A stretch of 54,791 bases of DNA. Origin: a virus. The notes beneath the pieces are model-generated. The model worked only from the letters and a program-made list of their open reading frames with translations. It did not search any database and was not told the DNA's origin. This document shows positions 1 to 54,791 of this stretch, in pieces. The position numbers and the translations under genes are program-made. Positions within the stretch are counted from its first letter, which is position 1; the number at the start of each line of letters is the position of its first letter. The stretch is from the IMG/VR virus record IMGVR_UViG_3300042446_001590, positions 1 through 54,791 of that record; one strand, 5' to 3'.

Positions 1-1
1 C

Positions 2-1288
2 CCAAGTAGCACTCTTCAAGTAGTAGGAAATGTTGTAGCAACATCATTTACAGGTTCATTCTCAGGTTCACTTACAGGTACAATAACAACAGCAACAAAT
101 GCTACAAACATAACTGTAACAGCAGATTCAACTAATATTAGTAGATACTTAACCTTTGTAGGAAGTACAAGTGGAAATAATGGAACCTTAGTAAATGCTG
201 ACCTTCTATATAATCCATCAACAGACTTATTATCAATTAATAATATGTGGGTATGGAAGGGAAAGAATAATACAGCAAACTCTGACAATGTGTTTATTGG
301 TTCTGGTTCTGGAGCAAACTTAAGTGCTTGGGCTTCTAATTCAGCTGATAGAAATACAGGATTAGGTCACTTTACCGGTAATGCTTTAACAACAGGTAGA
401 GCAAACATGATGTTTGGATTTGGTGCTGGACAATTACTTACAACTGGTAGCTTTAACGTGTTTATTGGCCAACAAGCAGGTGTATTATCTACAACAAACA
501 CAGGTAACTGTGCTTTAGGTTCATTATCTTATTATGCTTTTCAAAATGCAAGTTCAAATTATAACACAGCTATAGGTTATTTAGCTTTAAGAGGTACTGT
601 AGCAAGTTCAGGTTCAAATACAGCAGCATATAATGTAGCTATAGGTAATGAGGCGGGAGTAACAACAACTTCAGGCAATTACAATACTATAGTAGGCTCG
701 TATGCTGGAGGCTTAATTACATCTGGAGGAGGTAATACTTTAATAGGTTCAGGTTCTGGAGCTTCAATAACAACAGGAACCCATAACACACTTGTGGGTA
801 AATATGCAGGAACAACTACTCTAACTTCTACTGTAGTTTTATCTGATGGATTAGGAAATATTAAATTCCATGCTACAGGAAGTAGAACTACAATATCAGG
901 ATCATTAGCTATTGGAGGAATAGCAGCTAGTGCAACAGTAGGTAGATTTGATGCTTCAAATGATGTTGTAGCTTACTCAACTTCAGATATTCGCTTAAAA
1001 GAAAATATACAGCCTATAGAAAATGCTTTATATAAAGTAAACCAAATTTCAGGTAATACATTTGATTGGAAATCTGATCCTGAATTAACTATACTACATG
1101 GTTTTAAAGGTAAAGATATAGGGATTATAGCTCAAGAGATTGAATCCATATTACCTGAAGTGGTCACTACTAGAGATAGTGGATACAAAGCCGTCAAGTA
1201 TGAAAAGTTAGTACCACTGCTAATTGAAGCTATTAAAGAATTAACTGATAAAGTAAATAATTTAGAAGAACAACTTAAAAATAAATAA
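2..1288 (+). CDS. Tail fibre, C-terminal part, with S74 intramolecular chaperone (5' partial)
   Basis: The frame is open from the left edge, so the gene starts outside the window; the ATG at 245 is internal. The visible part is a low-complexity Gly/Ser/Thr/Asn/Ala shaft with repeated 'G..AG....G..N..iG' units, typical of beta-helical fibres. The last ~100 residues are a peptidase S74 chaperone domain. It begins with SDIRLKENI (Ser at 983-985, Lys at 998-1000), whose Ser and Lys are five residues apart, as in the catalytic dyad of phage endosialidases. It continues with GIIAQEIESILPEVV and ends in a coiled coil rich in Leu/Lys. By family knowledge, this domain trimerises the fibre and then cleaves itself off at the Ser. 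The role is probably receptor binding at the tail tip; the receptor is unknown. Confidence 0.9.
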   Translation, partial: PSSTLQVVGNVVATSFTGSFSGSLTGTITTATNATNITVTADSTNISRYLTFVGSTSGNNGTLVNADLLYNPSTDLLSINNMWVWKGKNNTANSDNVFIGSGSGANLSAWASNSADRNTGLGHFTGNALTTGRANMMFGFGAGQLLTTGSFNVFIGQQAGVLSTTNTGNCALGSLSYYAFQNASSNYNTAIGYLALRGTVASSGSNTAAYNVAIGNEAGVTTTSGNYNTIVGSYAGGLITSGGGNTLIGSGSGASITTGTHNTLVGKYAGTTTLTSTVVLSDGLGNIKFHATGSRTTISGSLAIGGIAASATVGRFDASNDVVAYSTSDIRLKENIQPIENALYKVNQISGNTFDWKSDPELTILHGFKGKDIGIIAQEIESILPEVVTTRDSGYKAVKYEKLVPLLIEAIKELTDKVNNLEEQLKNK

Positions 1289-1290
1289 TT

Positions 1291-1872
1291 ATGACGTTAC
1301 CCGCTTCAGGTCCTATTTCTTCTAGTATGGTAAATGTTGAATTTGGAAGATCAGCTACTGCTAATATAAGCTTAGAAAATGCAATTATAGGCTTATACTC
1401 AGATACAAGTGAAATTAATAGAAATACCGTGGCCGGTCGCGACATTTTTGCTTTAGCTAACGGACCAATAGAAAATTGGAATTTAAGTGTTTTTCGAGGA
1501 TACAACCAAAACGCTCCTTTACATTGGTCGCATTATATTTCAAATTCAACTGCATTTACATTAGGTGTTGGTGTTGTAATTAATGTAACATTTGTAGGAC
1601 CAACTTCTATATTTGGAACTTCTATTTCACCTAATGGGGAGTCTTTCGGAGATAATGATAGCACTGGATTATTAACAGGCACATACGATACAGGCGATAT
1701 TTTATTTTCAGTTACTGGTCGAGAAGATCAAAATGTTAGTATATATTGTTATGATACTGACTCTGGGGTGCAAATATATAATGGAAGTCTTTTAACACCA
1801 TTTTCAAATTTAAATTTGGGCACTATATATAGACACCAAAGATTTACTTTAGAGGTAACAATAACAAGTTAA
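1291..1872 (+). CDS. Tail-associated virion protein of the 'LPASGPIS' type
   Basis: The 193-residue product starts two bases after the fibre stop. Its N-terminus, MTLPASGPISSSMVNVEFGRS, has the pattern 'lP.sG.Is...vn.E.gr' recurrent in short proteins beside tail-fibre genes of many phages, and is followed by 'ISLENA'. The rest is predicted to be mostly beta-strand (alternating hydrophobic and Thr/Ser/Asn residues) with no enzyme motif. Position and composition suggest a small tail or fibre-tip component or adhesin. The family resemblance is from memory and the function is inferred. Confidence 0.6.
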   Translation: MTLPASGPISSSMVNVEFGRSATANISLENAIIGLYSDTSEINRNTVAGRDIFALANGPIENWNLSVFRGYNQNAPLHWSHYISNSTAFTLGVGVVINVTFVGPTSIFGTSISPNGESFGDNDSTGLLTGTYDTGDILFSVTGREDQNVSIYCYDTDSGVQIYNGSLLTPFSNLNLGTIYRHQRFTLEVTITS

Positions 1873-1885
1873 TTAAAAAAAATAT

Positions 1886-1895
1886 ATATTTATAC
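1886..1895 (+). promoter_or_regulatory. Late-type promoter box ATATTTATAC
   Basis: ATATTTATAC starts 23 bases before the ATG of the next gene, in an A/T-rich gap. It is one of eleven copies of ATATTTAT followed by A or T found just upstream of genes in this window. Confidence 0.55.
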
Positions 1896-1908
1896 TAAAA
1901 TAACAATT

Positions 1909-2283
1909 ATGGCAATCGAAATCAAAAACTTCAGCCCAGTATGGGAATTTATTCAACCAAATTTTGGTCCAATGATGGGAACTGCAATCCCACAATATTA
2001 TGATGGAGCTTATATGTTCCTACAATGTTCAATCAACAATGGTACATCTATCAGTGTAAGTGCAAACTTATGGGATAAGAAACCAGAGTGGACTCCAGGT
2101 GAATCAGGTTCAACTGATTACAATGGTGCTAGAACAATCACTAACTTAAACTTCGGTACTGTAGATACAGACGTTGAAGGTAATGTATTATTAGCTGCAC
2201 ACAACTATGTAGTATCATCATCATTATCTAACAATCCAGGTGTTGAATTTAACATAATCAATCTTTCAGGATCTGTAATCTAA
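1909..2283 (+). CDS. Hypothetical small virion protein
   Basis: The 124-residue product is acidic to neutral, without Cys, and rich in Asn, Ser and Thr with regularly spaced hydrophobic residues, suggesting a compact beta-structured protein. There is no signal peptide, membrane segment or recognised motif. It has its own late-type box 14 bases upstream and lies between fibre and sheath genes, so a structural or decoration role is plausible. I do not recognise the family. Confidence 0.7.
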   Translation: MAIEIKNFSPVWEFIQPNFGPMMGTAIPQYYDGAYMFLQCSINNGTSISVSANLWDKKPEWTPGESGSTDYNGARTITNLNFGTVDTDVEGNVLLAAHNYVVSSSLSNNPGVEFNIINLSGSVI

Positions 2284-2318
2284 TTTGGCGTTTTAGGAAA
2301 GTTTTTATATATTTATAT
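2284..2318 (+). promoter_or_regulatory. Composite promoter: host-like -33/-7 overlapping a late-type box
   Basis: TTTG at 2284-2287 is followed after 20 bases by TATATTTA at 2308-2315, which fits the host-like pattern. The same bases contain the late-type box ATATTTATAT at 2309-2318. The next ATG is at 2348, leaving a leader of about 30 bases. The overlap could allow use both early and late. Confidence 0.5.
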
Positions 2319-2347
2319 ACAAGAAACTTAAAACCCATTAAAACATT

Positions 2348-2590
2348 ATGTCAACATTTTTAATCTTTGTAGTAATTACATTATTAGTAGCTGTCGGTAT
2401 CGGATTCGTTATCGTAGGTAAAGAAAGTACACCAGAAAGTGATACTAAACCAAATGCCTTATTCCCAGTTGAGGATTATCCCTCATTTGAAGATGCCCCA
2501 GTAGCAGTAGAAAAGCCAGTGGTAGTAGCACCTAAGCCTAAGAAAAAATATTACAACAATAACAACAACAAAAAAACAACTAAAAAATAA
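2348..2590 (+). CDS. Small single-span membrane protein
   Basis: The 80-residue product begins with a hydrophobic segment (about residues 4-24, TFLIFVVITLLVAVGIGFVIV) that should span the membrane. It continues with an acidic, Pro-rich linker and ends in a tail of Pro, Lys and Asn (KPKKKYYNNNNNKKTTKK). It follows the composite promoter and is two bases from the next gene. The form would suit a membrane-anchored tether or a lysis or superinfection accessory, but no family is recognised. No lipobox is present, so it is not an outer-membrane spanin. Confidence 0.7.
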   Translation: MSTFLIFVVITLLVAVGIGFVIVGKESTPESDTKPNALFPVEDYPSFEDAPVAVEKPVVVAPKPKKKYYNNNNNKKTTKK

Positions 2591-2592
2591 TT

Positions 2593-3051
2593 ATGTCTAG
2601 CATTAAATTAAAGTTACACGAATACTATTCATTGGATAGTGAAATCAACGGGTTTAAAAACCAAGCAACTGGTGAAGTATTATCTGAAGGCTTATTAGCT
2701 GAGAAATTAGGTTTGGTTACCAAATATTGGTTAACTGATCTATCTAAGAAAGTAGCAGACGAAAAAACAGCAATCGAAACCATGAAGACTGAATTAATCA
2801 AGAAACATGGCACTGAGGATGAAGATAAAAATATCTCAATTCCAATGTGGATCGATGAAGAAAAAGATGAAGATGGAAACATCATCTCAGCTAAACCAAA
2901 TCCAACATTCATTAAATTCCAAGAAGAATTCAATGCATTGTTGCAAGAGGAAAAAGAATTAGAATACCACGAATTTAAATTAGATGATTTCAAATCAGTA
3001 GAAACATCTGAAAACTACACTGTATTCTATAAATTAGTTCAAGTTGACTAA
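2593..3051 (+). CDS. Hypothetical charged helical protein
   Basis: The 152-residue product is rich in Glu, Lys and Asp with long predicted helices, notably around residues 45-75 (KKVADEKTAIETMKTELIKK) and 105-135. There are no Cys, membrane segments or catalytic motifs. Its stop overlaps the next start in TAATG, so the two are probably translationally coupled. It could be an assembly helper, but this is only a guess from context. Confidence 0.7.
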   Translation: MSSIKLKLHEYYSLDSEINGFKNQATGEVLSEGLLAEKLGLVTKYWLTDLSKKVADEKTAIETMKTELIKKHGTEDEDKNISIPMWIDEEKDEDGNIISAKPNPTFIKFQEEFNALLQEEKELEYHEFKLDDFKSVETSENYTVFYKLVQVD

Positions 3052-3281
3052 TGAAACTGTTAGAAATAGCAGAAGCATGGATAATCGCTGAAAACCCAAA
3101 CCCTACTCAAAAGGCGATAGCCGAATATAGGGTTTCGGTTTGCGACCAATGTCCACATAAAACATTCAATAAAGTATTTGATTCGTTCCTATGTGGTATA
3201 TGCCATTGCCCATTAAGTAAAAAAGTATTTAGCTCGTTAGAAGGATCTAAAGCATGTCCTGAAGCGCGCTGGGAAAAATAA
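3051..3281 (+). CDS. Small Cys-rich, probably zinc-binding protein
   Basis: The 76-residue protein has an N-terminal helix (LLEIAEAWIIAENP) and then clustered cysteines: CDQC, CGICHC and a final C in KACPEARW. This looks like a treble-clef or zinc-ribbon fold binding one or two zinc ions. It starts inside the stop codon of the preceding gene (TAATG). Such mini zinc proteins are common in large phages, but the role of this one is unknown. Confidence 0.7.
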   Translation: MKLLEIAEAWIIAENPNPTQKAIAEYRVSVCDQCPHKTFNKVFDSFLCGICHCPLSKKVFSSLEGSKACPEARWEK

Positions 3282-3292
3282 AAATAAAGATT

Positions 3293-3565
3293 ATGTCAGA
3301 AGTACAAACATTAACCACAGAAGAATTAGATTCTATCAAAAACCTACAGAAAAAATATAATACAGTTATATTTGAATTAGGTAGCATTGAAGCGCAATTA
3401 ACAGCTATCCACAAACAAACGCAAGAATTAGAGGCGGAAAAGAAAAACGTTATCGTTGATCTAGAGAAGATAGGTGAAACTGAAAAAGAAGTAATTGATG
3501 CGCTTCAAGTTAAATATGGTGCAGGGAATATAAATATCGAAACGGGCGAGATTACCTCATTCTAA
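3293..3565 (+). CDS. Small coiled-coil protein
   Basis: The 90-residue product is almost entirely predicted helix, with heptad-like spacing through residues 8-70 (LDSIKNLQKKYNTVIFELGS, then LEAEKKNVIVDLEKI). A short beta-like tail follows (YGAGNINIETGEITSF). That tail resembles the end of many small phage proteins placed just before the sheath gene, but no function is known to me. It is the last gene before the sheath promoter. Confidence 0.65.
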   Translation: MSEVQTLTTEELDSIKNLQKKYNTVIFELGSIEAQLTAIHKQTQELEAEKKNVIVDLEKIGETEKEVIDALQVKYGAGNINIETGEITSF

Positions 3566-3596
3566 TACTGTTTCTGCGTTTTATATAATTCTGTGA

Positions 3597-3606
3597 ATAT
3601 TTATTA
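3597..3606 (+). promoter_or_regulatory. Late-type promoter box ATATTTATTA (sheath)
   Basis: ATATTTATTA starts 53 bases before the sheath ATG and is followed by CTAG and an A/T-rich leader. No TTTG lies 19-20 bases upstream, unlike the host-like promoters. Confidence 0.6.
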
Positions 3607-3649
3607 CTAGATTAATCCTATTAGTAAAATCATAAAATAACTACATAAA

Positions 3650-5401
3650 ATGGCAGAACAAATCATCTCTCCTGGAGTATTCCAGATAGAAACAGACCAA
3701 AGTATCTACACGCAACAGCCTCAAGAAATGGGCGCTGCTATCGTAGGTCCTACAGTATCAGGTCGTCCTTTAGTTCCAACGTACGTTACTACTTATTCGC
3801 AATTCCAATCACTTTTCGGTGAGCAATTCAAAAGTGGTAGCTATTATTACGAATATTTCACATCACAAGCTGCTAAAGAATACTTTAGCAATGGTGGAAA
3901 AACATTATTAGTAACTAGAATCATTAGTGGTTCATCAGGTATTAGTACGTATGCGACTTCAAACATTCCTGCACTTTCAGGTACAGGATCATCATTCCAA
4001 TTAGAAACATTATCTTGGGGTGCACAAATGAACAACACATCTAGTATGTCAAGTGGTTCATTAGACAGTGGCTCTATGTTTAACGTTCGTTGGGAAGTAA
4101 CAGCAGTAAATTCAGGAAGTGGTACATTTACCTTAATAGTTCGTCGTGGTGATGATAACAACAACACTAAAAATATTTTAGAAACATGGGCTAACATGAG
4201 TTTAGATCCACAACAATCTAACTATATTGCTCGTGTTATTGGTGATTTAAAACCAGTATATGTTGCGGCAACAGGTGGAAGTTCAGCTTATGTTAATTTC
4301 TCTGGATCATATTCAAACAAATCACAATACGTTCGTGTATCAGCAGTAACAGTTCCTCAAGTAGATTCAATCGACAACAACGGAGCATATAAAGCAACTC
4401 AATACAGCGGTAGTTTACCAGCAGTAGGAAGTGGTTCATATGGTGGTTCATTTAGTGGTGGTGTAGTAGATACAACAGCTATTAAACAAATGAATGAAAA
4501 TATTGGTACAGGTGCTAGTTATTCAACTGGTTCTACAGGTAACATTCAAGGATTTGGAACAGCAGATTACGCATTAGCATTTAATTTATTAACAAATAAA
4601 GACGAATACCAATTTAACGTATTATTAGCTCCAGGTGCTGGTTTAGATAGTGCTGCAGCAGCTACAATGATTTCTACAGCAGAAGGTAGAGGCGATGCAA
4701 TCGCAATTACAGATGCAGGTGTATATGGTACAGCAATTGCAACAGCAGCTCAAAACGCAGCTGGACAATCAAGTAACTACGCTGCTACTTATTATCCTTG
4801 GGTTCAATTATACTCAACTACATTAGGTAAAACAACATGGTGCCCACCATCAACAGTAATCGGTGGTGTATTAGCATTTAATGATAATGCTGGTGCTGAA
4901 TGGTTTGCTCCTGCTGGATTAAACAGAGGTGGTATTCCAAACGTACTATTAGCAGAACGTAAATTACAACAAACAGATCGCGATACATTATATAGTGCAA
5001 ATGTTAACCCATTAGCAACATTCCCAGGAACTGGAGTATGTGTTTGGGGTCAGAAAACATTACAACGTAAACCAACATCTTTAGACAGAATCAACGTTCG
5101 TCGTTTATTAATTGCTTTAAAAGATTTCGTTGGAAGTGTATCTCGTACATTAGTATTCGAACAAAACACAACAGTAACAAGAAATAGATTCTTATCTCAA
5201 GTTAATCCATACTTAGAATCAGTAGTACAACGTCAAGGTTTATACGCTTACAAAGTAGTAATGGATGATTCAAATAACACACCAGATGTTATTGATAGAA
5301 ACCAATTAGTAGGTCAAATTTATATCCAACCTACAAAAACGGCTGAATTTATTATATTAAACTTTAACTTACAACCAACTGGAGCAACGTTTCCAGGATA
5401 A
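3650..5401 (+). CDS. Contractile tail sheath protein (T4 gp18-like)
   Basis: This 583-residue protein polymerises around the tail tube and contracts on infection. The N-terminus has the sheath hallmark 'sPGVFQIETDQSIYT..........AIVGPTVSGRP', followed by 'SQFQSLFGE' and 'YF.NGG.TLLVTRI'. The C-terminal third carries the conserved sheath core, including LDRINVRRLLIALKDFV, LVFEQNT.....RF and the final beta segment QIYIQPTKTAEFIILNFNLQ. The middle (about residues 100-300) is Ser/Gly/Thr-rich and variable, as expected for the protruding domains. The length is close to T4 gp18 (659). It has its own upstream box and downstream terminator, suggesting a highly expressed monocistronic unit. The tube gene follows, as in T4. 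Confidence 0.95.
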   Translation: MAEQIISPGVFQIETDQSIYTQQPQEMGAAIVGPTVSGRPLVPTYVTTYSQFQSLFGEQFKSGSYYYEYFTSQAAKEYFSNGGKTLLVTRIISGSSGISTYATSNIPALSGTGSSFQLETLSWGAQMNNTSSMSSGSLDSGSMFNVRWEVTAVNSGSGTFTLIVRRGDDNNNTKNILETWANMSLDPQQSNYIARVIGDLKPVYVAATGGSSAYVNFSGSYSNKSQYVRVSAVTVPQVDSIDNNGAYKATQYSGSLPAVGSGSYGGSFSGGVVDTTAIKQMNENIGTGASYSTGSTGNIQGFGTADYALAFNLLTNKDEYQFNVLLAPGAGLDSAAAATMISTAEGRGDAIAITDAGVYGTAIATAAQNAAGQSSNYAATYYPWVQLYSTTLGKTTWCPPSTVIGGVLAFNDNAGAEWFAPAGLNRGGIPNVLLAERKLQQTDRDTLYSANVNPLATFPGTGVCVWGQKTLQRKPTSLDRINVRRLLIALKDFVGSVSRTLVFEQNTTVTRNRFLSQVNPYLESVVQRQGLYAYKVVMDDSNNTPDVIDRNQLVGQIYIQPTKTAEFIILNFNLQPTGATFPG

Positions 5402-5412
5402 TAAATAGAATC

Positions 5413-5447
5413 ATGTAGGGAAGCGCAAAGCTTCTCTACATATTTTT
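5413..5447 (+). terminator. Rho-independent terminator after the sheath gene
   Basis: A 12-bp stem ATGTAGGGAAGC / GCTTCTCTACAT with one G-T wobble and loop GCAAA is followed by A and a T5 run. It lies 12 bases after the sheath stop. Confidence 0.85.
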
Positions 5448-5457
5448 AAAATAATTA

Positions 5458-5467
5458 ATATTTATTA
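5458..5467 (+). promoter_or_regulatory. Late-type promoter box ATATTTATTA (tube)
   Basis: ATATTTATTA followed by CTAAATA lies 33 bases before the tube ATG, just after the sheath terminator, so the tube gene probably has its own late transcript. It shares ATATTTATTACTA with the sheath box. Confidence 0.6.
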
Positions 5468-5490
5468 CTAAATATAATAATAACACTAAC

Positions 5491-5976
5491 ATGCCAGTAT
5501 TAAACCCTAACGAAATAATGTTCACGAGTTTTGAACCACAAGTTCAGAATCGTTTTTTAATGTACATAGATGGTATCCCTGCATATTTAATTAAGAAAGC
5601 TAGTGCTCCTTCATTAGATGCTGGTGAAATCGTATTAGATCACATCAATGTTTACCGTAAAATTAAAGGTAAAGTAAGATGGAATGATATGACATTAGAA
5701 CTATATAATCCAATTACACCATCAGGCGCGCAATCAGTAATGGAATGGGTACGTTTATCACACGAATCTGTAACAGGACGTGATGGTTACTCAGATTTCT
5801 ACAAGAAAGACTTAACATTAGATATTTTAGGTCCAGTAGGAGACGTTATTAGTGAGTGGGTAGTTAAAGGAGCATTTGTAAAATCTGCTAACTTTGGCGA
5901 CTATGATTGGAGTTCAGATGCAGCTGTTTCATTATCGATAACAATTGCTATGGACTATTGCGTATTGAATTTCTAA
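5491..5976 (+). CDS. Tail tube protein (T4 gp19-like)
   Basis: The 161-residue protein matches T4 gp19 in size (163) and pattern: an N-terminal 'F.PQVQNRFLMYIDGIPAYLIKKASAPS', then 'IVLDHINVYRKIKGKVRWNDM', and a C-terminal beta segment ending in DYCVLNF. By family knowledge it forms the hexameric rings of the inner tail tube. Its position right after the sheath, with a separate promoter and terminator, matches other contractile-tailed phages. No odd features were seen. Confidence 0.93.
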   Translation: MPVLNPNEIMFTSFEPQVQNRFLMYIDGIPAYLIKKASAPSLDAGEIVLDHINVYRKIKGKVRWNDMTLELYNPITPSGAQSVMEWVRLSHESVTGRDGYSDFYKKDLTLDILGPVGDVISEWVVKGAFVKSANFGDYDWSSDAAVSLSITIAMDYCVLNF

Positions 5977-6011
5977 GAAATTACTTCTCCCGAAGTATAT
6001 ATCCAAAAATT

Positions 6012-6038
6012 GGTTTGGCTTTTGCCAAACCTTTTTTT
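6012..6038 (+). terminator. Rho-independent terminator after the tube gene
   Basis: A perfect 8-bp stem GGTTTGGC / GCCAAACC with a TTTT loop is followed directly by seven Ts. This is a textbook intrinsic terminator. Confidence 0.93.
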
Positions 6039-6044
6039 ATCTTC

Positions 6045-6054
6045 ATATTTATTG
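6045..6054 (+). promoter_or_regulatory. Late-type promoter box ATATTTATTG (gp26-like)
   Basis: ATATTTATTG lies 29 bases before the ATG and directly after the tube terminator. The leader contains AAACAAATAAAGTTAT (6056-6071), a 16-mer also found exactly in the SSB leader. Confidence 0.55.
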
Positions 6055-6073
6055 TAAACAAATAAAGTTATAA

Positions 6074-6844
6074 ATGGAAAATCCCGTTACAAAACCAAAA
6101 TTCCCTACTGAACAAGTAGACTTACCATCAAAAGGATTATTATATCCCAAAGACAATCCATTATCTAGTGGTGTTATTGAAATGAAATATATGACTGCGC
6201 GTGAAGAAGATATCCTCACAAACACTAACTATATTCGTCAAGGTACCGTTATTGATAAATTATTACAATCATTAATTGTAACACCAATTAACTATGATGA
6301 TTTATTGACAGGTGATAAAAACGCAATATTAGTTGCTGCTAGAGTATTAGGCTATGGTAAAGATTATGAATTTGCATACATTAACAGCCAAAATCAAGAG
6401 GTAAATGCGGTTGTAGACTTATCATTACTAAGTGATAAAGAAGTAGATACCTCGTTGTTTACCGCAGGTACCAACGAATTTTCGTTCAATTTACCGCATT
6501 CGGACAACCAAATCTCATTCAAACTATTAACACACGGTGATGAGAAGAAAATTGAAGCTGAAATTAAAGGATTACAGAAAGTCAATCCAAATTCATCATA
6601 CGATGTAACCACTCGTTTAAAATTCATGTTATTATCAGTTAATGGTAATCGTGATCAAAAAACAATACGTGATTTCGTAGATAATTATTTAATCGCTAAA
6701 GACGCTAGAGCATTACGTGAATATTATACCAAAATATCGCCAGATATTAGTATGAAATACACACCAGAAGATGATAGCTATACAGGGGAGGGTATAGACA
6801 TTCCCGTTTCTCTTAACTTTTTTTGGCCTGACTCCAAACTATAG
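6074..6844 (+). CDS. Baseplate hub / tail assembly protein (T4 gp26-like)
   Basis: The 256-residue protein carries the T4 baseplate family signature: FPTEQVDLPSKGLLYP near the N-terminus, then 'GVIEMKYMTAREEDILTN' and 'DKLLQSLIV'. The rest is alpha/beta with a charged C-terminal helical region ending FFWPDSKL. In T4, gene 26 is followed by gene 51; here the gp51-like reading frame lies in the +1 frame and overlaps the 3' end. The gene is directly upstream of the tape measure. It therefore occupies the place where lambda-type phages encode the tail-assembly chaperone G, whose product is extended by frameshifting into GT. The short form described here would be the unshifted product. Confidence 0.85.
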   Translation: MENPVTKPKFPTEQVDLPSKGLLYPKDNPLSSGVIEMKYMTAREEDILTNTNYIRQGTVIDKLLQSLIVTPINYDDLLTGDKNAILVAARVLGYGKDYEFAYINSQNQEVNAVVDLSLLSDKEVDTSLFTAGTNEFSFNLPHSDNQISFKLLTHGDEKKIEAEIKGLQKVNPNSSYDVTTRLKFMLLSVNGNRDQKTIRDFVDNYLIAKDARALREYYTKISPDISMKYTPEDDSYTGEGIDIPVSLNFFWPDSKL

Positions 6845-7091
6845 ATCAATATTCTTTGGCCAAATACATGAAATTGTATTTCATGGTAATGGCGGATATG
6901 ATTGGAATACTGTTTATGAAATGCCAATATGGTTGCGTAGGTACACATTTGAGAAATTAAAAGAATACTACGACAAACAACAGCAAGAGCAGGAAAAGCA
7001 AAGCAACATGATGACCAATAAAAGCAATAAAGACATAGCTAAACCTAACATATCACAACCAACTTATACAGCGAAGGTCCCTAAAAAATAG
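6798..7091 (+). CDS. gp51-like extension, likely made by ribosomal frameshift from the gp26-like gene
   Basis: This frame is open from just after a TAG at 6795-6797 to the TAG at 7089-7091. It encodes a clearly protein-like stretch: SIFFGQIHEIVFHGNGGYDW, then VYEMPIWLRRYTFEKLKEYY, then a Gln/Lys/Asn-rich tail. This matches the gp51/baseplate hub assembly pattern (F..IHEI..HG.GG......Y.MP.WLRR.TF). There is no ATG before the conserved region; the first ATG (6921) lies past half of it. The stretch would be reached from the gp26-like frame by a +1 (or -2) shift in the overlap, for which TTTTTTT at 6818-6824 is the obvious site. Alternatives are a non-ATG start or an assembly error. The coordinates give the open frame, not a proven protein. 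Confidence 0.75.
   Translation, partial: TFPFLLTFFGLTPNYRSIFFGQIHEIVFHGNGGYDWNTVYEMPIWLRRYTFEKLKEYYDKQQQEQEKQSNMMTNKSNKDIAKPNISQPTYTAKVPKK
6818..6824 (+). other. Candidate slippery site T7 for frameshifting
   Basis: The zero frame reads AAC TTT TTT TGG; the gp51-like frame reads TTT TTT GGC. A phenylalanine tRNA can re-pair after +1 or -2 slippage on the seven Ts. The zero-frame stop is only 18 bases after the run. Confidence 0.6.
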
Positions 7092-7098
7092 GGACTTT
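7074..7098 (+). other. Stem-loop at the end of the gp51-like frame
   Basis: AAGGTCCCTA / TAGGGACTTT form a 10-bp stem (one wobble) around an A5 loop, spanning the TAG stop. Only three Ts follow the core stem, so it is a weak terminator or an mRNA-end/stability element. The late box for the tape measure starts three bases later. Confidence 0.5.
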
Positions 7099-7100
7099 CG

Positions 7101-7110
7101 ATATTTATAC
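7101..7110 (+). promoter_or_regulatory. Late-type promoter box ATATTTATAC (tape measure)
   Basis: ATATTTATAC starts 25 bases before the ATG, right after the stem-loop. Confidence 0.55.
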
Positions 7111-7125
7111 ACATAATATTATATT

Positions 7126-9153
7126 ATGGCTGACGACAAAGAAAAAGTAATAAAGCAATTAAATAACGAATTAGATCAATTAGATACTAAATTAAAAAGT
7201 TTAACTGCTAGTTTAAAAGATAACATGATAACTCAATTATCTAATGCTAGTACTGAAGTCAAAAACTTAGTTACAAGTTTTGAAAAAGGTGATGATTTAA
7301 CTAAAGTAATTTCAAAAACAGCATCTGAAATAGCTAAAAATTATGAAAAAAATAATGCATTATCATTTAAAAGAAATAGATTAGAATTTGAGTTATCTCA
7401 AGCTATTCAAACAAACAACGTAAGAGAGGAGAGAAAAATTAGAAATAAATTACTCCAAAACAAGTTAACTATTGATCAATTAGATACTACTACCCAATTA
7501 CTTACAAAAATACAAGCTTTAGCAGAAGAAGAAGTTCGAATAACAGCTGAAAAGAAAAAACAAGCTAATATAGCTATAACTAGTCGAAAAATATTTGATG
7601 AATTTGTTAAACCATATAAAGAACTAGCTAGTGTTGAAGGTATATTAAAACTAATCATTAATTCAGCATTAACCTTTAATAAAATATCAACTGATATTGG
7701 TAAAAATTTAGGTTATGGTGGTGACGGTGCAGATAGAGTAGCAGGTAATTTTGTAAAAATTGCTAGAGATTCAAATAATGTAAACATTACCACCCAAAAT
7801 CTAGCAGAGGCATTTAATCAATTATCTGAAGCTACAGGGTTAGTATCTGAATACTCAGCTGATGCTTTAAAAACTCAAGTAATGTTAACCAAACAATTTG
7901 GTTTAACAGGTGAAGAAGCAGCAGGAGTATATAGATTATCAGTACTAAATGGAAAATCATCTGCTGAAATAAATAAAAGCATGGTTAGTGCGTTTGTAGC
8001 AGCACGTAATCAATTAGGAGTAGGTATTCCGTTTAAAGCTACAATGGCTGAAGCTGCTAAAATATCAGGACAATTAGCTGCTAATTTAAAAAATAATCCA
8101 CAATTATTAGTTCAAGCAGTAGCACAAGCAAAAGCATTAGGTACTACACTTGAACAAACTAAATCTCAAGGTGAAGCATTATTAAATTTTGAATCATCAA
8201 TTGAGAACGAATTAAAAGCAGAATTATTAACTGGTAAAGCAATAAATCTTGAACGCGCTAGAGCAGCAGCTTTAATGGGTGATCAAGTCACAGTTGCTAA
8301 AGAATTAGCTAATCAAGGCATGACGTTGGAAAAATTCCAAAACATGAACGTATTAGCTCAACAATCATTTGCTGCTGCTATTGGATTAAGTGCAGATGCT
8401 TTAGCTAACCAATTAAGACAACAAAAATTAGCAATTGAAAGTGGTAAATCATTAGCCCAAATTACAGAAGAAGAAGCATTAGAAGCCCAAAAACGCCAAA
8501 GCATACAAGATAAATTTAATGCTTCTATATTAAAACTACAGGATTTCTTTGGAAATCTACTATCAGGACCTGTAGGAGGATTTTTAACAGTATTAACTCA
8601 AAGTTTAGATGTAATTACTAGTATAGTTGCGGTAATGGGTACAATGTGGGGTTTAAGTAAAGCTATAGCTGCATTTAATGCCTTAACATTAGGACTTCAA
8701 ATAGGACAAAGAACAGCCGGGTTGTCATATAATGGTATATTATTAGCTAGACAAGCTCTACTTCAAGGAGAATTAACTAAATCTATAGGTATAGCAGCAG
8801 CTACCGCTTTTAAAAATCCTATACTAGCAATAGCAGGATTAGCAGCAGCATATGGTGCTATATCATTAATACGTAGTGCTTCTCAATCAGTAGAAGATGG
8901 AATAGCACCATCAAGCAAAGGTCCATTTACTATTACTGATAAATTCGGAGCAACAGCTATAACAAAAACCGGAGACGGATTAGCAGTATCACCTAATATA
9001 TCAAAAGGTGCAGATAATTCAGGTATGATAGCAGCTATCAATAGCTTACATCAAACATTAACCCAAAAGAATTTCAACCCAGTTGTTAGAACTTCAATCG
9101 GCGGTTCCGAAATAGCCATAACATCCGTTCAAAATTCTTTTAATATGGCTTAA
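7126..9153 (+). CDS. Tail tape measure protein
   Basis: The 675-residue protein has a long helical, coiled-coil N-terminal half (KQLNNELDQLDTKLKSLTAS, later repeated charged helices). An Ala-rich helical middle (about 150-460) follows, then hydrophobic segments near residues 480-510 and 540-590 (ILAIAGLAAAYGAISLI). The C-terminus is globular with 'DGIAPSSKGPFTITDKFGA'. Length, helical content and hydrophobic segments fit a tape measure that sets tail length and leaves through the tube on infection (T4 gp29 has 590 residues). Its place after gp26/gp51-like and before baseplate genes agrees with T4 order. The exact family is inferred from architecture. Confidence 0.88.
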   Translation: MADDKEKVIKQLNNELDQLDTKLKSLTASLKDNMITQLSNASTEVKNLVTSFEKGDDLTKVISKTASEIAKNYEKNNALSFKRNRLEFELSQAIQTNNVREERKIRNKLLQNKLTIDQLDTTTQLLTKIQALAEEEVRITAEKKKQANIAITSRKIFDEFVKPYKELASVEGILKLIINSALTFNKISTDIGKNLGYGGDGADRVAGNFVKIARDSNNVNITTQNLAEAFNQLSEATGLVSEYSADALKTQVMLTKQFGLTGEEAAGVYRLSVLNGKSSAEINKSMVSAFVAARNQLGVGIPFKATMAEAAKISGQLAANLKNNPQLLVQAVAQAKALGTTLEQTKSQGEALLNFESSIENELKAELLTGKAINLERARAAALMGDQVTVAKELANQGMTLEKFQNMNVLAQQSFAAAIGLSADALANQLRQQKLAIESGKSLAQITEEEALEAQKRQSIQDKFNASILKLQDFFGNLLSGPVGGFLTVLTQSLDVITSIVAVMGTMWGLSKAIAAFNALTLGLQIGQRTAGLSYNGILLARQALLQGELTKSIGIAAATAFKNPILAIAGLAAAYGAISLIRSASQSVEDGIAPSSKGPFTITDKFGATAITKTGDGLAVSPNISKGADNSGMIAAINSLHQTLTQKNFNPVVRTSIGGSEIAITSVQNSFNMA

Positions 9154-9160
9154 TATTTTA

Positions 9161-9170
9161 ATATTTATAC
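9161..9170 (+). promoter_or_regulatory. Late-type promoter box ATATTTATAC (baseplate operon)
   Basis: ATATTTATAC is 31 bases before the next ATG. No terminator or further box is seen until about 16.1 kb, so it probably drives a five-gene baseplate operon. Confidence 0.6.
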
Positions 9171-9191
9171 CAAACAAATAACAATAAAACT

Positions 9192-9569
9192 ATGTCATTA
9201 ATCGATAAAATAAAACTAAGCACATTTAGTCTAGAAGGTAACGGATTTTTAGTTAACCGTGGCACACCAGCATGGGGTTATACTAATAAATTAATCAATG
9301 ATTTAACACCAGCATTAAGTAGATTACATTTGACTTATTCAGTAGATGGTAACCCATTTATGAGAATAAAAGATTTTAATACTAAAGCATTAGGTGGATC
9401 AAATCCTGTAAAAAAGCCATCACAATTAGATGAATTAGATCCAGATGCACCAACAAACACTCAAGTTGGAGCTCAAGTAGGACCTGGTGGACCCGTAGTA
9501 TCACAGATCTACAAGTCACCCCTTAGCCAACAATATAAGTCGAAAGGCCCAAAAGACGGACGTTACTAA
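9192..9569 (+). CDS. Hypothetical baseplate-operon protein
   Basis: The 125-residue protein is Pro/Gly-rich in its second half (LDELDPDAPTN, then VGPGGPVVSQ) and ends in a basic, probably flexible tail (QQYKSKGPKDGRY). The first half has RLHLTYSVDGNPFMRIKDFN. No catalytic motif, Cys or membrane segment is present. It sits between the tape measure and a large tube-cap-like protein, so it is likely a small baseplate or tail-tip part. The family is not recognised. Confidence 0.65.
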   Translation: MSLIDKIKLSTFSLEGNGFLVNRGTPAWGYTNKLINDLTPALSRLHLTYSVDGNPFMRIKDFNTKALGGSNPVKKPSQLDELDPDAPTNTQVGAQVGPGGPVVSQIYKSPLSQQYKSKGPKDGRY

Positions 9570-9579
9570 TACTAAATAA

Positions 9580-11613
9580 ATGAGTCTAAGAGATCTAAAA
9601 ACAAATCTAAAATCACTTAGATATGGAAACGATTTACAAGGTGGTGGAGACAGTGGTTTACCTTATATAACTACTGACGTTGATACCCAACTAACAAATA
9701 TTGCTTCTATAGATTTAAGAGGCCCGGTAAAAGACTTGCTTAAATCAGCTGGTATTGATATACCTAGTATTGCAAATATTACCACTAATAATATATTAAA
9801 TAAGGATAGTGGGTTTATTAGAGGAGGTACAGTAGGAGCAGCTAAAACTGGTCTTATTGATGCTATGCGTATTGGTAAATTCTTAACAAACAATCCACTA
9901 TGGATTGCTAAACAAGTAGGATTACAACTATCTAACCCAAAATTAGAATCACCTAGAGGTACATTAGCACTAGTTACCTTAGGTAATACTTTATCTGCTG
10001 CTACCGGCGGTATCGTTCAGCCATCTCGTATTTACAATTTAGGAATAAATACATTAGCTCAAGTACCATCTAATGCTGTAGGAGTTCACTTCTATAGACA
10101 TGGTTTAGGTCCTGTAATGGATGATCAATCTAAGTATGAAGCTATTGTAAGAAACAATAATGAAAGTACGTTATTTGGATTTGGTAAAAGCAATAACAGA
10201 TTATTAAGATTAAAAGATAAATTAAATATAGAGAGTGGTACTACACCATTAATAAGAGGTGGAATTGCAAGTGGTATTTTAAATATCCTTTCTCAAGTAC
10301 CAGCATTATCTGGCATTAAAAAAATCTTAAGTAATAACACACCAATAGATGAATATTTAACAGGCCCTGGATCTTTCTATGGTATTGGTAGTACATTGAT
10401 AAGACGATTTGATGTTACTACTAATCCTGAAGTTGTTGAAGAATTTAAATTAATATCTAAGGCAGCATCATTTAATAATAGTAGAGTAAGTGCTGACAGA
10501 GGTTTCCCTAGAATAGGAGAATTTTATGGTGTTACTAAGTATTTAAGACTTCAAGATACATTTGAAGACAGAAACAATACAGCTTTAAGTAGCAATGGTG
10601 TTAAAGTTTTTGGAAATCAAAATCCTTCACTTAACACTTATAGAAATATAGTAAGCAAGATAAATACTAATATAGAGCAAAGTATACCATTTTCAGATTC
10701 ACCAGTATATTCAGCACAAACACCAGCTAATTCACCTTTTTCTGCAGCTAGAAAAATATTTAAAACTATTGATTTAGATAATACTAATATATTAGATAGA
10801 GATCCATATAAGAAAACTAGATACTACGGTGATAGAAAGGTAAGTGAAGATGGTTCTAAAGCTACATATAATAATACTAATGTATTTGATCGCTACGATA
10901 GTGATATAATGACAGTAGTATTTAGAGGAGTAAATCCATTTGATTCTCAAAACGAAGAAAGATGGTTGTTTTCAGCATATATGACTGGATTTAGAGATAA
11001 CTTTGATGCTACTTGGAATGATATAAATTACATTGGGAGATCAGAAACATTTTATGTATATTCAAAATTCAAACGTTCTGTAAGTTTTAATCTAAGGATA
11101 CCTTGTTTTAATAGAACTCAATTGTTTGAAAAACATAGAACATTAGGACAATTAGCTTCAACTACCGCAGGTAGATATAGCGGAGAAAATAACGCTTTAG
11201 GAGGTGTATTATTAAGATTAAACGTAGGTAGTTATTTAGTAGGTGAATATGCAACATTAAATAGTTTAAACTATACTATACCAGATGATACAACTTGGGA
11301 TATAACACCTGAGGCTAGATTAGCGATGTACATTGAAGCATCATTTAGCTTTAACATTGTACATCAAAAATTACCTCAATATATTCCAAGTACAGAGAGT
11401 CAAACAGCTGGTTTCTTTGGGTATTTACAAAATAGTATTCCAGGTGATGCTGAATTCCTTCAAATACCAGGTAGAGATAAAGCACAACAACAAAGTATAA
11501 ATAACACATTCATTACTGATATAGTATCACCTACTACTTCAGAAACTAAAGGAACACCGTTTAATAATATTCAAAAAGTAATTAATTACACATATCCAGA
11601 AAATCCAAAATAG
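9580..11613 (+). CDS. Large tail-tube cap / baseplate hub-associated protein
   Basis: The N-terminal two thirds of this 677-residue protein are divergent (Asn/Ser/Ile/Leu-rich). The last ~200 residues carry a pattern recurrent in phage baseplate and tube-initiator proteins: 'IGRSETFYVYSKFKRSVSFN', then LFEKHRTLGQLAS, 'LRLNVGSYLVGEYATLNSLN', 'WDITPEARLAMYIEASFSFN' and a terminal 'HQKLPQY'. By position it could fill the role of T4 gp48/gp54 (baseplate-to-tube junction), although sequence similarity to those proteins is not obvious to me. It is followed after two bases by the LysM-like protein, supporting a baseplate operon. Confidence 0.7.
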   Translation: MSLRDLKTNLKSLRYGNDLQGGGDSGLPYITTDVDTQLTNIASIDLRGPVKDLLKSAGIDIPSIANITTNNILNKDSGFIRGGTVGAAKTGLIDAMRIGKFLTNNPLWIAKQVGLQLSNPKLESPRGTLALVTLGNTLSAATGGIVQPSRIYNLGINTLAQVPSNAVGVHFYRHGLGPVMDDQSKYEAIVRNNNESTLFGFGKSNNRLLRLKDKLNIESGTTPLIRGGIASGILNILSQVPALSGIKKILSNNTPIDEYLTGPGSFYGIGSTLIRRFDVTTNPEVVEEFKLISKAASFNNSRVSADRGFPRIGEFYGVTKYLRLQDTFEDRNNTALSSNGVKVFGNQNPSLNTYRNIVSKINTNIEQSIPFSDSPVYSAQTPANSPFSAARKIFKTIDLDNTNILDRDPYKKTRYYGDRKVSEDGSKATYNNTNVFDRYDSDIMTVVFRGVNPFDSQNEERWLFSAYMTGFRDNFDATWNDINYIGRSETFYVYSKFKRSVSFNLRIPCFNRTQLFEKHRTLGQLASTTAGRYSGENNALGGVLLRLNVGSYLVGEYATLNSLNYTIPDDTTWDITPEARLAMYIEASFSFNIVHQKLPQYIPSTESQTAGFFGYLQNSIPGDAEFLQIPGRDKAQQQSINNTFITDIVSPTTSETKGTPFNNIQKVINYTYPENPK

Positions 11614-11615
11614 AA

Positions 11616-11921
11616 ATGAATAGATACGATAATTCAACTATATTAAAAACAGAGGATAAAAAGCCATATCTTAAAGGCAAATTTTATCCTAATGTCCCAT
11701 TATCATCTAGCGATGTGTATGTGATAACAACTGTTGGAGATAGACTTGATTCATTAGCGTACTCTTATTATCGTGATTCAACCTTATGGTGGGTAATTGC
11801 TATGGCTAATAACAATGTAACTAAAGGATTCTTAAACCCAGTGCCTGGTACGCAATTAAGGATACCGGTTAATATAAGCGATGTAATCACGCAATACAAC
11901 AACTTTAATAAAGCAAGATAG
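11616..11921 (+). CDS. LysM-like baseplate protein (T4 gp53-like)
   Basis: The 101-residue protein contains the LysM-like core 'YVITTVGDRLDSLAYSYYRDSTLWWVIAMANN' and then 'PGTQLRIP', the typical 'G..l.iP' end of the motif. Many contractile-tail systems have such a small LysM/gp53 protein between the tube cap and hub, where it acts as a structural wedge or adapter rather than by cutting peptidoglycan. Spacing to both neighbours is 2-4 bases. There is no signal peptide, fitting a virion role. Confidence 0.82.
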   Translation: MNRYDNSTILKTEDKKPYLKGKFYPNVPLSSSDVYVITTVGDRLDSLAYSYYRDSTLWWVIAMANNNVTKGFLNPVPGTQLRIPVNISDVITQYNNFNKAR

Positions 11922-11925
11922 TGTT

Positions 11926-14900
11926 ATGAGTATATTTAAGGACAGTTTTACCGATAAGGTAAGAGATCAATTAAAAGTAAGAGGAGAAGCATTTTTAGGC
12001 CGCTCCTCTACTGATATAATATACATTAATGGACGTGCTGCTTGGGTAAGGATGACATCTGGTGTTGACATTAATAATAGCTCTGAATTAGCTAGACAAA
12101 ATGTAATGCAAGGTGGTGTATTAGATCGTTTTGGTCAAATAAATGGATATGACAAATATGCATTACGCCAAGGCGTAGGTAATAATTTTAATACTAATGC
12201 ATACAGTAGTACTACTTTAGGTTCTGATAACTTATACGGTCTAAGACCAATGCCTGGTATTACTGGTTTAGATGTTCAATCAAAATCAGCATACGGATCA
12301 ATACGTACAGCAACAGTAACATTTAATTGTTGGGATATTAAACAACTTGAATTATTTGAGTTGCTATATATGCGTCCTGGATTCCTATCTTTAATTGAAT
12401 GGGGATGGTTGCCTTATTTAGACAACAATCATGGGCTTAAAAATAACGTTAATTTCTATGATATTTTTAATTCTGTAAAACCATTACAGACTCGTTTAAC
12501 TGAAGTATACAATAATTCTGAAGCACATGATGGTAATTATGAGGCTATATTAGGATATGTTAAAAACTATGAATGGTCTCTTAGACCAGATGGTGGATAC
12601 GATTGTAGAACAGAAATTATATCTACAGGTGAAATATTAGAATCACTTAAAGTAAATTATAGTACTAACTTTATATCTACTGTTAATTTAAGAAAAGGAT
12701 TATTATTTGCTAACGAAAAAAGCCCAGATGGTATTTCATACATTGAATCTCACTATGGTAAAGATATGGCTTCTTTATATGAAAATAATATCATAGCAGG
12801 TATAGCAGGTGAATTAACATTTTATGCTTATACATTAATAGGAATAAACCATAGTAAATACTTAGAATCAGAAGCTAAATACATAGCACCTGAAAAAGGA
12901 TATGGATGGAAATACATAGATGATAAAGGAAATGTTACTGGTGAAAAAGGACATGTTATTGATATGTTTCTTATTGATGTAGATGGTAAAGTTGGAGGTG
13001 ATGATACAAAAGTAAAGGATGAAAGATTACCTGGTATTGAGTTAGATAAACAAGTTTATATTGATTTAGATTCATTTACTAAAATATTAACTAAGTGGAT
13101 AATGCCCCATGAAAAAACATCAAATGCTCCTATAGTATCTATATCTACTAAAGATAGAACATATTATAAAGCAGACAAAACAGCTAAAGCTGATAATCTA
13201 TTATGTTTATCCCACCCACTACAGATATCAGTAGATCCAACAATATGTTTGATTAAAAATACTAATTTTAAAAACATTAAAAATCTTAAAACATCTCTTT
13301 TACCAACAAATATATATCCACCTAATGCTAAAACAAGGGATGAAAGAGAATTAATTTTAAAGGCTAAGAATACAATAAGTGCGTACGCTAAAAGTGATAA
13401 ATTTGATGATGTTACTGAAAGTAGCAAAATTATTAGAGGGTATATAGATGATGCTATAAGTTTAGGTATATCTCCTAAAGTTTATGGAAATATATTAGCA
13501 AATGCCTGGGAAGAATACAAAGTTAAAAATATACCCAATGAATATTTTATTGTTGGAGGAACAGGTCTTTTTTCATCTGTTGCATTAGAATATAGAATTT
13601 TAACCACAGATAAAAACACATTAATAAAGTCTCAACGTGTAGAGGCAGATAAATCTAATTTAGACGAAGCAATTAATTCTATTTCTTCTCTTTCATTTTT
13701 AGATATTTTACAAGAATCATTAAGTAAATCAACTACTACATTGATATTATCATATAGGTTACCTAATGACTTAAAATCTGAAAAAGGAGTAAATGATATA
13801 TATGTAGCTTCACCTGAGATAATAAGTACTGCTAAAAATACAATAAAAAGCAATATACAAATATCAGAATTAAATAATCAAGAAACAAATGTTGAAAATT
13901 TATCATTTTTAGATAAATTAACTAAAGACTATTTTACAACAATTAAGGACACATCAAATGGTACTTTTGGTAATATAGGGGCTATATACATCAATTTAAA
14001 TAATATTCTTCTATTATCTTTAGATAGTGGATTAGAAGCAAATGACGTTAAAGAAAAACGTGAAATCAATTTATATGATTTTATTAAAAAACTAATGAAC
14101 CAAGTTCAAGGTTCAATTGGTAGTTTAAATAACTTTGAAGTACATGCTGATCCTGCTGATGGTATAGGTAGAATTATAGATGTTAATTATATTGATAAAA
14201 AAACTGTAGATGAAGCATATAATGATGCGTTTACATTTTTAAGTAAAGAAGCAACAGGTCCGGGAACTAAATTTAATGGTTTATTTAATAATGTTCGTTC
14301 ATACAAAATAACATCTCAAATATTTAAAGAACAAAGTAGTATAGTTGCTATTAGTGCTCAAAATGGAGGTGGTATACTTGGTTTAGATAATGAAACATTA
14401 GTAGGATTTAACTATGGAATAACAAATAGAATACTACCAGACATTATACCACCTGCATCTTCATTATCGTATAATAAAAGTGAGGATCAACTTAAATTAG
14501 TAACAACACTTTCATCTTCTTTAAGAAGCTTAAATGAATTTATGACAGATTTAGGTTGGATACCTGGATTTGAATGGTTTTCTCAAAGAGAATTTAATTT
14601 AGATAATGCTGAAAAATATAAAAATTCTTTAAGAGATATAATTATGGTTTATAAAGCATTAACTAAATCAGACGCTTCATTTAAAGCTATTATACCTACA
14701 ATAGTATCATTAGAATTAGATGGTATTGGTGGTTTAGTTATAGGCCATATGTTCAGACTACCTCAGGAATTACTTCCAGCAGGATATAAAGGTGAAAAAA
14801 TATCAGGTGCTAAAGTAGGAAGAAAATTAGGATATATTATTACTAAATTAGGCCATAGAGTATCTAATTCAGATTGGGTTACTCAAATTGATGCTCAAAC

Positions 14901-15585
14901 TGTTATATTAGAAGATAGTGACCAACCAACATTCGATTTACTTACTGTTTTAACAGCGTTAGGTGAAGGAGCTGAAGCAAACATATCAGTTGAAGGTGAA
15001 ATTAAAATAGATGATTCTAAAGTTAAAGTTGATTTTACTGATGATGCTATTTCAAATTATTGGGCTCTAGTTGCTATAAGTGCAGCTGAAAATTTTGAGG
15101 ATAATAAACAAGGGATGGCGGACGTTGCTCAATCAATATATAATAGATTAAATGCTAATGGATTGTATGGTAGTACTATAAAAAGAATAGTATTAGAAGA
15201 TAAACCTACTAGGCAATTTGCCCCAGTAGGAAAAAATGTAAATGATTGGAAAAACATTAAATCAGAAGAGACGGCTATAATAGCTTTAAAAAATTCTAAA
15301 AAAGTAAGTCAAGAAACAGCTAAAAAGTGGATAAACAATGCTGTTGATGCTTTAAAAGATCCAACATTAAGAATTAACGCTGCTAAGTTTGTAGGCTCAA
15401 GAACAGAATTTTTATCCGCACCCCCAACAGATAAAAAAACTAAAGCTGTAGAGGTAATAGAAAGAGCACCTAAAAATCAAAACAATGCATTTTTCTGGAA
15501 CTATGCAGGTAAAAATATTTATTATAGTAAAAAGAATTTTCTTGCTACTAATCCTCCTTTAGACATATCTAGTAAATTAGTGTAA
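11926..15585 (+). CDS. Giant baseplate hub protein with C-terminal SleB-like cell-wall hydrolase domain
   Basis: This is the largest protein here (1219 residues). The N-terminal region looks like a hub: it contains 'ATVTFNCWDIKQLELFELLY' and 'FLSLIEWGWLPYLD', and later 'IGHMFRLPQELLP' with 'VSNSDWVTQIDAQ'. The C-terminal ~170 residues (from about 1040) resemble the SleB/Hydrolase_2 fold: 'WALVAISAAENFEDNKQGMADVAQSIYNRL' has the layout of family members, with Glu1055 as candidate catalytic acid, followed by 'TIKRIV......RQFAPV'. This would parallel T4 gp5, where hub and lysozyme are joined, but with a different enzyme family. It probably opens the peptidoglycan during injection. The hydrolase call is from pattern only. 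Confidence 0.8.
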   Translation: MSIFKDSFTDKVRDQLKVRGEAFLGRSSTDIIYINGRAAWVRMTSGVDINNSSELARQNVMQGGVLDRFGQINGYDKYALRQGVGNNFNTNAYSSTTLGSDNLYGLRPMPGITGLDVQSKSAYGSIRTATVTFNCWDIKQLELFELLYMRPGFLSLIEWGWLPYLDNNHGLKNNVNFYDIFNSVKPLQTRLTEVYNNSEAHDGNYEAILGYVKNYEWSLRPDGGYDCRTEIISTGEILESLKVNYSTNFISTVNLRKGLLFANEKSPDGISYIESHYGKDMASLYENNIIAGIAGELTFYAYTLIGINHSKYLESEAKYIAPEKGYGWKYIDDKGNVTGEKGHVIDMFLIDVDGKVGGDDTKVKDERLPGIELDKQVYIDLDSFTKILTKWIMPHEKTSNAPIVSISTKDRTYYKADKTAKADNLLCLSHPLQISVDPTICLIKNTNFKNIKNLKTSLLPTNIYPPNAKTRDERELILKAKNTISAYAKSDKFDDVTESSKIIRGYIDDAISLGISPKVYGNILANAWEEYKVKNIPNEYFIVGGTGLFSSVALEYRILTTDKNTLIKSQRVEADKSNLDEAINSISSLSFLDILQESLSKSTTTLILSYRLPNDLKSEKGVNDIYVASPEIISTAKNTIKSNIQISELNNQETNVENLSFLDKLTKDYFTTIKDTSNGTFGNIGAIYINLNNILLLSLDSGLEANDVKEKREINLYDFIKKLMNQVQGSIGSLNNFEVHADPADGIGRIIDVNYIDKKTVDEAYNDAFTFLSKEATGPGTKFNGLFNNVRSYKITSQIFKEQSSIVAISAQNGGGILGLDNETLVGFNYGITNRILPDIIPPASSLSYNKSEDQLKLVTTLSSSLRSLNEFMTDLGWIPGFEWFSQREFNLDNAEKYKNSLRDIIMVYKALTKSDASFKAIIPTIVSLELDGIGGLVIGHMFRLPQELLPAGYKGEKISGAKVGRKLGYIITKLGHRVSNSDWVTQIDAQTVILEDSDQPTFDLLTVLTALGEGAEANISVEGEIKIDDSKVKVDFTDDAISNYWALVAISAAENFEDNKQGMADVAQSIYNRLNANGLYGSTIKRIVLEDKPTRQFAPVGKNVNDWKNIKSEETAIIALKNSKKVSQETAKKWINNAVDALKDPTLRINAAKFVGSRTEFLSAPPTDKKTKAVEVIERAPKNQNNAFFWNYAGKNIYYSKKNFLATNPPLDISSKLV

Positions 15586-15586
15586 T

Positions 15587-16099
15587 ATGAGATTTCCTAA
15601 AAGCCAAATAAAAGAAAACCAATACACCTCTGGAGGTGAATTTATAAATCCTTTTACAAATAGTATTTATTCGGGATTTTACTGGGAAGCTAATGGGAGA
15701 TATTTTATAGGAAAAACAGTAGACCTTAAATCTACAGAAATTAAAAAAATAACCCTAGGAGTATCAAAAATATTAAATGTATTTAATAGCTTACCTTCAT
15801 CAGTTTATGGTGTATTAAGTAATAATTCAATTACATTTTTAGCTAATAGTACAAGCACACCTGCTGGTATTCCTTCTAACTCTAATAAAGGAACAATTAG
15901 ATATTTTGTTAAACAAACAAACTCTACCCCAGTATTAATTAGAGAAGTAAATCAAGATACATTTAAGCAAATTAAAAGCAATCCCATATATCAGACTATA
16001 GCTATAAAGCGAGAAACGATATATGCGGGAACAAATGAATTAGATACAGCAGAAGCTATATTTCCTGGAATTAAAGGATTCTTGTCAAAAGAAATATAA
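15587..16099 (+). CDS. Hypothetical baseplate-operon protein
   Basis: The 170-residue protein begins one base after the hub stop and is probably the last gene of the late operon. It has 'YTSGGEFINPFTNSIYSGFYWEANGRYFIGKT' near the N-terminus, a pattern I associate loosely with Bacteroidota phage baseplate proteins, then a Lys/Ser/Thr-rich body. There are no Cys, signal peptide or enzyme motifs. It may decorate the hub or be a small wedge part; this is inferred from context only. Confidence 0.65.
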   Translation: MRFPKSQIKENQYTSGGEFINPFTNSIYSGFYWEANGRYFIGKTVDLKSTEIKKITLGVSKILNVFNSLPSSVYGVLSNNSITFLANSTSTPAGIPSNSNKGTIRYFVKQTNSTPVLIREVNQDTFKQIKSNPIYQTIAIKRETIYAGTNELDTAEAIFPGIKGFLSKEI

Positions 16100-16116
16100 A
16101 GTCAAAATAAAGATTG

Positions 16117-16124
16117 TATATTTA
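16117..16124 (+). promoter_or_regulatory. Weak host-like promoter (-7 box TATATTTA)
   Basis: TATATTTA is preceded by AAAGTCAAAATAAAGATTG, which shares the AAA(G/T)CAAAA block found in the other host-like promoters, but TTTG is missing at the -33 position. The ATG is 22 bases beyond the box. Confidence 0.4.
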
Positions 16125-16146
16125 AAAAAATAAAGGTTATAAAAAT

Positions 16147-17442
16147 ATGTTTTACGTCATCGAACGAGAAAACCAATTAGAAAAATTAGGCCCATTTGGG
16201 GATTGTTTCATTGATTTTATACCACAAAACAATAATTTTCATCCTAAACTAACATCATTAAGCTTAATATACATTAGGCCGCTAAATGACCATAAAGGAT
16301 ATGTTTTGTGTTTAAATCATAGTGAATCATTTCCATTAGACCAACAATTAGTATTTAATTGGCTCAACAACAACACACAAAAGTTATTTGTGCCTCAAAA
16401 GAAAGAGGCAATGTATCATTTTCCACACCATAGCAAACTATATGATGTTAATTTTTTGCGCGAAATAAGCGAAGATAAGCTATCAAACAACAACTGCGTT
16501 ACCTGGTATTATCAAAGATATCCTAGTGTATCTAACCTTAATGCGCTGATTCCTATTAGCAAGCATTATGAAAATGAGGAAAATTTATTTGAATTAGTAC
16601 AACCAATTATTAATTCATACAATGCATCAGATAACGTGTATAAGTTCAACAATGAGCAAACAACACAAGTGTTCTGGGAATTAGAGCAAAACGGTATTAA
16701 ATTAGATAAAAAATACTTTGCTGAATTCTATAACAACACCAAATACCCAGAATTTAATGTCTTTAAAGGTAAAATATATACTCAATACAATTTATATACT
16801 ACCACAGGACGACCATCAAATAAATTCAATAACATTAATTTTTCAGCATTAAATAAAACAAATGGCGAACGTGCAACATTCAAACCATCAAATGATTTAT
16901 TTATTGAATTCGATTTTCAAGGTTACCACCCACGACTAATTAGTGAAAAAATAGGATTTACATTTCCTAAAGATAAAAACACATACGAATATTTAAGTGA
17001 ATTGTTAGATGTGACAGCAGATGAAGCTAAGGAACTAACGTTTAAACAATTATATGGAGGTGTTTGGAAAGAATACATAGATAAACCTTTCTTTAGGGAA
17101 GTAGCAATGCTTACTGATGATTTATGGGACACATACCAATATGGTGGATTTGTAAAAACTACAAATAAAGTATTCCGTACTGAATCAACAATGACATCAT
17201 CTAAATTGCTAAGTTATATAATCCAAAGTCGTGAAACATCACGTAATATTGAGCTATTAGTGCCTATATTAGAATATCTTAAAGATAAAAAAACAAAATT
17301 AGTATTGTACACATATGATGCGTTTCTAATTGATTTCGCACGTGAAGATGGTAGAGAAATGCTAATCAAAATACAACAACTACTACAATACCCAGTAAAC
17401 ATTAAAAAAGGTAAAGACTACCACGAATTAGAAAAAATATAA
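16147..17442 (+). CDS. Divergent family A DNA polymerase-like protein
   Basis: The 431-residue protein keeps the order of family A palm motifs. 'TTTGRPSN....NFSAL' is followed by motif A FDFQGYHPRL (Asp256; the usual Glu is His). Then comes a motif B remnant, AKELTFKQLYGG (Lys295, Tyr303, Gly304 aligned with K.......YG; the usual upstream Arg is absent). Motif C is YTYDAFLI (Asp391 kept; the usual H.E flanks are Tyr and Ala). Residues 1-200 show no clear 3'-5' exonuclease motifs. A separate, full family B polymerase lies at 36.2 kb, so this one probably does not replicate the genome alone. It may be a gap-filling, translesion or primer-related enzyme, or only weakly active. Confidence 0.78.
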   Translation: MFYVIERENQLEKLGPFGDCFIDFIPQNNNFHPKLTSLSLIYIRPLNDHKGYVLCLNHSESFPLDQQLVFNWLNNNTQKLFVPQKKEAMYHFPHHSKLYDVNFLREISEDKLSNNNCVTWYYQRYPSVSNLNALIPISKHYENEENLFELVQPIINSYNASDNVYKFNNEQTTQVFWELEQNGIKLDKKYFAEFYNNTKYPEFNVFKGKIYTQYNLYTTTGRPSNKFNNINFSALNKTNGERATFKPSNDLFIEFDFQGYHPRLISEKIGFTFPKDKNTYEYLSELLDVTADEAKELTFKQLYGGVWKEYIDKPFFREVAMLTDDLWDTYQYGGFVKTTNKVFRTESTMTSSKLLSYIIQSRETSRNIELLVPILEYLKDKKTKLVLYTYDAFLIDFAREDGREMLIKIQQLLQYPVNIKKGKDYHELEKI

Positions 17443-17444
17443 TC

Positions 17445-17909
17445 ATGAATCAGAAAATATCGTTTATCAACACCCCCAGTATATTTATAGATAATGGAAT
17501 GCCATTATTAACCGAAAATATGGGTCAGAAATTATTTTGCACTTTTACACCACAGGCAGAACTAGACAGCACATTAGAGAATATAAATAGACGATATAGT
17601 ATATTATACAATAAGATATTCGTATTGGAATCACCACAGAGTGATGAGCTAATATGTACTTATAACATAGATATGAATAACGCTACTAGCGCTCCGATGC
17701 AGCATACCATTCTATTACATCGTAAAAAAGAATCAAATACGTTATATACAATTAATGCGCTAAACACATTAATTAAATCATTAAATAACGGTATGTTAGA
17801 TAATAAATTCATTATAGAATGGAATAATTATCGTAATAGCATATTATTAACCAACGGTCCAGATATTCGCAAACTGGATACTGTAATTTTTAAAATAGTA
17901 AATTTCTAA
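17445..17909 (+). CDS. Hypothetical protein after the family A polymerase
   Basis: The 154-residue protein starts two bases after the polymerase stop. It is rich in Asn, Ile, Thr and Leu, with alternating hydrophobic residues suggesting an alpha/beta domain (for example FIIEWNNYRNSILLTNGPDI). Two Cys residues are isolated. By position it could be a T4 RegA-like regulator or a polymerase partner, but I see no sequence support for either. Confidence 0.65.
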   Translation: MNQKISFINTPSIFIDNGMPLLTENMGQKLFCTFTPQAELDSTLENINRRYSILYNKIFVLESPQSDELICTYNIDMNNATSAPMQHTILLHRKKESNTLYTINALNTLIKSLNNGMLDNKFIIEWNNYRNSILLTNGPDIRKLDTVIFKIVNF

Positions 17910-17925
17910 ATACTATTTCTTTAAG

Positions 17926-17957
17926 TTTGGCTTGTCAAAGCAAAAATCATACATTTA
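17926..17957 (+). promoter_or_regulatory. Host-like promoter for the SSB gene
   Basis: TTTG at 17926-17929, a 20-base spacer containing AAAGCAAAA, and TACATTTA at 17950-17957. The 27-base leader contains AAACAAATAAAGTTAT (17964-17979). Confidence 0.65.
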
Positions 17958-17984
17958 AGAATTAAACAAATAAAGTTATATATT

Positions 17985-18827
17985 ATGGATTTATCACTAA
18001 TCAAACAAAAGTTAGCGGATTCACAAACAAAGGGCAAACCCCGTGAGAAGACCGACTATTCCAAAATCTTTTGGAAACCAAAACCAGGTAAGTACCAAGT
18101 GCGTATTTTACCTTCAAAATTCGACAAAGCTAATCCGTTTCGTGAGATTTATCTTCACTATGGGTTCTCTAAAGGTCCAATCTTAGCATTGACTAATTGG
18201 GGCGAAAAAGATCCTATTGTAGAGTTCACTAAACAATTACGCAAATCATCTGATAAAGAAGATTGGCAATTAGCTAAAAAGATTGAACCAAAAATCCGTT
18301 ATTTCGCTCCTGTAATCGTACGTGGAGAAGAAGATAAAGGTGCCCGTTTATGGGAATTTGGTAAATTAACGTATGAGCAATTATTAGGTATTGCTGCAGA
18401 CGAAGACTATGGTGATTACACAGACATTTCAGAAGGTCGTGATTTCACAATTGATGCTGTTGAAGATACAGTAGCAAATAGAAAAGTAGTTAAATGTAAT
18501 CTTCGTGTTAAACCTAAAACAACACCTATTTCAGAAGATGGTGCATTAGTAGAAAAATTATTAGAAGAACAACCTGATATTTTAGCTATTAACAAACACT
18601 ATGCATTTGAAGATTTACAAGAAGTGTTAAATAAATGGTTGAATCCAGAAGAAACAGCTGAAGAATCAGAAACACCTGTAGCATCAGCAACAGATGAAGA
18701 AGAAGAAACAGCAGGTGATTTACCTTGGGAAAAAGGCGCAACAGCACCAACACCAGCGTATTCATTAGAGACAGATGCGGCTAAGAAAAGCCACGCGGAT
18801 AAATTTGATAGCTTATTTGACGAATAA
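17985..18827 (+). CDS. Single-stranded DNA-binding protein (T4 gp32-like)
   Basis: The 280-residue protein has the gp32 pattern: a basic N-terminus, the OB-fold start 'FWKPKPGKYQVRILPSKFDK', then 'FREIYLHYGF' and 'RYFAPVIVRGEEDKGARLWEFGK'. The C-terminus is long and acidic (EETAEESETPVASATDEEEE) and ends DSLFDE, as expected for the tail that recruits replication partners. T4 gp32 (301 residues) holds a zinc ion through Cys and His residues. No such Cys cluster is seen here (only one Cys), so the zinc site appears absent. It is followed after two bases by uvsX, giving a recombination/replication operon under a host-like promoter. Confidence 0.92.
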   Translation: MDLSLIKQKLADSQTKGKPREKTDYSKIFWKPKPGKYQVRILPSKFDKANPFREIYLHYGFSKGPILALTNWGEKDPIVEFTKQLRKSSDKEDWQLAKKIEPKIRYFAPVIVRGEEDKGARLWEFGKLTYEQLLGIAADEDYGDYTDISEGRDFTIDAVEDTVANRKVVKCNLRVKPKTTPISEDGALVEKLLEEQPDILAINKHYAFEDLQEVLNKWLNPEETAEESETPVASATDEEEETAGDLPWEKGATAPTPAYSLETDAAKKSHADKFDSLFDE

Positions 18828-18829
18828 TC

Positions 18830-19927
18830 ATGGGAAAGAAACAGGAAACCTTAACGTCTGTAATATCAGACAGCTTAAAGAAAACATTTGATATAAATGC
18901 TTTCAAAAAATCTAAATTTTTAGATCAGTCTGTAAAATTTAAAAAACAGAGATGGATTCCGTTTTCTCCTGCTGTTCAAAATGCCCTATCATTACAAGGT
19001 GTACCTATGGGACATATCACTATTTCTAGAGGTGGTTCTGATACAGGTAAAACTACGTTAATGATAGAGGCAGCTATTGAAGCTCAAAAGATGGGTATTT
19101 TACCTGTGTTTATCATTACTGAAATGAAATGGGATTTCCAACATGCTAGAAAAATGGGATTCCAACTTGAAGAAACAGTAGATGAAGAAACAGGTGAAAT
19201 AATGGATTATAAAGGGTTTTTCATTTATGTAGATAGAAGTTCTTTAAATACAATTGAAGACGTAGCAGCATTTATTGCTGATCTATTAAGTGAACAAGCT
19301 AAAGGTAAATTACCTTATGATCTATTATTCTTATGGGATTCAGTTGGTTCAATTCCATGTAATATGAGCGTTGAACAAGGTAAAAACAACCCAATGTGGA
19401 ATGCAGGAGCTATGGCAACTCAGTTTGGTAATTTTATCAATCAGAAATTTCCAATGTCTCGAAAAGAAAATTATCCGTACACTAATACATTATTCGTTAT
19501 TAATAAAACCGGAGTACAACCACCAGAAAGTCCTATGAGTCAACCTAGGATGACTAATAAAGGTGGTAATACAATGTATTGGGATGCCTCGTTAGTTATT
19601 ACATTTGGTAATGTTACTAATAGTGGTACTTCAAAACTTAAAGCCGTTAAGAATAAGAAAAATGTTGAATTTGCTAAACGTACAAAGATAGCAATAGATA
19701 AGATTCATATTGATGAAGGTGTAGCAACACGCTCAACAGTAATTGTAACACCTCATGGATTCATTGATGATACTGATACTGCAATTAACAATTACAAGAA
19801 GAAAAATTCTGATAATTGGTTCTCTGAAGATGCAGGAGTAGGTGAAATTAAAATTATAGAAGATGCAAGCGAATGGGAAGAAAGTAGAAACATATCTCCT
19901 ATAATTGAAATAGACAATGAAGAATAA
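18830..19927 (+). CDS. uvsX: UvsX/RecA-like recombinase
   Basis: The 365-residue protein carries a Walker A motif GGSDTGKTT (residues 68-76) in 'MGHITISRGGSDTGKT', an ATPase core with 'LPVFIITEMKWDFQHARKMG', and a Walker B-like strand LLFLWDSVGSIP. A DNA-binding loop region, 'QPRMTNKGGNTMYWDASLVI', follows. By family knowledge it forms filaments on single-stranded DNA for recombination-dependent replication. The length is close to T4 UvsX (391). It lies between SSB and the FEN-like nuclease and overlaps the latter by 11 bases, indicating coupling. Confidence 0.92.
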   Translation: MGKKQETLTSVISDSLKKTFDINAFKKSKFLDQSVKFKKQRWIPFSPAVQNALSLQGVPMGHITISRGGSDTGKTTLMIEAAIEAQKMGILPVFIITEMKWDFQHARKMGFQLEETVDEETGEIMDYKGFFIYVDRSSLNTIEDVAAFIADLLSEQAKGKLPYDLLFLWDSVGSIPCNMSVEQGKNNPMWNAGAMATQFGNFINQKFPMSRKENYPYTNTLFVINKTGVQPPESPMSQPRMTNKGGNTMYWDASLVITFGNVTNSGTSKLKAVKNKKNVEFAKRTKIAIDKIHIDEGVATRSTVIVTPHGFIDDTDTAINNYKKKNSDNWFSEDAGVGEIKIIEDASEWEESRNISPIIEIDNEE

Positions 19928-20939
19928 ATACTCAGACATATTATCTAGTATAAATAACACACCCCGTAATGCTCAAGATTCAATTTTAATAATTGATGGT
20001 TTAAATACATTCTTGAGAAGTTTTACAATGATTAACCACATTAATCCAGATGGAGCCCACATTGGTGGGCTCACTGGGTTTCTTAAATCATTAGGGTATG
20101 CTATACGTACAATAGATCCTACTAAAGTGGTCATCGTATTTGATGGTATTGGTGGTTCAAATAATAAGCGAAACTTATATCCTGACTATAAAGCAAATAG
20201 AAATAAAAGTCGAATGACTAATTATAATATATTTAGCAATAAGGAAGAAGAAGCAGAATCCATCAATAACCAAATGGGTAGATTAATCCAATATCTACAA
20301 TGTTTACCTATCTCAATAATCTGTATAGATGGAATTGAGGCAGATGATGTTATGGGATATCTAGCAGTTAAATTTGAAAAATTTCCAGTAACTAAACAAG
20401 TAACATTAATGTCGTCTGATAAAGACTTCTTACAGTTACTTAGCCCTAAAACCCAAGTATATTCACCTACAAAGAAAAAAATATATCAACCAAAAGATAT
20501 ATTAGAAGAATTTGGGGTTAGCCATTATAACTTTATTAACTATAAAATGTTAATGGGAGATGCTTCGGATAATTTACCTGGTATATTAGGGTTAGGACCT
20601 AAAAAATTAATCAAATTATTTCCTAATCTGCTAGAAGATAGAAAAATAGAATTAAATGAAATATTATCTTATTCTGCTGAAAAAGTAAATGAGCATGAAT
20701 TATATGCTTCGGTTATAGAAAGAAGTCATCAATTGAATATTAATAGACAATTAATGGATTTACAAACTATACCTCTATCAGAAGGAAATCAAGATGAGAT
20801 TAAAGCTAGTTTTAACAATTCTTATAGTTTAAATAAGCATGTATTTATGCAGATGTATTTAGCTGACAAATTAGGTGAATCAATTCCAAACACAACAAAT
20901 TGGATTAATCAAATTTTTGGAGGGCTAGACAGCTTTTAG
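19917..20939 (+). CDS. 5'-3' exonuclease / RNase H (FEN family, T4 Rnh-like)
   Basis: The 340-residue protein has the PIN/FEN layout of acidic residues: 'ILIIDGLNTFLRSF' at the N-terminus, 'VVIVFDGIGGSNNKRNLYPDYKANR', 'CIDGIEADDVMGYLA' and 'LMSSDKDFLQLL'. The helix-hairpin-helix region 'MLMGDASDNLPGILGLGPKK' follows. This family removes RNA primers and flaps during lagging-strand synthesis. It overlaps uvsX by 11 bases and precedes the helicase. The start at 19917 gives a family-length protein; in-frame alternatives would remove the first conserved Asp. Confidence 0.92.
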   Translation: MKNKYSDILSSINNTPRNAQDSILIIDGLNTFLRSFTMINHINPDGAHIGGLTGFLKSLGYAIRTIDPTKVVIVFDGIGGSNNKRNLYPDYKANRNKSRMTNYNIFSNKEEEAESINNQMGRLIQYLQCLPISIICIDGIEADDVMGYLAVKFEKFPVTKQVTLMSSDKDFLQLLSPKTQVYSPTKKKIYQPKDILEEFGVSHYNFINYKMLMGDASDNLPGILGLGPKKLIKLFPNLLEDRKIELNEILSYSAEKVNEHELYASVIERSHQLNINRQLMDLQTIPLSEGNQDEIKASFNNSYSLNKHVFMQMYLADKLGESIPNTTNWINQIFGGLDSF

Positions 20940-20962
20940 TATTTTTAAAACAAATAGGTTAT

Positions 20963-22345
20963 ATGACAACATTAAATAAGCTCCAGAGTTACGGAACAGT
21001 ATTTCAGATCAAGGTATTAGGAGCGTTACTAACTCAACGTGAATTTTTATTAAATATTGCTGACTCATTAGACAGTGAATATTTTGAAAGTCCATCTCAT
21101 AAGTGGATAGTTGAATATATATCAAAGTATTTTCAAACATATCACACTTATCCAACAGCAGAAACACTATCCATTGAAATTAAAAAAATGGATAATGAGA
21201 TATTACGCATTTCATTAGTAGATGCAGTACGTGAGGCATATAAATCAGCTGATTCTAGTGATTTAGAGTGGGTTGAAACAGAATTCGCTAGTTTCTGTCA
21301 AAATCAACAAATGAAAAAAGCAATTATGACATCAGTTGATTTGCTTAATTTAGGAGATTATGATGGTATTAGACAACTAATTAACCATGCATTAAAAGCG
21401 GCTGAAGATAAAAATATAGGCCACATATATGAAGCTGATGTTGAGTCACGTTATCGTAAGGATGATCGTAATGCAGTACCGTTTCCCTGGAAAGTATTTA
21501 ATGATCTAACACAAGGCGGTTATGGTAAAGGCGATTTAGTATTAGTATTCGGTAATCCGGGCGGAGGTAAATCATGGGGCGTTATTGCTATGGGTGCTTA
21601 CGCGGCAGCACTGGGATATAATGTATTGCATTATACATTAGAATTATCCGAAGGTTATGTAGGTAAACGATACGATGCTGTACTATCAGGAATACCGGTA
21701 GATCAACTAGATAAGCACCGTAAAGACGTCGAACAAGCCGTTAATCAACTCAAAGGAAAGATAGTCATTAAAGAGTACGCTCCTAAAAGAGCGTCGTTGG
21801 ATACAATTGAATCTCACATTCAACAATTAGAACATCAAAACGAATTTAAACCGGATTTAATTATTATTGACTATTTAGATTTACTACGTACTAAGAGTAG
21901 AAAAGAGCGTAAAGAAGAAATCGACGACGTATATACTGAAGTTAAAGGCTTAGCCAAACAATTAGGCATACCAGTTGTTTCGCCTTCACAAGCGAATAGA
22001 ACAGGAGCTGATAAAGGTATATTACAAGCTGAAAACGCAGCTGGTTCATATGACAAAATCATGATTGGTGATATAATTATATCCTTAGCTCGTGGTAGAA
22101 AAGATAAAGTAAACGGAACAGGTAATTGGCATTTTATTAAGAATCGTTATGGAGCAGATGGATTAACATTCGGTTCTAAAATAGATACATCAAATGGGTA
22201 TATTGATATATACGATACACCAATGGATGATGACGATACCTCTGAAGTAAAAGGTGCAAATAAGCAAGTAAACCAATATTCCAATGTTGGTGAAGAAGAC
22301 AAGTACCTTCTCCGAAGTAAATTCTTATCTTACCAGCAAGAATAA
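20963..22345 (+). CDS. DnaB-like replicative helicase (T4 gp41-like)
   Basis: The 460-residue protein has an N-terminal helical domain (about 1-150) and a RecA-like C-terminal ATPase. Walker A is GNPGGGKS (197-204), Walker B is LIIIDYLDLL, and the DnaB signature region is 'LAKQLGIPVVSPSQANRTGADKG' followed by 'SYDKIMIGDIIISLAR'. By family it is the hexameric 5'-3' helicase at the phage fork, working with polymerase, clamp and SSB. The size matches T4 gp41 (475). The start is 23 bases after the FEN stop. The thioredoxin late-type box overlaps its stop codon. Confidence 0.92.
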   Translation: MTTLNKLQSYGTVFQIKVLGALLTQREFLLNIADSLDSEYFESPSHKWIVEYISKYFQTYHTYPTAETLSIEIKKMDNEILRISLVDAVREAYKSADSSDLEWVETEFASFCQNQQMKKAIMTSVDLLNLGDYDGIRQLINHALKAAEDKNIGHIYEADVESRYRKDDRNAVPFPWKVFNDLTQGGYGKGDLVLVFGNPGGGKSWGVIAMGAYAAALGYNVLHYTLELSEGYVGKRYDAVLSGIPVDQLDKHRKDVEQAVNQLKGKIVIKEYAPKRASLDTIESHIQQLEHQNEFKPDLIIIDYLDLLRTKSRKERKEEIDDVYTEVKGLAKQLGIPVVSPSQANRTGADKGILQAENAAGSYDKIMIGDIIISLARGRKDKVNGTGNWHFIKNRYGADGLTFGSKIDTSNGYIDIYDTPMDDDDTSEVKGANKQVNQYSNVGEEDKYLLRSKFLSYQQE

Positions 22346-22354
22346 TATTTATTA
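22345..22354 (+). promoter_or_regulatory. Late-type promoter box ATATTTATTA (thioredoxin/RNR)
   Basis: ATATTTATTA starts at the last base of the helicase stop and lies 29 bases before the thioredoxin ATG. It suggests separate or additional expression of the nucleotide-reduction genes. Confidence 0.5.
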
Positions 22355-22373
22355 ACACGCAAAAAAAAATCAT

Positions 22374-22634
22374 ATGTTAGTTATAAAAAGATATACAGCT
22401 TCATGGTGTGGACCATGTCAAATGCTATCGCCAATAATGGCAGAATTACAAAACGAAAACAGTAATGTTAGCTTCATTACTGTAGACGTAGATCAAAATG
22501 CAGAAGAAGCCAAAATATCAAATGTGCGTGGAGTACCAACGGTTATGTTCCTAAAAAATGGACAAGAAGTACATCGTTTTTCAGGTGTACAACCAAAACA
22601 GGTTATCGCCAATTTGATCAAACAATATTCCTAA
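22374..22634 (+). CDS. Thioredoxin
   Basis: The 86-residue protein has the active site ASWCGPCQML with Cys12 and Cys15, followed by FITVDVDQNAEEAKISNVRG, the cis-Pro segment VRGVPTVMFLKNG, and a C-terminal helix. It lacks about 20 N-terminal residues relative to typical thioredoxins (~105) but keeps the active-site half and the beta-sheet end. It lies 21 bases before a class II ribonucleotide reductase that needs thioredoxin as reductant, so it most likely recycles the C-terminal disulfide of that enzyme. Confidence 0.93.
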   Translation: MLVIKRYTASWCGPCQMLSPIMAELQNENSNVSFITVDVDQNAEEAKISNVRGVPTVMFLKNGQEVHRFSGVQPKQVIANLIKQYS

Positions 22635-22655
22635 AAATTAAAAACTATTATTAAA

Positions 22656-24509
22656 ATGAACGTAGAACAAAGCATTTTGTCGGATATTACTACCTACCTT
22701 AAGTACGCGAAGTATAATCCAGAAAAACAAAGAAGAGAAGTATGGGGTGAATTAGTTGACAGAAATAAGTCAATGCATTTAAAGAAATTCCCTCAATTAA
22801 GTGAAGAAATAGAATGGGCCTATAAATTTGTTTATGACAAAAAAGTATTACCTTCTATGCGTTCAATGCAATTCGCTGGAAAGCCAATTGAAATTAACAA
22901 CACAAGAGTATTTAACTGCTCTTATTTACCAATCGATGATTTAGCATCATTTTCTGAAATTATGTTCTTATTACTTTCAGGATGTGGAGTAGGCTATTCA
23001 GTACAACAACATCATATTGAGAAATTACCTGAAGTTAGAAAACCATTAAAATCTAAAAGATATTTAGTTGGTGATTCAATTGAAGGATGGGCTGACGCAG
23101 TTAAAGTATTAATGAAAGCCTACCTAAGAGGAGGACCAGCGCCATTATTTGACTTTAGAGATATTCGTCCTAAAGGTGCATCATTGATTACTGTAGGTGG
23201 TAAAGCACCAGGTCCAGAGCCATTAAAAATTGCTTTAATCCACGTACAATCAATATTAGATAGAAAAACAGATGGAGAGAAATTAACATCAGTAGAATGT
23301 CACGATATTATTTGCCATTTAGCAGACGCTGTATTATCAGGCGGTATTAGAAGAGCAGCATTAATCGCTTTATTTAATTTAGATGATGAAAATATGTTGA
23401 CTTGTAAGTTTGGTAACTGGTGGGAAGAAAATCCTCAACGCGGTAGAGCAAACAATACAGCAGTATTAATTAATTCTAAAATTGAAAAAGATGTATTTTT
23501 AGGATTATGGAAGAAAATTGAATTAAGTAACAGTGGAGAACCAGGATTTATTTTCTCAAACGATAAAGACGCTGGTACTAACCCATGTGCTGAAATTAAC
23601 TTAAAGCCAAATCAATTCTGTAATTTATGTGAAGTAAATGCTTCAACAATTGAATCACAAGAAGATTTAAATGAAAGAGTTAAAGCAGCAGCGTTCATTG
23701 GAACATTACAAGCATCATATACTGATTTCCATTATTTAAGAGATGTTTGGAAAAAAACAACAGAAAAAGAAGCATTATTAGGTATCGGAATGACAGGTAT
23801 CGCTTCAGGAACTGTATTTAAATATAGTTTAAAAGAAGCAGCTAAAATAGCTGTTGAAGAAAATGCTAGAGTAGCAGATGTAATCAAAATCAATAAAGCA
23901 GCTCGTATCACTACAGTTAAACCATCAGGTACTACATCATTAGTATTAGGAACTTCAAGTGGTATCCACGCATGGCACGATGATTTCTATTTAAGAAGAA
24001 TTCGCTTAGGTAAAAACGAAGCATTATATACTTACTTAGCAATTAATCACCCAGAATTATTAGAAGATGATTTCTTCAAACCACATATTCAAGCGATTGT
24101 AACTATTCCTCAACGTGCACCAGAAGGCGCTATTACTCGTACTAAAGAAACAGCATTCGAATTATTAGAGCGTATTAAGAAATTCAATAAAGAATGGATT
24201 AAACCAGGACATAAGAAAGGATCTAACATGCATAACGTTTCAGCTACAGTAAATATCAAACAAGATGAGTGGGAACCAGTAGGAGAGTGGTTATGGGAAA
24301 ATAAACAGTATTTCACTGCATTATCATTCTTGCCTGAAGATTTAGGTACATATACTCAAGCACCATTCGAATCAATTGATGAGGCTACATTTAATGATAG
24401 AGTTCAACATTTACACTTATTAGATTTATCTAAAGTAGTAGAAATGGATGACATGACAGCATTAATGGATCAAGCAGCTTGTGCAGGTGGGGCATGCGAA
24501 GTAGTTTAG
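22656..24509 (+). CDS. Adenosylcobalamin-dependent (class II) ribonucleotide reductase
   Basis: The 617-residue protein fits the monomeric RTPR type of Lactobacillus leichmannii. Landmark residues occur with matching spacing: RVFNCSY (Cys88), 'NPCAEINLKPNQFC' (Cys311, Glu313, Cys322, eleven residues apart as for Cys408/Cys419 there), 'LSGGIRRAALI', 'KPSGTTSLVLGTSSGIH' and the C-terminal shuttle pair CAGGAC (Cys609, Cys614). It reduces ribonucleotides to deoxyribonucleotides, using B12 to make the thiyl radical and thioredoxin to reset the disulfide. Unlike class I, it needs no oxygen and no small subunit, and none is seen here. The B12 must come from the host. The family form is about 740 residues, so this one is compact. 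Confidence 0.9.
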   Translation: MNVEQSILSDITTYLKYAKYNPEKQRREVWGELVDRNKSMHLKKFPQLSEEIEWAYKFVYDKKVLPSMRSMQFAGKPIEINNTRVFNCSYLPIDDLASFSEIMFLLLSGCGVGYSVQQHHIEKLPEVRKPLKSKRYLVGDSIEGWADAVKVLMKAYLRGGPAPLFDFRDIRPKGASLITVGGKAPGPEPLKIALIHVQSILDRKTDGEKLTSVECHDIICHLADAVLSGGIRRAALIALFNLDDENMLTCKFGNWWEENPQRGRANNTAVLINSKIEKDVFLGLWKKIELSNSGEPGFIFSNDKDAGTNPCAEINLKPNQFCNLCEVNASTIESQEDLNERVKAAAFIGTLQASYTDFHYLRDVWKKTTEKEALLGIGMTGIASGTVFKYSLKEAAKIAVEENARVADVIKINKAARITTVKPSGTTSLVLGTSSGIHAWHDDFYLRRIRLGKNEALYTYLAINHPELLEDDFFKPHIQAIVTIPQRAPEGAITRTKETAFELLERIKKFNKEWIKPGHKKGSNMHNVSATVNIKQDEWEPVGEWLWENKQYFTALSFLPEDLGTYTQAPFESIDEATFNDRVQHLHLLDLSKVVEMDDMTALMDQAACAGGACEVV

Positions 24510-24847
24510 TAGAAAATATACATTACTATAAAGAAGGAGATAGGGTGGTTTTTACCACCCTTTTTCACATTCAACGTGGTCAATGTTGTGGGAATGGGTG
24601 TAGGAACTGTCCTTATATCCCAAAACACTTAAAAGGAAATTTGGAACTTAAAACAGAATTTATTAAATTTAAACATATGAATTTAGAAGAGTTAAATAAG
24701 ATGAAAAAAGAGGCTGAAGAGCTAAGTAATATGAAAGACCAAATGTCTGCCGTTGAACTACAAGCTAAAGCCTTAGAACTAACCAATAGATTAGAAGAAA
24801 TATTGGGTTCTATAATTAAGGTTCCTAAAGAAGAAGATAATGAGTAA
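24494..24847 (+). CDS. Small Cys-motif protein (DUF5522-like) with coiled-coil tail
   Basis: The N-terminal half matches the DUF5522 pattern: 'HYYKEGDRVVFTTLFHIQRGQCCGNGCRNCPY', with Cys in CC..GC..CPY. The second half is a charged coiled coil (MNLEELNKMKKEAEELSNMK, then LELTNRLEEIL). The start at 24494 overlaps the RNR stop by 16 bases; 24479 is also possible. A start at 24677 would remove the conserved domain. A terminator-like hairpin lies inside the coding sequence at 24543. The function is unknown; the Cys cluster suggests metal binding. The fused coiled coil is unusual to me. Confidence 0.72.
   Translation: MRSSLVENIHYYKEGDRVVFTTLFHIQRGQCCGNGCRNCPYIPKHLKGNLELKTEFIKFKHMNLEELNKMKKEAEELSNMKDQMSAVELQAKALELTNRLEEILGSIIKVPKEEDNE
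24543..24565 (+). terminator. Terminator-like hairpin inside the DUF5522-like gene
   Basis: A perfect 7-bp stem GGGTGGT / ACCACCC with a TTTT loop is followed by five Ts, 34 bases after the RNR stop. It lies within codons for the residues RVVFTTLF, so it may attenuate downstream genes. Confidence 0.7.
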
Positions 24848-25373
24848 AAAACGTTTATACGTTAGTTCTGAAGATGCTTGGATGTATATTCAAGCACCAA
24901 AAAACATGGGACATACTGCCACTCACTATACTAGAGTACCAAGCATTGATCCTAAATACCCAAGTGGAGACGGATGGGAAGATGTAATTTATCTTCATGA
25001 ACCAATACTAGACCCTTCAGGTGCTATCCGTAAACCAGAATGGATATATGTTTTAGTTAATGTATCTATGCATGGTATGGTTAAAGTAGGAATGACTACT
25101 AATACAGTAGAAGAACGTGCTAAAGAAATCAATGCTGCTACTGGCGTTCCTACACCTTGGATACCAGTATTTAAATTTAAATGTTATGGCTCTCGTTATT
25201 TAGAGAAAGAAGTTCATGATCATTTACATCAATATAGAGTAGCAAACAATAGAGAAATGTTCAGTACAGATGCTATGACAGCTCAAAAAGTAATAGAAAA
25301 ACTAGGCGTTAACTATGCTAATGCATTGTATGTAGCTACTGAATTAAAACAAGATTTGGAAAATCAAAATTAA
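24840..25373 (+). CDS. GIY-YIG-type nuclease domain protein (T5orf172/MUG113-like)
   Basis: Residues ~68-150 of this 177-residue protein match the T5orf172 branch of the GIY-YIG superfamily: 'WIYVLVNVSMHGMVKVGMTTNTVEERAKEI' is followed by 'YLEKEVHDHLHQYRVANNREMF'. The Gly-Met and Arg/Glu positions correspond to the usual catalytic layout. The N-terminal ~65 residues are a separate extension (VSSEDAWMYIQAPKNMGHTA). It overlaps the upstream gene by eight bases. The family contains DNA nucleases and proteins of unknown action; a role in host DNA breakdown or in homing is possible, but no intron or adjacent split gene is seen. Confidence 0.75.
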   Translation: MSKKRLYVSSEDAWMYIQAPKNMGHTATHYTRVPSIDPKYPSGDGWEDVIYLHEPILDPSGAIRKPEWIYVLVNVSMHGMVKVGMTTNTVEERAKEINAATGVPTPWIPVFKFKCYGSRYLEKEVHDHLHQYRVANNREMFSTDAMTAQKVIEKLGVNYANALYVATELKQDLENQN

Positions 25374-25386
25374 TATTTTATATTTA
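25355..25386 (+). promoter_or_regulatory. Host-like promoter before queD
   Basis: TTTG at 25355-25358, a 20-base spacer beginning GAAAATCAAAA, and TATATTTA at 25379-25386. The ATG follows seven bases later, so the mRNA leader would be only a few bases. It lies inside the 3' end of the GIY-YIG gene. Confidence 0.7.
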
Positions 25387-25393
25387 AAACAAT

Positions 25394-25873
25394 ATGGCAA
25401 GATACATCTCAACAAAAACATTCGACAACTATTCAGTTGCGATTAGACAATGGAAAGCACAGCATTCACACTGTCAATTATTACATGGTTATGGAATCTA
25501 CTTCAAAGTATGGTTCGCATCTAACCAACCAGATCTAGACAAGCAATTAGATGAAATGAATTGGATTGTTGACTTTGGAGGATTTAAAACTAAACCAGTA
25601 GGAAACGGATTAAAAGATTGGATGGACCATATGTGGGATCATACAGTATTAATTGAAAAAGATGATCCGTATGCTGATATATTTGTACAAATGGAACAAA
25701 TGGGATTAGCTAAAGTTCATTTAATGGATAAAATGGGCTGTGAGTCATTAGCTAAATTAGTATCAGATAAATTTAACGAAGTATTATCTAATACAGATGG
25801 TGCTAGATGTAAAGTAATTAAAGTAGAGTGTTTCGAACACGGTAAAAATTCATCAATATTTGAAGCAGAATAA
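25394..25873 (+). CDS. queD: 6-carboxytetrahydropterin synthase (QueD)
   Basis: The 159-residue protein has the QueD/PTPS metal and catalytic pattern: 'WKAQHSHCQLLHGYGIYFKVWF' (Cys catalytic, His zinc ligands), 'LDEMNWIVDFGGFK' and 'WMDHMWDHTVLIEKDDP', where the HTVL His is a conserved active-site residue. The C-terminus has VIKVECFEHGKNSSIF. It makes 6-carboxytetrahydropterin from the FolE product, step two of preQ0 synthesis. It heads the 7-deazaguanine cassette and has its own host-like promoter. Confidence 0.92.
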   Translation: MARYISTKTFDNYSVAIRQWKAQHSHCQLLHGYGIYFKVWFASNQPDLDKQLDEMNWIVDFGGFKTKPVGNGLKDWMDHMWDHTVLIEKDDPYADIFVQMEQMGLAKVHLMDKMGCESLAKLVSDKFNEVLSNTDGARCKVIKVECFEHGKNSSIFEAE

Positions 25874-25874
25874 T

Positions 25875-26672
25875 ATGAAAATTAGTCATGAAGTTCCTTT
25901 ATCATTATTAAAATCAAGTAGATTATTTAATGATTACGATTATTGTTTACCTCACTTATTAGATAAACATGAAGAATACAAAGAATATTTTTTAGAAGGA
26001 CAAACATTGCCTCAAAAGCGTTTTGTTATCATGGATAATGGTTTGTTTGAAGGTGTAACTCACACTGAAAAAGATTTAATTGAAAAAATTAATCTAATTA
26101 AACCAGATATCTTTATTGTTCCTGATGAATGGAATGACACAGCACTTACCCACAGAAATGCTAAGTATTGGATGAATGTAATTAAAGAACAACTACCTAA
26201 AGAAACTGAATTGATGGTAGTAATGCAAGGGCATACTTTAGGTGATTTTATGAATCTATACAACCAATGTGCTGCTTTAGGATATACACACTTTGCATTT
26301 AATCATTCATCTATATATTATCAACATGATGGATACCATCCAAATCTATTAGTAAATCAAATGATGAATAGAATTTATATAATTTCAAGACTATATAAAG
26401 AAAAAATCATTAAAGATAGCCATTATGTCCACTTATTAGGAGCATCATTACCACAAGAATTCATGTATTATAGAGAACCAGAATTTGCATTTATTAAATC
26501 TGTAGATACATCATCTCCAATTATAAATGGTATTTTAGAGATACCATATGAAGATTATGGTTTATTAACTAAACCTAAAAACAAAATTGAAGAATTTATG
26601 GAAGGTGATTGGTCAAAGCAAATTGGACATTTAACTCACAATATTCACAAATTTAAAAAATTTATAAAATAA
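25875..26672 (+). CDS. DpdA/tRNA-guanine transglycosylase-like protein
   Basis: The ATG at 25875, one base after the queD stop, gives 265 residues; an in-frame TTG at 25860 is less likely. Features match phage transglycosylase-like (DpdA-type) proteins: VIMDNGLFEG (Asp54), 'DIFIVPDEWNDT' (Asp84), 'ELMVVMQGHT' (Gln118-Gly119), 'VHLLGASLP', and 'FIKSVDTSSPIINGI' with Asp211 as candidate nucleophile. DpdA exchanges guanine in DNA for preQ0 or a derivative. Placement between queD and queC, with folE and queE nearby, supports this. It is shorter than most TGT/DpdA proteins and might act on RNA instead. Confidence 0.66.
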   Translation: MKISHEVPLSLLKSSRLFNDYDYCLPHLLDKHEEYKEYFLEGQTLPQKRFVIMDNGLFEGVTHTEKDLIEKINLIKPDIFIVPDEWNDTALTHRNAKYWMNVIKEQLPKETELMVVMQGHTLGDFMNLYNQCAALGYTHFAFNHSSIYYQHDGYHPNLLVNQMMNRIYIISRLYKEKIIKDSHYVHLLGASLPQEFMYYREPEFAFIKSVDTSSPIINGILEIPYEDYGLLTKPKNKIEEFMEGDWSKQIGHLTHNIHKFKKFIK

Positions 26673-26685
26673 ATTAAACAACAAC

Positions 26686-27078
26686 ATGGCACAAACACTC
26701 ACATCATGTACTACAACATTGGGACATTCAGGTACAACAACAGGAACAGCGTACTTTCAACCAAGTACAGGAACAATATCATCAGGTACATATATTAGTG
26801 GTGGTGATATTTCTAGTTTTACAGTACCAAATTTAACAACATCAAATTTAACAATTTCATCAATTAACCAAAACGCAATTATGCAAAACAAAGTAGCAGT
26901 GTTCAAAGTAACACGTAATGACAAAAACGAAATTACATCAACTGAATTCATTAAAGAAATGTGGATTCAAACTAAAAACAATCAATCAGTAGAATTTGAA
27001 GTAGCTAGAGATAAAGACTTAGCTAAGTATAAAGCTGAAGATTTATCTATTAGAACAATCTATACAGTAACATTCTAA
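26686..27078 (+). CDS. Hypothetical Thr/Ser-rich protein
   Basis: The 130-residue protein has two parts. Residues 1-65 are Thr/Ser/Gly-rich and repetitive (TTTGTAYFQPSTGTISSGTY), like a fibre or adhesin. Residues 66-130 are more globular and charged (VAVFKVTRNDKNEITSTEFI). There is no signal peptide or catalytic motif. It lies inside the 7-deazaguanine cassette but looks more like a structural protein. I do not recognise it. Confidence 0.65.
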   Translation: MAQTLTSCTTTLGHSGTTTGTAYFQPSTGTISSGTYISGGDISSFTVPNLTTSNLTISSINQNAIMQNKVAVFKVTRNDKNEITSTEFIKEMWIQTKNNQSVEFEVARDKDLAKYKAEDLSIRTIYTVTF

Positions 27079-27079
27079 A

Positions 27080-27742
27080 ATGAAAAAAATCGTATTCTGT
27101 TTACCTGGAAGAGAGTTTAGTGGTAGATTTCTATCATGTTGGACTGAGTTAGTATACGCTTGCTTATCGCAAGGTATTCAACCTATAATGTCTCAACAAT
27201 ACTCACCCTTACTATATTACGTTCGTAATATGTGCTTAGGAGGAGATAACTTAGCAGGTATCAAACAGGTACCATTCCAAGGTAAACTAGATTATGATTA
27301 TATAATGTGGATTGATTCAGACATTGTATTCACACCCGATCAATTCTTTAAGTTAATAGACAACGATAAAGATATTTCATCAGGTTTGTATATGATGGCT
27401 GACAATACCCATTATGCTACAGTTGAAAATTGGGATGATGAGTTCTTTCAAAAGAATGGACATATGCAATTCGTAAACAGAGAGATACTATCTAAGAAGA
27501 AAGATTTATTTAAAGCTGACTATACAGGATTTGGATGGATACTAATGAAGAAAGGCGTATTTGAATCTTTAGAATATCCTTGGTTTCAACCAATGTGGAC
27601 TGAATATGAAACAGATGGAAAGATTATTAGAGATTTCTCAATGGAAGACGTAGCCTTCTGTAGAATGATTAAAGAAAAAGGCTTTGATGTCTGGATTGAT
27701 CCTACAATAGTGGTAGGGCACGAAAAAATGGTTATATTATAA
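27080..27742 (+). CDS. GT-A type glycosyltransferase in the 7-deazaguanine cassette
   Basis: The 220-residue protein starts one base after the previous stop. It has a GT-A/GT2-like fold signature: an N-terminal beta strand KKIVFCLPG, a metal-binding D.D in 'YDYIMWIDSDIVFTPDQFF', 'TGFGWILMKKGVFE' and 'SMEDVAFCRMIKEKGFDVWID'. By family it moves a sugar from a nucleotide-sugar donor. Its place between the DpdA-like gene and queC, apart from the main glycan cluster, suggests it could modify the base or a related product. A protein or surface-glycan target is equally possible. Confidence 0.8.
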   Translation: MKKIVFCLPGREFSGRFLSCWTELVYACLSQGIQPIMSQQYSPLLYYVRNMCLGGDNLAGIKQVPFQGKLDYDYIMWIDSDIVFTPDQFFKLIDNDKDISSGLYMMADNTHYATVENWDDEFFQKNGHMQFVNREILSKKKDLFKADYTGFGWILMKKGVFESLEYPWFQPMWTEYETDGKIIRDFSMEDVAFCRMIKEKGFDVWIDPTIVVGHEKMVIL

Positions 27743-27751
27743 AAAAAACAA

Positions 27752-27934
27752 ATGGCAAAATTACAAAAAATTGAAACTACTCATTACATTTATGAGTACG
27801 AATTAAGTGAAGATGAATTAGCACTATATATTAGTGATCCTGATACATTTTGGGAAGATTTTAGCGATGAATGGAATGATCCATATATGGATGTAGATTC
27901 AACTCAACCAGAAATTAACTTTTTAGAAGAATAA
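27752..27934 (+). CDS. Small acidic hypothetical protein
   Basis: The 60-residue protein is strongly acidic, with Asp/Glu clusters (SEDELALYISDPDTFWEDFS, then DEWNDPYMDVDSTQPEINFL) and several aromatics. No basic or Cys cluster is present. It lies nine bases after the glycosyltransferase and six before queC. It could be a DNA-mimic or interaction peptide, but this rests only on its acidity. Confidence 0.55.
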   Translation: MAKLQKIETTHYIYEYELSEDELALYISDPDTFWEDFSDEWNDPYMDVDSTQPEINFLEE

Positions 27935-27939
27935 ATAAA

Positions 27940-28758
27940 ATGAAAAAACAAGCAGTATTATCACTAAGCGGAGGAATGGATAGCTCTAGCTTACTGCTTC
28001 ATCTACTCGCCAATGGCTATGAAGTAACATCATTATCCTTTGACTATGGTCAAAAACACAATGTCGAATTAGAACGAGCTAAAGATTTAGTTAGCTATTT
28101 AAATTCACAATGTACAGAAAATAACTGTTATGGTGGATGTGAAGTTAAACATCAAGTAATTACTTTAGATGGTTTATCTCAATTATTAAATTCATCATTA
28201 GTATCTGGTGGTTCAGAAGTACCTGAAGGTCATTATGCTGAAGAAAATATGAAAGCAACTGTAGTGCCTAATCGTAATAAAATATTTAGTTCAATTATTC
28301 AAGCAGTTGCATTATCAGTTGCTGAACAAAAGAATACTGAATGTGTAATTGCTATGGGTATACACGCAGGTGACCATGCTATATATCCTGACTGTAGACA
28401 AGAGTTTCGTGATATCGATTATGAAGCGTTTAAAGCTGGTAATTGGGGTGCTGAGAAAGTAACATATTATACTCCGTATTTAGAAGGTGATAAATACACT
28501 ATATTAGAGGATGGCGCTAAGTGTTGCAAAATACTAGGCCTTGATTTTAACGCAGTATATAGCCGAACTAATACGTCTTATAAGCCATACCCGTCAGGCA
28601 ACTCAGATTATAAATCAGCATCATCAGTTGAACGTGTTGAAGCATTTATTAAATTAGGTCGCCCAGATCCAGTTCAATATGAAGACGAGACAGGTCTAGT
28701 GACATGGGAACACGTAGTAAATGAAGTAACTAAAGTATTAGAAAGTCATGAAAAATAG
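27940..28758 (+). CDS. queC: 7-cyano-7-deazaguanine synthase (QueC), zinc cysteines missing
   Basis: The 272-residue protein has the PP-loop LSLSGGMDSSSLLLHL (SGGMDS at 9-14), 'SFDYGQKHNVELERA', 'VVPNRNKIF', 'IHAGDHAIYPDCRQEF' and 'GRPDPVQYE', all typical of QueC, which turns 7-carboxy-7-deazaguanine into preQ0 using ATP and ammonia. The C-terminal zinc site normally reads C..........CG.C..C.ER.EAF. Here it reads TSYKPYPSGNSDYKSASSVERVEAF, so all four Cys positions are replaced. Zinc may be absent or bound by other residues, for example the cluster CTENNCYGGC near residue 52. Its place in the cassette is clear. Confidence 0.9.
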   Translation: MKKQAVLSLSGGMDSSSLLLHLLANGYEVTSLSFDYGQKHNVELERAKDLVSYLNSQCTENNCYGGCEVKHQVITLDGLSQLLNSSLVSGGSEVPEGHYAEENMKATVVPNRNKIFSSIIQAVALSVAEQKNTECVIAMGIHAGDHAIYPDCRQEFRDIDYEAFKAGNWGAEKVTYYTPYLEGDKYTILEDGAKCCKILGLDFNAVYSRTNTSYKPYPSGNSDYKSASSVERVEAFIKLGRPDPVQYEDETGLVTWEHVVNEVTKVLESHEK

Positions 28759-28966
28759 AAAACAACATAAAATGAATGTGGGAAAAGAATCACATAAGGA
28801 AATTGACTTTAATAAACTTCCTGATCCTAAATTACACCAACGTGTTAGTTTCTTTAAATCAGGAATTAGAATAGCAGGTTATATTACTTTACCTTTTAAC
28901 TTAGCTATAGGAGCTATTATACTTGTATTAAGTGAGTTAATTGGTATTATAGAAGAGTTAGTATAA
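28748..28966 (+). CDS. Small membrane protein
   Basis: This starts 11 bases before the end of queC; an alternative ATG is at 28778. The basic N-terminus is followed by amphipathic residues and a hydrophobic segment near the C-terminus (GYITLPFNLAIGAIILVLSE), predicted to span the membrane once. The protein ends in IGIIEELV. The function is unknown; it may be an inner-membrane superinfection or lysis accessory. Confidence 0.55.
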   Translation: MKNRKQHKMNVGKESHKEIDFNKLPDPKLHQRVSFFKSGIRIAGYITLPFNLAIGAIILVLSELIGIIEELV

Positions 28967-28970
28967 TAAA

Positions 28971-29002
28971 TTTGGAAAGGCAAAAATAGTTTATTAAATT
29001 CA
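28971..29002 (+). promoter_or_regulatory. Host-like promoter for the small HTH gene
   Basis: TTTG at 28971-28974, a 20-base spacer beginning GAAAGGCAAAA, and TAAATTCA at 28995-29002. A 24-base leader precedes the ATG. With the terminator at 29244 it defines a short single-gene transcript. Confidence 0.6.
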
Positions 29003-29026
29003 AACAACAAATAAAATAAAAAAGTT

Positions 29027-29233
29027 ATGAAATTAAATCGCACAGCAAAACAAGCATTCTACAGTGCTAGAAGAAGAGATGGTGATTCTGCTAGATTAGC
29101 AGAGATGAGTGGATACTCAACCTCTCACGTTACTAACGTTTTAAATGGTCACCGTAATGTTACGGATACCTTAGCAAACGCAATGTATAACATTTCTAGA
29201 CGTAGATTGAAAAACAGCCAAGTAGCTGCTTAA
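29027..29233 (+). CDS. Small helix-turn-helix DNA-binding protein
   Basis: The 68-residue protein is basic and has a helix-turn-helix of XRE/LacI-like form: 'DSARLAEMSGYSTSHVTNVLNGHRNVTD', where the SGYSTSHVTNVLNG segment is the recognition helix. The C-terminus is RRRLKNSQVAA. It lies alone between a host-like promoter and a strong terminator, the classic arrangement for a regulator. It likely controls transcription of phage or host genes. Confidence 0.75.
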   Translation: MKLNRTAKQAFYSARRRDGDSARLAEMSGYSTSHVTNVLNGHRNVTDTLANAMYNISRRRLKNSQVAA

Positions 29234-29243
29234 GCAAAAACCC

Positions 29244-29274
29244 AATACCCTCTATTTTACATAGGGGGTATTTT
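29244..29274 (+). terminator. Rho-independent terminator after the HTH gene
   Basis: A 12-bp stem AATACCCTCTAT / ATAGGGGGTATT with one wobble and a TTTAC loop is followed by TTCTATTT. It closes the single-gene unit before queE. Confidence 0.88.
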
Positions 29275-29299
29275 CTATTTAAACAACAAACAATAAAAT

Positions 29300-30070
29300 A
29301 TGGAGCGCATATCTGATTACAATAAAAAAATTCAAGTAATTGAAATTTATCCTTGTGTACAAAGCGAAGGCAGTAGACAAGGAAGACCTACAGTAGCTAT
29401 TAGAACAACAGGCTGTACTCACAGATGTTGGTTTGGTGAAGGTGGATGGTGTGATTCTTGGTACACAAGTATTCATCCTGAAAAAGGTAAATTTACATTT
29501 AATGACATCGTTAAAATGTATGATGAAAATCCTCACATTAAAGAAATGATGTTAACAGGTGGTGCACCTACAATGCATCCAGTATTAGTAAACGAATTAA
29601 CACATTTTGCAAATGAAAGAGGTATTCTCATCACTATGGAAACTGAAGGTAGTCACTTTGTTGAGACTGATTTTCCTATCGGTCTCTTATCTATTAGTCC
29701 TAAGTTTAGCAATAGCGTTCCTAGGGTTGGGATTCTTACTCCACTTGGGAAAGAAGTGGATCAAAAGTTTGTGGACCAACATAACAAATACCGTCTTAAC
29801 ATTCCTGAAATTAAAAAAATGATCGAATTTCATTCTGATTATCATTTAAAACCAGTATGGGATGGTACAGAAGAAAACTTAGCTGAAATTGAAGCATTTA
29901 GAGTTGAATTAGGTATCCCTAAAAACAAAACATGGATTATGCCCGCTGGTGATACAGCAGAAGAATTAACTAGAATGTATCCAATTTCAATTGAAATGTG
30001 TACTAGAGAAGGTTATAACTGGACTGGTAGAGATCATATTATAGCTTACGGACAAAAGAGAGGAGTGTAG
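29300..30070 (+). CDS. queE: 7-carboxy-7-deazaguanine synthase (QueE), unusual radical-SAM motif
   Basis: The 256-residue protein has QueE features: 'IYPCVQSEGSRQGRPTVAIR', a Cys cluster GCTHRCWFGEGGWCDSWYT, 'MMLTGGAPTMHP', and a late 'YHLKPVWDGTEEN' and 'TWIMPAGDT'. The Cys spacing is CX3CX7C instead of CX3CX2C, with an insertion before the Trp-Cys, and the SAM-binding GGEP is GGAP. All three Cys are present, so a [4Fe-4S] cluster is still likely. It makes 7-carboxy-7-deazaguanine in step three of preQ0 synthesis. It follows a terminator, so the start of its transcript is unclear; no clear promoter box is seen in the 25-base gap. Confidence 0.9.
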   Translation: MERISDYNKKIQVIEIYPCVQSEGSRQGRPTVAIRTTGCTHRCWFGEGGWCDSWYTSIHPEKGKFTFNDIVKMYDENPHIKEMMLTGGAPTMHPVLVNELTHFANERGILITMETEGSHFVETDFPIGLLSISPKFSNSVPRVGILTPLGKEVDQKFVDQHNKYRLNIPEIKKMIEFHSDYHLKPVWDGTEENLAEIEAFRVELGIPKNKTWIMPAGDTAEELTRMYPISIEMCTREGYNWTGRDHIIAYGQKRGV

Positions 30071-30072
30071 TT

Positions 30073-30582
30073 ATGAGAATACTATTTGGAACATCAGCAT
30101 TAGATACTGCTGTAAAAAAAATAGCCAAACATATTACAGAACAAAAACACCCATCACCACCAGTAATGATCTGTGTTTTAAATGGAGCATTTATGTTCTT
30201 TACTGATTTAGTTAAGGAAATAAAAATGGATTGTGAAATCGATTTTATTAGAGTTAAATCATATGAGGGTAGAGAACAGTATGATATTAAAATACTTAAA
30301 GATATTGAATCAAATATTGATGGTAAAAATATCTACATTATAGATGATATTCTAGATTCAGGCAATACAATGAAGGCGCTTATTAAGCATTTATCTCATA
30401 GACACAAACCACGTTCAATCACACCTATTGTATTGTTTAAACGCTATGATAATGAATGGCCTGTAGCGCATGGTATTGAATTAAAAGATGAAACATGGAT
30501 CCATGGTTATGGATTAGACAATGAAAAAGGTTTAGGAAGAAATCTTCCTTATATACTTGGAGATTTAACAGAAGTTGAGTAA
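30073..30582 (+). CDS. Hypoxanthine/guanine phosphoribosyltransferase
   Basis: The 169-residue protein has the purine PRTase layout: 'MICVLNGAFMFFTDLVKEI', then 'IDFIRVKSYEG', and the PRPP-binding loop NIYIIDDILDSGNTMKALI with the two conserved Asp and SGNT. 'WIHGYGLDNEKGLGRNLPYI' matches the C-terminal base-binding part. It converts hypoxanthine or guanine with PRPP to IMP or GMP. It starts two bases after queE and precedes folE by nine bases, so it may feed GTP into preQ0 synthesis or salvage guanine released by base exchange. Confidence 0.9.
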   Translation: MRILFGTSALDTAVKKIAKHITEQKHPSPPVMICVLNGAFMFFTDLVKEIKMDCEIDFIRVKSYEGREQYDIKILKDIESNIDGKNIYIIDDILDSGNTMKALIKHLSHRHKPRSITPIVLFKRYDNEWPVAHGIELKDETWIHGYGLDNEKGLGRNLPYILGDLTEVE

Positions 30583-30591
30583 ATTTAAATT

Positions 30592-31314
30592 ATGGAAAAT
30601 AAAAGACGTAAAACAGCTGATATTGAAAAATTAGAGACAGCACAAGCAGGTTTTGCAAATGGTATTTCATTGCAATTAAAAGACCTAATTAATAAAGGAC
30701 AACATCGTTCTTTAAATGACAAAGAAAAGAAAAAAATTATTACTAACGCTGAAAAAGCATATGGTAAATTTTTAACTGCATTAGGTGTAGATTGGGAAAA
30801 TGACCCAAACAGTATGGAAACACCTCGTCGTGTATCTAAGGCATATGTAAATGACTTATGGAGAGGTAGATATGAAATACCAACTGAAATTACAGCATTC
30901 CCTAGTGATGGATACAATGGTATTGTTTTAGAACGAGACATTCCAGTAACAAGTATGTGTTCTCATCATCACCAAGCTATCTTAGGTAATGTTCATATTG
31001 CTTATATTCCTGGAGTTGATGGTAAAGTAATTGGTTTAAGTAAATTAAATCGTATTGTAGAACACTTTGGACGTAGAGGTGCAATTCAAGAACAATTAAC
31101 AGTAGCTATTCACAATGCAATTAATGAAATTTGTGAAGGTAATATTGGAGTGATGGTTGTAGTTCATGCAGGTCACCAATGTGTATCTTGCAGAGGCGTT
31201 AAACATCAAGGCGCTAGTATGGTTACTAGTGAAGTATCAGGTGTGTTTGCTGACCACACAAGAACAGCTAAAATTGAAGTATTAGAAATGTTAAAATTAA
31301 AAATATGTTGCTAA
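30592..31314 (+). CDS. folE: GTP cyclohydrolase I (FolE)
   Basis: The C-terminal two thirds of this 240-residue protein match FolE: 'DPNSMETPRRVSKAYVNDLW', 'VTSMCSHHHQAILGNVHIAY' (zinc Cys and His), 'VIGLSKLNRIVEHFGRRGAIQEQL' and 'GHQCVSCRGVKHQGASMVTS'. The first ~60 residues are a basic extension. It opens the GTP ring to dihydroneopterin triphosphate, step one toward preQ0 (and folate). It is the last step-enzyme in the cassette and overlaps the dUTPase-like gene by 10 bases. Confidence 0.93.
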   Translation: MENKRRKTADIEKLETAQAGFANGISLQLKDLINKGQHRSLNDKEKKKIITNAEKAYGKFLTALGVDWENDPNSMETPRRVSKAYVNDLWRGRYEIPTEITAFPSDGYNGIVLERDIPVTSMCSHHHQAILGNVHIAYIPGVDGKVIGLSKLNRIVEHFGRRGAIQEQLTVAIHNAINEICEGNIGVMVVVHAGHQCVSCRGVKHQGASMVTSEVSGVFADHTRTAKIEVLEMLKLKICC

Positions 31315-31802
31315 CAGGACATCAAGTATTCCAGTATATGGAAATGAATGGTACGAATTACCATAAAGTAAATCAAGTAGGTATTGATTTATCAGTTAAA
31401 AAAATCGAAAAAATAATTGGTGGAGTTATGGTGTTTCAAGAAAAAACCGTAGTTAACCCTGAATTATTTACTAATGTTGAACTTACAAACATTGAAGGTA
31501 GAAAAATGTGGCGCTTAGAAAGTGGTACTTATGCACTAACATTTAATGAAGGTGTTAAGATTCCAGCTAACGCTACTGGTTTTATTACATCGCGTTCTTC
31601 AATCTATAGAGGCGGTGCAAAAATTAATTCCCCAATTTGGGACCCAGGATTTGAAACTAGAGAAATGGGTACTACAATGTTTTTAAACGCAGAAACTATA
31701 TTCATCGAAGAAAATGCTCGCGTTTGTCAATTTTACATGATTACCAATCCAATTCCACAAGAATTGTACAACGGTCAATTCCAAGGTAAGACAAATTACT
31801 AG
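31305..31802 (+). CDS. dUTPase / dCTP deaminase-like protein
   Basis: The 165-residue protein shows the trimeric dUTPase/Dcd pattern: 'QVGIDLSVKKI' near the N-terminus, 'GVKIPANATGFITSRSSIYRGG', 'NSPIWDPGFETREMG' and 'IFIEENARVCQFYMI'. It removes or prevents dUTP; whether it hydrolyses dUTP or deaminates dCTP cannot be settled here. The ATG overlaps the folE 3' end by 10 bases. A strong terminator follows, closing the cassette. Confidence 0.85.
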   Translation: MLLTGHQVFQYMEMNGTNYHKVNQVGIDLSVKKIEKIIGGVMVFQEKTVVNPELFTNVELTNIEGRKMWRLESGTYALTFNEGVKIPANATGFITSRSSIYRGGAKINSPIWDPGFETREMGTTMFLNAETIFIEENARVCQFYMITNPIPQELYNGQFQGKTNY

Positions 31803-31823
31803 TTTTTATTGTTTTAGTTTATA

Positions 31824-31852
31824 GGGTTCGGGATTCTTCCCGAGCCCTTTTT
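31824..31852 (+). terminator. Rho-independent terminator closing the 7-deazaguanine cassette
   Basis: A 10-bp stem GGGTTCGGGA / TCCCGAGCCC with one T-G pair and a TTCT loop is followed by five Ts. Confidence 0.92.
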
Positions 31853-31862
31853 GCTATTTTAC

Positions 31863-31872
31863 ATATTTATAT
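31863..31872 (+). promoter_or_regulatory. Late-type promoter box ATATTTATAT (fibre operon)
   Basis: ATATTTATAT starts 25 bases before the first fibre ATG, straight after the terminator, so the fibre module is a separate late unit. Confidence 0.6.
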
Positions 31873-31887
31873 GTAAATAATCAATAT

Positions 31888-32733
31888 ATGGGTATAATTA
31901 CACGTCAAGTTGGTCCAAACGCCAAAGGCTCTTCGCTAACATATGCGGAGATGGATGATAACTTAATTTATTTAGATGGAAAAGTAACTGGTTCTAGCGG
32001 ATACATGGCTGTATTTAGTGGCTCCAATGCTGTTAGTACAAGTCTTATATATCAAAGCGGAAATAGCATAATGATAAGCCCTGGAGCAAACCCAAATGCT
32101 TTTGTTATATATAATAATGAAAGTGATGCTACACCTTTTAGAGTAAGTACAGATAGTGATTATGTGTATATTGGTGCTGATACTGAATTAATAGGATCAT
32201 TAACTGTATCATCAAACGTAAGTAGCTCAACAGCTAATATTACAACATTAACTACAAATACATTAACAGCAGCTACCGCTTCTGTATTAAATACATTAAC
32301 AGCAGCCACCGCTTCTGTATTAAATACATTAACAGTTACAGGTAGTATTATAAATACAGGTATAGTTAGCTGTAGTATAGCAATAAGTGGTGATACAGGT
32401 GCTAGATCATTTACAGTTAGTTTAACTAAAAATAATGGAACTGCATTAACTAATCAAAGACAAGTAGTTCATTGGTGGACAAGTGGAACCCAATATGGTG
32501 CTGCTAGTGTAATAGCAAACAATACATATACAGTAGTTTCAGGTAGTAATATTGTATCTATTAATTCTGGATCAATAAATCATGCTGTAACAGACACAAA
32601 TGGTAGATTTGCAATAAGATTAACCAATGATAATTCAGCTCCACTAGATAACCCTGTTTATTTTCATGTTGAAGTCCAAGGAGCAGTATGTGTAGTTAAT
32701 AGTACAGTTGACTCAAATCCTAACCCCTCATAA
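31888..32733 (+). CDS. Tail fibre / adhesin protein
   Basis: The 281-residue protein shares its N-terminal attachment motif with the next large fibre: 'KGSSLTYAEMDDNLIYLDG' against 'KGSPLTFAEGDDNLVYLEG'. The middle is Thr/Ser/Asn-rich and contains a tandem 11-residue duplication (TLTAATASVLN) from a 33-bp DNA repeat. The C-terminal ~110 residues resemble a globular beta-rich domain (WWTSGTQYGAASVIANNTYT). No signal peptide. It is likely part of a fibre bundle that recognises the host surface. Confidence 0.75.
   Translation: MGIITRQVGPNAKGSSLTYAEMDDNLIYLDGKVTGSSGYMAVFSGSNAVSTSLIYQSGNSIMISPGANPNAFVIYNNESDATPFRVSTDSDYVYIGADTELIGSLTVSSNVSSSTANITTLTTNTLTAATASVLNTLTAATASVLNTLTVTGSIINTGIVSCSIAISGDTGARSFTVSLTKNNGTALTNQRQVVHWWTSGTQYGAASVIANNTYTVVSGSNIVSINSGSINHAVTDTNGRFAIRLTNDNSAPLDNPVYFHVEVQGAVCVVNSTVDSNPNPS
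32260..32325 (+). repeat. Tandem 33-bp duplication in a fibre gene
   Basis: Two copies (32260-32292 and 32293-32325) of a 33-bp unit starting ACATTAACAGCAG differ at one base (T/C). Each encodes TLTAATASVLN in frame. Confidence 0.95.
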
Positions 32734-32738
32734 TCAAA

Positions 32739-32963
32739 ATGAAACGCTCTAGCTACGGCAGTAAAGCACCAGCGTCTGCATTAAAACAATACATACGCCC
32801 AGCTAACTGGACAGTAAATGGTGTTAATTTTGTTGAAGAAGGAAAATTCACAGGTACGTTTGCAACAGGAACTACTGGGCAAGCAGCATCGTACTATGAA
32901 GTAGTAAATGGTTTAGGGTATTATGATGTAGAAAACAATTCAACCTACTACGGTAACGAATAA
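32739..32963 (+). CDS. Small virion protein between fibre genes
   Basis: The 74-residue protein has a basic start (MKRSSYGSKAPASALKQYIR) and an aromatic/Gly-rich end (GLGYYDVENNSTYYGNE), without Cys or a membrane segment. It is flanked at 5 and 8 bases by the two fibre genes, so it is probably co-translated with them and may be a fibre connector or capping protein. Confidence 0.6.
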   Translation: MKRSSYGSKAPASALKQYIRPANWTVNGVNFVEEGKFTGTFATGTTGQAASYYEVVNGLGYYDVENNSTYYGNE

Positions 32964-32971
32964 TTATAAAA

Positions 32972-35900
32972 ATGGCATTAGTAAAAAGATTAGTAAAAGG
33001 TTCACCATTAACATTCGCAGAAGGGGATGATAACTTAGTTTATTTAGAGGGATTAGCATTAAATGCTGCTACTACAGGCTCAAATTTATTCTATGGTAAC
33101 CAAATAATTTCAGGATCAGGAATAAATACTATATTACAAATACATGGAGCCAATGCTGAACCTTGGGCTTTTGGAATATATAATGATACTTATAATCCTA
33201 CTCAATCAGTATTAGCGGGTTGGGTAGATATTACTGGTGAAGCAAATATAGGAACAGAGGTTAATAAACCACTTCAAATCTATACAAATGCCAATTACGC
33301 AAACCCTACCTTAATAATATCAAGCTCAGGTGTTACCATTACTAATAAATTAACTGTAAACAGTGGTATTACAGGTTCATTACAAGGAACATCATCATAC
33401 GCTATAAATGCTTTAAGTGCTTCATATGCTACAACAGCATCATACGCAAACAATTTTACAGTAGCTGGCACTTTAACTGCTCAAACACTTATAGTACAAA
33501 CTATAACATCCAGTATAATTTACACTTCTGGGTCTAACCAGTTAGGTGATGCTATAAACGACACTCAATTATTAATAGGTACTACTAGGATAACAGGTAG
33601 TTTACAAGTAACTGGTAGCAGTAGTCTATCAGGATCATTAAATGTATCTAATGGTATTACTGGGTCATTATTTGGAACATCATCGTATGCTTCAAATGCT
33701 TTAACAGCATCATTTGCCTTAAACGCAGTATCAATATCTACAGGATCATTTGCAACTACAGGTTCAAATAATTTTATAGGAAACCAAACTATAACAGGAT
33801 CATTAAGAGTAAGTGGTAGTATTACCGGTTCATTACTAGGAACAGCGTCACTAGCTACAACAGCATCATATATAAGAAATGCCGTATCTGCTTCATACTG
33901 GAGTGGAAGTATTACAAATGCTATTTCAGCATCATACGCCGCAACAGCATCTTTAGCTACAACAGCATCCTACATAAGAACAGCAGCTTCTGCTTCATAT
34001 GTAAATCAATTAGTACAAAAAGTATCTATTAGTGGATCACTACAAAATGGTAATTCTACATTAGCATCAGGAGTATCATCACACGCTGAGGGATCAGACA
34101 CAACAGCATCGGGTGATTATTCACATGCTGAGGGTAATTATACTCTAACAATTGGGTTATGGTCACACGTTGAAGGATTTTATACTACAGCATCGGGTGA
34201 TTACTCTCATGCTGAAGGATTTGGGGCATTAGCTTCAGGATCATATTCACATGCTGAAGGAAATTACACAATATCATCAGGATCATATTCACACGCTGAA
34301 GGAAATACTACTACAGCATTAGGAGACTATTCACACGCTGAAGGTTACAGTACAGAAGCAATAGGAAACCATTCTCACGCTGAAGGAAACAACAATACAA
34401 CTTTAGGAGTATCATCACACGCTGAAGGATCAAACACTGTAACATCAGGATCATATTCACATGCTGAGGGTAATTATACTCTAACAACTGGACGATGGTC
34501 ACATGCTGAGGGTAGCTATGCTACAGCATTAGGAGATTGGTCACATGCTGAAGGATTTGGGGCATTAGCTTCTGGGTCAAATTCACATGCTGAAGGAAAT
34601 TATACTATAGCCTCAGGATCAAACTCACACGCTGAAGGAGACAATACAATAGCATTAGGAGATTCATCTCACGCTGAAGGATACAGTACTAGAGCAACAG
34701 GAAATTATTCTCACGCTGAAGGAAACAATAATACAGCTTTAGGAGACTATTCACACGCTGAAGGATCAAGCACTACAGCTTTAGGAGATTATTCACACGC
34801 TGAAGGATCAAGCACTACAGCTTCTGGGTCACATTCACACGCTGAAGGATTAGGCACTAGAGCATCAGGGTCATATTCACATGCTGAAGGGCAGAGTACT
34901 AGAGCAGTAGGAAATGCATCACACGCTGAAGGATCAAGTGCAATAGCATCAGGAAGTCATTCACATGCTGAAGGACAAGGTGCTATATCTTTAGGACAAT
35001 ATTCACACGCTGAAGGAACTACTACTAGAGCAGTAGGAAATGCATCACACGCTGAAGGAAATTCTACTATGGCTTTAGGGTCAAATTCACATGCTGAAGG
35101 TTATTTTACTACAGCGTCACTAAATTATTCTCATGCTGAAGGAATTCAATCTGTATCATCAGGATCATATTCACATGCTGAAGGAGAAAGTACTATAACT
35201 TTAGGAAATGCATCACACGCTGAAGGAGCTTTTACTACAGCATCCGGAGATTACTCTCATGCTGAAGGATTAAGCTCAACAGCATCCGGTTCAAATTCAC
35301 ATGCTGAGGGTGAATTTACTCTAGCATCAGGAAGTACATCACACTCTGAAGGTTATTATACAACAGCATCAGGTGATTATTCACATGCTGAAGGAGCTAA
35401 TGCTATAGCATCTGGATTATATTCACATGCTGAAGGAAACAATACTAGAGCAACAGGATCACATTCACATGCTGAGGGATCAAATACTAGGGCATCAGGA
35501 ATAGGATCACATGCTGAAGGAGCAAACACAATAGCATCAGGAGATTATTCTCATGCTAGTGGTCAATTTACTATAGCATCTGGATCATACCAAACAGTAT
35601 TAGGTAGATACAATTTAGTAAATACTGCATCTTTATTTATTATAGGTAAAGGAACCAGTTCAGGAGCTAGATCAAATATAATGGATGTTACATCTACTAC
35701 TGTAAGTATTACAGGATCACTAAATGTGAATGGTAGCATTACAGGTTCACTATTAGGAACAGCATCATTGGCTACAACAGCTTCATATTCTTTAAGATCA
35801 AAAGTAAATTATGCACAAGCCGGAGGTGGTGCTCTTATTACTTTAGGTGCTAGTGCATCCCCACAATCAATTATAAGTGCTTCAATAACTACTACAGGTA

Positions 35901-36172
35901 ATCCTGTTAGAGTTGCAGCATATGGTGATGCTGAAAATACAGGTGCTGGTTATTGGGCACAATTACAACTTTATAGAGATGCAACAGCAATAGGTGCCAC
36001 AGTACATACTGAAGGTAGTGCTACCAGTGAAAATTCACCATTTGCTTTCTCTTATATAGATGCACCAGCAGCAGGAACATATACTTATTATTTAACAGCA
36101 AACCAAATCTCTGGAGGGAATATTAAATTTGGAGAAAGCACAGCACCAATAATAAATGTTCAAGAATTATAA
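32972..36172 (+). CDS. Large tail fibre with 36 SHAEG (Hep/Hag, YadA-head-like) repeats
   Basis: The 1066-residue protein has four parts. Residues 1-60 are the attachment motif shared with the first fibre gene. Residues ~130-345 contain 'GSL.GTAS.ATTASYA' repeats of a trimeric shaft. Residues 369-872 are 36 copies of a 14-residue unit (SHAEG..T.ASG.Y), as in trimeric autotransporter head domains that form a left-handed beta-roll. Residues ~873-1066 are a C-terminal globular domain with a predicted beta-sandwich (VRVAAYGDAENTGAGYWAQL). Each repeat has the SHAEG core with only minor changes (SHVEG, SHSEG, SHASG). It is likely a long, stiff, trimeric receptor-binding fibre. No S74 chaperone domain was seen. 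Confidence 0.88.
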   Translation: MALVKRLVKGSPLTFAEGDDNLVYLEGLALNAATTGSNLFYGNQIISGSGINTILQIHGANAEPWAFGIYNDTYNPTQSVLAGWVDITGEANIGTEVNKPLQIYTNANYANPTLIISSSGVTITNKLTVNSGITGSLQGTSSYAINALSASYATTASYANNFTVAGTLTAQTLIVQTITSSIIYTSGSNQLGDAINDTQLLIGTTRITGSLQVTGSSSLSGSLNVSNGITGSLFGTSSYASNALTASFALNAVSISTGSFATTGSNNFIGNQTITGSLRVSGSITGSLLGTASLATTASYIRNAVSASYWSGSITNAISASYAATASLATTASYIRTAASASYVNQLVQKVSISGSLQNGNSTLASGVSSHAEGSDTTASGDYSHAEGNYTLTIGLWSHVEGFYTTASGDYSHAEGFGALASGSYSHAEGNYTISSGSYSHAEGNTTTALGDYSHAEGYSTEAIGNHSHAEGNNNTTLGVSSHAEGSNTVTSGSYSHAEGNYTLTTGRWSHAEGSYATALGDWSHAEGFGALASGSNSHAEGNYTIASGSNSHAEGDNTIALGDSSHAEGYSTRATGNYSHAEGNNNTALGDYSHAEGSSTTALGDYSHAEGSSTTASGSHSHAEGLGTRASGSYSHAEGQSTRAVGNASHAEGSSAIASGSHSHAEGQGAISLGQYSHAEGTTTRAVGNASHAEGNSTMALGSNSHAEGYFTTASLNYSHAEGIQSVSSGSYSHAEGESTITLGNASHAEGAFTTASGDYSHAEGLSSTASGSNSHAEGEFTLASGSTSHSEGYYTTASGDYSHAEGANAIASGLYSHAEGNNTRATGSHSHAEGSNTRASGIGSHAEGANTIASGDYSHASGQFTIASGSYQTVLGRYNLVNTASLFIIGKGTSSGARSNIMDVTSTTVSITGSLNVNGSITGSLLGTASLATTASYSLRSKVNYAQAGGGALITLGASASPQSIISASITTTGNPVRVAAYGDAENTGAGYWAQLQLYRDATAIGATVHTEGSATSENSPFAFSYIDAPAAGTYTYYLTANQISGGNIKFGESTAPIINVQEL
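34076..35587 (+). repeat. 36 x 42-bp tandem repeat array (SHAEG units)
   Basis: The array covers exactly 36 units of 42 bp with no change in phase. Each unit encodes x-SHAEG-(nine variable residues). It is an in-frame coding repeat, not a CRISPR array. Confidence 0.93.
34118..34789 (+). repeat. 336-bp higher-order duplication inside the SHAEG array
   Basis: Units 2-9 (34118-34453) and 10-17 (34454-34789) match one by one: NYTLT, [FS]Y.TA, FGALASG, NYTI.SG, N/D-TALGD, YST.A.GN, NNNT.LG and S.T. This suggests an 8-unit block was duplicated within the array. Confidence 0.8.
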
Positions 36173-36183
36173 AATAAATTCTA

Positions 36184-36215
36184 TTAGGAAAGTCAAAATT
36201 ATTTTATTATCTTTA
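36184..36215 (+). promoter_or_regulatory. Host-like promoter before the DNA polymerase
   Basis: TTAG at 36184-36187 (one change from TTTG), a 20-base spacer beginning GAAAGTCAAAA, and TATCTTTA at 36208-36215. The ATG is four bases beyond the -7 box, so the transcript should be nearly leaderless. Confidence 0.6.
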
Positions 36216-36219
36216 GGCT

Positions 36220-38802
36220 ATGTATCAATCAGCCTATTACGACAGAACAGATTATTCTTATTATATTAGAGATGATAAAACAGGATGGCATAATTTCAAA
36301 TATACCCCTGAATTATATCAAATCGCTCCAGATGGTGTACTAGAAACACTAGACGGTAAACGTGCTACTCCAATTAAAAAATATAATTGGAAGGATATTT
36401 CATTATATGAACAAGACGTTGATAAATTAACTCGAGTATTAATCGATTTATATAAAGACGATGATAATGGACCAACACATCAAAATGTAGTTTATTTCGA
36501 TATTGAGTGTGAAATTGGTGGAGCATTAACTACAGAATACATCAAATCAGCACCGATGAAAATGACATCGGTTTCAGCTTACGATCAAACAACACAAAAA
36601 TATTATTGTTATATATTAGATGAAAAACAACAACTAGATCCTATCGACAGTGATAATAAAGTAGTTGTTCCATTTAAAACAGAAGCAGAAATGCTAGCCA
36701 AATTCCTAGATCTATGGGAAGAATTAGATCCTACTATCATTACAGGATGGAATAGTGGATTTTTTGACGTACCTTACATGTACTATAGAATGTGTAATGT
36801 ATTAGGCAAAACTGAAGCATCTCGTTTATCCCCTCTACGCAAATTAAATTTCACTGAATGGGATATATCACAGCCTATTGAATTAGGTGGTATTAATCAT
36901 TTAGATTATATGTTATTATTTAAAAAATATATAACTAAACAAGAACCATCATATAAATTAGGTGATGTTGGAGAAAAATATGTAAAATTAGGTAAAGTTG
37001 AGTATGAAGGTAACCTAGATAAATTATTTAGAGACGATATAAACACATTCATTCAATATAACCTAAGGGATGTTGAGATTATTATTGAATTGGAGAAAAA
37101 GCTTAAATTCATTGATTTAACGGTAGCTATCTGTCATTTATGTCATGTACCCTACGAACAAATATACTTATCAACAGTATTAAATGATGGAGCTATATTA
37201 ACATATTTAAAACGTCAAGGTATAGTATCACCTAATAAACCAACTACAATAAATCCATTATTAAAAGACAGTAATAATGATGAATATGCTGGTGGTTATT
37301 TAAAAGATCCAATTCCTGGATTATATGAGTGGGTTATTGACTTAGACTTTACATCACTATATCCTTCTATTATTCGTTCACTTAATATAGGAATTGAAAC
37401 ATTAATAGGTAGAATTGTTAATTCAGACAAATATGACAATCAATGGACATATGCTGAGTTAGTTAATATGGATCCTAATGATTTAATTACTATTGAAAAA
37501 TTAAGACCCGATTTCACATTAGCTAGAAATCAAGTACCTGTAAGGAAAGTAATCAATATGATTGAATCTAATATTTGGGTTACTGCGGCTTCAGGAGCTA
37601 TATTTCAAACAGACAAATCATCTGTAGTATGTGAAGTATTAACAGATTGGTTTAATAAACGTAAGCATTATAAAAAATTAATGTCTCAATCATACAAATC
37701 AGGAGATAAGAATTTAGGTGATCATTACCATCGATTACAACATGCTTATAAAATTAAATTAAATGACGTTTATGGTTGCTATGCTATTAACGGATGGAGA
37801 TATACTGATGGACATAAAATCATTTCATCTGCTATCACATTAACAGGACAACGAGTAACTCAAGAATCCATTAAGTTTGTAAACAAATGGATGAATGATA
37901 AATTAAATACTAAAAATAAAGACTATGTAGTTACTTCAGATACTGACTCATTATTTATCCAGGTTAAGGATCTACTAATAAGTAAAGGTATTGATTTAAA
38001 TAATAAAGAGGAATGCGTTAGAGTAACACTCGAATTAGCAACTGAAATTCAAAAAGCATCTAATGAATATATAGGTAAATTTGCTATGACTGCGTTTAAT
38101 ATTCCTAATAATAGAGAACATTATTTTGAGTTAAAACAAGAGGTAGTTATTGAAAGGGGATATTTTGCTGGTAAACGTCGATATGCTATGGCTATCGTAA
38201 ATAAAGAAGGTGTACCTGTAGAAGAAATGGTAATGATGGGATTGGATCTAATGAAATCAAATATGCCACCACTATATAAAAAGTTTGGACAAAATCTATT
38301 AGTTGAAATAATGGCTGGTAAACCTAAACAAGAAATAGATAAGAGTATTATTGACTTTAAATCATCATTAAACCAATTACCTTGGGCTGATATTGCTAAA
38401 CCTACAGGAGTAAAACAAATTAGTGCTTATGTTGCTAAACGTCCATCGCCTGGTGAGATATTTAGTGAATTAAAATTAAAATGCCCAATCAATACTAGAG
38501 CCGCTGTGTATTATAACGATATCCTTAGATTTAAACGTTTAGATAAAAAATATTCATGTTTTACTGAAGGTGATAAGATGAAGTATGTATCTTTAAAACC
38601 TAATCCATTTGAAATTAACGTAATAGGATTTAATGGTAACGACCCTGAATTTATTACTAGTTTTATAGACAAATATGTTGATAGAGAAGATGCGTTTAAC
38701 TCTGTATTATTAAATAAATTAAAAGGTGTTTATGAAGATATTGGGTGGGGCAATGATTTCCCTGTATTAGATGCAAAAATATCTAGATTCTTTAAATTTT
38801 AA
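36220..38802 (+). CDS. Family B DNA polymerase (T4 gp43-like)
   Basis: The 860-residue protein has a 3'-5' exonuclease part with VVYFDIECEIGG (Asp94, Glu96) and TIITGWNSGFFDVPYM. The polymerase motifs are A DLDFTSLYPSII (Asp376), B KLNDVYGCYAIN and C TSDTDSLFI (Asp574, Asp576). It is the main replicative polymerase with proofreading. Size is close to T4 gp43 (898). The next gene is the sliding clamp. It starts four bases after a host-like -7 box. All catalytic Asp residues are present. Confidence 0.95.
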   Translation: MYQSAYYDRTDYSYYIRDDKTGWHNFKYTPELYQIAPDGVLETLDGKRATPIKKYNWKDISLYEQDVDKLTRVLIDLYKDDDNGPTHQNVVYFDIECEIGGALTTEYIKSAPMKMTSVSAYDQTTQKYYCYILDEKQQLDPIDSDNKVVVPFKTEAEMLAKFLDLWEELDPTIITGWNSGFFDVPYMYYRMCNVLGKTEASRLSPLRKLNFTEWDISQPIELGGINHLDYMLLFKKYITKQEPSYKLGDVGEKYVKLGKVEYEGNLDKLFRDDINTFIQYNLRDVEIIIELEKKLKFIDLTVAICHLCHVPYEQIYLSTVLNDGAILTYLKRQGIVSPNKPTTINPLLKDSNNDEYAGGYLKDPIPGLYEWVIDLDFTSLYPSIIRSLNIGIETLIGRIVNSDKYDNQWTYAELVNMDPNDLITIEKLRPDFTLARNQVPVRKVINMIESNIWVTAASGAIFQTDKSSVVCEVLTDWFNKRKHYKKLMSQSYKSGDKNLGDHYHRLQHAYKIKLNDVYGCYAINGWRYTDGHKIISSAITLTGQRVTQESIKFVNKWMNDKLNTKNKDYVVTSDTDSLFIQVKDLLISKGIDLNNKEECVRVTLELATEIQKASNEYIGKFAMTAFNIPNNREHYFELKQEVVIERGYFAGKRRYAMAIVNKEGVPVEEMVMMGLDLMKSNMPPLYKKFGQNLLVEIMAGKPKQEIDKSIIDFKSSLNQLPWADIAKPTGVKQISAYVAKRPSPGEIFSELKLKCPINTRAAVYYNDILRFKRLDKKYSCFTEGDKMKYVSLKPNPFEINVIGFNGNDPEFITSFIDKYVDREDAFNSVLLNKLKGVYEDIGWGNDFPVLDAKISRFFKF

Positions 38803-38803
38803 C

Positions 38804-38834
38804 TTTGAAAAGCAAAACAAATTAATTATATTTA
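38804..38834 (+). promoter_or_regulatory. Host-like promoter before the sliding clamp
   Basis: TTTG at 38804-38807, a 19-base spacer beginning AAAAGCAAAA, and TATATTTA at 38827-38834; the ATG is four bases further. A near-perfect match to the Bacteroidota consensus. Confidence 0.72.
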
Positions 38835-38838
38835 GCAC

Positions 38839-39564
38839 ATGAAAAAATTATACTTATCTGACGTTATAGAAAAATACTATTTAGGTGGTGTTGTTGAACG
38901 TGTAAAAATTAGTGTAACTGATAAAACATTACATTCTAAATTTATAGCAGTTAATAAAAATTTAATTGGGGAACTATCAGCTCCTAATATTGAATTAGAA
39001 GATTGTGAATTTGGAGTATATGATACATCACAACTACTAAAATTACTTAATATTACAGACCAGTTTATTACATTAAACGTAGAAAAACAAGGTAAAGTAT
39101 CTAATAAATTACTAATTGCAGACACAGAGTATAATTTAGAATATGCTTTAGCGGATACTATGTTAACTCCTATTATTCCTTCATTTGATGAACCAGAATA
39201 TGAAATGGTAGCTACTCTTGACAAAGAATTTATTGACAAATTTATTAAAGCTAAAAAAGCATTAAATACTGAAGTGTTTGTAGTTGAACCTAGCTACGAT
39301 GCTTTACACAATGATGTTATCTTGTTTACTTTAGGTGGTGTTGAAGGATATACTAATAAAATTAGTTTTCATATTGTAGCTTCTAAAACAAAAACATTAG
39401 GTACGCAAAGTAAATTCCCTATTAATGAATTTAATGAAATACTATTAGCTAATAAAGACATTACTTCCAGTACATTGTATATAAGTCAACAAGGTGTATT
39501 AAAGATTGAATTCGAGAATGAAGAAAAAGTAAAAGTATCTTACGTTCTTATCGGAAAGGAATAA
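38839..39564 (+). CDS. Sliding clamp (T4 gp45-like)
   Basis: The 241-residue protein is close to T4 gp45 in length (228) and two-domain layout. The segment 'ELEDCEFGVYDTSQLLKLLNITDQFITLNV' aligns with the gp45 'VAIYDLNGFLGILSLV' region. The second half ends in strands with 'GVLKIEFENEEKVKVSYVLI'. It lacks enzyme motifs, as expected for a ring that tethers the polymerase to DNA. Context is strong: polymerase before it, clamp loader genes at 42.2 and 44.2 kb. In T4, gp45 also activates late transcription, which may matter for the late-type boxes here. Confidence 0.82.
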   Translation: MKKLYLSDVIEKYYLGGVVERVKISVTDKTLHSKFIAVNKNLIGELSAPNIELEDCEFGVYDTSQLLKLLNITDQFITLNVEKQGKVSNKLLIADTEYNLEYALADTMLTPIIPSFDEPEYEMVATLDKEFIDKFIKAKKALNTEVFVVEPSYDALHNDVILFTLGGVEGYTNKISFHIVASKTKTLGTQSKFPINEFNEILLANKDITSSTLYISQQGVLKIEFENEEKVKVSYVLIGKE

Positions 39565-39571
39565 AAATTAT

Positions 39572-39581
39572 ATATTTATAT
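39572..39581 (+). promoter_or_regulatory. Late-type promoter box ATATTTATAT (groES/groEL)
   Basis: ATATTTATAT within the nearly palindromic TATATATTTATATAC lies 32 bases before the groES ATG. Confidence 0.55.
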
Positions 39582-39603
39582 ACAACACAAATTAATTAAC
39601 GTT

Positions 39604-39894
39604 ATGAAAATAAAACCATTGCACAACCACGTTGTGATCAAACAACAAGACGAAACAGAAACCATGTACGGGAACATTATTGTCCCAGATGCTGGTAAAG
39701 AAAAACCATTAATGGGCGAAGTAGTAGCAGTAGGACCTGGTATTGTCAACATGAATGGAGCTTTAATCCCAAACACATTAGAAGTAGGCCAAAAAGTATC
39801 ATTTCCTTCATTTGGTGGACAAAAACTAAGTATAGGTGGAGAAGATTATCTTATCTACAAAGAACAAGATATATTTGCTATTTTAGAGGATTAA
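39604..39894 (+). CDS. groES: GroES-like co-chaperonin
   Basis: The 96-residue protein has the GroES layout: 'MKIKPLHNHVVIKQQDETET' with the mobile-loop region 'MYGNIIVPDAGKEKPLMGEV', 'VAVGPG', 'VGQKVSFPSFGGQKLSIGGE' and 'DYLIYKEQDIFAILE'. Length equals bacterial GroES. It caps the GroEL ring, which is encoded 37 bases downstream. A late-type box precedes the pair, suggesting a role in folding virion proteins. Confidence 0.93.
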   Translation: MKIKPLHNHVVIKQQDETETMYGNIIVPDAGKEKPLMGEVVAVGPGIVNMNGALIPNTLEVGQKVSFPSFGGQKLSIGGEDYLIYKEQDIFAILED

Positions 39895-39931
39895 TAATTA
39901 ACATAGTATACTAAATAATAAAACAAAATAA

Positions 39932-41554
39932 ATGAGTAAGATAATCGTTTTCGACAGAGAAGCAAAAGAAAAATTAAAAGCTGGTATTGATAAAGTCAAT
40001 AAAGCAGTTTCAACAACAATGGGGCCTTTTGGTCGTAATGTTTTAATTGAAAAAGAATACGGACAAGTTCAATCAACTAAAGATGGTGTTTCAGTAGCTA
40101 AAACTATTACATTAGAAGACCCGATTGAAAACATGGCCGCTACAGTAATTAAACAAGCCGCTACTAAAACAGTAGACGCTGCTGGTGATGGAACAACAAC
40201 ATCAACTGTATTAGCTCATTCAATTGCTATTCAAGCATTAGAAGCAACAGCATACGCCTCTACAAACGCAACACAAGTTAAACGTGGAATTGAGCAAGCT
40301 GTTAAAGAAGTAGTTGATGAATTAAAAACAATGTCAACTGACATTACTGATGAGAAACAAATTAAACAAATTGCTACATTATCAGCAAATGGTGATGAAG
40401 AAATTGGTAATTTAGTTGCTACAGCATTAGATAAAGTAGGTAGAGATGGAGTTGTAACTGTAGAAGAATCACGTTCAGGTGAAACATCACTTGAAGTAGT
40501 AGAAGGTTTACAATTCGACAGAGGATATAAATCACCATATTTTGTTACAGATAACAACACTATGTCTTCAGTATTAACTGAACCATTATTGTTATTAGTA
40601 GATGGTAGAATAAGTCAAGTAAAAGATTTATTACCTATCTTAGAATCTGTATCTCAACAACAAAAATCATTATTAGTTATTGCTGAAGATTTTGGGGATG
40701 AAGTATTATCTACATTAGTAGTAAATAAAATGAGAGGTATTTTAAAAGTAGCTGCTGTTAAAGCACCTGATTTTGGAGACCGTAGAACATTAATCTTAGA
40801 AGATATTGCTGCTTTAACTGGTGGTACTGTAGTTTCATCTACTAAAGGTATGAAGTTAGACAAATTCAATAAAGATTGGTTTGGACAAGCACGTACTGCA
40901 ACTGTAGGTAAAGACACAACTACTGTAGTTGATGGTAAAGGAGATACTGAAATTATTGAGGCTCGTATTTTAGAATTAAAAGCACAAATTGATAAGTCAT
41001 CATCTCCATACGAAATTGAAAAATTACAAGAACGTTTAGCCAAAATGGTAGGCGGCGTTGCAATCATTAACGTAGGTGGTGGTACAGAAATCGAAATGAA
41101 AGAGAAAAAAGATCGTTTAGACGATGCTTTACAAGCTACAAAAGCTGCTCTTGAAGAAGGTATTCTACCAGGTGCTGGTGTAGCATTATTACATGCTAGA
41201 AATGCTATTTCAAAACGTGAAAATACTGATTTTGGTACAGGTAAAAAGATTGTATTTGAAGCTTGTAGTAAACCATTTGAACAAATCTTAATTAACGCTG
41301 GTGAAAAACCAAGCCAATGGGAAATGAGCATCTATGTAGATTCAAACGTTAGATCAGCAGTTCCTAATATTGAAGCAAATCAATTAGTTGATGCATTCGA
41401 ATCTGGTATTATTGATCCAACTAAAGTAGTACGTTCAGCATTACAAAATGCAGCTGCAGCCGCAGTAACATTATTAATGACAGAATGTGTTATTCATGAA
41501 AAACCATCTGATAAAAAAGATGATTCAAATCCATTAGCTGGATTAGGAATGTAA
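39932..41554 (+). CDS. groEL: GroEL-like chaperonin
   Basis: The 540-residue protein is full length (bacterial GroEL 548). ATPase motifs are present: 'VSTTMGPFGRNVLIEKEYG', 'DAAGDGTTTSTVLAHSI', 'GGVAIINVGGGTEIEMKEKKDRLDDAL' and 'LPGAGVALLHA'. The C-terminus ends in NPLAGLGM instead of the GGM-rich tail. Domains follow the usual order equatorial, intermediate, apical (about 190-375). T4 supplies only a GroES-like cap (gp31); a complete phage GroEL/ES pair is less common. It probably folds the phage's own major structural proteins. Confidence 0.95.
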   Translation: MSKIIVFDREAKEKLKAGIDKVNKAVSTTMGPFGRNVLIEKEYGQVQSTKDGVSVAKTITLEDPIENMAATVIKQAATKTVDAAGDGTTTSTVLAHSIAIQALEATAYASTNATQVKRGIEQAVKEVVDELKTMSTDITDEKQIKQIATLSANGDEEIGNLVATALDKVGRDGVVTVEESRSGETSLEVVEGLQFDRGYKSPYFVTDNNTMSSVLTEPLLLLVDGRISQVKDLLPILESVSQQQKSLLVIAEDFGDEVLSTLVVNKMRGILKVAAVKAPDFGDRRTLILEDIAALTGGTVVSSTKGMKLDKFNKDWFGQARTATVGKDTTTVVDGKGDTEIIEARILELKAQIDKSSSPYEIEKLQERLAKMVGGVAIINVGGGTEIEMKEKKDRLDDALQATKAALEEGILPGAGVALLHARNAISKRENTDFGTGKKIVFEACSKPFEQILINAGEKPSQWEMSIYVDSNVRSAVPNIEANQLVDAFESGIIDPTKVVRSALQNAAAAAVTLLMTECVIHEKPSDKKDDSNPLAGLGM

Positions 41555-41555
41555 G

Positions 41556-42170
41556 ATGATTGAAAATGTACATTACATTTGGATAGGGAATAACAATATA
41601 CCTAATAAGTATTTACTTAACTTTAAAAAGTGTGTTGATTTAAATAGACAGTTTTCATTCACTATATGGAAAAATGAAGATTGTTTACAATTAATAAGAG
41701 AATACGATTTAGAAGATATATTTACTTCCCTATCCTTTATATGTAGGTGTAATTTATTAAAATATCTTATACTCCATAAATTTGGAGGAATATACACTGA
41801 TTTTGATATTACATGGAAACAACCATTTGCTAAAATAATAAATGATTTTAATTTTCCTGCTGTAGATTTAATCTTAACATCTACAAATGAGAATACATTA
41901 ATGGATGATCCATTTATAGTAAGTAAACCCAACATATTAGGAAATTGTATTGCATATTGCAAAAGAAGAACCAAATTAAAATATGATGGTGAAATATACG
42001 AACGAACAAAACAATTAGTTACACATAAATTAGAACCATTTGGCCCTTTTGGATTAACAGAATGGTTAGAGTTTGATAAAGTTAACTATAGTCATTTCCC
42101 TCAGGCAATATTATTAGATAATAAAGGTTTTTTTGGAGTCCACGAACAAAGAAGCATTTGGAAGTTTTGA
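41556..42170 (+). CDS. DXD sugar-transferase (Gly_transf_sug type)
   Basis: The 204-residue protein has the pattern of alpha-1,6-mannosyltransferase-like (OCH1/Gly_transf_sug) enzymes: 'VHYIWIGNNNIPNKYLLNF', 'FSFTIWKNEDC', and 'CRCNLLKYLILHKFGGIYTDFDI' with a D.D metal motif. It moves a sugar to an unknown acceptor. It starts one base after groEL and its stop overlaps the clamp-loader promoter. It is isolated from the main glycan cluster at 46 kb. Confidence 0.82.
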   Translation: MIENVHYIWIGNNNIPNKYLLNFKKCVDLNRQFSFTIWKNEDCLQLIREYDLEDIFTSLSFICRCNLLKYLILHKFGGIYTDFDITWKQPFAKIINDFNFPAVDLILTSTNENTLMDDPFIVSKPNILGNCIAYCKRRTKLKYDGEIYERTKQLVTHKLEPFGPFGLTEWLEFDKVNYSHFPQAILLDNKGFFGVHEQRSIWKF

Positions 42171-42196
42171 AAGGCAAAATAAAAGTTATATATTCA
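42166..42196 (+). promoter_or_regulatory. Host-like promoter before the clamp loader
   Basis: TTTG at 42166-42169, a 19-base spacer beginning AAAGGCAAAA, and TATATTCA at 42189-42196, four bases before the ATG. It overlaps the upstream stop codon. Confidence 0.65.
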
Positions 42197-42200
42197 CAAT

Positions 42201-43115
42201 ATGAGCAAAAAACACACTCTTTGGATTGAAAAATTTAGATCTGAGAATCTAGAACAATATATTGGTAACGAGGATATTAAAAATCGTATTGCTGAATGTA
42301 TTAAAACTAATGATATACCCCATTTTATATTTGCTGGTACAGCAGGCACAGGTAAAACTACATTAGCTAAATTAATAGTTAAAAATATTAAATGTGACTA
42401 TTTATATTTAAATGCCAGCGATGAAAATGGTATTGATATGATTAGAGAAAAAGTAAAGGGCTTCGCATCATCAGCATCATTTAATCCTATTAAAGTTGTT
42501 ATATTAGACGAGGCTGATTTCTTAACTCAACCAGCACAAGCAGCATTACGTAATATTATTGAAGAATATTCATTAAATACTCGTTTTGTATTAACTTGTA
42601 ATTATATTGAACGTTTAATTGAACCTTTACAATCACGTTGTGAAATTAATAAATTAACACCTCCCTCTAAAAGTGAAGTAGCTAAACACGTTTGCACTAA
42701 TATTTTAGAAGCTGAAGGTGTTAGTTATGATTTAAAAGATGTAGCTCAAGTAATTAAACAATATTATCCTGATATTCGTTCTGTTATTAAGAATTTACAA
42801 GCAGGAACTAGAGATAATAAATTCACATTAGCGGCAGTAGACATATTCTGGTGTACTAAGATTTTAGATGTACTTAAAGCACCAACTAAAAATAGTTGGA
42901 TAGATATGAGACAAATTATTGCTGATGCTCAAGTAGATGATTATCAACCATTAATTGAATATCTATTTGAACATATCAGTACTTATGGAGCAGGTAACGA
43001 AGCATCAATCACAGTAGAATTAGATGAAACTCAATGGCGTTCTCGTTCAGTACCAGATAAAGAAATTAACATTGCCTCATTATTAGGTAAAATATTAAAC
43101 ATAATTAAAAAATGA
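42201..43115 (+). CDS. Clamp loader large subunit (T4 gp44-like)
   Basis: The 304-residue AAA+ ATPase has Walker A GTAGTGKTT (46-54), Walker B VVILDEADFLT (Asp103, Glu104) and the SRC motif LQSRCEIN. 'LWIEKFRSENLEQYIGNEDI' is the typical N-terminus of RFC-like loaders. It opens the sliding clamp and puts it on primer ends, together with the small subunit at 44.2 kb. Size is close to T4 gp44 (319). Its stop overlaps the start of the secreted nuclease (ATGA). Confidence 0.93.
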   Translation: MSKKHTLWIEKFRSENLEQYIGNEDIKNRIAECIKTNDIPHFIFAGTAGTGKTTLAKLIVKNIKCDYLYLNASDENGIDMIREKVKGFASSASFNPIKVVILDEADFLTQPAQAALRNIIEEYSLNTRFVLTCNYIERLIEPLQSRCEINKLTPPSKSEVAKHVCTNILEAEGVSYDLKDVAQVIKQYYPDIRSVIKNLQAGTRDNKFTLAAVDIFWCTKILDVLKAPTKNSWIDMRQIIADAQVDDYQPLIEYLFEHISTYGAGNEASITVELDETQWRSRSVPDKEINIASLLGKILNIIKK

Positions 43116-43693
43116 AAAAATTATTAATCTTATTATTACTAATCACTCCTGTAACTTTATTAGCACAGTTGAGAGATTCTGTTTATATTAAAACAAGTAT
43201 TTACGAAACAGTATATTCTGAAGTATTAGAGCAACCAAAATGGGTTAGATACACAGTATTGTGTCCTGATGGTAAAGCATCAAGAAAAGGAATGGATTTC
43301 TATACTGAAAGTTCAGTTATTACATCAAGTAATCCTGACTATGTAAATAATGAATGGGATAAGGGCCATATGGCCCCCGCAGCTGATTTTAATTGTACTA
43401 CAGAAATGTTAAAACAAACATTCTCATTTGTTAATTGTGCATTACAAAATGAATCATTAAATAGAGGTGCTTGGCGTTTATTAGAGGCATATGAACGAGA
43501 ATTAGCTAAAACTAATCAAGTATCAGTATATATTAAATTAGATTTTGGTAAAAATGTATTACCAACAGGCGCTAACGTACCAACAGGATTCTATAAAGAA
43601 ATAAAAACACCTAAAGATAAATTATGTTTCTATTTTAAAAACGAAAAACCAGCAAGTACAGATTTTAACAAATATAAATGTAATTGTAAATAA
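43112..43693 (+). CDS. Secreted DNA/RNA non-specific endonuclease (DRGH/EndoG family)
   Basis: The 193-residue protein has a signal peptide: basic MKK, a hydrophobic core LLILLLLITPVTLL and a likely cut after Ala18 (LA|Q). The mature part has the beta-beta-alpha-metal motif EWDKGHMAPAADF (His86 as general base; DKGH for DRGH), then 'ESLNRGAWRLLE' with Asn117 as metal ligand about 31 residues later, as in Serratia nuclease. Five Cys in the mature part could form disulfides. It would digest DNA or RNA in the periplasm or outside the cell. Its ATG overlaps the clamp-loader stop (ATGA), so it is made with replication proteins. It might block superinfecting DNA or salvage nucleotides. Confidence 0.88.
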   Translation: MKKLLILLLLITPVTLLAQLRDSVYIKTSIYETVYSEVLEQPKWVRYTVLCPDGKASRKGMDFYTESSVITSSNPDYVNNEWDKGHMAPAADFNCTTEMLKQTFSFVNCALQNESLNRGAWRLLEAYERELAKTNQVSVYIKLDFGKNVLPTGANVPTGFYKEIKTPKDKLCFYFKNEKPASTDFNKYKCNCK

Positions 43694-43697
43694 GAAT

Positions 43698-43925
43698 ATG
43701 GAACAACAATTAAATATAAGTTTAGACAAAACTACAGCTGTAGTTTGTGAAAAATGTGATAGTTCATCATTTGTAGAAGGAACATTACTTCGTAAAGCAT
43801 CTAGATTTCTAACAGGAACACAACAAGATGCATTGATACCAATTCCGGTATTTGTATGTAGTAAATGTGGGCACGTAAACGAAGAGTTTTTACCTATGCA
43901 ACTTAAAACTAAACAAGAAGACTAA
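43698..43925 (+). CDS. Small zinc-ribbon protein
   Basis: The 75-residue protein has two CxxC knuckles, VVCEKCDSSSF and VFVCSKCGHVNEE, making a zinc ribbon around a basic loop (LLRKASRFLTGTQQD). It lies in the clamp-loader operon, and its stop overlaps the next start (TAATG). Such zinc ribbons can bind nucleic acid or RNA polymerase; here the function is unknown. Confidence 0.75.
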   Translation: MEQQLNISLDKTTAVVCEKCDSSSFVEGTLLRKASRFLTGTQQDALIPIPVFVCSKCGHVNEEFLPMQLKTKQED

Positions 43926-44173
43926 TGTTTGATTTATTCGGAATAAAAAAATTAAAAATGACAAACCAAGAACTAGAACAGAGCAATGCTCAGTTAAATC
44001 AACGTTTATCTACGCTTAACGACGAAAATAAAAGTTTAATCGTTAGATTACGTATGGCTGAAGGCCAAATTAAGGCAATGTCTTCTAATATATCTTCATT
44101 AGAAGAACAATTAAAAAGAACCAATTCAGAAACACAAAAAGATAAATACTCAGACGAATCAAGATACTACTAA
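43925..44173 (+). CDS. Small coiled-coil protein
   Basis: The 82-residue product is nearly all heptad-repeat helix ('LEQSNAQLNQRLSTLNDENK', then 'LEEQLKRT'), with a short hydrophobic start (MFDLFGIKKL). It is coupled on both sides by TAATG overlaps. It is probably a dimeric scaffold or adapter in the replication operon; the family is unknown. Confidence 0.65.
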   Translation: MFDLFGIKKLKMTNQELEQSNAQLNQRLSTLNDENKSLIVRLRMAEGQIKAMSSNISSLEEQLKRTNSETQKDKYSDESRYY

Positions 44174-44547
44174 TGAATATATTTGATCATTTAAAAAATA
44201 TTACCACTCAGAAGGGAGAATTTCTAGGTGAAGAAGGTTGGAATAACTGGATGATCAACAGATATTTAAGTATGAGTCAAGATTACTGTGAGGTAGTAAA
44301 TATAGTACAGAAGAATACTTGGCAAATTAAACCTGAACATCTATATAATCTATATAAAGATATTATACCTAAGCAATATGTTTTTTTAAAATATATAAAG
44401 GCTAAAAATAAAGTAGATTATAAAAAAGAAGAAATTGATGCTGTACAAAAGTATTTTGAAGTAAGTGGGCGTGAAGCAAAAGAATATATTAGAATGCTTC
44501 CTAAAGATGAATTAACAAACATAATGTCTCAAGTAAATGGAAAATAA
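44173..44547 (+). CDS. Clamp loader small subunit (T4 gp62-like)
   Basis: The 124-residue protein matches the phage clamp-loader A pattern: 'IFDHLKNITTQKGEF', 'WNNWMINRYLSMSQDYCEVVN', 'YNLYKDIIPKQYVFLKYIK' and 'KYFEVSGREAKEYIRMLPKDELTNIM'. In T4, gp62 forms the loader with four gp44 subunits. It is shorter than T4 gp62 (187) but typical of the wider family. It overlaps the upstream gene at TAATG and the next gene by 11 bases. gp44 and gp62 genes are separated here by the nuclease and two small genes. Confidence 0.78.
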   Translation: MNIFDHLKNITTQKGEFLGEEGWNNWMINRYLSMSQDYCEVVNIVQKNTWQIKPEHLYNLYKDIIPKQYVFLKYIKAKNKVDYKKEEIDAVQKYFEVSGREAKEYIRMLPKDELTNIMSQVNGK

Positions 44548-44806
44548 CGAATTAAAAGATCAAATTACACTAGCAGTTATTGATGATTTAGTTTCTCGTA
44601 GTCAACGAGGAATTAACAAGTATAACACTACATTAGATCAAAACAATAAGGATGATTATATGAATCATCTATATGAAGAATTACTTGATGCTGCTCAGTA
44701 TATTAAAAAAGAAATGTCTTTTGTACCTATGATTAAAGAACTAATTAAAAACACTCCAAACGATATGGAATTAGGAAAAATCATAAGACAAAAATTCAAT
44801 GGCTAA
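44537..44806 (+). CDS. Small MazG/DUF550-like helical protein
   Basis: The 89-residue protein has 'RSQRGINKYNTTLDQNNKDD' followed by 'HLYEELLDAAQYIKKEM', which resembles the E..D helix of small phage MazG-like/DUF550 nucleotide pyrophosphohydrolases. The Glu and Asp in EELLDAA would bind the metal. It overlaps the genes before and after by 8-11 bases. The fit is only to a short motif, so activity is uncertain. Confidence 0.6.
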   Translation: MENNELKDQITLAVIDDLVSRSQRGINKYNTTLDQNNKDDYMNHLYEELLDAAQYIKKEMSFVPMIKELIKNTPNDMELGKIIRQKFNG

Positions 44807-45761
44807 AAAAATACAACCTAGTATGGATTTCAATGGAAATCCTATTAGAACATCAGCTAAGCTTATCTTAAATAAGTTTACACCAAAGGAAATAGATTAT
44901 TCTTACCAGAAAAATGTTTCCTTTTCTCAATTTCAGTTATATTCACAATGTCCTCATAGGTGGTACACACAATATGTTGAAAGAAAAATATCAACACCAC
45001 CTAACATTAATATGACGTTTGGAACAGCTATACATCATGCATTCCAACATTATTTAACTGTAGGATATAACCAATCGTTCGCTGCTGCTGATAAAGAAGA
45101 TATACTTGGTATATTTCAAACCAAATTTGTGGATGAATATCAAACACAATATACTAAAAATGGATCACATTTTTCAACAGCGGCCGAAATGCGAGAATTT
45201 TATGAGGATGGTGCTGCTATTTTAAATTGGTTTAAGAAAAGGCGTAGAGTATATTTTACCAACAAAAAACATAAATTAGTGGGTATTGAAATGCCCATCC
45301 AGAAAGAAATCAGCAAAAACGTATTATTTCAGGGATTTATCGATTTAATTATCTATGACGAGCTCATGGATAAAATAATAATATACGATATTAAAACATC
45401 AACTAAAGGTTGGAACGATTGGAATAAAAAAGACGAAACAAAAATATCGCAGGTACTGCTATATAAACAATTTTTCTCTGAGTTGTATGGCTTCCCCGTA
45501 GACAATATTGACGTTGAGTTTCTCATTTTAAAACGCAAGATAACGCCAAATGAATTTATTGAGTTTCCTAAACGCATACAAGAATTTAAACCCGCAAGTG
45601 GTAAAAACAAATTAAAAACAAGTCGCGATAATTTAAATGAATTTGTTAAGAATTGTTTTGATAATGACGGTAAATATATCATGAAGGAACATAACAAAAA
45701 CATAACTAAACTATGTGATTGGTGTCCATTAAACAATACTTCTCTTTGTGTTAAGGGCTAA
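44799..45761 (+). CDS. PD-(D/E)XK nuclease, Cas4/RecB-like with iron-sulfur cysteines
   Basis: The 320-residue protein has the PDDEXK_1 layout: 'SFSQFQLYSQCPHRWYTQYV' (Cys51), 'FGTAIHHAFQHYL' (His79), 'LFQGFIDLII' (Asp182), 'DKIIIYDIKTST' (Asp197, Lys199), 'SQVLLYKQFF' and a C-terminal Cys cluster CDWCPLNNTSLC (Cys306, 309, 317). Together with Cys51, this is the AddB/Cas4-type iron-sulfur site. It is likely an exonuclease in DNA processing or recombination. No cas1/cas2 genes or repeat array are nearby. It is the last gene of the clamp-loader operon. Confidence 0.88.
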   Translation: MAKKIQPSMDFNGNPIRTSAKLILNKFTPKEIDYSYQKNVSFSQFQLYSQCPHRWYTQYVERKISTPPNINMTFGTAIHHAFQHYLTVGYNQSFAAADKEDILGIFQTKFVDEYQTQYTKNGSHFSTAAEMREFYEDGAAILNWFKKRRRVYFTNKKHKLVGIEMPIQKEISKNVLFQGFIDLIIYDELMDKIIIYDIKTSTKGWNDWNKKDETKISQVLLYKQFFSELYGFPVDNIDVEFLILKRKITPNEFIEFPKRIQEFKPASGKNKLKTSRDNLNEFVKNCFDNDGKYIMKEHNKNITKLCDWCPLNNTSLCVKG

Positions 45762-45780
45762 TGGCTTTGTAGATTTATAT

Positions 45781-45790
45781 ATATTTATAT
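45781..45790 (+). promoter_or_regulatory. Late-type promoter box ATATTTATAT (glycan cluster)
   Basis: ATATTTATAT in TATATATATTTATATAC lies 38 bases before the small RHH gene at the head of the glycan cluster. It resembles the groES box closely. Confidence 0.55.
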
Positions 45791-45818
45791 ACAATAAGTA
45801 ATATATTAAAACAAAATT

Positions 45819-46022
45819 ATGGCAAAAAAAGACAACATGGTTCTAACCAGCGTTAAATTACCTGGTGAACTATTTGAAGAATTTAAAGTAGAATGCGTAA
45901 GAACAAAATTTAGTATTCAAAAATTAACAGAAAGATCAATGTATTTGTACATGACTCATTCCGAATTTAAAAAAGAAATTCATAATGTATTAGATACATA
46001 CTTTACAGGTAGCAACAATTAA
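45819..46022 (+). CDS. Small ribbon-helix-helix-like DNA-binding protein
   Basis: The 67-residue protein has an N-terminal strand and two helices in the RHH pattern, 'VLTSVKLPGELFEEFKVECV' then 'KFSIQKLTERSMYLYM'. The strand residues T.VKLP would contact DNA in a dimer. It is 12 bases before the first glycosyltransferase and right after a late-type box, so it could control this cluster. The fit is by pattern only. Confidence 0.72.
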   Translation: MAKKDNMVLTSVKLPGELFEEFKVECVRTKFSIQKLTERSMYLYMTHSEFKKEIHNVLDTYFTGSNN

Positions 46023-46034
46023 TTAAACAAATAA

Positions 46035-47492
46035 ATGAAAACAGGTTATATTAAAAAAGATCAACGTAAGAAGATCTTATTGTTATGTGATGATATCCGA
46101 ATGCATTCAGGTATCTCAACAATGGCACGTGAAATAGTATTAGGTACTGCTCACAAATACAATTGGGTCAATATTGGTGGAGCAATTAACCATCCAGATC
46201 AAGGTAAACGCTTTGATTTAACTGCTGATGTTAATAAAGAAGTAGGCATTGATGATTCTAGTGTTACGATATATCCTATGAGTGGATATGGAGATCAAGT
46301 TTCTGTTACCCAAATTATGGAAATAGAAAAACCAGACGCTATAATGATGTTTACTGACCCAAGATATTGGGTTTGGTTATTTAACATGGAACATGAAATC
46401 CGTACTAAAATACCAATGGTATATTTGAACATCTGGGATGACTTACCTTATCCAATGTATAATAAATCATTCTATGAATCATGCGATACATTATTAGCTA
46501 TCAGTAAACAAACTGAAAATATTAATAAGGTAGTATTAGGTGATTTAGCTAATGATAAGGTTATTAAATATGTTCCTCATGGAATTAATGAGAAATATTT
46601 TTTCCCTATTACCCAAGACAAACCAGAATATCTATCATTACAAGAACTAAAAAAACAAGTATATGGCGATAAAGAGTATGATTTTACTCTATTATATAAC
46701 GCTAGAAATATCCGTCGTAAATCAGTTCCTGATTTGATGTTAGCATGGAAAATGTTTGTCGATGAATTACCTGAAGATAAGGCTAGTAAAACAGCATTTG
46801 TTTTACATACCCAACCTATTGATGAAAATGGTACTGATTTGTTCGCTGTTAAAGATATGTTATTTGGAAATGAGAAAAAATATAACATTATATTCTCATC
46901 TGCTAAATTAGCAACACCTCAGTTAAACCTATTATATAATACAGCGGATGCTGTAGCATTAGTTAGTTCTAATGAAGGATGGGGATTATCATTAACTGAA
47001 GCTATGATGTGTGGTAAGCCTATTATCGCTACAGTAACAGGAGGAATGCAAGATCAAATGCGTTTTGAAGATGAAAATGGAGAATGGATTAAATTTACTG
47101 AAGAATTTGGTTCAAACCATAAAGGTAAATATAAAAAACATGGTAAATGGGCATATCCTGTATTCCCAAGCAATACTTCACTCATCGGATCAGTTCCAAC
47201 ACCATACATTTATGATGATAGAGCACAACCAGAAGATATCGCTAAAGCAATTAATGATGTTTACAACACAAAACTAGAATCCCCAGAAACATATGCTGAA
47301 CAAAGTAAAGCAGCTCATGAATGGGTAACTTCAGAAGAATCTATGATGTCTGCAAAACATATGGCTGATAATTTCATAGAAGGAATGGAAGAAACATTTG
47401 AAAAATGGATCCCAAGAAAACCATTTGAATTAATTAAAGTAAAACAATTACCACAACCAAAACATTACGTAAAACATTCAATCGCAAAATAG
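46035..47492 (+). CDS. GT-B glycosyltransferase (family 4-like)
   Basis: The 485-residue protein has GT-B features: an N-terminal 'KILLLCDDIRMHSGISTMAREIV', a mid-region acceptor domain, 'YNARNIRRKSVPDLMLAWKMF', and the C-terminal donor motif 'SNEGWGLSLTEAMMCGKPIIATVTGG' with the E...(G)E layout of GT4 enzymes. It transfers a sugar from a nucleotide sugar. Two bases separate it from a second GT-B gene, so they may act in sequence on one glycan. Confidence 0.9.
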   Translation: MKTGYIKKDQRKKILLLCDDIRMHSGISTMAREIVLGTAHKYNWVNIGGAINHPDQGKRFDLTADVNKEVGIDDSSVTIYPMSGYGDQVSVTQIMEIEKPDAIMMFTDPRYWVWLFNMEHEIRTKIPMVYLNIWDDLPYPMYNKSFYESCDTLLAISKQTENINKVVLGDLANDKVIKYVPHGINEKYFFPITQDKPEYLSLQELKKQVYGDKEYDFTLLYNARNIRRKSVPDLMLAWKMFVDELPEDKASKTAFVLHTQPIDENGTDLFAVKDMLFGNEKKYNIIFSSAKLATPQLNLLYNTADAVALVSSNEGWGLSLTEAMMCGKPIIATVTGGMQDQMRFEDENGEWIKFTEEFGSNHKGKYKKHGKWAYPVFPSNTSLIGSVPTPYIYDDRAQPEDIAKAINDVYNTKLESPETYAEQSKAAHEWVTSEESMMSAKHMADNFIEGMEETFEKWIPRKPFELIKVKQLPQPKHYVKHSIAK

Positions 47493-47494
47493 TT

Positions 47495-48790
47495 ATGAAA
47501 CCATTATTCGTTATAAGTTGCCCAATAGATACATTTAGTGGGTATGGTGCTCGTAGTAGAGATATTGTAAAAGCACTAATCAAATCAGATAAATACAATG
47601 TAAAAATCCTTCCTCAAAGATGGGGTTCAACATCATTTGGCTTTTTAAAAGCAGATAATCCTGAACATAAACAAATCATGGATTGTATGTTATCATCTCC
47701 TCAATTACCTAAACAACCAGATGTTTGGATGCAAATTACAGTACCAAATGAATTCCAACCAGTAGGAAAATTTAATATTGGTGTTACAGCAGGTATTGAA
47801 ACTACTATTTGTGCTCCGCAATGGCTTGAAGGTATGAATAGAATGGATTTGAACTTAGTATCATCTAACCATGCTAAAAAAGTATTTCAGGAATCAGTAT
47901 TTGAAGCACGTTCACCACAAGGTCAAGTAGAAAAAATAATTAAATTGGAAAAACCAGTAGATGTATTATTTGAAGGTGTTGATGTTAATGTTTATAAATT
48001 AATTGAACCAAGTAAAAGTGAATTAAAAAGTACATTAGACGCTATTCCAGAACCATTTAATTTTCTATTTGTAGGGCATTGGCTGCCCGGTGAATTAGGT
48101 CAAGATAGAAAAGATGTAGGTATGTTAATTAAAACATTCCTAGAAACATTTAAAGACTTCAAAGCAACACCTGGATTGATTTTAAAAACACAAAGTGCTA
48201 CTTCATCTATCATGGATAAAAATGAAATCTTAGATAAAATTAGAGAAATACAAAAATCAGTAGGTGGTGTTGGTTTACCTAATATTTACTTATTACATGG
48301 TATTTTTGATGATGAAGAAATAAATCAATTATATAATCACCCTAAAGTAAAAGCTCACGTTTCATTTACTAAAGGTGAAGGATTTGGTCGTCCATTGTTA
48401 GAGGCATCAATTAGCCAAAAACCAGTAATTGCTTCTAATTGGAGTGGTCATATTGATTTCTTAAAAGCAGACATGTCAATACTAATCCCAGGACAAATAA
48501 CACAACTTCACCCATCAGCTGTAGTACAAGATATGTTACTTGCTGAATCAGGATGGTTTACAGTTGATTATAAAAAAGCATCTGATACTTTAAAAGATGT
48601 TTATAAGAATTATAAAAACTATGTTGACGGGGCAAAGAGACAGTCGTATCGTTCAAGAACAGAATTTACATTAGATAAAATGGGTGAATTATTAATTTCA
48701 CTAGTTGATCCTCATGTACCTAAACAAGTTGAATTGAAATTACCTCAATTATCAAAAATCGAATTACCAAAATTAAAAAAAGTTGAATAA
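47495..48790 (+). CDS. GT-B glycosyltransferase (family 4-like)
   Basis: The 431-residue protein has an N-terminal 'LFVISCPIDTFSGYGARSRDIVKAL', a linker 'LFVGHWLPGELGQDRKDVGMLI' at the donor-domain start, and the motif 'HVSFTKGEGFGRPLLEASISQKPVIASNWSGH'. This matches GT4-type donor binding (E.FG...LEA). The Pro/Lys/Leu tail (KLPQLSKIELPKLKKVE) may anchor it to a partner. Its stop shares bases with the next start (TAATG). Confidence 0.9.
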   Translation: MKPLFVISCPIDTFSGYGARSRDIVKALIKSDKYNVKILPQRWGSTSFGFLKADNPEHKQIMDCMLSSPQLPKQPDVWMQITVPNEFQPVGKFNIGVTAGIETTICAPQWLEGMNRMDLNLVSSNHAKKVFQESVFEARSPQGQVEKIIKLEKPVDVLFEGVDVNVYKLIEPSKSELKSTLDAIPEPFNFLFVGHWLPGELGQDRKDVGMLIKTFLETFKDFKATPGLILKTQSATSSIMDKNEILDKIREIQKSVGGVGLPNIYLLHGIFDDEEINQLYNHPKVKAHVSFTKGEGFGRPLLEASISQKPVIASNWSGHIDFLKADMSILIPGQITQLHPSAVVQDMLLAESGWFTVDYKKASDTLKDVYKNYKNYVDGAKRQSYRSRTEFTLDKMGELLISLVDPHVPKQVELKLPQLSKIELPKLKKVE

Positions 48791-49221
48791 TGAAAGAGCA
48801 ATTAATAGACTGTCCTAGATGTGGATCAAATGCATGTTCTGAAATGTCGGATGGTAAAATTACTATTTGGCAATGTATGGGGTGTGGATTTACTTCTAAC
48901 TCATACCTAACAGAAGAATATTCAGTAAAATATAAAGAAGTATTACCTGAATTATACAAAGCATTAGAATTTATTGATGATAAAAAATTCCATTGGTACC
49001 CAACATCAGTAGTAATGGAAGATAAATCAATGATATTTGCTGAAGGTACATCAATAGAGGATTGGAAATGGGCTGTAGTTAAATCAAAAGAAGTAGCTGA
49101 AGCTGATAGAGAAAAATTTAAAGGTGCTACTCATGTTGCAGATATGACAACTAAAAAAGAATTTAATGAGAGAGATTTCATTGAAGCTTTAGATTATATT
49201 GGGTACTTTGAAAAGAAATAA
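48790..49221 (+). CDS. Zinc-ribbon protein, function unknown
   Basis: The 143-residue protein has a zinc ribbon at the N-terminus (CPRCGSNACSEM....WQCMGCGF) and a C-terminal mixed domain containing 'WYPTSVVMEDKSMIFAEGTS' and 'WKWAVVKSKEVAEADREKFK'. The second part is known to me only as a recurrent small phage domain. It sits between two glycosyltransferase genes and is coupled to the upstream one. No enzyme motif was seen. Confidence 0.7.
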   Translation: MKEQLIDCPRCGSNACSEMSDGKITIWQCMGCGFTSNSYLTEEYSVKYKEVLPELYKALEFIDDKKFHWYPTSVVMEDKSMIFAEGTSIEDWKWAVVKSKEVAEADREKFKGATHVADMTTKKEFNERDFIEALDYIGYFEKK

Positions 49222-49223
49222 AC

Positions 49224-49847
49224 ATGAAAATCAGTTATGCAATAACAGTCAAGGACGAGCTAAGCGAAATTCAACGCTTAGTGAGTCTTTTATTGAACAA
49301 TAAACGTTCTCAAGATGAAATAGTTATTTTATTAGATGAGACAAACGGCTCTAAACAAGTAGAAGAATACCTCAGAACACATTCAGCGAATAGTGAATTT
49401 TTATGGATTGCAAAACCATTCTATAATCACTTTGCTGATTGGAAAAACACATTAGCTAGCCTATGTGATGGTGATTTTATATTCCAAATTGATGCTGATG
49501 AATATCCAAATGAACAGCTTATAGCTTTATTACCTGAATTACTAGAATCAAACCCCGATGTAGATCTATATTGGGTTCCTAGAATTAATACTGTAGAAGG
49601 CATTACTCCAGAACATATTAAACAATGGAGATGGAATGTAGATGAAAAAGGATGGGTTAATTTTCCTGATTATCAGTCTCGACTATACAGAAAAACTCAA
49701 AGCATAACTTGGGTTAATAAAGTTCATGAACAAATCAATGGTGCTCAAGTATTCACACACCTACCAGCAGAAGAGGAATTTTGCTTATACCACCCAAAAA
49801 CAATCGAAAGACAAGAAAAACAAAATAATTACTATAATACATTATGA
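49224..49847 (+). CDS. GT2-family glycosyltransferase
   Basis: The 207-residue protein has 'KISYAITVKDELSEIQRLVS', 'DEIVILLDETNG', 'NHFADWKNTLASLCDGDFIFQIDADEYP' with the D.D metal motif, and a C-terminal 'FPDYQSRLYRKTQSITWVNKVHEQI' characteristic of WaaE/SunS-like GT2 enzymes. These often act on LPS core or on protein side chains. It overlaps the next gene by four bases (ATGA). Confidence 0.88.
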   Translation: MKISYAITVKDELSEIQRLVSLLLNNKRSQDEIVILLDETNGSKQVEEYLRTHSANSEFLWIAKPFYNHFADWKNTLASLCDGDFIFQIDADEYPNEQLIALLPELLESNPDVDLYWVPRINTVEGITPEHIKQWRWNVDEKGWVNFPDYQSRLYRKTQSITWVNKVHEQINGAQVFTHLPAEEEFCLYHPKTIERQEKQNNYYNTL

Positions 49848-50248
49848 GTGATAGAAAATACCTACCAACATTAAGTGAATTAATTGACAGATTAAGTATC
49901 ACACAATTAAAAGAAGTGTTCATTACAGAACACAAAGCAGAATATGCTGATGAAATAGCTAACATCGTTCATGATATCCAGTTACATTTAAATGAGAGCC
50001 AAGAACCAATTACCGCTGATACAATCAGGGCAATTGTAGTGTTATCACAAATGAATTTACACATTTGGCACAATGAATCAAACGTTAGAAGTGGCAAATC
50101 GGGTCCAAATGCATTAGCATTAACTCATGGATTAAATGGTATTCGCAATACCGCTAAAAATCAAATCCAAGAAATAATGGGTGGTAGAAAAGACTACAAA
50201 ATTGATTGTTTAGCAGCCGATTTTAAAGATTGGGAAATTAGTTGGTAA
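49844..50248 (+). CDS. Conserved hypothetical phage protein
   Basis: The 134-residue protein begins 'RKYLPTLSELIDRLSITQLKEVFI' with 'EIANIVHDIQLHL', then 'IVVLSQMNLHIWHNES.VR' and 'GLNGIRNTAKNQI'. I recognise this pattern from other large phages, where it is of unknown function. It is mostly helical, with no Cys cluster or membrane segment. It overlaps the GT2 gene by four bases. Confidence 0.75.
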   Translation: MSDRKYLPTLSELIDRLSITQLKEVFITEHKAEYADEIANIVHDIQLHLNESQEPITADTIRAIVVLSQMNLHIWHNESNVRSGKSGPNALALTHGLNGIRNTAKNQIQEIMGGRKDYKIDCLAADFKDWEISW

Positions 50249-50249
50249 T

Positions 50250-51170
50250 ATGAAAAAGATAACAATTGAGAGTATTGAGGAAGTAGTTGGATTTTCAGTT
50301 AGTGATAGCTGTAAAATGTTAATTAATGAATTTGATTTAACATATAGAGAATTAACCCAACAAGAACGTGATGAGGTAATACTTAATACTATCGGCGTTT
50401 TAAACGATGATATAGAATATGCAGGAAAACATAAACTAGAAAAATGGGAAAAAGGCTGGTATGAAAATTTAGAATTACTTAAACAAGAAAAAAACACAAG
50501 TAGTTTAATTCCTAAGTATTTTGGAAAGTATGACATTGCTAGATGGAAAGGAGATTATGTTAAGTGTGAAACTGAATATTTTGATTATAAGTTACATGCT
50601 ATATTAGTTGATGCTATTCTTCATCATTATGTAGGAACCAAATATGATAATTTATTTGAATTTGGTTGTGGTCCTGCTTATCACTTATTGCGTTTTGGTA
50701 ATTTTAATAAAGATATCAATTTAGTAGGACTTGATTGGACAGTAGCATCTCAAAACATTATCAAAGAAATTAAAGCAGCAGGTATCAACGATAAAATTAC
50801 TGGTTACAATTTTAATTATTTTGAACCAGATTATAATGTTGATATCCCAGATAACTCAGCTATATTTACTTGTGCTTCATTAGAACAAATAGGAGAAAAT
50901 TATAAAGAGTTTGTAGATTATTTAATCGAAAAACAACCTGATTTATGTATCCATTTTGAACCTTCATCTGAATTATTAGATGAAAATGCTTTGATAGATA
51001 AACTTTCTATATTATATTTCAACAAAAGAAAATATTTAAAAGGATATTTAACTTATTTAAGGCAATTAGAACAAGAAAATAAAATTGAGATATTACACGC
51101 TCAAAGGCTATATGGTGGTTCTTACTTTATTGAAGGCTACCCAGTAATTATTTGGAAAGTAAAAAAGTAA
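50250..51170 (+). CDS. SAM-dependent methyltransferase
   Basis: The 306-residue protein has a helical N-terminal ~110 residues and a Rossmann methyltransferase core: motif I LFEFGCGPAYHLLRFG, then 'INLVGLDWTVASQNIIKEI', 'NSAIFTCASLEQIGENYKEF' and 'CIHFEPSS'. The C-terminal YGGSYFIEGYPVIIWKV is typical of class I enzymes. It probably methylates a sugar or lipid-linked intermediate of the cluster, though the substrate is not shown. Confidence 0.82.
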   Translation: MKKITIESIEEVVGFSVSDSCKMLINEFDLTYRELTQQERDEVILNTIGVLNDDIEYAGKHKLEKWEKGWYENLELLKQEKNTSSLIPKYFGKYDIARWKGDYVKCETEYFDYKLHAILVDAILHHYVGTKYDNLFEFGCGPAYHLLRFGNFNKDINLVGLDWTVASQNIIKEIKAAGINDKITGYNFNYFEPDYNVDIPDNSAIFTCASLEQIGENYKEFVDYLIEKQPDLCIHFEPSSELLDENALIDKLSILYFNKRKYLKGYLTYLRQLEQENKIEILHAQRLYGGSYFIEGYPVIIWKVKK

Positions 51171-51174
51171 CATT

Positions 51175-52056
51175 ATGAATAATTTAATTGAACTAAGAAA
51201 AAAAGTATATGAGAATTTTCCTAAAGAAAATTTAAACTCATCATCAACGGATATTGTTTTATTTTATGATATTAATAACGATGATTATAATGCTTTAACT
51301 CAAGCAACACAGAATTTCTTATGTAAGTCTTTATCGTTAGTATATGATAGAGAATTTACGTGGACTGATACGTTTTTAGAGGATAATGATAAATTAATTA
51401 TGGATTTACCTAACAAAACCCCTAACGGTATTGTTAATCCAAAAAGTGAAACATCAGCTGAATTTGTAGAAATCCAAAAAGCAGTAAATAACATATTTAA
51501 TAATTTAGGGGTTTATAGTCATATTAGTAAATTAGCTATACCTAATATTAGATATAAAAGTAACAGTGAACCTGAAAGTGCTAAAGATCGTCCATACTAT
51601 ACTAGTAAAATACACTCAGATGCTTGGGTAGGACATAAAGGTGATTCTATATTTTTAATTGGTATCCTTGGTGATATTGATAATAATACAGTAGAGTTTA
51701 ATGAACCAATAGGAGTACATGATAATTATCTTCATAAAGCCGATAATTTTGATGAAGGTAATACTAGATATGAATCATTAAAGTATTTAGGTACATTAAC
51801 AAAACAAAAATTAGGAGTTATGGATCACGCTTGTGCCCATAGAACAATAGTAAAAGAAGGAAGTGGACCTAGAATTTCATTAGATATTGCTGTTTTAGTT
51901 AACAGTGAATACTCACATTCTAATGATAAAGGATTTGATGAAAATGCATACGCTTATTACGATGCTAATATTATTAATTCAGTAGGTGTAGATAAACAAT
52001 ATCAAGTTAACGAATCTATATTCAATTCAAACACAACTAAAGTTAATATAGTATAA
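51175..52056 (+). CDS. Possible Fe(II)/2-oxoglutarate-type oxygenase
   Basis: The 293-residue protein has, in its second half, a candidate double-stranded beta-helix metal triad: KIHSDAWVGH (His-x-Asp) and 'GVMDHACAHRTIVKEGSGPRISLDIAV', with the distal His and the Arg that would bind 2-oxoglutarate. The N-terminal part has no known motif. If correct it hydroxylates a sugar or protein in this pathway. The overall match is weak, and a cupin-like enzyme is the main alternative. It shares a base with the next start (TAATG). Confidence 0.55.
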   Translation: MNNLIELRKKVYENFPKENLNSSSTDIVLFYDINNDDYNALTQATQNFLCKSLSLVYDREFTWTDTFLEDNDKLIMDLPNKTPNGIVNPKSETSAEFVEIQKAVNNIFNNLGVYSHISKLAIPNIRYKSNSEPESAKDRPYYTSKIHSDAWVGHKGDSIFLIGILGDIDNNTVEFNEPIGVHDNYLHKADNFDEGNTRYESLKYLGTLTKQKLGVMDHACAHRTIVKEGSGPRISLDIAVLVNSEYSHSNDKGFDENAYAYYDANIINSVGVDKQYQVNESIFNSNTTKVNIV

Positions 52057-52931
52057 TGTTTAAATTTCACTCTAGGTTTGATCCAATATTTCATTTTTTA
52101 CAAGAACAATATAAAGATAAACCTTTTACAATATGGCATGAAACATTTCCTACTAGTATTGAGCAATTACAAGAAAATCCTTATAATTTTTTAATATTAG
52201 CAGAACCAAATGAATTTTTTGGTTTACATGATGCTGCTATCCATTATAAAGATAATTTTACTTGTATTTTAACTTGGAATGATTTAGTATTAAATAATTG
52301 TCATAATGCTGTTAGATTTACATTTAATGGAAGAGTATTAGATGATAATTTTATAGAGCAAATTAAAGATAAAGAAAAAACATTTGAAGTATCTTTTTTA
52401 TGTGGTGATAAAACATTAGTAGAAGGTCATCAACTTAGACATAAAGTATATACTGTAGGTGACAATATTACTATACCTAAAAAATGGTTTAAAGTATTAG
52501 ATGATTATGACCATGAAAATGGAGTTCGTCCTGGATATGGTACCTATGGTAAAGATTTATCTTTTATACCTGAAGGAGTAGATATTGTTGGATATGGTAA
52601 ACGAGTATTATATGAATCAATGTTTAATTTAGTAATTGAAAACGTTAAACATAACAATTGGTATAATAAAATAGGCGATACATTCCTAACCAAATCTATC
52701 CCAGTATATTGGGGTTGTCCTAATTTAAGTGAATTTGGGTATGATGAAAGAGGTATTATTAGATTCACTAATGAACAAGATTTACCTTATATCCTTAACT
52801 CATTAACACCAGAAGTGTATGAGCAAATGAAACCATACGTTGATTACAACTATGAAGTAGCTAAATTAGATCACGTTGAAACTAGAGCAACCCAATTTTT
52901 TGATAGTTTTATTCAATTAAATAACATATGA
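52056..52931 (+). CDS. GT10-like (fucosyltransferase-type) glycosyltransferase
   Basis: The 291-residue protein carries a GT10-like donor motif: 'YESMFNLVIENVKHNNWYNKIGDTFLTKSIPVYWGCPNLSEFGYD', which matches 'f.l..EN....Y.T.K..d.l..g.vPvYwG.pn'. The 5' half has an acceptor-like domain ('TIWHETFPTSIEQLQENPYN'). Many GT10 enzymes use GDP-fucose, but a GDP-heptose-like or other sugar is possible. It overlaps the RmlC-like gene by four bases. Confidence 0.78.
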   Translation: MFKFHSRFDPIFHFLQEQYKDKPFTIWHETFPTSIEQLQENPYNFLILAEPNEFFGLHDAAIHYKDNFTCILTWNDLVLNNCHNAVRFTFNGRVLDDNFIEQIKDKEKTFEVSFLCGDKTLVEGHQLRHKVYTVGDNITIPKKWFKVLDDYDHENGVRPGYGTYGKDLSFIPEGVDIVGYGKRVLYESMFNLVIENVKHNNWYNKIGDTFLTKSIPVYWGCPNLSEFGYDERGIIRFTNEQDLPYILNSLTPEVYEQMKPYVDYNYEVAKLDHVETRATQFFDSFIQLNNI

Positions 52932-53410
52932 TATTCCCTGAAGTAAAAATATTCCAACCAGATGTGTACACTGATTTTAGAGGTGATTTATGGACACTAT
53001 GGAATAAAGATAAATTTGAACCTCAATTAGATTTCAATCACGATAAAGTATCTACATCAAGAAAACACGTATTAAGAGGAATTCACGGTGATAGTAAATC
53101 ATGGAAATTAATTACTTGTTTATACGGTGAAATGTATTTTGTAGTAGTAGATAATAGACCTGAGTCTCTAAATTATTTAAAATGGGACTCATTGATTCTA
53201 GATGATAGAACAAGAAAATCAGTATTAGTACCTCCTCAATTTGGGAATGCATTTTTAGTACTTAGTGAAAATTCAGTATTCCATTATAAATGGGCATACC
53301 CAGGAGGATATCCAGATGTTGAAGATCAATTCACATTAAAATGGAATGATAGTAGATTAAATATTGATTGGCCTATTAGTAATCCACTATTACAGAAAAG
53401 AGATAAATAA
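52928..53410 (+). CDS. RmlC-like sugar 3,5-epimerase (cupin)
   Basis: The 160-residue protein has the dTDP-4-dehydrorhamnose 3,5-epimerase layout: 'TDFRGDLWTLW', 'HVLRGIHGDSKSWKLITCLYG' (the His would be the catalytic base), 'VLVPPQFGNAFLVLSENSVFHYKW' and 'FTLKWNDSRLNIDWPISNP'. It probably epimerises a nucleotide-linked 4-keto sugar for the nearby glycosyltransferases. It is a little shorter than the usual enzyme (~180). No rmlA, rmlB or rmlD is in the window. Confidence 0.87.
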   Translation: MIFPEVKIFQPDVYTDFRGDLWTLWNKDKFEPQLDFNHDKVSTSRKHVLRGIHGDSKSWKLITCLYGEMYFVVVDNRPESLNYLKWDSLILDDRTRKSVLVPPQFGNAFLVLSENSVFHYKWAYPGGYPDVEDQFTLKWNDSRLNIDWPISNPLLQKRDK

Positions 53411-53412
53411 AC

Positions 53413-53443
53413 TTTGAAAATCAAAATAAATTACTTATATTTA
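53413..53443 (+). promoter_or_regulatory. Host-like promoter before the DJ-1/PfpI gene
   Basis: TTTG at 53413-53416, a 19-base spacer beginning AAAATCAAAA, and TATATTTA at 53436-53443, five bases before the ATG. Confidence 0.7.
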
Positions 53444-53448
53444 AAAAT

Positions 53449-54009
53449 ATGAAAAAAGCACTTATTATTACTTGGGAAAAATTCCAAGATCATGAATTAA
53501 TTTACCCTTATTACAGCTTAAAGGAAAACCAATACAGTGTAACTTTAATGGCTAATAAAGTAGGTAAAATTTGGGGTAGTTTAGGTACACACATGCCATG
53601 TGATGTTGAAACTTCAATTTTTGAAGACTCAACAGTAAGACAACAATATTTAAACGAATATGATGTTTTATTAATTCCAGGTGGTGTTAAAGCACTTGAA
53701 AAATTAAGACAAGAAAAAGGAGTATTAGAATTCGTTAAAGAATGGAATGCAGCTAATAAAACTATTTTCTCAGTTTGTAACGGAGCTCAATTATTGATTT
53801 CAGCTAAAATATTAGAAGGTAGAACACTTTCAGGTTACTATAGTATTGATGTTGATATTGAAAATGCAGGTGCTACTTATAGCAGAGGTCCTGTTGTAGT
53901 AGATGGTAATATTATTTCTTGTCCTCATTATGATTTTATGGGTGATTGGATGCGTATTGCATATGAAACACACGATGAAAGAAGTTACAATCCAGGAACT
54001 ATCATTTAA
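53449..54009 (+). CDS. DJ-1/PfpI family protein
   Basis: The 186-residue protein has an N-terminal 'KKALIITWEKFQDHELIYPYY', the acidic 'YDVLLIPGG' strand and the nucleophile elbow 'IFSVCNGAQLLISAKILEGRTLSGYYSI' with a Cys in the AC.G/CNG position. 'ENAGATYSRGPVVVDGNIISC' is the family's C-terminal part. Members include deglycase-like, protease-like and glutamine-amidotransferase-like enzymes. It has its own host-like promoter and overlaps the next gene (TAATG). The function here is unknown; an action on reactive sugar intermediates would suit the context. Confidence 0.85.
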   Translation: MKKALIITWEKFQDHELIYPYYSLKENQYSVTLMANKVGKIWGSLGTHMPCDVETSIFEDSTVRQQYLNEYDVLLIPGGVKALEKLRQEKGVLEFVKEWNAANKTIFSVCNGAQLLISAKILEGRTLSGYYSIDVDIENAGATYSRGPVVVDGNIISCPHYDFMGDWMRIAYETHDERSYNPGTII

Positions 54010-54689
54010 TGAAAAAAGATAATTACGATATTAATGTTGTAAAGAAACCTTGGGGTTATGAATATTTAGCTTATGAAAATGAGCATGTAGCCCTATGGTT
54101 TCTTCACATTAAATATACTCACTCAACGTCATTACATTGTCACCCTAAAAAAACTACAGGGTTAGTATTATTAGATGGTAAAGCTGAAGTATCATTCTTT
54201 AACCATACTAATAAATTAGCACCAGGTAATAAAGTAATGATTAGAAAAGGCTTATTTCATAGTACTAAAGCTACTGATGAAAAAGGAGCATTTGTATTTG
54301 AAATTGAAACTCCTGTAGACAAACAAGATTTAGTTAGATTTAGAGATAGCTATGGTCGTGAGGGTAAACCATACGAAGATAGTACTCATGAAATGCCTAA
54401 AGTAGAAGATTGTTTATGGATTACAGAACCAGATATTAACAATACAATTGATTATAACTTTGCTAATTGTACTCTATCCGTAAAAAGCATTACTGATGTG
54501 TCTTTATTTTTAGATATAGATGATTCATTAAATGTTATGTTTTTAAAAGGAGGAATCCAATCAGATTATGGTCAAAATGTAGCTAGTCCAGGTGATATAG
54601 TAGCAGCCAACACAATTAAACAATTGATTGAAGTATTTAATAAAATTGATCCACAAACCCTTATAATGATCATTAAAAACAATGGCTAA
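54009..54689 (+). CDS. Cupin-domain protein
   Basis: The 226-residue protein has a cupin of sugar-isomerase type: 'VVKKPWGYEYLAYENEHVAL', 'STSLHCHPKKTTGLVLLDGKAEV' (His ligands) and 'PGNKVMIRKGLFHSTKATDEKG.FVFEIETP'. The second half (from ~130) is a separate alpha/beta region with 'FKGGIQSDYGQNVA'-like spacing near the C-terminus. The first part resembles mannose-6-phosphate isomerase/guanylyltransferase-linked cupins. It probably acts on a sugar phosphate or nucleotide sugar of the cluster. Confidence 0.8.
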   Translation: MKKDNYDINVVKKPWGYEYLAYENEHVALWFLHIKYTHSTSLHCHPKKTTGLVLLDGKAEVSFFNHTNKLAPGNKVMIRKGLFHSTKATDEKGAFVFEIETPVDKQDLVRFRDSYGREGKPYEDSTHEMPKVEDCLWITEPDINNTIDYNFANCTLSVKSITDVSLFLDIDDSLNVMFLKGGIQSDYGQNVASPGDIVAANTIKQLIEVFNKIDPQTLIMIIKNNG

Positions 54690-54791
54690 TTTTTATCCAC
54701 CCGGTTTTGAACACGAAAAAAAGAACATAGCTATCGATTTCGATGGTGTTATCCACAATGCAGATAAAGGATGGGGAGATGGTACCTGTTA
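54682..54791 (+). CDS. HAD-like hydrolase, N-terminal part (3' partial)
   Basis: The ATG at 54682 overlaps the cupin gene by eight bases, and the frame runs off the right edge. The visible 36 residues contain KNIAIDFDGVIHNADKG, with the HAD nucleophile Asp in DFDGVI. It is probably a phosphatase on a sugar phosphate in the same glycan pathway. The rest is outside the window. Confidence 0.72.
   Translation, partial: MANFYPPGFEHEKKNIAIDFDGVIHNADKGWGDGTC

Follow-up and report, generated by a model that had tools for sequence, protein, structure and literature searches.

Pairs of short and long tail assembly chaperones made by programmed frameshifting are known from tailed phages, including gpG and gpGT of lambda (Xu, Hendrix and Duda 2004; Atkins 2016, PMC5009743). 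In these pairs, the shift is mostly −1 at a seven-base slippery motif. Members with a +1 shift have already been proposed (PMC7230728, PMC5009743), in HSTV-2 and in the HF1 group of haloviruses, in the latter at TTT-CGC (PMC7230728). T4 was the stated exception to tail-chaperone frameshifting (PMC5009743). As cited in PMC10885494 and PMC12846349, however, Vladimirov et al. (2022) treat T4 gp26 and gp51 as tail assembly chaperones, and PMC10885494 cites the same study (Virology 566:9) for short and long (fused) chaperone genes in T4-like phages. Poly-T −1 signals in such genes are mentioned in PMC12846349. Here we analyze a locus of this family for which a +1 programmed frameshift yielding short and long tail chaperones is, on comparative evidence, the best explanation (probability about 0.9).

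In the window, by which we mean the whole 54,791-nucleotide stretch of viral DNA that was analyzed, the chaperone pair (6074–7091) sits between a tail tube gene and a tape-measure gene, all on the plus strand. A tail sheath gene (3650–5401; PF04984/PF17482, phrog_23 E 1e-74) precedes the tube gene (5491–5976; phrog_4542 E 3.5e-25, with PF06841 below cut-off). The short chaperone, a gp26-like protein of 256 aa (TAC-N), is encoded in the zero frame at 6074–6844; its ORF ends AAC TTT TTT TGG CCT GAC TCC AAA CTA TAG, the stop lying at 6842–6844. Within this stretch, the putative slip site TTT TTT TGG occupies 6818–6826, and 17 bases separate its run of seven Ts (T7, 6818–6824) from the stop. A second ORF is open in the +1 frame from 6798 to a TAG at 7089–7091, and its coding part (6798–7088) encodes IHEIVFHGNGGYDW...VYEMPIWLRRYTF. 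As the initial annotation had noted, this gp51-like sequence overlaps the 3′ end of the gp26-like gene and lacks an early start. No ATG, GTG or TTG lies ahead of its conserved part, and its earliest ATG, at 6921, falls within that part. The window holds a single copy of the 15-mer CTTTTTTTGGCCTGA, whereas 100 shuffles yield none, which is more than chance would give. The tape-measure gene (7126–9153) follows directly, 34 nt past the end of the gp51-like ORF; its product resembles a protein of Flavobacterium phage immuto that is annotated as a tape measure (E 3e-30, with 28% identity across 354 columns). The locus thus shares with the G/GT type its location between tube and tape measure, its overlapping, startless second ORF, and its conserved slippery joint, but has in place of the −1 seven-base motif, which is usual though not required in that type, a +1 offset at UUU-Y. 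Farther along, the C-terminal stretch of a 1219-aa baseplate-region protein (11926–15585) resembles a cell-wall hydrolase (PF07486, 26.1 bits, cut-off 27).

The gp26-like protein matches PF12322 (24.6 bits, cut-off 24.5) and phrog_150 (E 1e-12). It was folded separately from the downstream part, and its AlphaFold model (pLDDT 92.7) matches models of T4-like gp26, hub and hub-assembly proteins in BFVD with probability 1.00. The downstream part (6825–7088), which would form the C-terminal domain of the long product (TAC-NC), is modeled as three helices with pLDDT 79. A fold search with this part gave no significant match. Among the PDB matches listed in structure comparison, the solved HK97 tail assembly chaperone (2ob9_B) had the top probability, at only 0.23 (E 2.6). 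The gp51-like assignment draws on the family: phrog_634 (baseplate hub assembly catalyst) is matched by 11 of the 52 members, with E 6.5e-4 at best, and not by the protein from the window itself. That protein has no confident Pfam or PHROG family match; MRP-L51 and terminase matched the 90-aa part weakly in those databases, which was judged to be chance.

Strong support for a frameshift comes from relatives. Homologous loci were gathered by homology search from hundreds of viral contigs, together with sets obtained from the Mel-JY01 and immuto versions; a search of bacterial genomes found no related genes. A complete gp26-like ORF was present at 245 loci, and the second domain, detectable at 241 of these, lay in the +1 frame every time (241/241). 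These loci include near-identical contigs, so that the counts are not independent; they represent 183 distinct 120-nt contexts. At the four loci where the second domain was not detected (two SP-15 records, RM378 and LR756511), a +1 ORF is present by eye in SP-15 and RM378. Over the 60 codons past the slip site, the +1 frame is open at 237 of 237 loci, the zero frame at none and the third frame at two. A search by DNA pattern instead of homology gave 112 loci, not all of them on new contigs, and every one agrees (112/112). In the downstream stretch, sequence changes fall preferentially on the third bases of +1-frame codons (49–55%), which marks it as a translated reading frame. A long ORF comes next after the chaperone pair at 200 of 203 loci. 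The first 25 codons past the slip hold no ATG, GTG or TTG at 169 of 241 loci; at the other 72 some such codon occurs, at inconsistent positions. The frame comparison therefore bears out the proposal of a G/GT-like frameshift joining the gp26-like and gp51-like parts, as does conservation of the slip site.

That conservation extends to a defined set of joints. Among the 183 distinct contexts, TTTTTTTGG accounts for 146, TTTCTTTGG for 27, TTTCTATGG and CTTTTTTGG for 3 each, TTTTTTTAC for 2, and TTTCTTTAC and TTTCTATTC for 1 each, with no others beyond these seven variants. All fit (TTT or CTT)(TTT, CTT or CTA)T(GG, AC or TC), and all contain UUU-Y. Thus the nonamer or a variant that keeps UUU-Y is universal, although the T-run as such, whose conservation the initial annotation had made a check on its proposal, is interrupted in 32 contexts. 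Since every context offers U or C after a UUU, a P-site tRNA-Phe would be able to re-pair one base forward in all of them. The residues encoded at the joint, FFGL, are invariant. In 30 of the 183 contexts, the +1 frame is closed no more than three codons upstream of the slip, which would confine the shift to a few codons. The joint of Streptococcus phage GXN1 (L085, around 4700–4727), TTC TTT CGT, is a UUU-CGN motif of the kind that PMC7230728 cites for viruses of eukaryotes and for HF1 haloviruses. The site in immuto is TTT CTT TGG.

A −2 shift on the T-run would reach the same frame, the fusion then having one additional Phe, and T7 alone permits either direction, as had been pointed out from the window sequence. 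A −2 frameshift has been described for phage Mu. The relatives separate the two directions. At TTT CTA TGG, at TTT CTA TTC (L087) and at the GXN1 joint, a −2 shift would make tRNA-Phe or tRNA-Leu re-pair with non-cognate ACU, CCU, UUC or UCU, whereas a +1 shift yields UUC, cognate for tRNA-Phe. The +1 direction is favored accordingly; −2 is excluded for several relatives, and we consider it extremely improbable. Slippage of RNA polymerase on the run, which would change frame in the transcript, could exploit a homopolymer of seven bases. A T7 run is short for transcriptional slippage, however, and contexts with a broken run, such as TTTCTTTGG and TTTCTATGG, keep the frame offset unchanged, so that we give this explanation next to no weight.

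Alternatively, the gp51-like ORF might be a separate gene read from a non-standard start, such as the CTG at 6828 or another near-cognate codon, perhaps helped by an upstream element described below, GGGGAGGG. T4 and some of its relatives do have separate genes, and a CTG lies shortly past the slip at 195 of 241 loci. Yet it is absent at the other 46; it overlaps codons for W-P in the zero frame and for G-L in the +1 frame, from which its conservation follows; and GGGGAGGG lies 35 nt away. The invariant FFGL at the joint and the conserved T-run upstream of any such start also speak against a separate gene, and we consider this reading highly improbable. Nor did we find, in the +1-frame lineage, any gp51-like ORF with an ATG of its own at a consistent position; own-ATG versions are confined to a separate −1-frame lineage. 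Finally, homopolymers are prone to error, and an indel introduced in sequencing or assembly could mimic an offset, as could decay into a pseudogene. The offset recurs in 241 contigs, which come from many samples, and in the isolate genomes of immuto, Mel-JY01 and RM378, so that independent assemblies refute an indel; no frame-restoring indel was found in the +1-frame lineage, and selection on the +1 frame speaks against decay. The probability left to this explanation is negligible.

The programmed +1 shift thus remains the preferred reading, under which the locus would encode two tail assembly chaperones of a myovirus of the T4 superfamily. Most ribosomes would translate 6074–6844 into the short gp26-like chaperone. 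In a minority, tRNA-Phe on UUU in the P site would slip forward one base onto UUU before decoding of the next codon (UUU-U here, UUU-C in relatives); these ribosomes would stay in the +1 frame to 7088 and make a 338-aa long form carrying the three-helix gp51-like domain. That slippage occurs, its rate, and which of the two UUU codons slips are matters that we infer from sequence. By analogy with gpG and gpGT of lambda, the two products would act as chaperones, the short and long forms coating the tape-measure protein and recruiting tail-tube subunits.

It is useful to contrast this arrangement with that of T4. Both T4 gp26 and gp51 match PF12322 and phrog_150, and the phrog_634 extension is present in gp51 only; with their profiles matching at 99.25% (hhalign), the two are, by profile comparison, paralogues. 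The initial annotation took genes 26 and 51 to be separate neighbors in T4. They do adjoin (L089, 3803–4429 and 4480–5229), but on opposite strands and pointing apart, as they do in four T4 relatives. A virtual fusion of the window's two parts matches the fusions of SP-15, GXN1 and RM378 at 99.9% (E 8e-33) in profile comparison, and fusions from −1-frame phages at 95.4% (E 2e-8), the latter across the joint; the −1-frame fusions in turn match T4 gp51 across the joint at 99.3% (E 9e-21). Compared directly, the window family profile has no significant match to T4 gp51 or gp26. For the downstream domain alone, the stepwise values are 89% from the window family to the SP-15 group, 54% from the window family to the −1-frame group, and 97% from that group to gp51. 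The window's downstream domain thus appears to be related to T4 gp51 indirectly, through intermediates, and more weakly when taken alone. Because the matches run across the joint from the window to the −1-frame fusions and on to gp51, T4 gp51 looks like a long form fused in frame, with the extension attached to a gp26 paralogue at the point where the others slip. T4 would accordingly share with the window a PF12322/phrog_150 short form and a long form with a phrog_634-like C-terminal domain at the same joint, but from two divergent genes and no frameshift rather than from one gene and a +1 shift. The proposed link between the 26/51 pair and the general tail-chaperone scheme is not new, having been published in 2022 according to PMC10885494.

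The −1-frame lineage has two forms. In phages of the Aeromonas phiAS5 and Rhizobium IC12 types (L094, L180–L183, L092, L266), the gp51-like ORF follows GAT TTT TTC in the −1 frame and reaches its first ATG 38–47 nt past the gp26 stop; these phages likely use a −1 shift. In RL38J1, Sf-FS3 and Cygsa01, the gp51-like ORF starts at an ATG of its own, located at the gp26 stop.

A second conserved feature lies upstream of the slip. The element GGGGAGGG (6785–6792), complementary to the anti-Shine-Dalgarno (anti-SD) sequence with a dG of −11.9 kcal/mol, is invariant in the close clade and stands exactly 25 nt before the slip site (spacer 6793–6817) in 63 of 63 close relatives. In the window clade, GGG at −11 and GAG at −10 occur in 65 of 65 sequences each, against backgrounds of 0.083 and 0.166, and both rank within the top four codon-biased of 122 conserved codon columns; CTT at −2 and ATA at −8 are likewise strongly biased. 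Anti-SD complementarity peaks at about −35 in three clades (−11.8, −9.7 and −8.9 kcal/mol), with a slightly stronger peak at +69 in the immuto clade that coincides with Gly-Gly codons. An SD core is found at −45 to −20 in 63/63, 41/60 and 46/68 sequences of the three clades, versus 28 of 1719 control windows, and precedes the start of 1 of 52 window ORFs. In the Mel-JY01 clade (L100–L179), 39 of 68 sequences have an in-frame ATG 24 nt before the slip and after the SD-like element, which resembles an internal start; this codon, −8, is ATA in 63 of 65 window-clade sequences. We rejected an internal start at zero-frame codon −8, since a frameshift would still be needed and the spacing is poor in the window clade.

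Kinship to immuto points to a Bacteroidota host. Bacteroidia ribosomes hide their anti-SD yet retain an SD-like element in prfB (PMC8710568). The prfB (RF2) shift, including the Bacteroidia form AGGAGGUAUCUUUGAC (PMC8710568), resembles the window site in its +1 slip of P-site CUU or UUU and its SD-like element, and variants with TTTTTGA, where tRNA-Phe slips, have been reported (PMC12421855). It differs in that its SD lies 3 nt from the slip codon, with UGA in the A site, instead of 25 nt with UGG; a spacing of 25 nt is at odds with SD-stimulated +1 shifting as known (PMC12421855). GGGGAGGG may nonetheless stimulate the shift. That it is a dedicated long-range +1 stimulator, with which elongating ribosomes pair so as to set the short-to-long chaperone ratio, is possible but rather unlikely; in hosts expected to hide the anti-SD, pairing might occur after loss of bS21 or with the spacer folded. 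The HF1 group and HSTV-2 share the proposed +1 direction, and in the HF1 group the slip codon of the tail chaperone gene, here too that of a myovirus, is likewise of the UUU-Y kind. These viruses have archaeal hosts and another slip context, however.

Downstream of the slip site, no consensus fold was found in the two clades tested, where alifold z-scores are unreliable owing to near-zero shuffle variance. For the immuto clade, a hairpin is predicted in the interval from the SD-like element to the slip (mean −4.9 versus −2.6 shuffled), and most of the window clade has none of this type. We did not retain it as a conserved signal, since its fixed pairs follow from encoded residues and its wobble pair −16/−7 covaries only mildly (35 seen versus 29.2 expected).

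What is new here is the apparent clade-wide +1 shift in the gp26/gp51 family, together with an invariant element, GGGGAGGG, that close relatives keep exactly 25 nt ahead of the slip although the phage hardly ever relies on Shine-Dalgarno sites. As a strongly conserved SD-like element in an unexplained position, GGGGAGGG is of interest for ribosomes blind to such sites; if long-range stimulation proved true, it would be a frameshift signal of new geometry. The shift would serve a large, mostly unstudied group of T4-related phages; T4 does the same job with two separate genes. In the gene lists of hundreds of these phages, a tail assembly protein probably lacks its C-terminal half. More broadly, a +1 shift, a −1 shift, a separate downstream gene, and the short and long genes of T4 would all belong to one family with its joint at the same place, so that the evolution of a two-product strategy becomes traceable.

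What the first reader, a model, noticed from the sequence alone, without database searches (positions are those of the whole stretch)
24840..31802. Complete preQ0 pathway with a DpdA-like transglycosylase: probable 7-deazaguanine modification of phage DNA
Seen: folE, queD, queE and queC homologues, covering every step from GTP to preQ0, lie in one 7-kb stretch with a TGT/DpdA-like protein (25875-26672) and a purine phosphoribosyltransferase. Known: several phages replace guanine in DNA with 7-deazaguanines through DpdA to resist restriction. No queF, tgt-type tRNA enzyme set or queA/queG is seen, which favours a DNA end product such as dPreQ0 over tRNA queuosine. Inference: this phage hypermodifies its DNA.
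Basis: partly seen in the sequence, partly recalled or inferred. Interest (0 to 1): 0.72.

Follow-up and report, generated by a model that had tools for sequence, protein, structure and literature searches.

The report
Phage guanine-replacement operon with guanine salvage
This fragment of a large Bacteroidota-type phage carries every gene needed to make 7-deazaguanine and a compact enzyme that probably swaps it for guanine in the phage's DNA, next to a guanine-recycling enzyme that may feed the displaced guanine back into the pathway.

Summary
QueD, QueC, QueE, FolE and a purine phosphoribosyltransferase (PRT) lie at 25394-31314; 24840-25373 is a GIY-YIG-type gene and 31305-31802 a dUTPase/DCD. 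The 265-aa protein has no Pfam match. Its AlphaFold model (pLDDT 92.8) matches the DNA preQ0 insertase DpdA (7ui4, Z 17.5) and TGT, with the expected Asp motifs invariant. Its relatives are DpdA of Flavobacterium phage immuto and a 'hypothetical protein' of Firehammervirus CP220, in which 100% of dG is replaced by dADG. It fits the DpdA3 subfamily (named from memory; that paper is not held). The end product (dPreQ0, dADG or other) is not settled: 'no queF' in a 55-kb fragment means little, although 155-173 kb relatives also lack it.

New here: the PRT (HGPRT) abuts folE. Many relatives have a different, Gpt-like PRT in the slot beside folE, and Queuovirinae phages with a preQ0 operon and DpdA have a Gpt-like domain fused to FolE. 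I infer that PRT recycles guanine released by DpdA via GMP and GTP back to FolE. The PRT is absent from several relatives and CP220, so it is an accessory. No chemistry was measured.

The parts
25394..25873 (+). queD homologue (6-carboxytetrahydropterin synthase), 159 aa
   Evidence: PF01242 8.7e-10, PHROG 2389 QueD-like 1.7e-32
25875..26672 (+). DpdA3-type DNA guanine transglycosylase, 265 aa; ATG one base after the queD stop
   Evidence: No Pfam/NCBIfam match; PHROG 19058 1.8e-32; 33-36% identical to immuto DpdA and a CP220 protein; AF2 pLDDT 92.8; DpdA 7ui4 Z 17.5
26686..27078 (+). 130-aa protein, unknown; homologues near dpdA/queC in 27 loci
27080..27742 (+). glycosyltransferase-like protein, present only in the closest relatives and one other locus; probably not part of the pathway
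   Evidence: PHROG 1574 1.8e-65; 4 of 79 loci
27940..28758 (+). queC homologue lacking the zinc tetracysteine motif; SGGxDS, YxQxHxxE, VPxRN and YPDC motifs kept
   Evidence: PF06508 7e-38; motif check
29300..30070 (+). queE homologue (radical SAM 7-carboxy-7-deazaguanine synthase)
   Evidence: PHROG 2076 1.1e-44; 84% DNA identity over 316 bp to immuto queE
30073..30582 (+). hypoxanthine-guanine phosphoribosyltransferase, 169 aa; 2 nt after queE and 9 nt before folE
   Evidence: PDB 4qri HGXPRT 2.4e-25; TIGR01203 8e-35, below its curated cut-off
30592..31314 (+). folE (GTP cyclohydrolase I)
   Evidence: PF01227 2.7e-45
31305..31802 (+). dUTPase/dCTP deaminase-like; follows folE in many relatives; nucleotide metabolism, not preQ0 synthesis
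   Evidence: PF22769 1.2e-11; NF002598 1.9e-27; DCD in 12 loci

Best explanation
The operon makes a 7-deazaguanine base from GTP (FolE, QueD, QueE, QueC), and a compact DpdA3-type transglycosylase exchanges it for guanine in already replicated phage DNA, probably at most or all guanines as reported for CP220. Shown here: gene content, fold, motif conservation, conserved neighbourhood. Inferred: activity on DNA, extent of replacement, and end product (dPreQ0 or dADG most likely). Each exchange releases one free guanine. The HGPRT encoded between queE and folE probably converts it (with PRPP) to GMP, which kinases raise to GTP, the substrate of the adjacent FolE. This would drain the exchange product and close a guanine-to-preQ0 loop (inferred, about 0.45; supported by conserved adjacency, replacement by a second PRT subfamily, and PRT-FolE fusions). 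The confidence below is for the DNA-modification core, not for the salvage step.
For: Pathway genes. Transglycosylase. Hits of this family and of QueC in the phage collection occur in the same host groups (Campylobacter 14/15, Bacillus 5/5, Flavobacterium 4/4 records). CP220 DNA is 100% dADG for dG (PMC8306585), and CP220 encodes this family. PRT: in 10 of 14 FolE-bearing records a PRT lies within about 300 bp of FolE (matched stretches), against roughly 1-4% expected per record for random placement; two PRT subfamilies, HGPRT in the window and Gpt-like in the others. Brevundimonas phage MaInes has folE followed by an annotated xanthine PRT. A Gpt-like domain is fused to the N-terminus of FolE in Stenotrophomonas Bhz54, Variovorax VPv64, VpKK5, NP1 and MMDA13; profile-profile 98.9%, E 2e-17; Gpt structures E 3e-5.
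Against: No modified nucleoside is measured for this phage. Profile-profile comparison of the 265-aa family with DpdA1 was not significant, so homology to proven DpdA rests on structure and motifs. The PRT is not found next to folE in several relatives (L054, L060, L066-L071), in CP220 or in the annotation of CAjan, so it is not required for modification, and CP220 reaches 100% replacement without one. Pfam does not recognise the fused domain, and the small PRTs lack a stretch between the two motifs that MaInes has, so some may bind rather than convert purines.
Confidence: 0.8

Rival explanations
1. The pathway raises queuosine in host tRNA rather than modifying phage DNA; the 265-aa protein acts on tRNA.
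For: TGT fold; preQ0 is also the queuosine precursor.
Against: No TGT-family (PF01702) or QueA match above cut-off in relatives up to 173 kb. The family is viral only in these searches: none confirmed in 84,980 bacterial/archaeal genomes or in plasmids. CP220, a carrier, has 100% dADG DNA. The protein is much shorter than TGT (265 aa).
Confidence: 0.06
2. The PRT makes a 7-deazaguanine nucleotide that is polymerised into DNA, with no base exchange.
For: PRT next to folE; 100% replacement in CP220 could suggest a modified dNTP, as proposed before a DpdA was recognised there (PMC6884629).
Against: CP220 has no PRT match but has the transglycosylase. HGPRT catalysis uses N7 of the purine (established knowledge), which 7-deazaguanines lack. 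The fusion partner is FolE, whose substrate is GTP, not the late enzyme QueC.
Confidence: 0.07
3. The PRT is ordinary nucleotide salvage that sits in the operon by chance or for general dNTP supply.
For: Phage operons are dense; the PRT is absent beside folE in many relatives and other nucleotide genes (dUTPase, RNR, thioredoxin) lie nearby.
Against: Adjacency to FolE in 10 of 14 records with two different PRT subfamilies and both gene orders, MaInes, and fusion to FolE in unrelated preQ0-operon phages.
Confidence: 0.3
4. The Gpt-like domain is a purine/PRPP sensor that regulates FolE rather than a catalyst.
For: Shortened PRT domain in fusions and in the 133-aa forms; Pfam misses the fused domain; PRT-fold regulators such as PyrR exist (established knowledge).
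Against: PRPP loop (VIDDICDTG / FIDDIIDSG) and PWE motif conserved; the window version is a normal-length HGPRT.
Confidence: 0.2

Closest known systems
DpdA3 subfamily of phage DNA guanine transglycosylases (Cui et al. 2023, from memory; not held): Flavobacterium phage immuto and Firehammervirus CP220
   Same: 33-36% identity over the full length, same motifs, preQ0 genes in the same genomes
   Different: immuto also has QueF and a formyltransferase near dpdA, neither found here; the window PRT is HGPRT, immuto's is Gpt-like; CP220 has no PRT match
Escherichia phage CAjan / Queuovirinae preQ0-DpdA1 operons
   Same: folE-queD-queE-queC plus transglycosylase; dpdA proved essential for modification (PMC6884629)
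   Different: DpdA1 is longer and not significantly related by sequence profile; CAjan has no annotated PRT, other Queuovirinae have it fused to FolE
tRNA-guanine transglycosylase (TGT)
   Same: Fold (Z about 17) and Asp motifs
   Different: About 230 of 265 residues aligned to a 350-375 residue enzyme; no Pfam TGT match
HGPRT (Hpt) and XGPRT (Gpt)
   Same: Window PRT matches HGPRT structures 2e-25; relatives' PRT matches purine PRT/Gpt 1e-22
   Different: Encoded in a phage preQ0 operon, or fused to FolE

Membership tests
DpdA / DNA guanine transglycosylase | TGT/DpdA fold | tested here: met
   pLDDT 92.8; 7ui4 Z 17.5, rmsd 3.2, 229 aligned
DpdA / DNA guanine transglycosylase | Conserved Asp motifs of the base-exchange site | tested here: met
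   D54, D84, Q118-G119 and D211 invariant in 29 relatives, immuto and CP220; equivalence to TGT residues assigned by motif, not by an inspected superposition
DpdA / DNA guanine transglycosylase | Encoded with preQ0 genes in viruses, not as a cellular TGT | tested here: met
   QueC in 64 of 79 loci; none confirmed in bacterial/archaeal genomes or plasmids
DpdA / DNA guanine transglycosylase | Sequence-profile relation to proven DpdA1 | tested here: inconclusive
   hhalign aligned only the H..G / VD-S/T-S motifs, not significant
DpdA / DNA guanine transglycosylase | Exchange of guanine for 7-deazaguanine in DNA | not testable with these tools
   Needs biochemistry or LC-MS
DpdA3 subfamily | Homology to the Campylobacter/immuto members | tested here: met
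   E 4e-31 and 2e-31; the subfamily name, its membership and its complete-replacement property are from memory
preQ0 pathway | FolE, QueD, QueE and QueC present | tested here: met
   all four below their NCBIfam curated cut-offs
canonical QueC | SGGxDS, YxQxHxxE, VPxRN, YPDC motifs | tested here: met
   motif list from PMC13329287
canonical QueC | C(x)8CxxCxxC zinc motif | tested here: not met
   No CxxCxxC near the C-terminus in 63 QueC ORFs of the group; 50 have SDYKSA
HGPRT | PRPP motif and full-length similarity to HGPRT structures | tested here: met
   TIGR01203 120 bits, below its 150-bit cut-off
tRNA queuosine pathway | QueA or TGT present | tested here: not met
   fragments, so absence is limited evidence

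The most novel reading that the evidence does not exclude
7-deazaguanine phages run a closed guanine loop: DpdA frees guanine from DNA, a phage PRT (HGPRT, Gpt-like, or a Gpt-like domain fused to FolE) turns it into GMP, and FolE reuses the resulting GTP to make more preQ0, pulling base exchange towards completion.
Probability: 0.45. Interest if true: 0.62.

Novelty: new member of a known kind. Interest (0 to 1): 0.45.

Why it matters
It extends the compact DpdA3-type transglycosylase to a large set of uncultivated phages and gives the 'hypothetical protein' of Campylobacter Firehammerviruses a structural basis as their guanine-exchange enzyme. If the PRT link is real, it explains how a phage can replace most guanines without exhausting GTP or being slowed by released guanine, and gives a simple genetic test.

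Tried and rejected
Glycosyltransferase 27080-27742 as a tailoring enzyme: found in only 4 of 79 loci. PRT as a universal part of the system: rejected, absent beside folE in several relatives and from CP220. Bacillus BSP7 gene between queE and folE as a PRT: its translation shows no PRT motif. Zinc-less QueC as a marker of dADG: rejected, CP220 (dADG) keeps the cysteines while Bhz54 and MMDA13 lack them. QueF hits in the window and in most of the other records that rang were FolE itself. Literature: Cui et al. 2023 and Crippen et al. 2019 are not held; searches for DpdA3, and for PRT-FolE links, found nothing relevant. First alignment attempt failed on a stop codon in L009. hhalign of this family against DpdA1 not significant. 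Relatives in cellular genomes or plasmids: none confirmed.
Full report
1. Observation. The window is a 54,791-base linear virus record. On the + strand, QueD (25394-25873), a 265-aa protein (25875-26672), QueC (27940-28758), QueE (29300-30070), a purine PRT (30073-30582) and FolE (30592-31314) are confirmed. QueE and PRT are 2 nt apart, PRT and FolE 9 nt, and FolE overlaps DCD by 10 nt; close packing is general in this phage and is not evidence by itself.

2. The transglycosylase. The 265-aa protein has no Pfam or NCBIfam match and matches PHROG 19058 of unknown function. tblastn finds 23 phage records: Flavobacterium phage immuto (33%, annotated DNA guanine transglycosylase DpdA), 14 Campylobacter records (34-36%, mostly 'hypothetical protein') and weakly five Bacillus phages. 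QueC hits in the same collection cover the same groups: Campylobacter 15, Bacillus 5, Flavobacterium 4. Bacillus BSP7 has queC, queD, queE, folE and this protein together. An alignment of 29 sequences keeps D54-N55, D84, Q118-G119, H186, G189 and D211, as do immuto and CP220. AlphaFold2 gives pLDDT 92.8, pTM 0.91. Foldseek's best PDB matches are TGT (E 2e-8) with DpdA 7ui4 at 4e-7; VIA-align lists DpdA 7ui4 first, Z 17.5, 229 residues, 3.2 A, tied with TGT at about 17. Profile-profile comparison with DpdA1 was not significant, so the link to proven DpdA rests on fold and motifs. No relative was confirmed in 84,980 cellular genomes or in plasmids.

3. What it modifies. PMC8306585 reports 100% replacement of dG by dADG in CP220 and CPt10; PMC6884629 placed these phages among those without a recognised DpdA. 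From memory, Cui et al. 2023 later named DpdA3 for complete replacement; that paper is not held. TGT and QueA are not found above cut-off in the window or in relatives up to 173 kb, which fits DNA rather than tRNA. QueF above cut-off and a formyltransferase occur only in immuto among 18 records. The end product here is therefore probably dPreQ0 or dADG, but this is inference.

4. The PRT. The window's PRT matches HGPRT structures (4qri, 2.4e-25). In most FolE-bearing long relatives a PRT also abuts FolE, but it is a different, Gpt-like protein of about 133 aa. Ten of 14 FolE-bearing records have a PRT whose matched stretch lies within about 300 bp of FolE; random placement would give roughly 1-4% per record. 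Two of the ten (G000, G001) are near-identical, so they count once as lineages, and the others are related to one another. The adjacency is patchy: L054, L060 and L066-L071 have no PRT detected beside folE, and CP220 has none at all. Independently, Brevundimonas phage MaInes has folE followed by xanthine PRT, and a Gpt-like domain is fused to the N-terminus of FolE in Stenotrophomonas Bhz54 and Variovorax VPv64 and in Vibrio VpKK5 and 1.207.B, Pseudomonas NP1 and Sphingomonas MMDA13, each in an operon that runs queE, queC, queD, FolE and then a transglycosylase-type or equivalent gene. Pfam misses this domain, but its profile matches the Gpt-like PRTs (98.9%, E 2e-17) and Gpt structures (E 3e-5). 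33 phage records carry at least 80% of the fusion.

5. Mechanism. Base exchange releases one guanine per modified site. A guanine PRT beside, or fused to, FolE would convert it to GMP, on the way to GTP, FolE's substrate. I consider this the best reading of the PRT association (about 0.45) against plain salvage (0.3) and a sensor domain (0.2); these options overlap. A PRT acting on 7-deazaguanine is unlikely, because HGPRT chemistry uses N7 (established knowledge).

6. QueC variant. The window QueC and its relatives keep the SGGxDS, YxQxHxxE, VPxRN and (mostly) YPDC motifs but lack the zinc tetracysteine motif; none of 63 group QueC ORFs has CxxCxxC near the C-terminus, and 50 have SDYKSA instead. 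PMC13329287 lists the cysteine motif as canonical. CP220, CAjan and VpKK5 keep the cysteines, while Bhz54 and MMDA13 lack them. Whether the variant makes preQ0 or stops at ADG is not known.

7. Verdict. The system is a new member of a known kind. The PRT-FolE coupling was not found in the literature searched, which covers only openly licensed papers, so it may already be described elsewhere.

Noticed in passing
27940-28758 and 63 QueC ORFs in related loci: QueC lacks the zinc tetracysteine motif but keeps the other canonical motifs; most of the group has a conserved SDYKSA stretch followed by SVER in its place.
   Followed up: partly
29300-30070; L062:7918-8787: QueE cluster-loop cysteines are unusually spaced (C-x3-C-x7-C in the window; a long insertion before the third Cys in another subgroup).
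   Followed up: no
L079:15819-16361; L078:16478-17002: An AAA_28-type protein annotated as thymidylate kinase lies next to dpdA in CP220 and a few genes downstream in immuto.
   Followed up: partly
L009:8001-8783: dpdA relative has an in-frame stop after residue 183; sequencing error or a broken gene.
   Followed up: no
24840-25373: GIY-YIG/T5orf172 protein immediately upstream of queD, present only in the closest relatives; matches PADLOC PDC-S57 models (4e-23).
   Followed up: no
L112:11989-12417 (Cellulophaga phage phiST): Gpt-like PRT in a phage with no QueC match in its whole record and no annotated FolE nearby.
   Followed up: partly
32972-36172: 1066-aa protein with many SHAEG-type repeats, probably a fibre or adhesin.
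   Followed up: no
22374-24509: Thioredoxin-like gene followed by an adenosylcobalamin-type ribonucleotide reductase.
   Followed up: partly
46035-48790: Two adjacent glycosyltransferase-like proteins matching the same PHROG (2170).
   Followed up: no
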